Shown here: piece by piece, positions 1-31,214 of the stretch
Numbering within the stretch: the stretch's first letter is position 1
How the letters are laid out: each line of letters starts with the position of its first letter
Virus record (IMG/VR): IMGVR_UViG_3300033153_009647
Span: 1 to 31,214 of that record
DNA length: 31,214 nucleotides
Direction: 5' to 3' (one strand)
DNA from: a virus
The notes under the pieces: generated by a model
What the model saw: only the letters and a program-made list of their open reading frames with translations
The model's database searches: none
Told to the model about the DNA's origin: nothing
Translations under genes and position numbers: made by a program

Positions 1-406
1 CTTTAAATGATGTAGAATATTCTTTTAATAATAATTTATATGTTGGATCTATAAAATTTAAAATTATTTTTTGTGTGGGTACGACATTACTATCATAGAC
101 CCCTACTGAAAAAGATGTGACTTCAAATTCAAAATCATCCGACTGCTTTTTTTTACCTGGTTCCGTTCTATCATTGAATTGAAAATTGATTTTTTCCCCA
201 CCAACTATGGGGAAACTATCGAATACTTTTGATTTATCATCAATTATTAATGTACCAGAAACTATATGTTGGAATATACTTTCATTAATAGTTAATGAAT
301 GGAACATTCCATCTTTTAAAATATCAACTTTATCTTTTGTACCATTCATATCTTTGGTAATGGTAACATGTATAAACTCTATTGTGTTTTTATCCGGCCA
401 GAACAT
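1..406 (-). CDS. Partial baseplate hub-like structural protein (C-terminus outside window)
   Basis: The frame is open from an ATG at 406 (start MFWPDKNTIEFIHVTIT) to the window edge, giving about 135 residues with no stop. The run SLTINESIFQHIVSGTLII followed by FPIVGGEKINFQF resembles the tail-tube-like first domain of phage hub proteins (T4 gp27, Mu gp44). It starts just after the gp53-like gene, within the baseplate cluster, which fits a hub or wedge role. The family call rests on a remembered motif pattern and on position, so it is tentative; that the frame is coding is fairly secure. Confidence 0.6.
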   Translation of the reverse strand, partial: MFWPDKNTIEFIHVTITKDMNGTKDKVDILKDGMFHSLTINESIFQHIVSGTLIIDDKSKVFDSFPIVGGEKINFQFNDRTEPGKKKQSDDFEFEVTSFSVGVYDSNVVPTQKIILNFIDPTYKLLLKEYSTSFK

Positions 407-407
407 G

Positions 408-881
408 TTAACTCTCTGGTATATCTGGCATTAATGATAAAAAGTCTGACAAATATTTTGGGTTTAAATATGCTATATATCTTTTATTATCATTTTCTAT
501 AGTCATTTCATTATGAACTCTATTATAAATATCATCAATAGTGCTCTCACCAGTTTCAAATTCATAAAATCCTGTTTCGGCATTATCAACTTGTTTAACA
601 GCTAATGTTTTTAATTCACTATCATTAAGTGGCCAATCATAAAAATAATCTTTAATTCCATTTATTAGAAAAATAATCCACCATAATTTTCTACTTTTAT
701 AAACAGTCAATGCTATATCTTCTGGCTTTTGTTTGTCAGAAATATATAAAGCTTTTAATATATCATTATCATCGCTTACTTTACCTAAACTTTTTATTTT
801 TATTTGTTTAAATATATTTGTTAATTCTACATCATTTATTGTAACTTTTTCAAAATATTCAAAATAATTAGTATTTGCCAT
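408..881 (-). CDS. 53: Baseplate wedge protein, T4 gp53-like
   Basis: A 157-residue protein. The central segment KPEDIALTVYKSRKLWWIIF, followed by LINGIKDYFYDWPLND, matches the T4 gp53 pattern in which PEELANAIYGNPQLYWVLL is followed by a DPYYGW-type segment. The C-terminus has the late helix typical of the family. It is shorter than T4 gp53 (196 aa). gp53 joins wedge sectors of the baseplate around the hub. It lies downstream of the gp48-like gene and directly upstream of a hub-like gene, as expected for a baseplate operon. Confidence 0.8.
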   Translation of the reverse strand: MANTNYFEYFEKVTINDVELTNIFKQIKIKSLGKVSDDNDILKALYISDKQKPEDIALTVYKSRKLWWIIFLINGIKDYFYDWPLNDSELKTLAVKQVDNAETGFYEFETGESTIDDIYNRVHNEMTIENDNKRYIAYLNPKYLSDFLSLMPDIPES

Positions 882-896
882 TATTAATTCTTCCTA

Positions 897-1934
897 TTAT
901 CCTAGCCTTTTTTCTGCATCATCTACGGCCGATTTTAGTTTATCGCTTACCCCATTACTTGTAAATTCCCCACTATAGTTTTGTATGCTATCGAGAAAAT
1001 CAGTTCCAAATAATTCTTCAGAAGATTGTACACTAAAGAATTGACTAAACCTCAAAGTCATTTTCATTTGGTTTGGAGTACCATCTTTAAACGGAGTCCA
1101 TAGTGTGCCTTCGCCATATATACAACTTACCCCAGTTAAAACCATATGTTTATATATATTATTAAATATTATTCTATGTTGTGCTTTTTCAGTACCCATA
1201 GTTTTCGGTAATATTATTCTCCATATAGCAGGAGACCTTCCAAGAAATGGAAGCGATTTATCCGAAGCTTCCTTAGGATTTAATATAGTTGAAAAATATT
1301 GGAACGATTTCATTATTTTGTGTATTAAATCGGACTCCTCTGCATTTTCAGGAACAAAATTATATGCTAGATCCAAACTTAATGGATCCGTTCCAGAATA
1401 ATATTGTCTTTGCGGTTGATATTCTATAAGACCAGCTTGGCTCAATAATGTACCAGCAAGATTTCCTGTAATTTTATCAGCAATCCCCTTGCCAAATCCT
1501 AAAGCTTTTCTTTTACCCATACTCTTCAATGTTTCTATAGCCTTGCCTTTATCGAAAGTTACATTTTCTCCCAAATCTAATTGCGCGGTATCAGCCATAG
1601 ACCATTTATGATTTAATTGTGTAGTTACTGGCTTCATAGGTAAACCAATAGTTAAGTTATCAGAATTATTACTTAGTACTGTCACCAATTTAGATTCAAA
1701 ATGTTTTTTTGTTGTACCAGTAAATAATTTTTTAAGATCATTGACATCTTTTATTTCAGGAGTTTTAATAATCCTTGGAGTAAACAATATATATGATTGA
1801 GATGGATCATTTCGTGTAGCATCCTCTATATCAATCCTTTGGAAATTTCTCTCAGCTGTTGGCCAGGAATCCACTTCCTTTTGCATTGATTCGCCAGAAA
1901 ACGGATGTATAGGCGGATAAACTAATATTGTCAT
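897..1934 (-). CDS. 48: Baseplate tail tube cap protein, T4 gp48-like
   Basis: A 345-residue protein. The C-terminal half resembles T4 gp48: a SLDLAYNFVP strand, the helix IHKIMKSFQYFSTI, an AIWRIILPKTMG strand, then YGEGTLWTPFKDGTPNQMKM and a final LRFSQFFSVQSSEELFGTDF (gp48 ends in a comparable strand-helix). A Gly/Lys-rich linker lies in the middle. gp48 caps the hub and starts tail-tube polymerisation. Directly following the tape-measure gene is the T4-like order 29-48. The identification is from remembered similarity, so moderate to good confidence. Confidence 0.7.
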   Translation of the reverse strand: MTILVYPPIHPFSGESMQKEVDSWPTAERNFQRIDIEDATRNDPSQSYILFTPRIIKTPEIKDVNDLKKLFTGTTKKHFESKLVTVLSNNSDNLTIGLPMKPVTTQLNHKWSMADTAQLDLGENVTFDKGKAIETLKSMGKRKALGFGKGIADKITGNLAGTLLSQAGLIEYQPQRQYYSGTDPLSLDLAYNFVPENAEESDLIHKIMKSFQYFSTILNPKEASDKSLPFLGRSPAIWRIILPKTMGTEKAQHRIIFNNIYKHMVLTGVSCIYGEGTLWTPFKDGTPNQMKMTLRFSQFFSVQSSEELFGTDFLDSIQNYSGEFTSNGVSDKLKSAVDDAEKRLG

Positions 1935-1945
1935 ATGATCATCTC

Positions 1946-4066
1946 CTAAGATGGTATATCAGCATTTGAAAAATTATCACTTTTTTTTCTTATGTTCGAT
2001 AAACGCTTTCCTGCAGAGCTATTAACAGCACCAGCTGTGGCGGCATTTACTTCTGCATTAATTGCTGCAATTGAAATTAAATCACCCAGTCTTTCTATCA
2101 CTTCTGTCTGATATAGTGTAAATCCTTCTATGCCTCCAGCCGCAGTAACATTTCCTGGTTCCGACTCTTCGCTGACAGGAACCGATGTTCCTCCTAAAAA
2201 TTTACCGACAATATTTCCAATAAATGGAAATATAATTCTTCCTATCATCTTTCCAGCTCCTATTGCAATGGCCACTATTTTGCCTATAACAGAAACAATA
2301 CCATTTAAAAAATTAACAATAGGTTCAAATAATTTTGTTTCGACAAGAAATTCTTTAAACACTGTAAGAATTTCTCTAAAAGCTTTTGCCACATTAAGAA
2401 TAAATTCTCCAACCTTAGGAAGTTTATCTATCATTTTAACTATAAAGTCTCCAAATATTTTTACTAACTTTGGCAACATTTCTACTAGGTTGGATATCAT
2501 TTCTTTCATCATATCTTTTATTATTATCAATCTATCCATAGGCATATTTTTTAATACAATAGAAAATAATCCGAATCCGGCCGCCAGTGCAGTAAATCCT
2601 ATTCCTATGGCAATCATGCCCCACATCATAGGAAAACCTATAATCGCGATTATTGTTCCGCCTATAGCCAAGGTTGCAAAAAATATTGCTAATAACTTAA
2701 CAGCTTTGCCAACTTTTTTCGTATCAATTCCACTAAGTTTATTTAATGCGCTAGATAACATAGGAATCACCTTATCCAAAACGCTGACTGCAATTTTAAT
2801 AGCAAAAGATCCAATTAATATTAAAGGAGTAAATAATCCAAAAAATATTAACAGTATTGCAATATCTCTCATGACAGATATTCCATTTGCGGCCACACTT
2901 TTATCAATATTTCCCATAGCATTTATTGCGCTAGCCAATAATGGTAATGAATATATTAATGTCTTAAATACTATTGCAGCAACTAAGGTTCCAATTAAAA
3001 TTATAGGACCCAATAATCCATATATAGATATGGTCACGGCAATAGATAATAATATAAAAGCGACAGCATTTATTAATTCTGGACTTATACCACTAAATGA
3101 TTTAAGACCATCTGCTAAATATGGAAGGCTGGGGCCGATAAGTATATTAGCTAAAGCTAAAACTGGTATTCCTAATAATAAAACTCCAGACATTGCGATA
3201 AGTCCAAACAATGAAACTGCCCCAGCTAAAACTGCGCTGGCCAATCCGAATTTTAAAATGCTATCAAATGTAACACCATTAAAAGATTTTAATCCGTATA
3301 CAAAAAAGGGACTAGACAAACCTGTTAATATCATGGCCGCAGAAAACGATAATACATCTGTTATTTTGGCGCCTGAAGCTGTAAAAACTATTAATGCTGT
3401 TGATAATGCTATAGCAGCCAAACCAAATTTTAAAATTGATGTAAATCCTACAATATTAAATAATAATAATCCAGCGCCGAAAATTACCATGGCTGGTCCA
3501 GATAATGCCATAGCTGCGGCAAACGATAAAACATCTTTTATATTAGCGCCAGATTCTTTAAATATTTTTATAGCATATGATAATGCAAAAGCTGCTATGC
3601 CAAAAATTATAGGGGCCCATATAGGAACAAAAGAGAAGAATAATAATCCAGCAGCAAAAACTGGAAGAGCCGCGGATATTATCATCATGGCTCCGGCTAT
3701 TGCCGCGGCACCCTTTAATACATCAGCCGCGGAATATTTAGTTATAGACTCAAACATATTATTTAATGTATCAGCCAACATTTGCAATGGTTTATTTATT
3801 TTTTCTACAACTGCGGCACCATCTTTATATACTTCCCCTAAAAATGATAATGCTGATAATGTTATTGGTTTAGCCGCAGTTTCTATTTTAAGGGTTACTA
3901 CTTTATCTTTATTAAAAAAATCGCCAAATTTTGCGCCAATAGAAGTTAATTGATCTAATATATCTTGTCTATCATCTTCTTTTTCTTCTGCAGAACCTTT
4001 AGAACCAGATACAGCAATTCTAATTTCTTCTAGCTTACTTATAATTTTTTCATTATCTGTTGGCAT
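1946..4066 (-). CDS. Tail tape-measure protein (T4 gp29 analogue)
   Basis: A 706-residue protein with a charged N-terminus (about residues 1-110), a long hydrophobic middle (about 115-500) of repeated Ala/Ile/Leu/Phe-rich helices broken by short SGAKITDVLSF-like links, then amphipathic helices and a polar Ala/Ser-rich tail. The middle shows internal repeats (DVLSFAAAMALSG and DVLSFSAAMILTG; ILKFGLAAIALS and ILKFGLASAVLA). This fits a tape-measure protein that fills the tail tube and helps DNA cross the membrane. Position supports it: it directly follows the frameshifting chaperone pair and precedes the gp48-like gene. A TATAAATA box lies 20 nt before its ATG, with AGGAAAA as ribosome binding site. 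Confidence 0.75.
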   Translation of the reverse strand: MPTDNEKIISKLEEIRIAVSGSKGSAEEKEDDRQDILDQLTSIGAKFGDFFNKDKVVTLKIETAAKPITLSALSFLGEVYKDGAAVVEKINKPLQMLADTLNNMFESITKYSAADVLKGAAAIAGAMMIISAALPVFAAGLLFFSFVPIWAPIIFGIAAFALSYAIKIFKESGANIKDVLSFAAAMALSGPAMVIFGAGLLLFNIVGFTSILKFGLAAIALSTALIVFTASGAKITDVLSFSAAMILTGLSSPFFVYGLKSFNGVTFDSILKFGLASAVLAGAVSLFGLIAMSGVLLLGIPVLALANILIGPSLPYLADGLKSFSGISPELINAVAFILLSIAVTISIYGLLGPIILIGTLVAAIVFKTLIYSLPLLASAINAMGNIDKSVAANGISVMRDIAILLIFFGLFTPLILIGSFAIKIAVSVLDKVIPMLSSALNKLSGIDTKKVGKAVKLLAIFFATLAIGGTIIAIIGFPMMWGMIAIGIGFTALAAGFGLFSIVLKNMPMDRLIIIKDMMKEMISNLVEMLPKLVKIFGDFIVKMIDKLPKVGEFILNVAKAFREILTVFKEFLVETKLFEPIVNFLNGIVSVIGKIVAIAIGAGKMIGRIIFPFIGNIVGKFLGGTSVPVSEESEPGNVTAAGGIEGFTLYQTEVIERLGDLISIAAINAEVNAATAGAVNSSAGKRLSNIRKKSDNFSNADIPS

Positions 4067-4074
4067 TATTTTTC

Positions 4075-4302
4075 CTATCTAAAACTATTTATATTGGGCA
4101 TTGATGGCATTTTAGGTATTGATGGAACTCTCATACTATTAGGATTGAAATTACCAGGCAGTCCTTTCATATTAGATGATTGTCCATCATTTTCTTTTTT
4201 CTCCTTTTCTTTTTGTTTATTGAAAAGAGAAATATAAACATCTCTTTCAAACGGAGTCAAATTTTCAATTTCTTCTATGGAAAAATGCATATGATATTTC
4301 AT
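4075..4302 (-). CDS. Tail chaperone downstream frame, probably made by -1 frameshift
   Basis: From the first ATG this would be 75 residues, beginning MKYHMHFSIEEIENLTPFER and becoming Lys/Glu-rich, then Pro/Met/Asn-rich. No Shine-Dalgarno sequence precedes either ATG. The frame stays open upstream to 4356, reading ILSASGATLEQYYDISFG before the first Met. It therefore runs up to the slippery site at the end of the 241-residue gene. A -1 shift would give a fusion of about 333 residues (240 + 93). Phage tail-assembly chaperones are made this way directly upstream of the tape measure (lambda G/GT), and the tape-measure gene follows here. A gp51-like separate protein is the alternative. Confidence 0.7.
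   Translation of the reverse strand: MKYHMHFSIEEIENLTPFERDVYISLFNKQKEKEKKENDGQSSNMKGLPGNFNPNSMRVPSIPKMPSMPNINSFR
4086..4093 (-). promoter_or_regulatory. T4-type late promoter before the tape-measure gene
   Basis: TATAAATA on the coding strand, ending 20 nt before the ATG at 4066. It lies inside the last codons of the upstream chaperone frame. The octamer is the T4 late promoter consensus recognised by the gp55 sigma factor; use here is inferred. Confidence 0.55.
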
Positions 4303-4335
4303 ACCAAACGAAATATCATAATATTGTTCTAAGGT

Positions 4336-4362
4336 AGCGCCACTAGCGCTTAGGATAAAAAA
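4336..4362 (-). promoter_or_regulatory. Candidate programmed -1 ribosomal frameshift signal
   Basis: On the coding strand the zero-frame codons AAT TTT TTA contain two canonical X-XXY-YYZ heptamers: AAATTTT (4365-4359) and TTTTTTA (4362-4356). The zero-frame stop TAA follows one codon later. Five bases after TTTTTTA comes a GC-rich hairpin, AGCGC-TAGTG-GCGCT (4350-4336), a 5-bp stem that stands out in this AT-rich genome. The -1 frame is open across the site into the downstream chaperone frame. Confidence 0.75.
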
Positions 4363-5075
4363 TTTTTAATGTCACCCTCCGAGATGACAACTTCTTTTTC
4401 ACATTTTTCACATATAAATTTCTTTTTATTTTTCATTGATGGACCAGACTCATAATATTTAATAATCTTTTTCAAATAAACATCGTCAAAATCATCAACA
4501 AATTTTGTAGCTTCTTCATTGGTAAAATCAGTGAAAACTTCTTCACCATCAATTACTTTAGTAAGGCCTTTGACCAATGAAGCAAAACCTTTTTGTTCAT
4601 TGCTTTTATGTCCTTGCCGTTCAACTTCCAACATTTTTTCTAATGTTAAATGGTCAAAACATACTAATATTTCAGAACCTTCTATCGCCATTTTTAATTG
4701 TGATGTTTTTTTATTTTTTAATACCAAATCATTTTGTGTGTCCAATTCAAATTCGTTTGAATGGCCACAATCACCATTATTACATTTAACTTGAAACTTT
4801 AAAATATTTCCATCAGCTATCGATTTAATATCATAAAATAGTTTTTCAAATTCAGAAGGTAATAATGATTTAATATTAATTTTTGTTTCATCACTAATAC
4901 AATTTTGTATCATATCAATAATTGCTTCATAAACTTTATATTGTTCATCAAAACTTTCTTTAGCTAACATTATAGCTTTTTGTTCGCCTATCGTAAACGG
5001 TCTAAACTTAACTTCTTTTCCACTAAGAAGTAAGTTAGTGGTATACCACTTTTTCTCAATTTTTGGCAATGCCAT
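4350..5075 (-). CDS. Baseplate hub/tail assembly protein, T4 gp26-like (T4_baseplate family)
   Basis: A 241-residue protein beginning MALPKIEKKWYTT. The N-terminal VKFRPFTIGEQKAIMLAKE segment resembles the T4 base-plate protein family that includes gp26. Two Cys pairs, at 98/103 (CNNGDC) and 222/225 (CEKC), could bind zinc; the second pair is at the extreme C-terminus just before the frameshift site. It lies between tail-tube and tape-measure genes, where other long-tailed phages keep their tail-assembly chaperone. A TATAAATA box lies 33 nt upstream. The assembly role is inferred from family and position. Confidence 0.7.
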   Translation of the reverse strand: MALPKIEKKWYTTNLLLSGKEVKFRPFTIGEQKAIMLAKESFDEQYKVYEAIIDMIQNCISDETKINIKSLLPSEFEKLFYDIKSIADGNILKFQVKCNNGDCGHSNEFELDTQNDLVLKNKKTSQLKMAIEGSEILVCFDHLTLEKMLEVERQGHKSNEQKGFASLVKGLTKVIDGEEVFTDFTNEEATKFVDDFDDVYLKKIIKYYESGPSMKNKKKFICEKCEKEVVISEGDIKNFLS

Positions 5076-5107
5076 AGTAAACTCCTATTATAGTAAACTT
5101 GTACTAA

Positions 5108-5115
5108 TATTTATA
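5108..5115 (-). promoter_or_regulatory. T4-type late promoter before the gp26-like gene
   Basis: TATAAATA on the coding strand in the gap between the gp54-like gene (ends 5121) and the ATG at 5075. A 33-nt leader with an AGGAG-like site precedes the ATG. The location in a true intergenic gap makes it one of the better late promoter candidates. Confidence 0.65.
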
Positions 5116-5120
5116 TTGAT

Positions 5121-6479
5121 TTATTTTTTAGGTTTAAAACCCAGAATACGCGCTAATTCTTTTGCAGTTTCGTCGGAAAGAGTAATATCCAATGACAAAT
5201 TAGTCTTGCCTAGTTCTTCTTGTGCAGCTGCATCTCTTATTTTTTTGCTTAAAAATACAGAGTCCATGCTGGATATATCTTTTAATATTCCTAATTGTTT
5301 TTCTATGGTACTAGCCACCGAAGTATTTCCTTTTAACGACACCAATGATTTTATCAAAGCATCTCTAATAGTAATGTATTCAGATATATTGTCTAATAAT
5401 AATATATAAGTATCATCTTTTGTACCAGCTGGTCCAGATCCTTTTTTAAACTTTTCTATAATTTCTGGTTTTATATTTCTTTCATCAACATCTTTTGATT
5501 TTGTTATGGCGGCAATTTCGGATGATCTGGTTTGAGTTAGTGTTTGAATTCCTTTATCGAGACTTAAAGTATCTTTAGCGGTAGAATTTGATAATATTTG
5601 TTGCAGCCCGCCAACAGCTTTCGATGCTGTAGCAAACGCTAATTCATTAAGTTTTATTTTAATTATTTTGCCAAATTCTATACCACTAGGAACAAATGAC
5701 GGAGCTTTTGCCAATACACCTTCATATACAACATTTTCTACCAGCATATATTCAAAACCAAATGTCATTTGAAATTCTTGAGCAGAACTAACTTTTTCAT
5801 ATTTTAAATCTTGTGATGGCAAACTCTTTGGATAACAATTAAAATAAGTATATTTATACATCTCATCCAAAGCATTATCATTTATTGTTATATGTATATT
5901 ACATTTATAATAATCTTTATATGATATTTGATGTGGATCTCCAATGGCTTCAAAATATTTCAACCAAAAAATATAATTATTGTTCCATTGATCATTTAAG
6001 AATGAAACTGTTATGTCGGCATCATATTCTATACCAGAAATTGCATTCCTTCTATAAAATGTATTTTCTGATGGTTTTGCTGTTACACCTGACGTTTTAA
6101 TACCAGATATTAAACCAGCCCATTCTTTGGACATAAGATCAGCCTCTTCCCGTTTAAGGGGATTTAAAGATTGAGAAGACCCGTATAAATTTTTTATGGC
6201 TGTTTCATTTACTATATTATTTACGGCATGTTCAAAAGCATGGCCATATAGACTATGAGAGCTTTCTTCAGAACTTGGAAAATTAAAAATTGCTGTAAAA
6301 TAATTATTTCTAAAACCTGACCCCAATCCACGTCTATAATTATCCATCCCTTTCTTATAAGGATTAGCGATGTCGTTTACAGCTTTAATGCCTTTATTGA
6401 CAGCGAATGCTGCAGGATTTGATTTGAATTCACTAATGCCAGATTTAATATCTTGGCCAGCAGTAAACAATGATGCCAT
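5121..6479 (-). CDS. 54: Baseplate tail-tube initiator, T4 gp54-like, with long C-terminal extension
   Basis: A 452-residue protein. After a helical N-terminus (NNYFTAIFNFP at about 59-69), the core carries GIEYDADITVSF, then WNNNYIFWLKYFEAIGDP and a closing strand AQEFQMTFGFEYMLVE. T4 gp54 has the same layout (REYDPLVISF, a helix ending AVEDP, a final TFNVTFAYRVM strand). gp54 has the tail-tube fold and starts the tube at the baseplate. T4 gp54 has about 320 residues; the roughly 190 extra residues here form a polar, mostly helical C-terminal region of unknown role. It is directly downstream of gp19. Confidence 0.7.
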   Translation of the reverse strand: MASLFTAGQDIKSGISEFKSNPAAFAVNKGIKAVNDIANPYKKGMDNYRRGLGSGFRNNYFTAIFNFPSSEESSHSLYGHAFEHAVNNIVNETAIKNLYGSSQSLNPLKREEADLMSKEWAGLISGIKTSGVTAKPSENTFYRRNAISGIEYDADITVSFLNDQWNNNYIFWLKYFEAIGDPHQISYKDYYKCNIHITINDNALDEMYKYTYFNCYPKSLPSQDLKYEKVSSAQEFQMTFGFEYMLVENVVYEGVLAKAPSFVPSGIEFGKIIKIKLNELAFATASKAVGGLQQILSNSTAKDTLSLDKGIQTLTQTRSSEIAAITKSKDVDERNIKPEIIEKFKKGSGPAGTKDDTYILLLDNISEYITIRDALIKSLVSLKGNTSVASTIEKQLGILKDISSMDSVFLSKKIRDAAAQEELGKTNLSLDITLSDETAKELARILGFKPKK

Positions 6480-6546
6480 ATACTATACTCTCTTTATTAT
6501 GATTTTTAAAATGATAGAAGATATATCTTCTAAAAGAATTTCTTGA

Positions 6547-7065
6547 TTATACTGCTTGCTCTTCAAACCAATCAATAGATAATACAACACTAGAAGGTAC
6601 AATAGTACCGTCTGCAGATGCATCAAGTGGAATCGAATCAATAGTCTTCGGCCATGCACCAACTAGTTTTACTTTTTTGATAGGCTGTCCTAAATGATCT
6701 AATATTGTAATATCCACATTAGCTTTATACAATTCAGGAGAAGTTCTTAATCCAGTAATATCTCTTTGAATTGTTTGATGCCATAATACTAATGCATTAC
6801 GAACATTAAAATTCTCTGCATTCATAAATTCAATAGTTATATCTTCAACAGCCCCTTTATCTCCAGCAATTTTGAAATCATCGCCTTGATATTTGATACC
6901 TATTTCTGTGATTGGACGTTCGGCAGGCCAATTAATTTTATGGACTAATATTTCCATTTCTTCTGCTTGAGCATCAACACCAAATGGTAATGTAAAGTTT
7001 AAAGAGAAAAGATTGGTTCTCGCTCCATATCCAAGTCTCGCTTTGTAATCATCTATTTTAGCCAT
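6547..7065 (-). CDS. 19: Tail tube protein gp19
   Basis: A 172-residue protein, close to T4 gp19 (163 aa). It shows the tube-monomer pattern: an N-terminal NLFSLNFTLPFG strand, ILVHKINWPAERP, VEDITIEFMNAENFNVRNAL, an LVLWHQTI helix, and a final beta-strand SSVVLSIDWFEEQ. Monomers stack in hexameric rings inside the sheath to form the DNA channel. It follows the sheath gene, as in T4. A strong AGGAGAATAA site precedes the ATG. Confidence 0.9.
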   Translation of the reverse strand: MAKIDDYKARLGYGARTNLFSLNFTLPFGVDAQAEEMEILVHKINWPAERPITEIGIKYQGDDFKIAGDKGAVEDITIEFMNAENFNVRNALVLWHQTIQRDITGLRTSPELYKANVDITILDHLGQPIKKVKLVGAWPKTIDSIPLDASADGTIVPSSVVLSIDWFEEQAV

Positions 7066-7123
7066 TTATTATTCTCCTAATTTTTTTCTACATTATTATT
7101 TCTATTTAGTTATTAGATCGATC

Positions 7124-8824
7124 TCACACTTCATCAAATCCGACAGAATTTGGGACGTCAAAGAACTTAATAGTAATGTCTTCGATAGGTCTATTACCTT
7201 TGATTTTTACTTCTACTCTAAATCCATAATTATCAATAACAGCTGGAGTATTAATACTCTCGTCTGTTATTAATTCGTATTCTACAATACCTCGTCTGAC
7301 AACAATATCATCAAGGAAAGGAACTACGACATTTCTAAATCGATTTCTAGTCAAGGCATCGTTGAACTCATGTAAGAAGTCTATAGCAGCTTTTCCGATT
7401 GCTACTTCAACTACTCTAAATAAGTCTCGGATATTAAGTCTTGATACACCAACGTTTTTATTCCACATTGTTTTTTGACCATCGACTAATATACCTTTAC
7501 CAGGTTTATTTATAATATGGTTAACACCATTTTTATAAAGTTCATTTTGTTGATTGGCAGATGGATTAAATGCTAGCTTAAGAACATTTCTCAAAATACC
7601 ATTTGTAGTACCAGCTGCAGGAGTCCATGTTTCTCGTTGAGTATTTGTGTTTACTTTATTACCAGCAATATCACCAGTAACAGGAATCCAAATATTTCTA
7701 TCAAGATATTTATCATACTTTTGAATCCATTGTCCAAAATAACATGACCATGAACTATATCCAAGTGCTATTCTATCAGCAATTATATTTGTTACAATAG
7801 TGTCTACTGATACAAGAGGTACTGCAGATGTTCCTGAACCAGAAAAAATATTACTTTCTTGAGGTCCAACAAATGCTATACAATCTAATCTTGCTTCAGC
7901 AATACTTGTGATAATATATCCTCTATTTCCAGAATTAATACCATCTATAACATAATCAAATTCAATATCATTTTTTCCAGAAAATTTTGAATAAGCTGTT
8001 TCGGTATAAGTGCTACTCAATCTAGTTGTAGTAAAACCCCTCGAACCGCCAGCTAATGTTAATGTTTGAGTTGTTATATTATCATATACTGCTTCAGCAG
8101 ATGAAAAACCATTTATATAAGCCGAAGTAACTTTTAAATAATCTGTTATATATTCATTAACTCCGCTATCATTTTTCTGTCCACTAGTTGTAGATACAAT
8201 AAAATTTTCCACTAATGCACCATCTTTAACAACGACAACACAAAATTCTTTCTTATCAGGATCGGGACCAAACTCAAAAATATCAGAATATTTTGTTGCA
8301 GTTCCCCCGATACTAATTGTATCTTCAAAGTCTTGCCATGTTGCAACACCAGTTGATGTTTCAAACTTTGCAATACCTATTACTAAATCATCAGTATCAT
8401 ATGCCTCTTTGGCATAAAATTCTAAATCCATTCCAGTTTTCATTGTATGACCATCTGGATTAATAAAAAACTTTTCGTCTCCAGTATCATTTAATGTATT
8501 AGTTAATGTTTCACCAGTAGCATAATCCCAGTCAATACCTAATCTTGAAAACTGAGCAACATCTTCGTCAAGAGCTCTTTGTAAAACTAAGTCATTACCA
8601 TATGATAAAAAGGATTTACATATATTGAAATCGACCGATGTTATAATATCTGTTGGTTCACCAATTTTATTTAATAAATCTTTTTCGTCGCTCACATAAA
8701 TAAACTCATCATAAAGCCCTTTTTCAGAATGAACAACATATGCTACACGTCCAGTTGCTGAAAAAATAGGAGCAGCTTGTATGCTCTCTTCGGTTATCGT
8801 AACCTTAGGTCTAGTTTCGGCCAT
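7124..8824 (-). CDS. 18: Contractile tail sheath protein gp18
   Basis: A 566-residue protein (T4 gp18 is 659). The N-terminus PKVTITEESIQAAPIFSATG is typical of sheath proteins. The C-terminal module is well conserved: LFRVVEVAIGKAAIDFLHEF, then RFRNVVVPFLDDIVVRRGI and GFRVEVKIKGNRPIEDITI, the part that interlocks subunits around the tube. It sits upstream of gp19 as in T4, with a TATAAATA late promoter 36 nt before the ATG and a GGGGAA ribosome binding site. Confidence 0.93.
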   Translation of the reverse strand: MAETRPKVTITEESIQAAPIFSATGRVAYVVHSEKGLYDEFIYVSDEKDLLNKIGEPTDIITSVDFNICKSFLSYGNDLVLQRALDEDVAQFSRLGIDWDYATGETLTNTLNDTGDEKFFINPDGHTMKTGMDLEFYAKEAYDTDDLVIGIAKFETSTGVATWQDFEDTISIGGTATKYSDIFEFGPDPDKKEFCVVVVKDGALVENFIVSTTSGQKNDSGVNEYITDYLKVTSAYINGFSSAEAVYDNITTQTLTLAGGSRGFTTTRLSSTYTETAYSKFSGKNDIEFDYVIDGINSGNRGYIITSIAEARLDCIAFVGPQESNIFSGSGTSAVPLVSVDTIVTNIIADRIALGYSSWSCYFGQWIQKYDKYLDRNIWIPVTGDIAGNKVNTNTQRETWTPAAGTTNGILRNVLKLAFNPSANQQNELYKNGVNHIINKPGKGILVDGQKTMWNKNVGVSRLNIRDLFRVVEVAIGKAAIDFLHEFNDALTRNRFRNVVVPFLDDIVVRRGIVEYELITDESINTPAVIDNYGFRVEVKIKGNRPIEDITIKFFDVPNSVGFDEV

Positions 8825-8860
8825 AATAATTCCCCTTAATAATTTTAATTCTTATACTAT

Positions 8861-8868
8861 TATTTATA
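8861..8868 (-). promoter_or_regulatory. T4-type late promoter before tail sheath gene
   Basis: TATAAATA on the coding strand, flanked as GGTATAAATAATAG, lies in the gap between the CTS gene ending at 8897 and the sheath ATG at 8824. The same flanking (GGTATAAATAATA) occurs at 26901-26908, which supports both as real late promoters. Confidence 0.7.
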
Positions 8869-8896
8869 CCCAAAAAAATACCAAAATAAATAATTT

Positions 8897-9181
8897 CTAT
8901 CTCAAACCAGTTAATCCAGTAATATGCTTTTTCTGAATTATTCCAGTAATTCCTCTTACTCTGGATTGAGGATCGTCTATAAAATGAGAACTAATTTCCA
9001 CATCATTATCATCCATATGATCACTACTACTTATTTTATCTATTATCCATCTTTTATATGGTGTTAAATCTTTTCCAGGATTTTGTTTTTGCAATATTTT
9101 TAATCCTTCTTTGGATATTGTTATTAAATCTCTATTCTTATATACTTCTTTTTTCTCTAATAATTGTTTGAAAGTTTCCAT
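8897..9181 (-). CDS. Putative internal head protein with CTS-like N-terminus
   Basis: A 94-residue protein of unknown fold beginning METFKQLLEKKEVY. A GTG four codons upstream is open, but the ATG at 9181 is preferred because AAGGAGTG lies at the right distance before it. FKQLLE matches the tag seen on many genes here, with L-L-E as possible prohead-protease site. The rest is basic and polar, with the segment NPGKDLTPYKRWIIDKI. It starts one base after the stop of the preceding CTS gene, so the two are probably translationally coupled. Confidence 0.75.
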   Translation of the reverse strand: METFKQLLEKKEVYKNRDLITISKEGLKILQKQNPGKDLTPYKRWIIDKISSSDHMDDNDVEISSHFIDDPQSRVRGITGIIQKKHITGLTGLR

Positions 9182-9182
9182 T

Positions 9183-9350
9183 TTAAAATACACTCCTTAT
9201 TGTTCTACTATCTAATGAACCCGCAGATGAATGAGGAGCCATTGTTGATCCATTATGTTTTGCTTTGGCATCAGGATTATAAACTAATTTCTTTTTCTTT
9301 TTAATCTTCTTTGGATCTTTTTCTATAAATTGTTTAAATCTTAATTTCAT
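9183..9350 (-). CDS. Small basic CTS-like protein (55 aa)
   Basis: A 55-residue frame beginning MKLRFKQFIEKDPKKIKKKK. The N-terminus aligns with the CTS tag (compare MKIKFKQYLKE at 29413), but the expected Glu of the cleavage motif is Lys (I-E-K), so it might not be processed. The rest is strongly basic, then Ser/Thr/His-rich (STMAPHSSAG), fitting a DNA-associated internal protein. Its ATG overlaps the stop of the TPR gene (ATGA), and its last codons contain the ribosome binding site of the next gene. Confidence 0.7.
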   Translation of the reverse strand: MKLRFKQFIEKDPKKIKKKKKLVYNPDAKAKHNGSTMAPHSSAGSLDSRTIRSVF

Positions 9351-10000
9351 TTTGACCACTTTAATTCTAATTGCTTCACACCTTTATTATTTGCTTTAGA
9401 ACCGACATCTTTATTATCGCCAGATATTACTCTATATTCTTCTCTATCTAATGCAGGATCTATTATGACTGCTTTCAGATAATATAATTTTGCTTTCTTA
9501 AAATTTCCCTTATCATAATATATAAAAGAAAGATTAAGAAGTATAATAGGATTATCTCTTTTCATCTTCAATGCCAATCCATAATATTTAATTGCTAGTT
9601 TATCTTCTCGCGTCATAAAATATATATTGGCAATATTATTATATATATTCCAATCTGACTTCTTCTTTAATCCCTTGAAGAAATAATTAAGGGCATCTTT
9701 ATAAAAATAATTTTGTGCATATAATATACCAACTTCACAATATCCAGAATGAGTATTATTTGTTTTTAAAATAATCTTAGCCATTTCAGAAAGATATAAA
9801 GTTTTTTCTTTTAATAATTCTGTGATTGTATTATTATTATATTCTAATAATTTTTTTAAATTTAATTCAGGATCTTTCATAGATTTTTCTTCTGGGGTCG
9901 CAGAAGGATATTGTTCCCAGGATTTATGTGTATCTATTATAGAAAGCTTTGGAAATACAATACTATATAATAGAAGGAATGTTAATATTATTTTATTCAT
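9347..10000 (-). CDS. Secreted TPR-repeat protein
   Basis: A 217-residue protein with an N-terminal signal-like hydrophobic segment (KIILTFLLLYSIVFPKLS) and no clear lipobox Cys. Residues about 85-185 contain tetratricopeptide repeats (YFYKDALNYFFKGLKKK, EDKLAIKYYGLALKMK, GNFKKAKLYYLKAVIIDP). This is an odd gene for a virion operon: it predicts an exported helical scaffold acting in the host envelope. It overlaps the preceding small gene by 8 nt and the following CTS gene by ATGA. It may be a host-derived moron; function unknown. Confidence 0.75.
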   Translation of the reverse strand: MNKIILTFLLLYSIVFPKLSIIDTHKSWEQYPSATPEEKSMKDPELNLKKLLEYNNNTITELLKEKTLYLSEMAKIILKTNNTHSGYCEVGILYAQNYFYKDALNYFFKGLKKKSDWNIYNNIANIYFMTREDKLAIKYYGLALKMKRDNPIILLNLSFIYYDKGNFKKAKLYYLKAVIIDPALDREEYRVISGDNKDVGSKANNKGVKQLELKWSK

Positions 10001-10193
10001 TTTCTTTCTCCTCAGATTTTAAAAGATCAATTGCTGTTTTTATACTTTCATCCCTTCCTTTTTTCCCCTCAGATTTTATAAAATTATCTACTGCCTGGAT
10101 TAATTCCAATGCTTCATAATATGTATCGACATATAGACCATCAAATTTAACTAATAATCCATCTGGCTGACAACTTTCTATTTCTACTTTCAT
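9993..10193 (-). CDS. Small hypothetical protein (66 aa)
   Basis: The frame is open further upstream, but the start MKVEIESCQPDG at 10193 is chosen. AAGGAAAAAT lies before it, and it begins one base after the stop of the phosphoribosyltransferase-like gene. An earlier start would overlap that gene. The sequence has a strand-rich first part (LLVKFDGLYVDTYYEALELI) and a charged helical tail. No family recognised and no CTS tag, so it is probably not an internal protein. Confidence 0.65.
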   Translation of the reverse strand: MKVEIESCQPDGLLVKFDGLYVDTYYEALELIQAVDNFIKSEGKKGRDESIKTAIDLLKSEEKENE

Positions 10194-10194
10194 A

Positions 10195-10773
10195 TTATTT
10201 TTCCTTATTTTTATTCCATACAAAAGCTTTTGATTTTGTGTCATGCGCAATCGCCCAGCATACAGCAATGGGAGTACTATAAGGACTATACTTTTTTAAA
10301 TATTTATGGGTAGCAAAAATAGTATTTCCTGTTGTTATAACATTATCAATTAGGACTAGATTGGGACTTAAATCTGGGGTATCTTTTGCATATACAATAG
10401 GCATCTTACCAACTTTACCTTGACTCCGCAATTCATGTGATGGGGATGTTTTAATCGATGTTAGTATATCCGCCATTTGTCCATTAGGAATATGTCGTAA
10501 CATGTTTTCAATAATTTTTCTATTAGAAGATGTATCACCTTTAGAATTCGGGACAGGAATAAGCACAGGATTTTTTATAAGACTATTAACTAACTTTGCC
10601 ATTTGCGGCGCAACTATTTCTAGTCCTTCCCCCTTTTTAATTCCATATGCTAAATCTCTAATCATCTTTCCCTCTTTTGTATTCCTCTCCCCTTTTGCTG
10701 GGTAATTATAAACGCCATACAAATATTTTTTGTGTCTAGCCTTTTCATTTAATATTTGTTTAAAACTTTTCAT
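10195..10773 (-). CDS. CTS-tagged phosphoribosyltransferase-like protein (ComF-like)
   Basis: A 192-residue protein. Residues 1-10, MKSFKQILNE, match the CTS pattern with L-N-E as possible cleavage site. The PRPP-binding signature LVLIDNVITTGNT is at 139-151; the family consensus has two acidic residues before V-x-T-T-G, here D143 and N144, so the second is replaced. LIPVPNSKGD (71-80) matches the ComF-type substrate/hood region. A PRPP-using transferase or salvage role is likely from the family; substrate unknown. The start overlaps the upstream TOPRIM gene by ATGA, so the two are probably coupled. Carriage in the virion is inferred from the tag. Confidence 0.8.
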   Translation of the reverse strand: MKSFKQILNEKARHKKYLYGVYNYPAKGERNTKEGKMIRDLAYGIKKGEGLEIVAPQMAKLVNSLIKNPVLIPVPNSKGDTSSNRKIIENMLRHIPNGQMADILTSIKTSPSHELRSQGKVGKMPIVYAKDTPDLSPNLVLIDNVITTGNTIFATHKYLKKYSPYSTPIAVCWAIAHDTKSKAFVWNKNKEK

Positions 10774-11378
10774 ATTAAATTATTATCCTTTAAAAAATTC
10801 TTGACTTCTTCTTGTGACATATCTCCAAGATCCCCATATGGTTTTGGAACTGTTAATGAAATATCTCCTAGTTTTTTTAATTTATTACCAGCCGGATCAT
10901 CATCAGCAATTACAACAATTTTCTGTGGTAATAAAGTTAACCACTCTTTTAATTGTTTTGGGTTATTAGTCAAAACAGCAATCCCCGAAAGTCCCAAATT
11001 ATGAATTTTTACTATATCAAAAATGCCTTCAGTAACAAATAAATATTTTGATTTTTCTTTATATGATTCCAAACCATAAACAGATAATTGAGACTTATTA
11101 TTAATCTTTGATGTATAAGAAAAATATTTCCATAACTTCATTTTTTCTTCAGATGATAATTTATTCCTAAGTTTGGACATAGATCCAAGAACTTTACTAC
11201 CAGCTGGATTATAAGATTGATATCCTAATATTTTTCCAGATAGATTATATAGAAGAAACGTAGCAATACCATTTTCTTTATCCATTATAACTTTAGTATG
11301 TTTTAAATCTATACCTCTGATCTTCAAATGATCTTCTATATCTATAACCTCGATTAATATTTCTTTAAACCCTTTCAT
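10770..11378 (-). CDS. CTS-tagged TOPRIM-domain protein
   Basis: A 202-residue protein. MKGFKEILIE (1-10) is CTS-like with L-I-E. The C-terminal half is a TOPRIM fold: FVTEGIFDIVKIHNLG (catalytic Glu about 117), then IVVIADDDPAGNKL (Asp 159-161), as in DnaG-like primases and toprim nucleases. The first half resembles the region before the TOPRIM in phage primase-like proteins, but no zinc finger or helicase domain is present. It might bind or process nucleic acid early after injection; that is inference. No Shine-Dalgarno is visible before the ATG; a TATAAATA box lies only 8 nt away. Confidence 0.8.
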   Translation of the reverse strand: MKGFKEILIEVIDIEDHLKIRGIDLKHTKVIMDKENGIATFLLYNLSGKILGYQSYNPAGSKVLGSMSKLRNKLSSEEKMKLWKYFSYTSKINNKSQLSVYGLESYKEKSKYLFVTEGIFDIVKIHNLGLSGIAVLTNNPKQLKEWLTLLPQKIVVIADDDPAGNKLKKLGDISLTVPKPYGDLGDMSQEEVKNFLKDNNLI

Positions 11379-11386
11379 ACTATTAA

Positions 11387-11394
11387 TATTTATA
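11387..11394 (-). promoter_or_regulatory. Possible late promoter, very close to TOPRIM start
   Basis: TATAAATA on the coding strand overlaps the stop of the zinc-finger gene and ends 8 nt before the ATG at 11378. A transcript from it would be nearly leaderless, so it may be chance sequence in AT-rich DNA. Confidence 0.3.
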
Positions 11395-11914
11395 TAGGCT
11401 CGAAGCCATCCATATCCCCTTCATCAGAACTTATTACTTCATCACCATCAACTGAATATATAGGAGGAACATATTCATTTTCATTCACCCGTTCTTGTCT
11501 CCGTGTCCGAATTGACTTCTCCAAATCATTTTTAATTCCAATAGTTTCTTGTGCCAGAACAACATTCTTCCTAGTCTCTTTCAGTTCTACATTACTTTCC
11601 ACCCCATATTTTTTAAGCATTGTATTCTTCATTGCAAGTTTCTTTCCTGGATTCTTATTCCTACATGCAACAGAACAGAACTCCCGATATTTAAAATCAG
11701 GAATAAAGAAAGTTACCTTCTTCCCACATTGATTGCAAGTAGGACTTTCATGAACTTCCTCTATATAAAGATACTTCATATAATAATCTTCCATTTCCAT
11801 TCCATGAGCCTTCCGTATATGTCGAACAAAACTCCCACTTTGTTTATGATGATGAGTATGACATTCCATGCATTCAGGCCTGTCCATATCCATGTACTTT
11901 TCTATCTCATTCAT
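11390..11914 (-). CDS. Zinc-finger protein of homing-endonuclease-associated type
   Basis: A 174-residue protein. The N-terminal part has CMECHTHHHKQSGSFVRHIR followed by KAHGMEMEDYYMKYL, a C2H2-like module common in phage DNA-binding proteins. A second cluster, CNQCGKK...FCSVACRNKN, is followed by KNTMLKKYGVES, a NUMOD-like helix seen in homing endonucleases. No nuclease domain follows; the tail is acidic (SSDEGDMDGFEPI). It is probably a DNA-binding regulator or a remnant of a mobile endonuclease. An AGGAGAAA site precedes the ATG. Confidence 0.75.
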   Translation of the reverse strand: MNEIEKYMDMDRPECMECHTHHHKQSGSFVRHIRKAHGMEMEDYYMKYLYIEEVHESPTCNQCGKKVTFFIPDFKYREFCSVACRNKNPGKKLAMKNTMLKKYGVESNVELKETRKNVVLAQETIGIKNDLEKSIRTRRQERVNENEYVPPIYSVDGDEVISSDEGDMDGFEPI

Positions 11915-11957
11915 AAATTATTTCTCCTATAAAACAACGCCGTAGCTTGGTGCAATC

Positions 11958-12137
11958 CTAATCCCCATTAGTATCATCCTGATTCTTTTTATAATTCTTT
12001 TTTACATTCTTACCTATAATTGATATACCCTTTCCTGCCATTATAATAAACCCTATAATACCAAATAATAATATAATAATCCCTAAGGATAGTATAGATA
12101 GAATAATATTAAATGGTATTTGTATTGTATCAAGCAT
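11958..12137 (-). CDS. Small membrane protein
   Basis: With the ATG at 12137 it is 59 residues, starting MLDTIQIPFNIILSIL. It has a long hydrophobic stretch (about residues 8-35), probably one or two transmembrane segments, then a basic, polar tail ending KKNQDDTNGD. A TTG at 12149 would add four residues. Neither start has a clear ribosome binding site. Size and topology would suit a holin-like or inner-membrane takeover protein, but nothing specific supports this. Confidence 0.5.
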   Translation of the reverse strand: MLDTIQIPFNIILSILSLGIIILLFGIIGFIIMAGKGISIIGKNVKKNYKKNQDDTNGD

Positions 12138-12150
12138 AACGGTATACAAA

Positions 12151-12158
12151 TATTTATA
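12151..12158 (-). promoter_or_regulatory. Possible late promoter before small membrane protein gene
   Basis: TATAAATA on the coding strand ends 13 nt before the ATG at 12137, leaving almost no leader. It lies downstream of the phased repeat block, in a true intergenic region, which favours function. Confidence 0.45.
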
Positions 12159-12171
12159 TTATATGATTGGG

Positions 12172-12268
12172 AAGTATAGTATGGGGAATCGTTCTGGAAT
12201 TTTTGGGGAATTTTCCATAGGATTTTTGTTAGGAATTTTTTGGGGAATTTCCTGGGAATTTTGGGGTG
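12172..12268 (-). repeat. Helically phased A-tract / AATTCC repeats
   Basis: On the minus strand the block contains seven or eight degenerate copies of A(3-6)-TTCC(CC). The TTCC steps begin about 11, 12, 12-13, 12, 11, 11 and 15 bp apart. Each copy puts an A-tract on the same face of the helix, a pattern known to give intrinsic curvature. It lies in the gap between the end of the Cys-rich gene train and the small membrane gene. A 66-residue frame crosses it but has no recognisable features. Confidence 0.7.
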
Positions 12269-12363
12269 ATAAATTCTATACACCTTGGGCTATCCCATAA
12301 AAAACCCTGTATAAGTTTTTCGGATCTTACGTCATTTTACTATATGGAATTACTATACGATAA
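12269..12363. other. Intergenic gap after the Cys-rich gene train
   Basis: AT-rich spacer between the last Cys-rich gene and the phased repeats. I see no strong hairpin-plus-T-run terminator; only a weak GGG-ATAG-CCC stem near 12287-12297. No gene supported. Confidence 0.4.
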
Positions 12364-12546
12364 TTATTTTAAAATCTCCTTTATTTTTAATTCTTTTTGT
12401 TTTCTTTTATAATGATCACATGATTGATGTCTATTGTCCAGATTGTCGGTAAAAGCAAATACGACAAAACAATATCCTTTTTTTAACATACAATAATGAT
12501 CTTTTAATATATTATCGACATTAGGTTCATTATAAGGACATTTCAT
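12364..12546 (-). CDS. Cys-rich small protein, class B (last of train)
   Basis: 60 residues: MKCPYNEPN, then HYCMLKKGYC and HQSCDHYKRKQ. The pattern C-P-Y ... Y-C ... C-x-H-Y-K-(K/R) is shared with the genes starting at 13427, 15303 and 16747 (class B). It ends in KIKEILK although no gene follows: the DNA keeps AAGGAGATTTTAAAAT but reads AATAA where ATGA is expected, which looks like a lost junction. Four Cys could bind a metal. Function unknown. Confidence 0.75.
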   Translation of the reverse strand: MKCPYNEPNVDNILKDHYCMLKKGYCFVVFAFTDNLDNRHQSCDHYKRKQKELKIKEILK

Positions 12547-12749
12547 TTGAGTATTTCCTTTATTATTTTATGTTTCTCTTCTCTATTACATTTGACTATG
12601 ATATTATAATTTTTCATTTTATCCATACTATCTGTCTTATGTGATATAAAATACCTACATTGTGCACATGATGTTGAACCGACATATACGTCTTTACTAT
12701 ACTTACAATATGTTGCACATGCCATGTTTCTTATTACTCTACCTATCAT
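12543..12749 (-). CDS. Cys-rich small protein, class A
   Basis: 68 residues. Core: C11-x3-C15, then YVGSTSCAQCRYFIS and a late Cys (IIVKCNREEKH). Class A is defined by (V/I)-G-x-x-x-C-x-x-C-x-(Y/H)-(F/Y)-I followed after 10-20 residues by one more Cys-(K/N), suggesting a four-Cys metal site. The usual C-P-Y opening is replaced here by CATYCKYSK. Start and stop overlap both neighbours by ATGA. Function unknown. Confidence 0.8.
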   Translation of the reverse strand: MIGRVIRNMACATYCKYSKDVYVGSTSCAQCRYFISHKTDSMDKMKNYNIIVKCNREEKHKIIKEILK

Positions 12750-12958
12750 TTGAGTATTTCCTTTATCTTCTCTTGGTTTTCTTTTTTACATCTTAATATA
12801 TGTTCCTTAGGGTGAACTGATATAAAGTACTTACATACAATACAAAATGGACCATTGACTTGTACTATATTATCATCATGTCTCAAAACACCATCTGGAT
12901 GAATTTCCATAATAGTCATACAATATGGACATTTGTTTTTAAAACTTTGTGTTTTCAT
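12746..12958 (-). CDS. Cys-rich small protein, class A
   Basis: 70 residues. Opens with KCPYCMTIMEIHPDG, followed by VNGPFCIVCKYFIS and HILRCKKENQEK, then the KIKEILK tail. CPYC provides an extra Cys compared with other class A members. It has its own clear ribosome binding site (AAGAGGAAAACTCAAATG), because the gene before it ends 50 nt upstream; an 11-codon ATG frame (MILLILTIVLI) lies in that gap. Confidence 0.8.
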   Translation of the reverse strand: MKTQSFKNKCPYCMTIMEIHPDGVLRHDDNIVQVNGPFCIVCKYFISVHPKEHILRCKKENQEKIKEILK

Positions 12959-13008
12959 TTGAGTTTTCCTCTTTACCTAGATTAACACTATTGTTAATAT
13001 AAGTAAAA

Positions 13009-13197
13009 TCATTTGAGTATTTCCATTATTTTTTTTAGTTTTTCTTCTATCTTACAATATAAATTATCTTTATCTTTTCCTATATAGTGTTGACAATGAG
13101 TAGTACAAGTTATCCCTGCAACCCATGCTCTATCCATAGGCCTATACAGTTGCATTATATTATAAGGACATCTTGATATATGTTTTATATATTTCAT
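13009..13197 (-). CDS. Cys-rich small protein, class A
   Basis: 62 residues. RCPYNIMQLYRPM, then WVAGITCTTHCQHYIG (C-x3-C spacing instead of C-x2-C) and NLYCKIEEK, ending KIMEILK. The start overlaps the stop of the previous gene by ATGA. Its own stop overlaps an ATG that opens only an 11-codon frame, so the next unit in this junction seems to have been lost. Confidence 0.78.
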   Translation of the reverse strand: MKYIKHISRCPYNIMQLYRPMDRAWVAGITCTTHCQHYIGKDKDNLYCKIEEKLKKIMEILK

Positions 13198-13427
13198 TTG
13201 AGGATCTCTTTTATCTTGTCTTGTCTATTTTTCTTATAATGTACACAATCTTTAAAACTATTTCCTATTTTATTGGAGTCTCTATTTGCATATCCATGAT
13301 GTAGTTCACCTTTACACCATCGTCCATCACCTATTCTATTATTGATCTTTCCTTTAATGGTACAATAATAATTGTTCTTACCATATGTTTTATTATGTGG
13401 TTTACTATATGAACATCTTTTATTCAT
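13194..13427 (-). CDS. Cys-rich small protein, class B
   Basis: 77 residues. KRCSYSKPHNK, NNYYCTIKGK, GRWCKGELHHG and SFKDCVHYKKNR, then DKIKEILK. Very like the gene starting at 15303 in layout (C-x-Y-S-K ... Y-Y-C-x-I ... C-x-x-Y), so the two are probably paralogues. Both ends overlap neighbours by ATGA. Confidence 0.78.
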   Translation of the reverse strand: MNKRCSYSKPHNKTYGKNNYYCTIKGKINNRIGDGRWCKGELHHGYANRDSNKIGNSFKDCVHYKKNRQDKIKEILK

Positions 13428-13603
13428 TTTAATATCTCTTTTATCTTTTCTTGTTTCATAAGTTTCATATATGTATCATAACAGTTAAATTCTATGTATT
13501 TTTCTTTATAATACAATATACATCTATCACAATTTCCTATACAAACAATTATTTTTCTATTATGATTTACTTTAATTTCTTTAATTTCTTTTAATTGTTT
13601 CAT
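13424..13603 (-). CDS. Cys-rich small protein (59 aa), class C-like
   Basis: A 59-residue frame with ATG at 13603, MKQLKEIKEIKVNHNRK, then IVCIGNCDRCILYYK and FNCYDTYMKL, ending KIKEILK and overlapping the next ATG by ATGA. The C-x3-C-x2-C core resembles the GDCTGC/GDCNEC core of class C. No Shine-Dalgarno is clear before its ATG (preceded by AGAGCGATTAAA), and a 42-nt gap separates it from the previous gene, so this junction is broken or rearranged. Confidence 0.7.
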   Translation of the reverse strand: MKQLKEIKEIKVNHNRKIIVCIGNCDRCILYYKEKYIEFNCYDTYMKLMKQEKIKEILK

Positions 13604-13645
13604 TTTAATCGCTCTACCCTTACTCTATACTAACCTATATTGGCC

Positions 13646-13843
13646 TCATAATACCTTTAATATTTGTTTTACCTTATATCTTCTATATTTCTTTAATACA
13701 TGTTCATTTATTATTGTTCTGGAATTTCCTTTACAATCTTTAAATAACGAACATTCTATACAATCAGCATTACAATAATAACCATTATATTCCTTATTAT
13801 TAATATTCTCTTGTATTATATGGAAGAATTGTTTCTTATTCAT
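13646..13843 (-). CDS. Cys-rich small protein, class C
   Basis: 65 residues. MNKKQFFHIIQENINN, then NGYYCNADCIECSLFKDC, then a basic helix. Clearly paralogous to the genes starting at 14458 and 19112 (MNKKEFF / MNRKQFL start, YYC-x3-C-x2-C ... C core, INEHVLKKYRRYK helix). The tail is KVKQILKVL: two residues longer than normal, and not followed by a gene, so the coupling signal has degenerated. Confidence 0.78.
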   Translation of the reverse strand: MNKKQFFHIIQENINNKEYNGYYCNADCIECSLFKDCKGNSRTIINEHVLKKYRRYKVKQILKVL

Positions 13844-14058
13844 TTTAGAATTTCCTTTATCTTATCATGTTTTTCTTTCTTACAATGTAATACATACCAA
13901 TTTTTCTTGATATGTTCATATGATATATAATATTGACAATTACTACATGCATTTGTGCCGATATATACGTTATTATGATTATTATAATTTTCCTTATATA
14001 TCTTACTTCTAGTTTGTCCATAGGGACATTTGTCGTGTTCTGTTGAAGTATATCTCAT
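13840..14058 (-). CDS. Cys-rich small protein, class A
   Basis: 72 residues. DKCPYGQTRSKIY, then VYIGTNACSNCQYYIS and VLHCKKEKHDK, ending KIKEILK. A full class A layout: CPYG, a variable linker, G-T-x-x-C-x-x-C, and a late Cys. Both ends overlap neighbours by ATGA. Confidence 0.8.
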   Translation of the reverse strand: MRYTSTEHDKCPYGQTRSKIYKENYNNHNNVYIGTNACSNCQYYISYEHIKKNWYVLHCKKEKHDKIKEILK

Positions 14059-14261
14059 TTGAGTATTTCCTTTATCTTGTTTTTTCTGTCTTCTAATTTA
14101 CATCTTACATTTGTATTATATCGATCTATTGATATAAAATGATCGCAACATGTTTGACAAGTATTTCCACCTATATAAGATATTAAGACTTGATTAATAT
14201 CCTGTTTAATACCATACGGACATAGTGTTGTATATTTATTATCTATTATAGTTGTTTTCAT
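14055..14261 (-). CDS. Cys-rich small protein, class A
   Basis: 68 residues. TTLCPYGIKQDIN, then YIGGNTCQTCCDHFIS and NVRCKLEDRKN, ending KIKEILK. One extra Cys follows the C-x2-C pair. Its junction to the next gene uses the TTTAGAATTTCC (plus strand) variant upstream and TTTGAGTATTTCC downstream, showing that the junction DNA differs between units while the peptide tail is kept. Confidence 0.8.
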   Translation of the reverse strand: MKTTIIDNKYTTLCPYGIKQDINQVLISYIGGNTCQTCCDHFISIDRYNTNVRCKLEDRKNKIKEILK

Positions 14262-14458
14262 TTTAGAATTTCCTTAATCTTTTTATTCTTTTCTTTTTTA
14301 ATATAGTATATAATAAAATCATTAATCATGTTTTGTTTTCTACTATGACAATCCTCACAGACAGGACATTTATTACAAACAATACCTCTACAATAATACT
14401 CATATCCATCACCATTCATATTATTCTTTACTGCCTTTAAGAATTGTTTCCTATTCAT
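14258..14458 (-). CDS. Cys-rich small protein, class C
   Basis: 66 residues. MNRKQFLKAVKNNMNG, then YEYYCRGIVCNKCPVCEDC and a basic helical tail ending KIKEILK. Class C is defined by an N-terminal amphipathic helix, then C-x-G-x-x-C-x-x-C-P and a further Cys. Close to the genes starting at 13843 and 19112. Confidence 0.8.
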   Translation of the reverse strand: MNRKQFLKAVKNNMNGDGYEYYCRGIVCNKCPVCEDCHSRKQNMINDFIIYYIKKEKNKKIKEILK

Positions 14459-14643
14459 TTGAGTATCACTTTTAATTTCTTTATTTTTTCTTCTTTATAT
14501 ATACGACATTTTTTATATAGATGATTATTATGTTTATATGTCCAACATGATGATCGGTTTTTAAAATTTACTACCTTATCACAACGCATTAAACCATCGG
14601 CTGTGAACATATAAGGACAGGGGGAATCGAAATATTTATTCAT
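14455..14643 (-). CDS. Cys-rich small protein, class B-like
   Basis: 62 residues. DSPCPYMFTADGLMRC, then NRSSCWTYKHNN and YKKCRIYKEEK, ending KLKVILK. It has the C-P-Y opening and the terminal K-x-C-x-x-Y-K of class B. It overlaps neighbours by ATGA at both ends. Confidence 0.77.
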   Translation of the reverse strand: MNKYFDSPCPYMFTADGLMRCDKVVNFKNRSSCWTYKHNNHLYKKCRIYKEEKIKKLKVILK

Positions 14644-14864
14644 TTCAATATCGCTTTAATCTTGCATATTTTTTCATATGCTTCATCTAAATCATTTTCT
14701 GTTAACTCCATACACATTGTTTCGAGTGGGCATTCGGCACAGGTTTCAAAATTGATTGTTGATAATCTTCCTTCATTATATTCCTTTTGATCTTTACATG
14801 ACCATTCATTATGAAGACTTTTGTTATGAACCCAGTCTATTCCTCTATAATACATTTTTTTCAT
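14640..14864 (-). CDS. Cys-rich small protein, class D
   Basis: 74 residues. MYYRGIDWVHNK, then NEWSCKDQKEY, a linker, and FETCAECPLETMCMEL, followed by an acidic helix and KIKAILK. The aromatic start with W-x-C and the later C-x2-C-P ... C also appear in the gene starting at 17939 (WYCPRK ... SCIDCPW), so I group these as class D. Confidence 0.77.
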   Translation of the reverse strand: MKKMYYRGIDWVHNKSLHNEWSCKDQKEYNEGRLSTINFETCAECPLETMCMELTENDLDEAYEKICKIKAILK

Positions 14865-15088
14865 TTTAATATCTCTTTTATTTTCTTTTGTTTTTCTTCT
14901 AGTTTACATGCAACCATAGTGCCATATGTTTCATATTCAATAGATATATTATATAGACACCGTTTACAAAACATTGATGCTACATTAATTATCATATTAG
15001 GATTATCAAATATATTATATATAGACGATTTGTCTAAAGTTATTTTATATGGACATTGTCTACCTTTTCGAGTAGTAGTTGTTATCAT
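14861..15088 (-). CDS. Cys-rich small protein, class A
   Basis: 75 residues. GRQCPYKITLDKS, then INVASMFCKRCLYNIS and MVACKLEEKQK, ending KIKEILK. The usual Gly before the C-x2-C pair is Ala-Ser here. Both ends overlap neighbours by ATGA. Confidence 0.8.
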   Translation of the reverse strand: MITTTTRKGRQCPYKITLDKSSIYNIFDNPNMIINVASMFCKRCLYNISIEYETYGTMVACKLEEKQKKIKEILK

Positions 15089-15303
15089 TTTAATATCTCT
15101 CTTATTTTCTTTTGTCTTATAGCATCTTGATAATACTTACATATTCTCTTATCCTTATATGATGGCCAATTCGATTTTCCTAAACAAGATCCTCCCCCAC
15201 CACAACTATATGGATCTTCAATATATTTATTATTATATGTTTTAATTATATGACAATAATATTTCCCATTTTTTAGTTTACTATACGGACATTGGACATT
15301 CAT
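15085..15303 (-). CDS. Cys-rich small protein, class B
   Basis: 72 residues from the ATG at 15303 (MNVQCPYSKLKNGKYYC). A GTG at 15312 is open, but the ATG has GAAGGTGG at the right distance. Then YSCGGGGSCLGKSN and KRICKYYQDA, ending KIREILK. Closely similar in layout to the gene starting at 13427. The 64-nt gap before it contains an 18-codon ATG frame (MKPIKKLKTNSMKKRFMS). Confidence 0.78.
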   Translation of the reverse strand: MNVQCPYSKLKNGKYYCHIIKTYNNKYIEDPYSCGGGGSCLGKSNWPSYKDKRICKYYQDAIRQKKIREILK

Positions 15304-15367
15304 GACAACCACCTTCAGGACATAAAACGCTTTTTCATACTATTTGTTTTTAATTTTTTTATTGGTT

Positions 15368-15664
15368 TCATTTCATAATCTCTATTATCTTTAATTCTTT
15401 TTCTGTAGGATATCCTATATGATCTAAATCAAATTCTTCTAGTAATACTTTTTTATTTTTTATTGTAATGAACCATATTGTATATGATAATATACAGGGA
15501 ATCAAAAAAATAGTAATAAAAAAGAATTTTATTTTATTCTTAATACCGTTAGTACTGCCGAATTCATCATTATAAAGTTCTAGGTAGTTTTTCTTGAGTT
15601 TCTTGCTACAATAAGCTTTTAATAAACATTTTAATAATAATGGTTTTTTAATCGTTCTAGTCAT
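15368..15664 (-). CDS. Small single-pass membrane protein in the train
   Basis: 98 residues. A basic N-terminus (TRTIKKPLLLKCLLKAYC), then one clear transmembrane segment FFFITIFLIPCILSYTIWFI (about 49-68) and an acidic C-terminal part ending KIIEIMK. It is not Cys-rich, yet carries the shared C-terminal tail. This argues that the tail belongs to the gene-junction DNA and not to one protein family. Confidence 0.78.
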   Translation of the reverse strand: MTRTIKKPLLLKCLLKAYCSKKLKKNYLELYNDEFGSTNGIKNKIKFFFITIFLIPCILSYTIWFITIKNKKVLLEEFDLDHIGYPTEKELKIIEIMK

Positions 15665-15888
15665 TTTAATATCTCTTCAATTAACATTCTTTTTTTGTCT
15701 ATACAATCAAAAAGGAAAGACCATGTATTATCAAGGTGTTCGTCATATATATCTATACAGTCTACGTTTAATTTTTTTATTTGACCTTTCTTCCCTAGGT
15801 ATTGATCCATTAATATGTTCCAATTAAAATGCATTATTTCATGTGCATTTTTTTTAATATATACCCAATCTCCTACTTTATATTTCAT
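15661..15888 (-). CDS. SH3/KOW-like small protein
   Basis: 75 residues. MKYKVGDWVYIKKNAHEI, then QYLGKKGQIKKLNVDC and IDIYDEHLDNTWSFLFDC, ending LIEEILK. The K-V-G-D-W-V opening followed by G-K-x-G-x-I is typical of small SH3-like or KOW-like beta barrels. Not Cys-rich (two Cys). It carries the shared tail and ATGA overlaps, like its unrelated neighbours. Confidence 0.75.
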   Translation of the reverse strand: MKYKVGDWVYIKKNAHEIMHFNWNILMDQYLGKKGQIKKLNVDCIDIYDEHLDNTWSFLFDCIDKKRMLIEEILK

Positions 15889-16094
15889 CTCATTATCTCT
15901 TTTATTTTATCTTGCTTTTCCAGTTTACAGGCTACTATATGTTTTTTAGTATTTTTTGAAATAAAGTGTTTACAACTTATACAAAATCCTCCACCAACAT
16001 TAACTATTTGCGAACTTTTAAAATTATCGTTTATATCTCTTATTCTGAATCCATATGGGCAATCATCATCGGCCCCATGCATATAATATTTCAT
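15885..16094 (-). CDS. Cys-rich small protein, class A
   Basis: 69 residues. DDDCPYGFRIRD, then VNVGGGFCISCKHFIS and HIVACKLEKQDK, ending KIKEIMR. A typical class A member: CPYG, V-G-G-x-x-C-x2-C-x-H-F-I-S, late Cys-Lys-Leu-Glu. Both ends overlap neighbours by ATGA. Confidence 0.82.
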   Translation of the reverse strand: MKYYMHGADDDCPYGFRIRDINDNFKSSQIVNVGGGFCISCKHFISKNTKKHIVACKLEKQDKIKEIMR

Positions 16095-16315
16095 TTTAAT
16101 ATCGCCTCTATTTTTTGTTCCCTTTCCAACTGATATAATACAGGATAGGTGGCCACGCTGGGGCCATCATGACAGCTACATAATTTGGGATTGAAATTAC
16201 ACATATGACATTCTGCAGAACATTTCCAATATCCATTATTACCTCTATACAATTTAATTTTCCCATATTTTAAGGTAATGGGTTTATTTATTATATGTTT
16301 ATATACATATTTCAT
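16091..16315 (-). CDS. Cys-rich small protein, class C/D
   Basis: 74 residues. IKLYRGNNGYWKCSAECHMC is followed by NFNPKLCSCHDG and a helix ending KIEAILK. It shares KLYRG with the preceding gene (MKLYRGRVICNNICKKC), suggesting those two are a tandem duplicate. Six Cys are visible. It begins just after the previous stop (TAAAATG) without a clear Shine-Dalgarno. Confidence 0.77.
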   Translation of the reverse strand: MKYVYKHIINKPITLKYGKIKLYRGNNGYWKCSAECHMCNFNPKLCSCHDGPSVATYPVLYQLEREQKIEAILK

Positions 16316-16316
16316 T

Positions 16317-16532
16317 TTAATTATTTTTTATATGGACTAATATATCTCCACAAGAAGAATGATCAAAATTATGAACAATCTTATTTTTGGATATAAACCT
16401 ATTAATATCAGACGATCTGAATTTTGATTTCTTAGTCTTTTTTAATATATGAGATACAATGGGACATTTCTTACATATATTATTACATATGACTCGGCCC
16501 CTATATAATTTCATTTTTTCTATTTTATTCAT
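16317..16532 (-). CDS. Cys-rich small protein, class C, without the shared tail
   Basis: 71 residues. MKLYRGRVICNNICKKCPIV, then a basic region and FDHSSCGDILVHIKNN. It is one of only three genes in the train lacking the KIKEILK-type tail, and fittingly the next ATG lacks a clear Shine-Dalgarno. An internal ATG at codon 7 would give the KLYRG start seen in its neighbour. Confidence 0.72.
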   Translation of the reverse strand: MNKIEKMKLYRGRVICNNICKKCPIVSHILKKTKKSKFRSSDINRFISKNKIVHNFDHSSCGDILVHIKNN

Positions 16533-16747
16533 TTTAATATTTCCTTTATCTTGTTTAATTTTTCTTTTTTAAAATAATAACAATCTTTATATGATTTGCT
16601 ATTAATAAGATACTTTTTATTGTGGTATGCTGGTGTAAGAAAATCTGAACAGGTACCATCCTTTTTTGGTTTATAAATCCATTTGCAATTATTATGACAG
16701 CCGCTCAATTTGTCATACCATTTACATTTTTTACTATTACATTTCAT
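16529..16747 (-). CDS. Cys-rich small protein, class B
   Basis: 72 residues. MKCNSKKCKWYDKLSGCHNN, then CKWIYKPKKDGTCSDF and SYKDCYYFKKEKL, ending KIKEILK. The terminal S-(Y/F)-K-D-C-x-(H/Y)-(Y/F)-K-K is class B. Six Cys, four of them in the first 21 residues. Confidence 0.78.
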   Translation of the reverse strand: MKCNSKKCKWYDKLSGCHNNCKWIYKPKKDGTCSDFLTPAYHNKKYLINSKSYKDCYYFKKEKLNKIKEILK

Positions 16748-17154
16748 TTTAATTCTGAAATCCCATTTGGATATACTATAATAACTTTAATATTATTTTT
16801 TATTCCATATCGTATTGTCGACCATGTTCCCGACCTTAATATTTCATTTGTACTATTTGGGGTAGCTAATAATATATCAGATGAATTTACAATATCTTTA
16901 TTTCTTTTCAAATATGGTTTTTCTTCTAAAATAGTTTTTGATTTACAGAACGCCCTATGTTTATCAAATATGGGCGGATGAATTATTATATTGTCTATTC
17001 CATTATTAGAACAAATATTATGAAAATCCTCATCGGATCCTATACAATCTCCGTGATGGAATTCTGATATATAATTATTTTCTATAAAATCTGTTATTGT
17101 CTTTTTTTGTTCAGGGGTCATTCCGTCTTTAGTTCCTGTAAATCCTATTTTCAT
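16744..17154 (-). CDS. SLOG-fold nucleotide-binding protein
   Basis: 136 residues, not Cys-rich. The Rossmann-like start KIGFTGTKDGMTPEQKK leads to EFHHGDCIGSDEDFH (about 31-45), IIIHPP (57-61), then YLKRNKDIVNSSDILLATP and RSGTWSTIRYGIKN. These are signatures of the SLOG superfamily (DprA/LOG-like), whose members bind nucleotides or nucleotide-derived signals and are linked to conflict systems. No shared tail, but it has ATGA overlap with the next gene. Specific ligand unknown. Confidence 0.85.
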   Translation of the reverse strand: MKIGFTGTKDGMTPEQKKTITDFIENNYISEFHHGDCIGSDEDFHNICSNNGIDNIIIHPPIFDKHRAFCKSKTILEEKPYLKRNKDIVNSSDILLATPNSTNEILRSGTWSTIRYGIKNNIKVIIVYPNGISELK

Positions 17155-17336
17155 TTTAGTATCTCCTTAATTTTTTCTTTCTTTGCAAATTTTTTATATA
17201 CTGGACATTCTAGTTTATTATCTACTCCATCAAAAGATAAAACACATAATGTTCCAGAATAAGTATTGATTCTATGTAATTTACAAACCTTAAATGGGCG
17301 TAAAGGATTAGTTTTACAATATTCACATTGACTCAT
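17151..17336 (-). CDS. Cys-rich small protein
   Basis: 61 residues. MSQCEYCKTNPLRPFKVC, then SGTLCVLSFDG and KLECPVYKKFAKK, ending KIKEILK. C-x2-C, C-K-x-H and a late C-P-V-Y-K-K relate it loosely to class B. Both ends overlap neighbours by ATGA. Confidence 0.77.
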   Translation of the reverse strand: MSQCEYCKTNPLRPFKVCKLHRINTYSGTLCVLSFDGVDNKLECPVYKKFAKKEKIKEILK

Positions 17337-17527
17337 TTCAGTATTGCCTTAATTTTATTATATCTTTTCAAATATTTATTGGCCCATTTCCGAGCTATTC
17401 TGAGCATACAATTATATGGTTTATGATCCACCCTAATTTGTGATGGCATCGGGCAATAGTCACATGACGATACACCGCATTTTCCATTGTTAATTATTCT
17501 ATTAGCTAATCCATATTTACTAATCAT
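17333..17527 (-). CDS. Cys-rich small protein, class C
   Basis: 64 residues from ATG 17527 (MISKYGLANRII). The frame is open to 17578, but the ATG at 17527 overlaps the previous stop as ATGA and is preceded by the junction ribosome binding site, as elsewhere in the train. NGKCGVSSCDYCPMPSQI is the class C core, then a basic helix ending KIKAILK. Confidence 0.78.
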   Translation of the reverse strand: MISKYGLANRIINNGKCGVSSCDYCPMPSQIRVDHKPYNCMLRIARKWANKYLKRYNKIKAILK

Positions 17528-17733
17528 CTTAATATCTCTTTTATTAAATTCTTTTTCTCCAACATATGATGAATACATTTATTATACGGGCAGATAATTA
17601 TACAATTGCCGTCCCCTATAACAGACTTTTGTTTTATTTTACATTTATGGAAAAGTACTGTTGATCTTATACAATACGGACAATTCTCATTAAGAGTTTT
17701 GTCAAATAATAAAGGTATGTTAAACCTATTCAT
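17524..17733 (-). CDS. Cys-rich small protein
   Basis: 69 residues. NENCPYCIRSTVLFHKCKI, then IGDGNCIIICPYNKCIHHM, ending LIKEILR. It has two CPY motifs and seven Cys, more than most. It may combine features of classes A and B. Both ends overlap neighbours by ATGA. Confidence 0.77.
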   Translation of the reverse strand: MNRFNIPLLFDKTLNENCPYCIRSTVLFHKCKIKQKSVIGDGNCIIICPYNKCIHHMLEKKNLIKEILR

Positions 17734-17939
17734 CTTAGTATTTCCTTCAATACTCGTCTTTTATGATATTCTTTATCTAAAATATCAGACCTTAATTCAC
17801 AATGTCCGAGCATATATCCTGTCCACGGACAATCGATACAAGATACTGCAGAATCCACACCAATTTTTCTGGGACAATACCATATATGCCCCGAGGAATC
17901 AGTATTAAATATATGTCCCTTCCATTCAAATTTTTTCAT
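17730..17939 (-). CDS. Cys-rich small protein, class D
   Basis: 69 residues. FEWKGHIFNTDSSGHIWYC, then AVSCIDCPWTGYMLGHC and a charged helix ending VLKEILR. It overlaps the receiver-like gene upstream by 14 nt, and its ribosome binding site (TTAGGATTAATTT) lies inside that gene. Confidence 0.77.
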   Translation of the reverse strand: MKKFEWKGHIFNTDSSGHIWYCPRKIGVDSAVSCIDCPWTGYMLGHCELRSDILDKEYHKRRVLKEILR

Positions 17940-18210
17940 ATAAATTAATCCTAACTCTTTCCATATTTTTCCTTCCTACTGGATTAGCAGTTACAAATTC
18001 TATCCTACCAGGAAGATGGTTTTGGTTTTGTTCCAACCAACACATTATACCATATCCTGTTTTTCTGGGATCTTCATCACATAAATCATGATCTAATAAT
18101 AATAAATCCCAGTATTCATTTTTAAGACATTCAATTCCTTGCTCAAATGTACGGGCGATTTTATCAGCATGGATATTTTCTCTAAAATCATCTATCAATA
18201 ATATTTTCAT
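17926..18210 (-). CDS. Receiver-like protein of the cREC family
   Basis: 94 residues, not Cys-rich. MKILLIDDFREN gives the paired Asp at 7-8. LLLLDHDLCDED (36-47) holds the D-H-D signature, followed by TGYGIMCWLEQN and the terminal IEFVTANPVGRKNMERV. This layout is that of the cyclic-phosphate-processing receiver-like domain (cREC), not of a classical response regulator, which lacks D-H-D and S/T-A-N-P-V-G. The biochemical role is not established here. It lacks the KIKEILK tail. Confidence 0.8.
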   Translation of the reverse strand: MKILLIDDFRENIHADKIARTFEQGIECLKNEYWDLLLLDHDLCDEDPRKTGYGIMCWLEQNQNHLPGRIEFVTANPVGRKNMERVRINLYEKI

Positions 18211-18416
18211 TTCATTATTTCCTTAATTTTATTTCTTTTCTTTTCTAGTATTTCCTGATTACATATAACAGTAGACATAGAATCTCTAATCAAAAATTCT
18301 TTACATTGTTCACAAAATGCACTACCAATTTTTGGTAAAACATCATCAAATGATGATTTTTTATAATAAGGGCACGCACCGCTTAGAACTCCTCTATAGT
18401 TGGTTGTAACTATCAT
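18207..18416 (-). CDS. Cys-rich small protein, class A
   Basis: 69 residues. LSGACPYYKKSSF, then KIGSAFCEQCKEFLI and TVICNQEILEKK, ending KIKEIMK. Standard class A layout. Both ends overlap neighbours by ATGA. Confidence 0.8.
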   Translation of the reverse strand: MIVTTNYRGVLSGACPYYKKSSFDDVLPKIGSAFCEQCKEFLIRDSMSTVICNQEILEKKRNKIKEIMK

Positions 18417-18706
18417 TTTAATATTTCCTTAATTTTTTCTTCTTTTTCTTTTTTTACTAAATACAAATACAATACTGCACAAGCTGATTCCCCGTTTATA
18501 TTTTTAATTTCATGTTTTATTCTTTTTTCAAGCTTACTTATTTCTTTTCCTGCCAAGCCTGACCCATCCGTTAATTCTTCAATATCAATATTTCTTATTT
18601 TTGAAATATATTGTATTAATGGACAATCAGGGCTACAACATGCCATTGTAGTCCTATTACAGGGACTCAGTCTACGTCCTTTAATTTGCATATCACTTAG
18701 TTTCAT
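18413..18706 (-). CDS. Cys-rich small protein, class C-like, extended
   Basis: 97 residues, the longest Cys-rich member. RRLSPCNRTTMACCSPDC is followed by PLIQYISKIR, then a long charged helical insertion and SACAVLYLYLVKKEK, ending KIKEILK. The C-x2-x-C-P-L-I core is class C-like. The insertion may be coiled coil. Confidence 0.77.
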   Translation of the reverse strand: MKLSDMQIKGRRLSPCNRTTMACCSPDCPLIQYISKIRNIDIEELTDGSGLAGKEISKLEKRIKHEIKNINGESACAVLYLYLVKKEKEEKIKEILK

Positions 18707-18915
18707 TTTAATATTTCTTTAATCTTATATTGTTTTAAAAGTTCTTTGGCTGTTTTATTGGCCAAGTCATAAGTGCATCCACAAGCATGATCAGAACTAT
18801 GAACTATTAAGTCAATAGGGCATTCATTACAATCCCCTATATGATCAGGGCACTTTCCACCATTTTTAATCATAATCTTTAGCTTTCTAATATCTCTTTT
18901 ATCAATAGATTTCAT
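18703..18915 (-). CDS. Cys-rich small protein, class C
   Basis: 70 residues. IKNGGKCPDHIGDCNECPID is followed by HSSDHACGCTYDLANK and KIKEILK. The G-x-C-P-x-x-x-G-D-C-x-x-C core is shared with the gene starting at 19306 (RRCPGYGDCTGC). Both ends overlap neighbours by ATGA. Confidence 0.8.
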   Translation of the reverse strand: MKSIDKRDIRKLKIMIKNGGKCPDHIGDCNECPIDLIVHSSDHACGCTYDLANKTAKELLKQYKIKEILK

Positions 18916-19112
18916 TTTAATATCTCTAGGATTTTATATCTTTTATATTCTTTTAATATATGTATATTAATCTTTTCATCCACTAATGAATTAATGGGAC
19001 AATTCTTTTCTATTGGACATATACTACAATCTGACCCATGACAATAATACCTTTTTTTGTCCATATTATTCATATTATATTGTGCTCCATAAAAAAATTC
19101 TTTCTTATTCAT
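18912..19112 (-). CDS. Cys-rich small protein, class C
   Basis: 66 residues. MNKKEFFYGAQYNMNN, then KRYYCHGSDCSICPIEKNC and a basic helix (IHILKEYKRYK) ending ILEILK. Paralogue of the genes starting at 13843 and 14458, which lie about 5 kb away, so the class members are shuffled, not a simple tandem run. Confidence 0.8.
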   Translation of the reverse strand: MNKKEFFYGAQYNMNNMDKKRYYCHGSDCSICPIEKNCPINSLVDEKINIHILKEYKRYKILEILK

Positions 19113-19306
19113 TTGAGTATCTCTTGGATTTTATTTTGTTTTAATATCTTTCTAAATTTATTAATTGAGCATATATGCAACGGAGTAATATTATTTTTAT
19201 GATATCTCATGATGCATCCCGTACAATCGCCATATCCAGGGCATCTTCTATCAGTCAGAATTTTATTAATAAGATCGATTTGTTCTTTGGATAGTGTTTT
19301 GCCCAA
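19109..19306 (-). CDS. Cys-rich small protein, class C (first after promoter)
   Basis: 65 residues. SKEQIDLINKILTD is followed by RRCPGYGDCTGCIMRYH and LHICSINKFRK, ending KIQEILK. It is the first gene downstream of the sigma70-like promoter; GAAGGAATC lies before its ATG. Probably translated efficiently as head of the early transcript. Confidence 0.8.
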   Translation of the reverse strand: MGKTLSKEQIDLINKILTDRRCPGYGDCTGCIMRYHKNNITPLHICSINKFRKILKQNKIQEILK

Positions 19307-19334
19307 TTATAGATTCCTTCAATTTCGATAAGAT

Positions 19335-19363
19335 ATTATATCATGCAAACCGATCCAGATCAA
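19335..19363 (-). promoter_or_regulatory. Sigma70-like promoter for the Cys-rich gene train
   Basis: On the minus strand: TTGATC (19363-19358), a 17-bp spacer, then TATAAT (19340-19335). The -10 is a perfect match and the -35 matches four of six positions of TTGACA, with ideal spacing. The -10 ends 28 nt before the ATG at 19306. It lies in the only sizeable gap (19307-19398) near the head of the train. It is unlike the TATAAATA late boxes of the virion genes. Confidence 0.7.
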
Positions 19364-19398
19364 GTTTCCCATCCTATTTGGGCATAACTGAATATGGG

Positions 19399-19602
19399 CT
19401 ATTTTAGTATTTGGGCTATTTTTTCTTGTTTGATTTTTTCAAGTTCTTCTATTGAATTATTGTATATATCAGTCCATAGTATTTTGTCTATATCACAAAA
19501 ATTATCGAATGGACATTGGTAACAGTTTAGGTAGTTTATATCTATACAATGGCCACCATGTTTAATTATATCCTTTAATATATACTCATTGGAATGTTCC
19601 AT
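19399..19602 (-). CDS. Cys-rich small protein, class C, next to terminase
   Basis: 67 residues. KHGGHCIDINYLNCYQCPFD followed by NFCDIDKILWTD, ending KIAQILK. It starts immediately after the gp17 stop (TAG-ATG) and lies upstream of the sigma70-like promoter, so it is probably expressed with gp17. Its tail keeps the I-L-K peptide, but the DNA (GCCCAAATACTAAAATAGCCC) no longer has a Shine-Dalgarno or ATGA: a decayed junction with a short direct repeat AATAGCCCA. Confidence 0.75.
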   Translation of the reverse strand: MEHSNEYILKDIIKHGGHCIDINYLNCYQCPFDNFCDIDKILWTDIYNNSIEELEKIKQEKIAQILK

Positions 19603-21297
19603 CTACACAACTGTAAATCCATTATTCGCTTCATCAAAATTGGAACTCTCTTCTCCGCCATCCTGGTGGTATACAGGCAACATTTGCTCTGAAGATATTT
19701 GTTCCATTTTCTTTTTATACATCCTTGAAACAAAATCAGTATCACACCATTCTTTATAATATGGAAGAGATGAGAAATAAGAGAACAATACTAGTCCCAT
19801 TATAATGTCATCAGTAAATCCATCTGCCGCCTCATATGAATTTTTTCTTCTGGTAAAATTTGATAGTTCAACCACGGTATCATAATCATTTATCTTTAGT
19901 CCATGATTTTCTATAAGTTCTTTTGCATATCTAACACCAGCTTTTTTTGTTGATTTGGTTGTTCTAATTCCTATTTCCTTGGTATCTACATATAATTCTG
20001 GATATTCAATATCATTAAATAATGCATTACATACTACAAGACCAATAGAATTATTTTCTATTATTGTCAAGGCATTATTATACATTTGGCCAATCTTTTC
20101 TATTGTATAAGGAAACATTGTTAATTCTATCTTATTGTTTCTATATACAGCCACCTGCTCAATAAACCCAGTATTATCGACTGATAATACGTTTATAGTG
20201 GAAAAGTCCTTCCCTACACCTTCTGATGTGTCCACAGATAGTATATATTTCATATCTGGTTCTGGTTCTTTATAAATCTTAAATGTTCCTTCATACATTT
20301 CTTTTTTAGGGGGCTCGTATGTGATAGAACTCATGGCGGCTGATGATAATAACATACTACCACTTGAAATAAAACTACAGCAATATTCCTGATTAAATTT
20401 ATCAATATCACCCATATTTTGTATTTCTTGTTCTTTCCACTTTTCATCTCGGCCAGGTATTTCATCCCAACCTATTGTAAATGGATGATAGCCGTTATTT
20501 TTATTCTGGGCATCTCTCCATAATTTATAAAAATGGTTCATGCCTTTGGGGGTTGATACCAATACTATTTTGGCATTATCCGCTCTTGATATTGTAGGAT
20601 ACATGGCGGTATAGAATTCTTCAAATAATGATGTTTGTATAATAGCTGCCTCATCAATCATTAATAAACCATTAATAGTAAAACCACGGAGACCAGATTC
20701 AGATGTAGCGGAAGATATTGTTCCACTACCAGTATCAATACCAATGGATGATTTGTTGAACTCGTAAACTCCACCTTTAAGAAAATGTGGTAGTCCTCTA
20801 TATGCCATCATAAGTCTTGAGAATATTTCACGGGCAGTAACGCCTTTATTCGCTAGAATAGCAGATAGTTTATCTTTATAAAAACACATATACCAGACAA
20901 GGAATAATGCCAATGTTTGGGATTTCCCTGATTGTCTAGGAAGTAATAGTATATTATATTTTTGTGCTTGGAGTTGGCGCACTAGTTTTTCTTGCCATTG
21001 ATATAGAGTTATGATTGATCGCCCTTCATTGGGATCATTTATATAACAATAGTTATTCATAAAATAGACTGGATCTTTTTTACATTTGGCTATTTCTATT
21101 ATATGTTCTTTTGTTAATCCTATTTTAGTTTCTGCTTTTCTTAAATGAGGGTCTTTACGGAATTCTAACGGTTCGCCATGTATATCTGTTGTTATATCAT
21201 ATATACCAGTTTTTAATAAACCTTTTTTGTTTATTCCTAGATCGCCGGAGAGATTTTGTCGTATTTCTTTTTCTAATAATTGTTCTTGTTCGTCCAT
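19603..21297 (-). CDS. 17: Terminase large subunit gp17
   Basis: A 564-residue DNA-packaging motor protein. ATPase domain: Walker A PRQSGKSQ (about 120-127), Walker B LLMIDEAA (211-218), coupling motif VSTP (247-250). Nuclease domain: SVDTSEG (D356), IENNS (E414) and FTDDIIM (D496/497), lining up with T4 D401, E458 and D542. T4 gp17 is 610 residues. Fits packaging and cutting of concatemeric DNA at the portal. A late promoter (TATAAATA) is 20 nt upstream, with GAAGGAAA as ribosome binding site. In T4 gp16-17-18 are adjacent; here both neighbours are displaced by accessory blocks. Confidence 0.96.
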   Translation of the reverse strand: MDEQEQLLEKEIRQNLSGDLGINKKGLLKTGIYDITTDIHGEPLEFRKDPHLRKAETKIGLTKEHIIEIAKCKKDPVYFMNNYCYINDPNEGRSIITLYQWQEKLVRQLQAQKYNILLLPRQSGKSQTLALFLVWYMCFYKDKLSAILANKGVTAREIFSRLMMAYRGLPHFLKGGVYEFNKSSIGIDTGSGTISSATSESGLRGFTINGLLMIDEAAIIQTSLFEEFYTAMYPTISRADNAKIVLVSTPKGMNHFYKLWRDAQNKNNGYHPFTIGWDEIPGRDEKWKEQEIQNMGDIDKFNQEYCCSFISSGSMLLSSAAMSSITYEPPKKEMYEGTFKIYKEPEPDMKYILSVDTSEGVGKDFSTINVLSVDNTGFIEQVAVYRNNKIELTMFPYTIEKIGQMYNNALTIIENNSIGLVVCNALFNDIEYPELYVDTKEIGIRTTKSTKKAGVRYAKELIENHGLKINDYDTVVELSNFTRRKNSYEAADGFTDDIIMGLVLFSYFSSLPYYKEWCDTDFVSRMYKKKMEQISSEQMLPVYHQDGGEESSNFDEANNGFTVV

Positions 21298-21317
21298 TAT
21301 ATATTTCCTTCAATTAA

Positions 21318-21325
21318 TATTTATA
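21318..21325 (-). promoter_or_regulatory. T4-type late promoter before gp17
   Basis: TATAAATA on the coding strand in the 30-nt gap between the CTS gene ending at 21328 and the terminase ATG at 21297. It lets gp17 be expressed late independently of the inserted block upstream. Confidence 0.65.
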
Positions 21326-21327
21326 TA

Positions 21328-21795
21328 TTATCTTACATACTTACCAGTATAGTCTACTAATTGATTTCCGCCATAATTCATATTTTCTGATTTTATTACC
21401 ATTCCATGTATACCATTATCAAGGAAAAACTTTTCTAATTTATTATTTACTTTTTTTCTTATAGTTTCTAAGTTTTTAAAATCTTGATCATCTTCTAGAT
21501 CAAATACTACAACTTTCATATTTCTTAATACACCATGAGTATCTATCTTACCATGTACTTTAGGATCGTAGTATTCTATTTTTGATGATTCAGGGTTTAA
21601 TGTATATTCTTCTGCGTCTTCTTGTTTAAGAGTATAGTATCTACCCTTACCATAATTGGCTTTACCTTTATATGTTTTATGAGCCTTCTCTGTTCTAAAA
21701 ACATTATTGATGCCTAGATTTTTGGTATAGGTGAAGGATAGTCCAAAGTCCTTTAATGAAAATTGTTCATTAAGGAATGATTTAAAGTGTTTCAT
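21328..21795 (-). CDS. CTS-tagged protein, possible ADP-ribosyltransferase
   Basis: 155 residues. MKHFKSFLNE (1-10) is CTS-like with L-N-E. VFRTEKAHK (R34), then NYGKGRYYTLKQEDAEEY (47-64) resembles the Arg strand and G-x-x-Y-F-T-x-x-x-x-x-A motif of ADP-ribosyltransferases. The end GIHGMVIKSENMNYGG followed by QLVDYTGKYV resembles their closing strands. T4 Alt is a CTS-packaged ADP-ribosyltransferase, so this could be a small functional counterpart. The fold call is from pattern only. AAGGTG precedes the ATG. Confidence 0.7.
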   Translation of the reverse strand: MKHFKSFLNEQFSLKDFGLSFTYTKNLGINNVFRTEKAHKTYKGKANYGKGRYYTLKQEDAEEYTLNPESSKIEYYDPKVHGKIDTHGVLRNMKVVVFDLEDDQDFKNLETIRKKVNNKLEKFFLDNGIHGMVIKSENMNYGGNQLVDYTGKYVR

Positions 21796-21801
21796 AACAC
21801 C

Positions 21802-21981
21802 TTAATCAGATTCTTTATCGCCTTCCCACTCTTTATCTATTTCGTCAAAAAATTCTTTTTTCTTGTCGCCTTCTAATTCGGCCGGTGATTTTACACCAAA
21901 CTTCTTTAGTTTTTCTTCAAAGAATTTTTTATAGGCTTCTTTATCGCCTGATTTTTCATTTACATATTCTGAAAATTTCAT
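21802..21981 (-). CDS. CTS-tagged small protein with KFGVKSPA module (59 aa)
   Basis: A 59-residue frame beginning MKFSEYVNEKSGDKEAYKKF. The CTS-like tag has V-N-E at the cleavage position (V instead of L/I). It continues KLKKFGVKSPAELEGDKKK and ends FFDEIDKEWEGDKESD. The same K-K-F-G-V-K-S-P-A ... F-F-x-E-I-x-x-E-W module is in the gene at 24097-24264, so the two are paralogues. It is acidic and helical. Confidence 0.8.
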   Translation of the reverse strand: MKFSEYVNEKSGDKEAYKKFFEEKLKKFGVKSPAELEGDKKKEFFDEIDKEWEGDKESD

Positions 21982-21987
21982 ATTATT

Positions 21988-22218
21988 TTATCCTTTTGGG
22001 TTTGCAAACTTCCAAGCGGCTGCATATTGATCTTGTGAGAGAGCATCTTTTTGCTTGTCGCCCGCATCATCTGCGATTTCTTTTATCCAATTATCGACTG
22101 CTTTAACACCTTCTGTGTTATCGTCTTCGACATATTGAGGTCTTATATTATCCAAAGCTTGTTTAAGTTTAGAACAACCTTTATCATACTCTTCGTTTAA
22201 ATATTCTTCAAATTTCAT
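21988..22218 (-). CDS. CTS-tagged small protein
   Basis: 76 residues. MKFEEYLNEEYDKG carries the tag with L-N-E. The rest is acidic, predicted helical (KLKQALDNIRPQYVEDDN; WIKEIADDAGDKQKDALS). No family recognised. GGAGATATAAAATG is the start context. Only 6 nt separate its stop from the next ATG. Confidence 0.8.
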   Translation of the reverse strand: MKFEEYLNEEYDKGCSKLKQALDNIRPQYVEDDNTEGVKAVDNWIKEIADDAGDKQKDALSQDQYAAAWKFANPKG

Positions 22219-22232
22219 TTTATATCTCCCTA

Positions 22233-22517
22233 TTATCCTTTATATGCTCTTACAGTTTCTAAATCTGGTTCATCCTTATCATTTACTCCCAGTGAGATGC
22301 CATCACCCTTTTTCCAAAGTTTTTTATTCCACTTACCATTAAGAGGTTTATCTATCATAACTGAATAATCATTATCATCGCTGATTTTCACTGTTCCTAT
22401 AAATAATGTTTTTCCATCTCCAGATTGTATAATAACTTTATCCCCATCCTTGAATTTCTTTTTCTTTGGAAAGTCCTCAAGTTTTTTCATCTCTTCTAAA
22501 TATTCTTCAAATTTCAT
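22233..22517 (-). CDS. CTS-tagged SH3-like small protein
   Basis: 94 residues. MKFEEYLEEMKKLED has the tag with L-E-E. After it, KKFKDGDKVIIQSGDGKTLF with IGTVKISDDND resembles a small beta-barrel (SH3/KOW-like). Function unknown; perhaps nucleic-acid binding. AAGGAGATATAAAATG-type start context. Confidence 0.8.
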   Translation of the reverse strand: MKFEEYLEEMKKLEDFPKKKKFKDGDKVIIQSGDGKTLFIGTVKISDDNDYSVMIDKPLNGKWNKKLWKKGDGISLGVNDKDEPDLETVRAYKG

Positions 22518-22528
22518 TTTATATCTCC

Positions 22529-22726
22529 TTAATCGTCTGATCTTAACATTTTATCTAGTTCGTCAGTTGTAACTTTTTTTGATTTTCCTTTATCATCTTT
22601 AAGTCCAACATCTTTGGAACTTATGGATACTATAACGTATTCCATTCCCTCAAATGTGAATTTATCACCTTTCTTTGGGTTATCTCGCCAGTCTTTCATT
22701 TCGCTTACATACTCTGAAAATTTCAT
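22529..22726 (-). CDS. CTS-tagged small protein
   Basis: 65 residues from ATG 22726 (MKFSEYVSEMKDWRDN). The frame is open up to 22795, but only this ATG gives the tag and has AGGAGAAATAAAATG before it. The body, KKGDKFTFEGMEYVIVSIS, then SKDVGLKDDKGKSKKV, suggests a small beta-rich domain. V-S-E is at the cleavage position. Confidence 0.8.
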   Translation of the reverse strand: MKFSEYVSEMKDWRDNPKKGDKFTFEGMEYVIVSISSKDVGLKDDKGKSKKVTTDELDKMLRSDD

Positions 22727-22739
22727 TTTATTTCTCCTA

Positions 22740-23048
22740 TTAAATATCCATTCTGGATTCTCTATGACTTGATTCGGCATCCTTTTTATTATCAAGGATT
22801 ACCAATACTCTTTTTCTATTTACATCCAATACATATGGATTTATAAATAAGAATATATCTTTATTTTTCTTTAATAATTCGTCTGCATCATTATCATTAA
22901 GAGGTGATACTATATGTACCCCTTCTCTGGCATTTGTTTCTTTCATAGCTTGATCAATAGTTTTTGATCTTAGTTTAGACCATTTCCCCATTGAATATTG
23001 GTATATTGTACCAGTTAATGACTCAGCGATATATTCATTAAATTTCAT
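22740..23048 (-). CDS. CTS-tagged small protein
   Basis: 102 residues. MKFNEYIAESLTGTIYQY has the tag with I-A-E, the same cleavage tripeptide as T4 internal proteins (FIAE). The body has mixed alpha/beta character (REGVHIVSPLNDNDADELL; VNRKRVLVILDNKKD). No family recognised. The start overlaps the upstream stop by ATGA. Confidence 0.8.
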   Translation of the reverse strand: MKFNEYIAESLTGTIYQYSMGKWSKLRSKTIDQAMKETNAREGVHIVSPLNDNDADELLKKNKDIFLFINPYVLDVNRKRVLVILDNKKDAESSHRESRMDI

Positions 23049-23239
23049 TTTGATTTTCCTTGCATTAAGGTATTACATTTAGGACATTTATTTTCCTTAC
23101 AAGGAACACCTTTTTTATGAGTTACTTCTTCTCCACATGTAGGACATTTACAAATATTTGATCCACCATCTTTTTGTTTTTCTCCACCAACACCCATTCC
23201 TTTGCCACGTTCTTCTTCTATATATTCTCTAAATTTCAT
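23045..23239 (-). CDS. CTS-tagged zinc-ribbon protein
   Basis: 64 residues. MKFREYIEEERGKG has the tag with I-E-E. A Gly-rich linker leads to a zinc ribbon: CKCPTCGEEVTHKKGVPC followed by KENKCPKCNTLMQGKSK (C-x2-C ... C-x2-C). Small ribbons of this type are found in bacteria and phages. Possibly nucleic-acid or protein binding. ATGA overlaps at both ends. Confidence 0.82.
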   Translation of the reverse strand: MKFREYIEEERGKGMGVGGEKQKDGGSNICKCPTCGEEVTHKKGVPCKENKCPKCNTLMQGKSK

Positions 23240-23634
23240 TCTGATCCACCCTCCGATTCCATCTTTTTAAGTCTCGAATAATAGTCTTTTAGTTCGGCCA
23301 GATGATCCAATGAAATTCTCTTTGCCATCATAGTGGCGAATGGGGATTTTTTATCCAAATGTTCGTATTCTACTTCTGTTCCCATTTCCAATTCTTTTTG
23401 ATCTACATCTTCTTCTTTGAGACCTTCTTTATTTGCCATACCACCATACATGAATGTGGATATTATTTGGTATGCCATTTTTTCTAAGTCGTCTGGTTCT
23501 ATATTATTTTCTTCGGCAAACTTATGAAAATCATCATCAGACTTATAAGGATTATCCTTAAAATAATTTGCTAATTTAATGTTTAATTCAGAATTATCTT
23601 TTTCTTCTTCTTTTATATATTCATTAAATTTCAT
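23236..23634 (-). CDS. CTS-tagged DUF5661-like protein
   Basis: 132 residues. MKFNEYIKEEEKDNSEL has the tag with I-K-E. The C-terminal part ELEMGTEVEYEHLDKKSPF then RISLDHLAELKDYYSRLKK matches the phage family (DUF5661) with the pattern G-x-E-V-E-Y-E-H-T ... A-x-D-H-L-x-E-x-x-x-Y-Y-x-x-L. The middle is helical. Family function not established. ATGA overlaps on both sides. Confidence 0.8.
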   Translation of the reverse strand: MKFNEYIKEEEKDNSELNIKLANYFKDNPYKSDDDFHKFAEENNIEPDDLEKMAYQIISTFMYGGMANKEGLKEEDVDQKELEMGTEVEYEHLDKKSPFATMMAKRISLDHLAELKDYYSRLKKMESEGGSE

Positions 23635-23858
23635 GCGTATGAACTTCCTACTTTATAAATTGGTATAAATGCTATATTACTGTTTTGTTTACCTTTTCCT
23701 ATTCTAGCTTTGTCAATAATACCAAGAGAAATACTAGAACCTTTGCCAGGTTCTTGAGTTCTAACAATCATATTATCATCAAACTTATTAAGAGCATTTT
23801 TTAATTCTTTGACTGTTATTTCATCAGCCCCTTCTTTTATATATTCGTTGAATTTCAT
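23631..23858 (-). CDS. CTS-tagged small protein
   Basis: 75 residues. MKFNEYIKEGADEITVKELK; the tag has I-K-E. The following VKELKNALNKFDDNMIV resembles a small widespread domain (T-V-x-E-L-x-x-x-L-x-x-x-P-x-D-x-x-V) of unknown function. The tag codons differ synonymously from those of its neighbours (AACGAATATATAAAAGAAGG), so the tag is conserved as protein. Confidence 0.8.
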   Translation of the reverse strand: MKFNEYIKEGADEITVKELKNALNKFDDNMIVRTQEPGKGSSISLGIIDKARIGKGKQNSNIAFIPIYKVGSSYA

Positions 23859-24100
23859 TTTACCCTCTTTAGTTTAAATCCAGCACCAATTGCCATTTCC
23901 TTACCAGCTGCTAATTTTATAATATTATCTATTTCTTTTGGTGTAAGAGGCTCAACATCATCGGCAGTATTGACTTCAACAAAATCAACAATATCTACCA
24001 GCTCGCCGTCTAACTCGAATTGTTTGCCCTTACTTTCTGTTGATACTTTTTTTAAGTAGAGTTTCATATCTTTTTCTTTTATATATTCTGAGAATTTCAT
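23855..24100 (-). CDS. CTS-tagged small protein
   Basis: 81 residues. MKFSEYIKEKDMKLYLKK; the tag has I-K-E. The body holds GELVDIVDFVEVNTADDV and PLTPKEIDNIIKLAAGKEM. An internal Met (DMKLYL) shortly after the tag may mark where the mature domain begins. No family recognised. ATGA overlaps with both neighbours. Confidence 0.8.
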   Translation of the reverse strand: MKFSEYIKEKDMKLYLKKVSTESKGKQFELDGELVDIVDFVEVNTADDVEPLTPKEIDNIIKLAAGKEMAIGAGFKLKRVK

Positions 24101-24264
24101 TTTGTTTTCTCCTTAGACCATTCATTTTTAATCTCGCTAAAGAATTTCTTTTTCTCTTCAGCGTTTAATGATGCAGGAGATTTAACACCAAACTTTTTTA
24201 ATTTGGCCATAAAAAAATCATAGTATTTGGTTTGTTCTTCTAGTTTGTCTTTAAATGATTTCAT
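24097..24264 (-). CDS. CTS-tagged small protein with KFGVKSPA module (55 aa)
   Basis: A 55-residue frame, MKSFKDKLEEQTKYYDFFM, then AKLKKFGVKSPASLNAEEKK and FFSEIKNEWSKEKTK. The tag has L-E-E. It is a paralogue of the gene at 21802-21981, sharing K-K-F-G-V-K-S-P-A and the F-F-x-E-I-x-x-E-W end. It fits exactly between neighbours with ATGA overlaps at both ends, which supports it despite its size. Confidence 0.82.
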   Translation of the reverse strand: MKSFKDKLEEQTKYYDFFMAKLKKFGVKSPASLNAEEKKKFFSEIKNEWSKEKTK

Positions 24265-24551
24265 GATTGTACGCCTTTTAATAAAGTTTCCGCCAATTTC
24301 TTTGCTTTATTCTTATCATGTGTTATTAATTCAATATCACCACCAGCAAGTCCGCCTCTAGCTTGCAGTATCATATCAAATACATCAGCATCAAATAATA
24401 TATCTCCCAATTCAGAGTTTTTTGAAGCTTTTGTTACAACCCAGAATTTACCCATATCATCTTTGCCTTTAAATCCTAATGTTCTGGCACCATTCAGTTC
24501 ATTAATAACCTTCATGGTAGTATTCTCTTTTAAGTATTTTTGAAAACTCAT
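24261..24551 (-). CDS. CTS-tagged small protein
   Basis: 96 residues. MSFQKYLKENTTMKVINEL; the tag has L-K-E. The body, KFWVVTKASKNSELGDILF then DIELITHDKNKAKKLAETLL, suggests an alpha/beta fold. No family recognised. It starts one base after the stop of the preceding gene (24553). Confidence 0.8.
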   Translation of the reverse strand: MSFQKYLKENTTMKVINELNGARTLGFKGKDDMGKFWVVTKASKNSELGDILFDADVFDMILQARGGLAGGDIELITHDKNKAKKLAETLLKGVQS

Positions 24552-24552
24552 T

Positions 24553-24819
24553 TTATTCCCCTATATTATTCTTGCCGATTAATTTTACGGCATCATCATA
24601 TTTTTTATCATCAACTTCAAGATAATAATAGAAGTCTCCCTTTTTATAATCACCTTGTTTTAGTTTGCCTATTGACTCTAATTTTTTGTATATCTTGGAC
24701 AGTAGATCCGTATCTGTATTGAATTTAATAGTTTTCATTTCATTGATTTCTTTTTTATTAAATCCTTCCATCATTTCAACTTCTTCTTCTGATAATAAAT
24801 CTTTAAGTAAAATTCCCAT
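24553..24819 (-). CDS. CTS-like small protein
   Basis: 88 residues. MGILLKDLLSEEEVEMMEGF: the N-terminus is a more divergent version of the tag with L-S-E. The body, FNTDTDLLSKIYKKLESIG then GDFYYYLEVDDKKYDDAVKL, resembles a small ferredoxin-like alpha/beta domain. A GATAAATA near-match to the late box lies near 24840. Confidence 0.75.
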   Translation of the reverse strand: MGILLKDLLSEEEVEMMEGFNKKEINEMKTIKFNTDTDLLSKIYKKLESIGKLKQGDYKKGDFYYYLEVDDKKYDDAVKLIGKNNIGE

Positions 24820-24851
24820 ATTTTATTCCTTGTATTACTATTTATCTTATT

Positions 24852-25964
24852 TTATAGAGTTAAGACGTATTTTAATAACTCCGTTGAAACATCAACACCA
24901 GAAGCTTTATCTATTCCAGTAGTTCCTGGGCAACTATTAACTTCTATGACAATTGGTTTTCCTTTAACAACAAAATGATCTACACCAGAGTAATTTGCTT
25001 TAACAGCATGGTGGGATCTAAGTACAATTTCTTTTTCTTCATCATTTAATTCATATTTTTCGGCTTCTGCGCCTAATGTTATATTGCTTCTAAAATCTCC
25101 CTTTATCTTGTTCCTTCTTATAGATGCTACTATTTTACCATTTATAACGAATGTTCTAACGTCAAAATCAATTTTATGATATGGTTGGATAAGAACATCG
25201 TTGGCGTCTGATAACCAAATAGATTGTAAAATAGATGGTAATTGTTCGGGACTCTCAACTTTAACAACGCCTTTACCCAGTGATCCTCTAACAGTTTTTA
25301 CAATAACTGGAAATTTATTTCCAATTTTTTTCATCGCTGGTATTATTGAATCTTCATCTGATACCATGACGCTTTCTGGCGTTGGTATACCATTTTCTTT
25401 TAACTTTTGAAATGTTTTATATTTAGATCCACATATTTTTATTGTTTCTTTTTGATTAACTACTGGTATCCCATTCTCTATTAAGAAATCATAAAATGCT
25501 TCACGACCTGCTGTTAATTCTTGTCTAACCAATACTTTAACCTTTTTTGGATCTAGTATTAGTTTTTGTGGTTCTTCAAATCTATTATTTTTTATAAAAA
25601 TATTTCCGTCTTTTTGTAATTCATAATAAACATTATCTAAAAATATAACATGAGCGGTTATACCCATTTTTTTTAATATTTTTAAATATTTATTTTCATC
25701 TTTTCCAATACGATCTAAATTATCAATATTTTTAGCTTCAGTGGCGCTAGTAGCTATAATTACTATTTTTTCTTCTTGTTCTTTTAGATAATTTTTAAAT
25801 CCTTTCATATGATTACTCTCAATTTTTAAAATCTTTTTTAATGTTCCAACAATAGCGGCATAGTCTTCGCCATATTGTTTTTTTAAATCCTTCCAATGTT
25901 TTTCGACGACTGCTGGAGACTTACCTGATTGACGACTAAAAGCTTTAATTACAGATGATGGCAT
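24852..25964 (-). CDS. RimK-like ATP-grasp ligase with internal CTS-like tag
   Basis: 370 residues. Residues 1-52 form a separate helical domain (MPSSVIKAFSRQSGKSPAVV...). At 53, MKGFKNYLKEQ is a full CTS-like tag whose Met could be a second start (25808, weak GAGAG site upstream). Then comes an ATP-grasp domain: KTVRGSLGKGV (223-233, ATP loop), DVRTFVINGKIVA (268-280), RRNKIKGDFRSN (283-294) and metal-binding IEVNSCPG (340-347), closest to RimK-type glutamate ligases. Such enzymes join amino acids to protein or peptide carboxyl groups; the substrate is unknown. The first ATG has a strong AGGAAA site. Confidence 0.85.
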   Translation of the reverse strand: MPSSVIKAFSRQSGKSPAVVEKHWKDLKKQYGEDYAAIVGTLKKILKIESNHMKGFKNYLKEQEEKIVIIATSATEAKNIDNLDRIGKDENKYLKILKKMGITAHVIFLDNVYYELQKDGNIFIKNNRFEEPQKLILDPKKVKVLVRQELTAGREAFYDFLIENGIPVVNQKETIKICGSKYKTFQKLKENGIPTPESVMVSDEDSIIPAMKKIGNKFPVIVKTVRGSLGKGVVKVESPEQLPSILQSIWLSDANDVLIQPYHKIDFDVRTFVINGKIVASIRRNKIKGDFRSNITLGAEAEKYELNDEEKEIVLRSHHAVKANYSGVDHFVVKGKPIVIEVNSCPGTTGIDKASGVDVSTELLKYVLTL

Positions 25965-25967
25965 ATG

Positions 25968-26279
25968 TTATTTTCCTATTAATAGTTTTTTCCAGTCTGG
26001 TTTCTTATACTTTCTATCAAAATTATCAAAAAAATCACTAGCTAAAAATGCATTAACAAAACCTATTTTGTCTTTTGTAGTCTTAATAGGTTTTAAAATA
26101 TTTCCATATTTGTCTTTATGTTTCTGGCCATCCATGAAAGCCCTCATCCAGTTTACAAATTCTTCTAATGAATGTCCGTGCAATTCTTCTTCTACATCAA
26201 AAAATCCATTTGGTATTGCCATTTTATAATCGTGAATATATGGTACTTCAGAAATATATTCTTTGAATTTTATTTTCAT
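25968..26279 (-). CDS. CTS-tagged small protein
   Basis: 103 residues. MKIKFKEYISEVPYIHDY; the tag has I-S-E. The body includes GFFDVEEELHGHSLEEFVNW and a basic C-terminus (FDRKYKKPDWKKLLIGK). No family recognised. Its ATG overlaps the previous stop by ATGA. Confidence 0.8.
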   Translation of the reverse strand: MKIKFKEYISEVPYIHDYKMAIPNGFFDVEEELHGHSLEEFVNWMRAFMDGQKHKDKYGNILKPIKTTKDKIGFVNAFLASDFFDNFDRKYKKPDWKKLLIGK

Positions 26280-26593
26280 TTTTTATGTCCGTAACATAAT
26301 AATAAATTACTATTCGATTTATCACCTTTTGATATTTCTTCTTGGATTATTCCAGTAAACTTTTTACACCTTAACCATTGAATAGCATTCCATTCATTGG
26401 TTTGTGTTCTTATCATCCTTATAATATTTTCAGAATGATCTTTTTGAGTCTTTGTTAGGGGTTCTCGCTCAATTAATAATATGTCTTCTGGTTTTGCGTT
26501 CACTAAAATATTCCATTGTTCTAATATTTCTTTCTTAATTTCGTCAATATCATTTAAAAGAAAATTCTTAAATGATATTCTATTTTTTTCCAA
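26276..26593 (-). CDS. Hypothetical protein with degenerate CTS-like start
   Basis: 105 residues. MEKNRISFKNFLLNDIDEIK: S-F-K-N-F-L-L-N-D resembles the tag but the cleavage Glu is Asp, so it may be an unprocessed or lost tag. The body is helical and Trp/Ile-rich (EQWNILVNAKPEDILLIE; NEWNAIQWLRCKKF). No family recognised. Confidence 0.7.
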   Translation of the reverse strand: MEKNRISFKNFLLNDIDEIKKEILEQWNILVNAKPEDILLIEREPLTKTQKDHSENIIRMIRTQTNEWNAIQWLRCKKFTGIIQEEISKGDKSNSNLLLCYGHKK

Positions 26594-26607
26594 TTCTGTA
26601 TTTTAAA

Positions 26608-26865
26608 TTATTTCCAGATAGGAATAATTTCTGTATCAGCATGGAATGTAACACTACTGGCACCAATATCTTTATTTTCCCAGCTAGCCAATTCAGTCTC
26701 AAATTCATCGACTTCTTTTGCGCTGATTTTTTTACCTTCAATATACTTATTCAAATTTTTAATAAAATCTTTTATGGCTATTTTTTTACCCATAAATTGT
26801 TTTTTAAATTTGAATGATTTTGTATTATACCTGATACCTTCTTCTAAATATTGCTCGAACAACAT
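26608..26865 (-). CDS. CTS-tagged small protein
   Basis: 85 residues. MLFEQYLEEGIRYNTKSFKF; the tag has L-E-E. The body is basic then acidic, helical (AIKDFIKNLNKYIEGKK). It is the first gene after the late promoter at 26901-26908, so the tagged block down to gp17 may be transcribed from there. Confidence 0.78.
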   Translation of the reverse strand: MLFEQYLEEGIRYNTKSFKFKKQFMGKKIAIKDFIKNLNKYIEGKKISAKEVDEFETELASWENKDIGASSVTFHADTEIIPIWK

Positions 26866-26900
26866 ATTATGCCCCTAAAATTTATTTGTTATTATAATAT

Positions 26901-26908
26901 TATTTATA
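26901..26908 (-). promoter_or_regulatory. T4-type late promoter before the CTS block
   Basis: TATAAATA on the coding strand, in the gap after gp16 (26910) and 35 nt before the ATG at 26865. Flanks match those of the sheath promoter (GGTATAAATAATA). It implies that the CTS genes are made late, when heads assemble, as needed for packaging as internal proteins. Confidence 0.68.
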
Positions 26909-26909
26909 C

Positions 26910-27356
26910 CTATTGTTTATCATTTTTCATATCAATAGCATTAAGTACGTCACGCATATCCCCTGATAATATAATATTATTCTGTGTTAAATGTTTGGGG
27001 TCAATGGCTTTTGGATCGTCTTTTTTAAATAAATCTGAGTTAGTCTGTCTTATCTCTCTTTGCATTTCTAATAATGTTTTTCCTAGTGCTGATACTGCCT
27101 CTACATCACGGCTCTTGCCAAAGTTGATGGCATTATCAGAATGACTTTGCAATACATCTTCTAGTTTGGTATAGGATACTTCCAATCTAGTCCTACCTTT
27201 TAATAATTCACTTTCTATATTATCTTTTGATGTTAATTGCATGTCATCATACCCTTTGGGTATTGGCAATGATGGTTTTCTAGTCTCAACAATTTCTTGT
27301 TTTTCTTTTATACCAATTATTTGGTCTAAATGTTCTGTCATCGTTTCTGTATTCAT
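26910..27356 (-). CDS. 16: Terminase small subunit gp16
   Basis: 148 residues (T4 gp16 is 164). An N-terminal unstructured part is followed by two long helices (RLEVSYTKLEDVLQSHSDNA; VSALGKTLLEMQREIRQTN) of the kind that form the oligomeric core of T4 gp16. The C-terminal motif NNIILSGDMRDVLNAI corresponds to the T4 QNATVFMGSPTELMDEI segment. It recognises DNA and stimulates gp17. Position directly after gp15 matches T4. AGGATTTTATTATG start context. Confidence 0.85.
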   Translation of the reverse strand: MNTETMTEHLDQIIGIKEKQEIVETRKPSLPIPKGYDDMQLTSKDNIESELLKGRTRLEVSYTKLEDVLQSHSDNAINFGKSRDVEAVSALGKTLLEMQREIRQTNSDLFKKDDPKAIDPKHLTQNNIILSGDMRDVLNAIDMKNDKQ

Positions 27357-27365
27357 AATAAAATC

Positions 27366-28199
27366 CTATGCATTATCAGTTCCTACATATGTTGTTTTTG
27401 TCTCTCTTGGTTCATATCCAGTTGAATCTGGATCATCATCTCCAGTAAATTCGGTATCTAATAGATAATTTTCAAAAATTACATCATTCTCATTTTCAAA
27501 ATCAATATCAATATATCTAATCAATACATTTCCAGCACCAGACCCAGGACCGGCCGACCCTGTATTTTTATCATCACCCTCTTTAAAATCTATTGTACTA
27601 TTAGAACCATATATCCACCCTTTTACCATAAATGATAATGTAGCAGTAAATGTTTGTTCGTCTTCTTGTCCTATATCAGAGTCTTGTAATGATATTGGAG
27701 TGGATGTCAATTCCATACACAAGTCTCGTTGTATTTCTGTACCATCATAAAATTTAAAATCTATTAAAGGATAATATCTGGATTTTCTATAAAATGGAAC
27801 TATTTGTTCTATTAAATCAAATAATTGGGACTCTCTTTCGGCTATCAAAGCCACATCAATAGTATAATTATACGGCACTGGGTTGAATACAAATTGTCCT
27901 TCATTTACAATTTTTGTGAATGGAGTTAATATTCTATTCTCGTCCAAATCCATTGATGTTATATTCATTCCTATTGCTGGCAGTGATATTCTAGTTGTGT
28001 TTGCATCAGCAGCCAGTTTTGTTGCTCGAGCAATTAGTTTTTCAGATGATGAAATATATACAGGAACTGTTACATCTTTAAAATCTTTTGATCTTTTGGA
28101 TTTTCTTTGTGCCGTTTTAATATCAGAAAATGTATCTGCCATAGCAATAAGAATTTTCTTAGTAGAGTTCGATCTATAAATTACATTAGTTGTTGCCAT
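27366..28199 (-). CDS. 15: Tail terminator / sheath stabiliser gp15
   Basis: 277 residues (T4 gp15 is 272), using the ATG at 28199 with AAGGGC upstream; a GTG just before it overlaps the previous stop. Core features match gp15: STKKILIAMADTFSDIK, FKDVTVPVYISSSEKL, VPYNYTIDVALIAERESQLF, LIEQIVPFYRK, and FTATLSFMVKGWIYG. The C-terminus is acidic and disordered. It caps the tail after sheath assembly and joins it to the head. TGATG overlap with the upstream CTS fusion gene. Confidence 0.88.
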   Translation of the reverse strand: MATTNVIYRSNSTKKILIAMADTFSDIKTAQRKSKRSKDFKDVTVPVYISSSEKLIARATKLAADANTTRISLPAIGMNITSMDLDENRILTPFTKIVNEGQFVFNPVPYNYTIDVALIAERESQLFDLIEQIVPFYRKSRYYPLIDFKFYDGTEIQRDLCMELTSTPISLQDSDIGQEDEQTFTATLSFMVKGWIYGSNSTIDFKEGDDKNTGSAGPGSGAGNVLIRYIDIDFENENDVIFENYLLDTEFTGDDDPDSTGYEPRETKTTYVGTDNA

Positions 28200-29413
28200 C
28201 ACTTGCCCTTAATTCTAAAATACATATATTGTACATTTTCCCCAGAATTTGATATTTCTTCTACGGCACGGGTGAACCGGTATTTGGTTTTGTTTTCTAT
28301 TAATTTTGCAAATGTTTTATATAGTCGTCGTCTGCTTTGTTCTTTGGCTCCTAGAGCGAATGATGTAGGTTTCTTTTTCTTTAAGAATTCAAATAGGATA
28401 TCTTTAACTGTAGAGAATGCTGTAAACTGCATTTTATCATCATTGATCAGTTTTTGTGTTCCTTTATGCCCTTTGGTCTGTATTCTATTAAATTCTACTA
28501 TCCATGTTGTAACGCCACCTTCTGATATTCTATATAAGTCGGTATAAAATCTAACTGTATTCTCTTCTTTAGTTATTTCAAATTTTGCTTTCCATTGGTA
28601 TTGTTCTTTCTTAATCCAATTCCATTTTGCTGGTTTATCGAAGATTTCTGTTAAGTAATTCTTAAATGTTTTTTCTTCATTCTCTTGTTGTGTAAAAGCT
28701 TTATATTCTGCATAGGAATCAAATCCAGCTTTTTTTGCAATGTCCATTTGTTTCTTACTACCAAATCCTTTTACCTTATCTAAGAATGCTTTTTTAGCAA
28801 TTGGATTCATTAGATGTATTGCTTGTAAATTGTGTTTTACAGATTTCATTTCTTTTGATTTTTCATATGTGCCGATATTAAGGGAATGTCCTTTTCCATC
28901 ATCTTTAGATAAATCTAAATTCCAATTATCTTTTATATTTATCCCCTTTTTAGCAATGTCTTTTTTAAATTTTAACCAATCCTCTTTACTTTTTGGATAA
29001 TGCCAAAAAGATACAATGCCTGGATTTTTCCATATCCTACCAGCATACCCAAATCCTGTTCTAGCAACAAATGTCATAGTTGTTTCATACATTTCTCTAT
29101 TTTCAGCAATCTTTTTTGCGCCCGTAAATTGTAAATTTTTTAATGATTTAAACCCTAAAGTAGGACTATAGTCTACTATATCTTTAACATTTTTATGGGC
29201 TGTTTCTAAAAACAGTTTTATATTTTTTTCTGTCCATTGTTCGTCTGGAATATTTCTTATTAATATACCGTGAGTTATTCCCTTTGATGAAATAATCATA
29301 TCACCTCCAAAATAACCAAAGGTCATTCCCTTTTGCCATCCGGCCATTTCTCCAGTTGATAATATATATCTATCTGGATTTTCTTTTAAATATTGTTTGA
29401 ATTTTATTTTCAT
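28199..29413 (-). CDS. Fusion of two CTS-type internal proteins
   Basis: 404 residues. MKIKFKQYLKE (1-11) is a CTS-like tag. A second tag-like stretch, TFKNYLTEIFDKPAKWNW, is at 249-266. Domain 1 (about 12-245) has KGMTFGYFGGDMIISSKG and an alpha/beta layout. Domain 2 (about 257-404) has IVEFNRIQTKG, MQFTAFSTVKDILFEFLKKK then ALGAKEQSRRRLYKTFAKLI. The I-F-D-K-P-x-x-W start after a tag recalls free-standing phage proteins as I remember them. A prohead protease could cut at L-T-E 256 to release two proteins. Function unknown. Confidence 0.82.
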   Translation of the reverse strand: MKIKFKQYLKENPDRYILSTGEMAGWQKGMTFGYFGGDMIISSKGITHGILIRNIPDEQWTEKNIKLFLETAHKNVKDIVDYSPTLGFKSLKNLQFTGAKKIAENREMYETTMTFVARTGFGYAGRIWKNPGIVSFWHYPKSKEDWLKFKKDIAKKGINIKDNWNLDLSKDDGKGHSLNIGTYEKSKEMKSVKHNLQAIHLMNPIAKKAFLDKVKGFGSKKQMDIAKKAGFDSYAEYKAFTQQENEEKTFKNYLTEIFDKPAKWNWIKKEQYQWKAKFEITKEENTVRFYTDLYRISEGGVTTWIVEFNRIQTKGHKGTQKLINDDKMQFTAFSTVKDILFEFLKKKKPTSFALGAKEQSRRRLYKTFAKLIENKTKYRFTRAVEEISNSGENVQYMYFRIKGK

Positions 29414-29419
29414 AATATT

Positions 29420-30205
29420 TTACCAATCTGACATAAAGTCTGATCCTCCGTCTTCACTATCATCTCTTATACTTGAAGCTTCATCAACCCCATCATCATT
29501 TGTTATATCATCATCTGATATTGGCCCAAAACCAGTAGCATCTGGATCTGTTTCAATATCATATTTAGCTTTGCCATCATCGTCTACACTATCTATAGTT
29601 GATATATCTTCTGTCATATCAGGCAATTCATTATCTTTTGTGGTATCAAATCCAGTAGCGTCCATATCAATAATATCTCTTTGTCGTACTTTATATTTTT
29701 TACAAATTAATTTCCACCATGATCTATTACCAATCATTAAGTTTTCCCATTCTTCCACAAAAGTGATTTCAAACATTGATTTCCACATGGGAATATATAT
29801 TAGGTCGGATATTTTTGGTCTGGTATCGTCTGTGTCTGGAACTGTTTCATCGTCATCATCGATGACTCTTATATCATCGCCAGTTATTCTTTCAATAAAT
29901 TCTTTTCTTGTTATGAATAATGTTATATCATCTGTTAAGTCCACGCCAAATTTAGAAAACATATCTCCACCACCGGCCATATTGGCTTGATCTTCAGAGA
30001 TCATTCTCATACCGTATACATTACTATAATCTCTATTAATAACTTCACCCCAAATACCGTCTACATCACTTTCAGCATATGTATCCATTGGCAAGTAGTA
30101 AATGGGAAGTCCAAAAAGATTTATGGCATCAGAATATACCGATTGGTATACATCAGTAGTTCTCTTTCTAGTAAAATCTGTGAAATATTCTTTTTCGTTT
30201 CCCAT
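29420..30205 (-). CDS. 14: Neck protein gp14 (head completion)
   Basis: 261 residues (T4 gp14 is 256). Conserved blocks: YSDAINLFGLPIYYLPMDTY, FSKFGVDLTDDITLFITR, and ISDLIYIPMWKSMFEITFVE, matching T4 FSNFGMQVQDEVTLSI and GDLIYFPMDNSLFEINWVE. The last 90 residues are very acidic (runs of Asp). It forms the collar that closes the filled head and receives the tail. No clear ribosome binding site is seen before the ATG, so it may depend on coupling to the upstream gene. Confidence 0.88.
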   Translation of the reverse strand: MGNEKEYFTDFTRKRTTDVYQSVYSDAINLFGLPIYYLPMDTYAESDVDGIWGEVINRDYSNVYGMRMISEDQANMAGGGDMFSKFGVDLTDDITLFITRKEFIERITGDDIRVIDDDDETVPDTDDTRPKISDLIYIPMWKSMFEITFVEEWENLMIGNRSWWKLICKKYKVRQRDIIDMDATGFDTTKDNELPDMTEDISTIDSVDDDGKAKYDIETDPDATGFGPISDDDITNDDGVDEASSIRDDSEDGGSDFMSDW

Positions 30206-30213
30206 ATATTATT

Positions 30214-30558
30214 TTATGTTGCTCTTATTGTATTGCTTTCTGGTTTACCTTTTTGGTATGTCTTAACCAATTTATCAATTATTTTTTTATATTCAGATTG
30301 GATTATTTTTTTCTTTGCAGAACTTTTCTTAATTGCGTTAAATGTATCCATAGAATATTTTATTTGTAAATCATTGCCTTTGTTTACAACTTCAACCCTA
30401 TAATCTTCTAATTTTTCAAGTTTCTTATTATCACCACATTTCATATTAATATCCATTTCCAAATCACCAGCGTCTTCTTCGCTTAGATTAAAATTTTTAA
30501 CTAAAGCCCCTGCAGTTCCATATTGGTTTGATTCACTTAAATATTCTTCAAATTTCAT
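30214..30558 (-). CDS. CTS-tagged small protein
   Basis: 114 residues. MKFEEYLSESNQYGTAGA; the tag has L-S-E. The body is an acidic then basic helical protein (FNLSEEDAGDLEMDINMKC; KKIIQSEYKKIIDKLVKTY). No family recognised. The start overlaps the stop of the endonuclease-like gene by ATGA. Confidence 0.78.
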   Translation of the reverse strand: MKFEEYLSESNQYGTAGALVKNFNLSEEDAGDLEMDINMKCGDNKKLEKLEDYRVEVVNKGNDLQIKYSMDTFNAIKKSSAKKKIIQSEYKKIIDKLVKTYQKGKPESNTIRAT

Positions 30559-31214
30559 TTTATTATCCTTTTGGCCAAAATATATAATTTTTCTTCTATA
30601 ATATTATTTATAGCATCTATATTGTAATAAGGGATTCTCAATAGGTCAATTTTATATTTTATGCAATATTCTGTTTTAATATTATCATTAATTATAGTTT
30701 CTTTATGGTAAAATTTGCTGGTCTTGTCATAATGTTGTATACCATCATATTCTATTAATAAATTATAGTCTGGTAAGTAAAAATCAAAAGGGAGTTTATA
30801 TTTTTTACCAACACAACCATCAAATCGTTTTTGCAGTTTGAAACATATATTATTGTTTTCCAAAAATATCCTAATACCCATTTCTCCCTTACTTTCTTTG
30901 CATATATGACATCCCCTACCATTCAAATGTCCACTTGGTTGTTGTTGGAATATTCCATGAATAGGACATATAATATCTACTTTAGATTTGCTATTCTTAT
31001 AATTGACCAAAGAATAATCATATTTGATACCATGAATTTGTTTAGATTTATTTATAAAACTTTCGGTATCCGAATAGCTGTTGTCAACAGAACATTTTGG
31101 GCATCCTTGTCCTATACCAACATGATTGTACGGAGTCTGTAAAAACAATCCATGTTTGGGACATATTATTTTAATTTTAGTATTACCATTTTTATAATTG
31201 GCCAACGAATAATC
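30555..31214 (-). CDS. DUF723 zinc-repeat / PD-(D/E)XK endonuclease-like protein (N-terminus outside window)
   Basis: The frame is open to the right edge (DYSLANYKNG continues upstream), so the true start lies beyond the window. Two repeats of DYS-x-x-NYKN-x-x-x-K-x-x-I-C-P-x-HG followed by GxGCPKC (or GRGCHIC) carry zinc-binding Cys/His. The C-terminal part has LPFDFYLPDYNLLIEYDGIQ then HYD and IKTEYCIKYKIDLLRIPY, typical of Vsr/PD-(D/E)XK-like nucleases fused to such repeats. These are often free-standing homing-type endonucleases in phages; a mobile role here is inferred. Confidence 0.82.
   Translation of the reverse strand, partial: DYSLANYKNGNTKIKIICPKHGLFLQTPYNHVGIGQGCPKCSVDNSYSDTESFINKSKQIHGIKYDYSLVNYKNSKSKVDIICPIHGIFQQQPSGHLNGRGCHICKESKGEMGIRIFLENNNICFKLQKRFDGCVGKKYKLPFDFYLPDYNLLIEYDGIQHYDKTSKFYHKETIINDNIKTEYCIKYKIDLLRIPYYNIDAINNIIEEKLYILAKRIIK
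30605..30612 (-). promoter_or_regulatory. Possible late promoter upstream of the 30.5 kb CTS gene
   Basis: TATAAATA on the coding strand, 46 nt before the ATG at 30558 but inside the end of the endonuclease-like gene. It would allow late expression of the CTS gene and gp14 independent of the endonuclease. Confidence 0.45.

Follow-up and report, generated by a model that had tools for sequence, protein, structure and literature searches.

The window, by which we mean the whole stretch of 31,214 nucleotides analyzed here, is part of a 32,997-base virus record (IMG/VR record IMGVR_UViG_3300033153_009647) and contains T4-type late genes for the terminase large subunit, tail sheath, tail tube, baseplate hub, head closure and sheath stabilizer. 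The virus is a T4-like phage, a virus of bacteria. Directly downstream of the gene for the T4-like terminase large subunit (19603-21297) lies a train of 32 small open reading frames (ORFs) on the minus strand (12364-19602), 29 of which end in a variant of KIKEILK; an initial annotation of this DNA had reported both, and we found every ORF where it had been placed and the same count of C-termini. The consensus of this C-terminal peptide, hereafter the tail, is [KR]xxKIK[EA]I[LM][KR]. Most of the train ORFs are linked by ATGA overlaps, and the bases reported earlier for a typical junction, AAGGAAATACTCAAATGA, occur exactly as given, for example at 12543-12560 (minus strand), where they hold KEILK and the stop codon, a Shine-Dalgarno (SD) sequence AAGGA and the ATGA stop/start overlap. 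For the gene listed as 17333-17578, a start at 17527 is most likely, because there is an ATGA overlap inside the tail of the gene at 17524-17733, and its corrected extent is 17333-17527 (minus strand; tail KIKAILK). Five train genes, all on the minus strand, have no start within the tail and all five keep the peptide: the first gene (19399-19602; tail KIAQILK, written with the codons GCC CAA, lacking an SD and separated from the next gene by 92 bases), 15368-15664 (tail KIIEIMK, in an overlap without a gene start), 13646-13843 (tail KVKQILK plus VL, with AAACAA destroying the SD at its position and the next gene 42 bases away), 13009-13197 (tail KIMEILK, next gene 50 bases away) and the last gene (12364-12546; tail KIKEILK followed by TAA), which retains AAGGAG with no gene after it and so is a counter-example to the loss of the SD. 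The link to the following gene, proposed earlier for every cassette, is lacking in these five.

The majority of the train proteins are of a Cys4 type and belong to several classes (all genes in this paragraph are on the minus strand). Class A is represented by 14055-14261 (CPY..C..C..FIS..C; tail KIKEILK), class B by 14258-14458 (MNKKxFF..YYC..C..CP..C; tail present) and class C by 18703-18915 (GGxC..C..CP..C), in which the tail lies within a predicted C-terminal helix at residues 49-69. The tail had also been noticed on dissimilar proteins, and rightly so: 15368-15664 encodes a probable membrane protein, judged from its sequence, 15661-15888 encodes an SH3_15-like protein that ends in LIEEILK (Pfam E 1.9e-4, just under the curated cut-off), and in the further contigs described below the carriers include BRCT and DUF6011 proteins. 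The three train genes without the tail encode a cREC_REC receiver-domain protein (17926-18210), a 136-aa protein that ends in ISELK and has an ATGA overlap with the next gene (16744-17154) and a small Cys protein (16317-16532). Pfam and PHROG gave a name to almost no train protein, and a Foldseek search with the class A model returned no significant match.

Further copies of the tail are found in other contigs. L009 is 99.8% identical to the window, reaches beyond it and contains a second tail train at 27.7-28.8 kb plus scattered single tails, one of them on a BRCT protein. Pattern scans of IMG/VR with three spacings identified one further lineage, L093 (34.4 kb), which encodes a T4-type head protease, scaffold and major head protein, and no other trains; L092, L094 and L095 were chance pattern matches in which a train is absent. 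The tails of the L093 train are mostly KIKAILK, a DUF6011 protein in it carries the tail, and L093 also encodes a double-length protein with an internal tail (KIKAILTPILKK). In L093 the train is preceded by the gene for the major head protein and by one like those of homing endonucleases, and in the window by the terminase gene, placements that were counted for the address hypothesis taken up below. The gp22 and gp23 homologues of the second phage lie at 2673-3437 and 3457-4947 of L105. A DNA-level search of 50,697 phage records gave no close relatives, none in culture came to light, tblastn of the train proteins against phages and plasmids gave nothing useful, and the terminase relatives, one near-identical contig excepted, are at most 40% identical (nearest 37-40%).

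A chance origin of the tail is excluded, because none of the 923 genes examined in 79 T4-like relatives has the strict tail, a looser pattern is found in 6 of 267 antisense ORFs versus 75 coding-strand ORFs (counts that include copies common to both contigs of one phage) and there are 7 matches to a two-junction pattern in the window versus 0 in 100 shuffles. The tail set used below was picked by pattern and comprises 60 tails from three contigs, 45 at overlapping and 15 at non-overlapping ends. Since the tails are related by descent, their counts are non-independent and they were collected by pattern, the P values that follow are optimistic; the points made from the peptide without a start, the shift of the SD, the conserved Lys/Arg and the other ATGA junctions rest on more than P values.

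The initial annotation proposed that the codons of the tail double as the SD of the next gene, and where that gene starts in the overlap both codon usage and the energy of the duplex with the anti-SD bear this out. The dipeptide KE is written AAGGAA, AAAGAG or AAGGAG in the tails and AAAGAA in only 1 of 17, versus AAAGAA in 68 of 84 cases elsewhere in the window (Fisher 5e-9). A test of synonymous choice in the last codons, which had been suggested earlier, gave a duplex energy of -2.88 kcal/mol at the 45 overlapping ends versus -1.12 for synonymous resampling (z -7.5; 0/1000), and of -0.73 versus -0.38 kcal/mol at the 15 non-overlapping ends (z -1.1, not significant), both calculated with the common bacterial anti-SD core as a stand-in for that of the host. 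The codon choice indicates that synonymous codons are selected so that the tail bases form the SD of the next gene if its start lies in the last codons. Beside the SD lies a 4-base ATGA or an 8-base overlap, and the arrangement of tail, SD and overlap is in its layout that expected for translational coupling, with which it shares the stop/start overlap and an SD that falls within the final codons of the preceding gene, here with anti-SD complementarity above the synonymous expectation. In E. coli, reinitiation usually drops once the SD is removed (PMC6728339). In ordinary overlaps the upstream peptide is not shared, whereas in the present case dozens of junctions have their SD within a single peptide frame.

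The interleaving of related classes, reported earlier as what shuffling would produce, is also found, as related bodies are scattered rather than adjacent (adjacent body similarity p 0.65) and the most similar pair, 18912 and 13646, stands 23 places apart in the train. Neighboring genes are not the most alike, so the train does not group with recent local tandem arrays. At the DNA level, adjacent tails resemble each other more than expected (p 0.001), with a weaker result from a Mantel test of position against tail (p 0.16), and a Mantel test of each tail against its own body (r -0.02, p 0.65) indicates that related bodies are without related tails in DNA. These patterns fit, and do not prove, a putative swapping of bodies among junctions that resemble one another locally, which the initial annotation had guessed at. 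The comparison of cassette order that it called for was possible with the near-identical L009, and the train stretch that both contigs hold contains no rearrangement; the two contigs also offer few differences for any selection test. In the promoter/stem-loop (PeSL) cassettes of T4-type phages, small hypervariable genes are exchanged between conserved junctions. The train resembles them in having small genes between conserved junctions and differs in that its junction is coding and is conserved as a peptide. We did not class it with the PeSL cassettes; enrichment in promoters or stem-loops is absent, with 73 promoter-like sites versus 69 +/- 8 in shuffles and 2 terminator-like sites versus 1.9 (consensus scan only).

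The reading offered with the initial annotation was that the peptide is a by-product of selection for the SD at ATGA junctions, has no role as protein and was copied with the cassettes. Codon tuning is indeed strong, and adjoining tails are alike in DNA while adjoining bodies are not. However, the peptide persists without a gene start in 15 of the 60 tails, five in the window train and ten in other contigs, and among these the SD is visibly shifted in two and missing in others. In L104, the tail of KIKAILE-TAA is written with AAAGCA and a GGAG directly precedes the stop codon, and KIIEILKKDE-TAA carries AAAAAGGATGA, so that the peptide stays and the SD has moved. Codons that destroy the SD under the same peptide, which the initial annotation had itself named as grounds against its reading, occur in KIAQILK (AAAATAGCCCAAATACTAAAATAG, window gene 19399) and in KIAHILK (L105, 9009-9212). 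The Lys/Arg at -2, located five to six codons before the SD, is present in 56 of 60 tails and in 14 of the 15 non-overlapping ones against a background of 14%, and is written AAA, AAG, AGA, AGG or CGA. Other peptides are found at 17 further ATGA overlaps in the same contigs, whose C-termini are varied and lack the tail. The window's second run of ATGA overlaps (23045-24551) has no tail. Because the peptide is kept without a start, the Lys/Arg lies outside the SD and these 17 junctions are tail-free, the SD does not account for the peptide; the by-product reading is already contradicted, and we consider it very unlikely.

Common descent could also account for the tails if all came from one ancestral cassette and had not diverged, with neither the SD nor a function of the peptide holding the residues, and it is true that many train bodies are paralogues and that the Cys4 plan recurs. 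We find this hard to credit, since bodies cannot be aligned between classes while the tails are near-identical, BRCT, DUF6011 and membrane proteins carry the tail, and the third positions within it have diverged (ATA/ATT/ATC; TTA/TTG/CTA/CTC/CTG) with the residues held. Codon 6 encodes Leu or Met in 58 of 60 tails versus 50.8 +/- 1.5 with the columns permuted, and is written TTA, TTG, CTA, CTC, CTG, CTT or ATG, with linked base changes that keep Leu/Met. A nascent C-terminal peptide that acts inside the ribosome and favors termination-reinitiation at the next gene would suit the tails that end directly at ATGA, which are the majority, but we give it the least weight, because the tail also occurs where nothing restarts, is missing at other ATGA junctions and is displaced relative to the stop codon by extra residues (KNE, KKDE, VL). 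The C-terminal ends do vary (K, KNE, ND, NG, ED, LDD, VL), and KIK[EA]IL is mostly constant. Probably the tail is a helical C-terminal tag that can be transferred between proteins and is under selection as protein, and codon choice has laid the SD over it. We put the probability of this reading at about 0.78, a figure that covers the protein-level tag and the SD overlay and excludes the destination of the tagged proteins. Against a tag it can be said that K, I, E and L come up often in the proteins of an AT-rich genome and that the tail is known from two phage lineages only, whose sample numbers are close together.

The tail is predicted to be helical in both modelled classes, with model confidence at the tail moderate only (pLDDT about 50-80), and there is a hydrophobic excess also at -8 and -7. 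The modelled tail looks like a docking helix, because I2, I5 and L6 lie on one face with the basic residue at -2, and we infer that it serves as a docking or addressing signal. Such a tail would be a short amphipathic helix through which many small, unrelated phage proteins dock on the same partner, and the codons of the tag would give the next gene its SD wherever the start falls in the overlap. The capsid-targeting sequence (CTS) of the T4 internal proteins IPI-IPIII is similar in that it has about 10 residues, is found on otherwise unrelated small proteins and likewise belongs to the T4 virus superfamily. Targeting by the T4 sequence is carried by residues 4 and 7 (PMC9026906), and the tail, also a short helix-like motif on unrelated proteins, has its key hydrophobics I2 and I5 at the same i, i+3 spacing. 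The CTS is N-terminal and is cleaved by gp21 after phi-x-E, whereas all tails are C-terminal and phi-x-E is not conserved, since many window tails have IKE, others carry A, Q, K, H or V in place of the E, and the second phage mostly has IKA (KIKAILK); the tail is also found on about 60 proteins in two phages and its codons double as the SD. We did not file the tail as a CTS because both the N-terminal position and the conserved cleavage site are lacking. Encapsulins and bacterial microcompartments likewise take up unrelated cargo proteins by way of a short peptide at one terminus, in many cases an amphipathic helix; there the shell or partner is part of the system, whereas the tail is known from genes alone.

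An N-terminal MKFxEYIxE or similar motif, which is capsid-targeting-like and has a phi-x-E cleavage site, is present on 16-17 genes of the same phage, most of them at 21328-30558 (minus strand), a region that includes the second run of ATGA overlaps. None of these genes was seen to have the tail except for one doubtful match, the train gene at 13646. When scored with the tail profile, the MKFxEYIxE windows (register K-F-x-E-Y-I-x) reach a median at the 99.5th percentile of 7,574 non-train 7-mer windows and the 91st percentile when compared with windows of equal hydrophobic shape, while T4's own sequence is unremarkable (89.6th percentile at best). Because the tail resembles the phage's own motif, which is among the best profile matches, we tentatively favor the prohead core over other destinations, as a weaker inference to which we give somewhat less than even odds. 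The tagged proteins would then be virion-packaged internal proteins, and the C-terminal tag would mirror the N-terminal capsid-targeting sequence apparently used on about 16 other genes. A docking helix with another destination (membrane surface, host polymerase, ribosome, protease or a self-assembling coiled coil) is a variant of the same explanation, so that the confidences in the two overlap, and we regard it as a serious possibility that also falls short of an even chance. Membranes and nucleic-acid machines are common targets of basic amphipathic helices, the hydrophobic excess at -8 and -7 points the same way and at least one carrier resembles a membrane protein; however, the fixed C-terminal place, the exact I2-I5-L6 spacing and the single basic residue at -2 look like recognition by one groove rather than a general affinity for membranes.

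Terminal targeting peptides and coupled overlaps are already known, and the tail would unite the two; the open-access literature searched held no reports of such a C-terminal phage tag, which is weak evidence of absence. The finding carries the caution that a peptide conserved at overlapping genes should not be attributed to a ribosome binding site before its non-overlapping copies have been checked. If the tag reading is right, a single short stretch both addresses the protein and signals translation of the next gene, and each small gene is a plug-in module. It would also allow the probable co-localized, and perhaps packaged, proteins of such phages to be listed from sequence, and experiments could try the C-terminal tag for carrying cargo beside the known N-terminal one. 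A more speculative extension, which we hold to be rather doubtful, is that T4-like phages have a second, C-terminal packaging code, in which a 10-residue helix terminating dozens of tiny Cys4 (probably zinc-binding) proteins loads them into the head for injection and its codons provide the following payload gene with a ribosome binding site. If this were true, any new body placed between two tags would be both expressed and packaged.

In DNA of the window's own phage that reaches past the window end (L107), a second tail-bearing train is located 12 kb beyond that end (L107 13470-14761), and a stand-alone BRCT-domain protein of this T4-like phage (L107:4368-4667; Pfam E 9e-14) has the tail, in the form KIKAILED, as its C-terminus. 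In a second phage lineage with a tail train, a double-length protein (L105:15082-15492) retains the whole tail internally (KIKAILTPILKK) and is apparently the product of two fused cassettes. The window's train also includes a cREC_REC (cyclic-phosphate processing receiver) protein without the tail (window 17926-18210), and immediately beyond the train end there is a repetitive stretch rich in GGGAATTTT (window 12160-12280).

Besides the tail train, another series of small genes overlapping by ATGA is present at window 23045-24551; its common peptide is N-terminal, whereas that of the tail train is C-terminal. MKFxEYIxE or a similar motif (variants include MKSFKQILNE and MKGFKEILIE) forms the N-terminus of about 16 genes at window 21328-30558 and 10195-11378, among whose proteins one is toprim/primase-like and one phosphoribosyltransferase-like. 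Within the RimK-like ATP-grasp ORF (window 24852-25964), MKGFKNYLKEQEE is probably the true start, bearing the same tag. The motif resembles the T4 capsid-targeting sequence with its phi-x-E site, and the proteins carrying it are predicted from sequence to be packaged, which would make an exceptionally large set.
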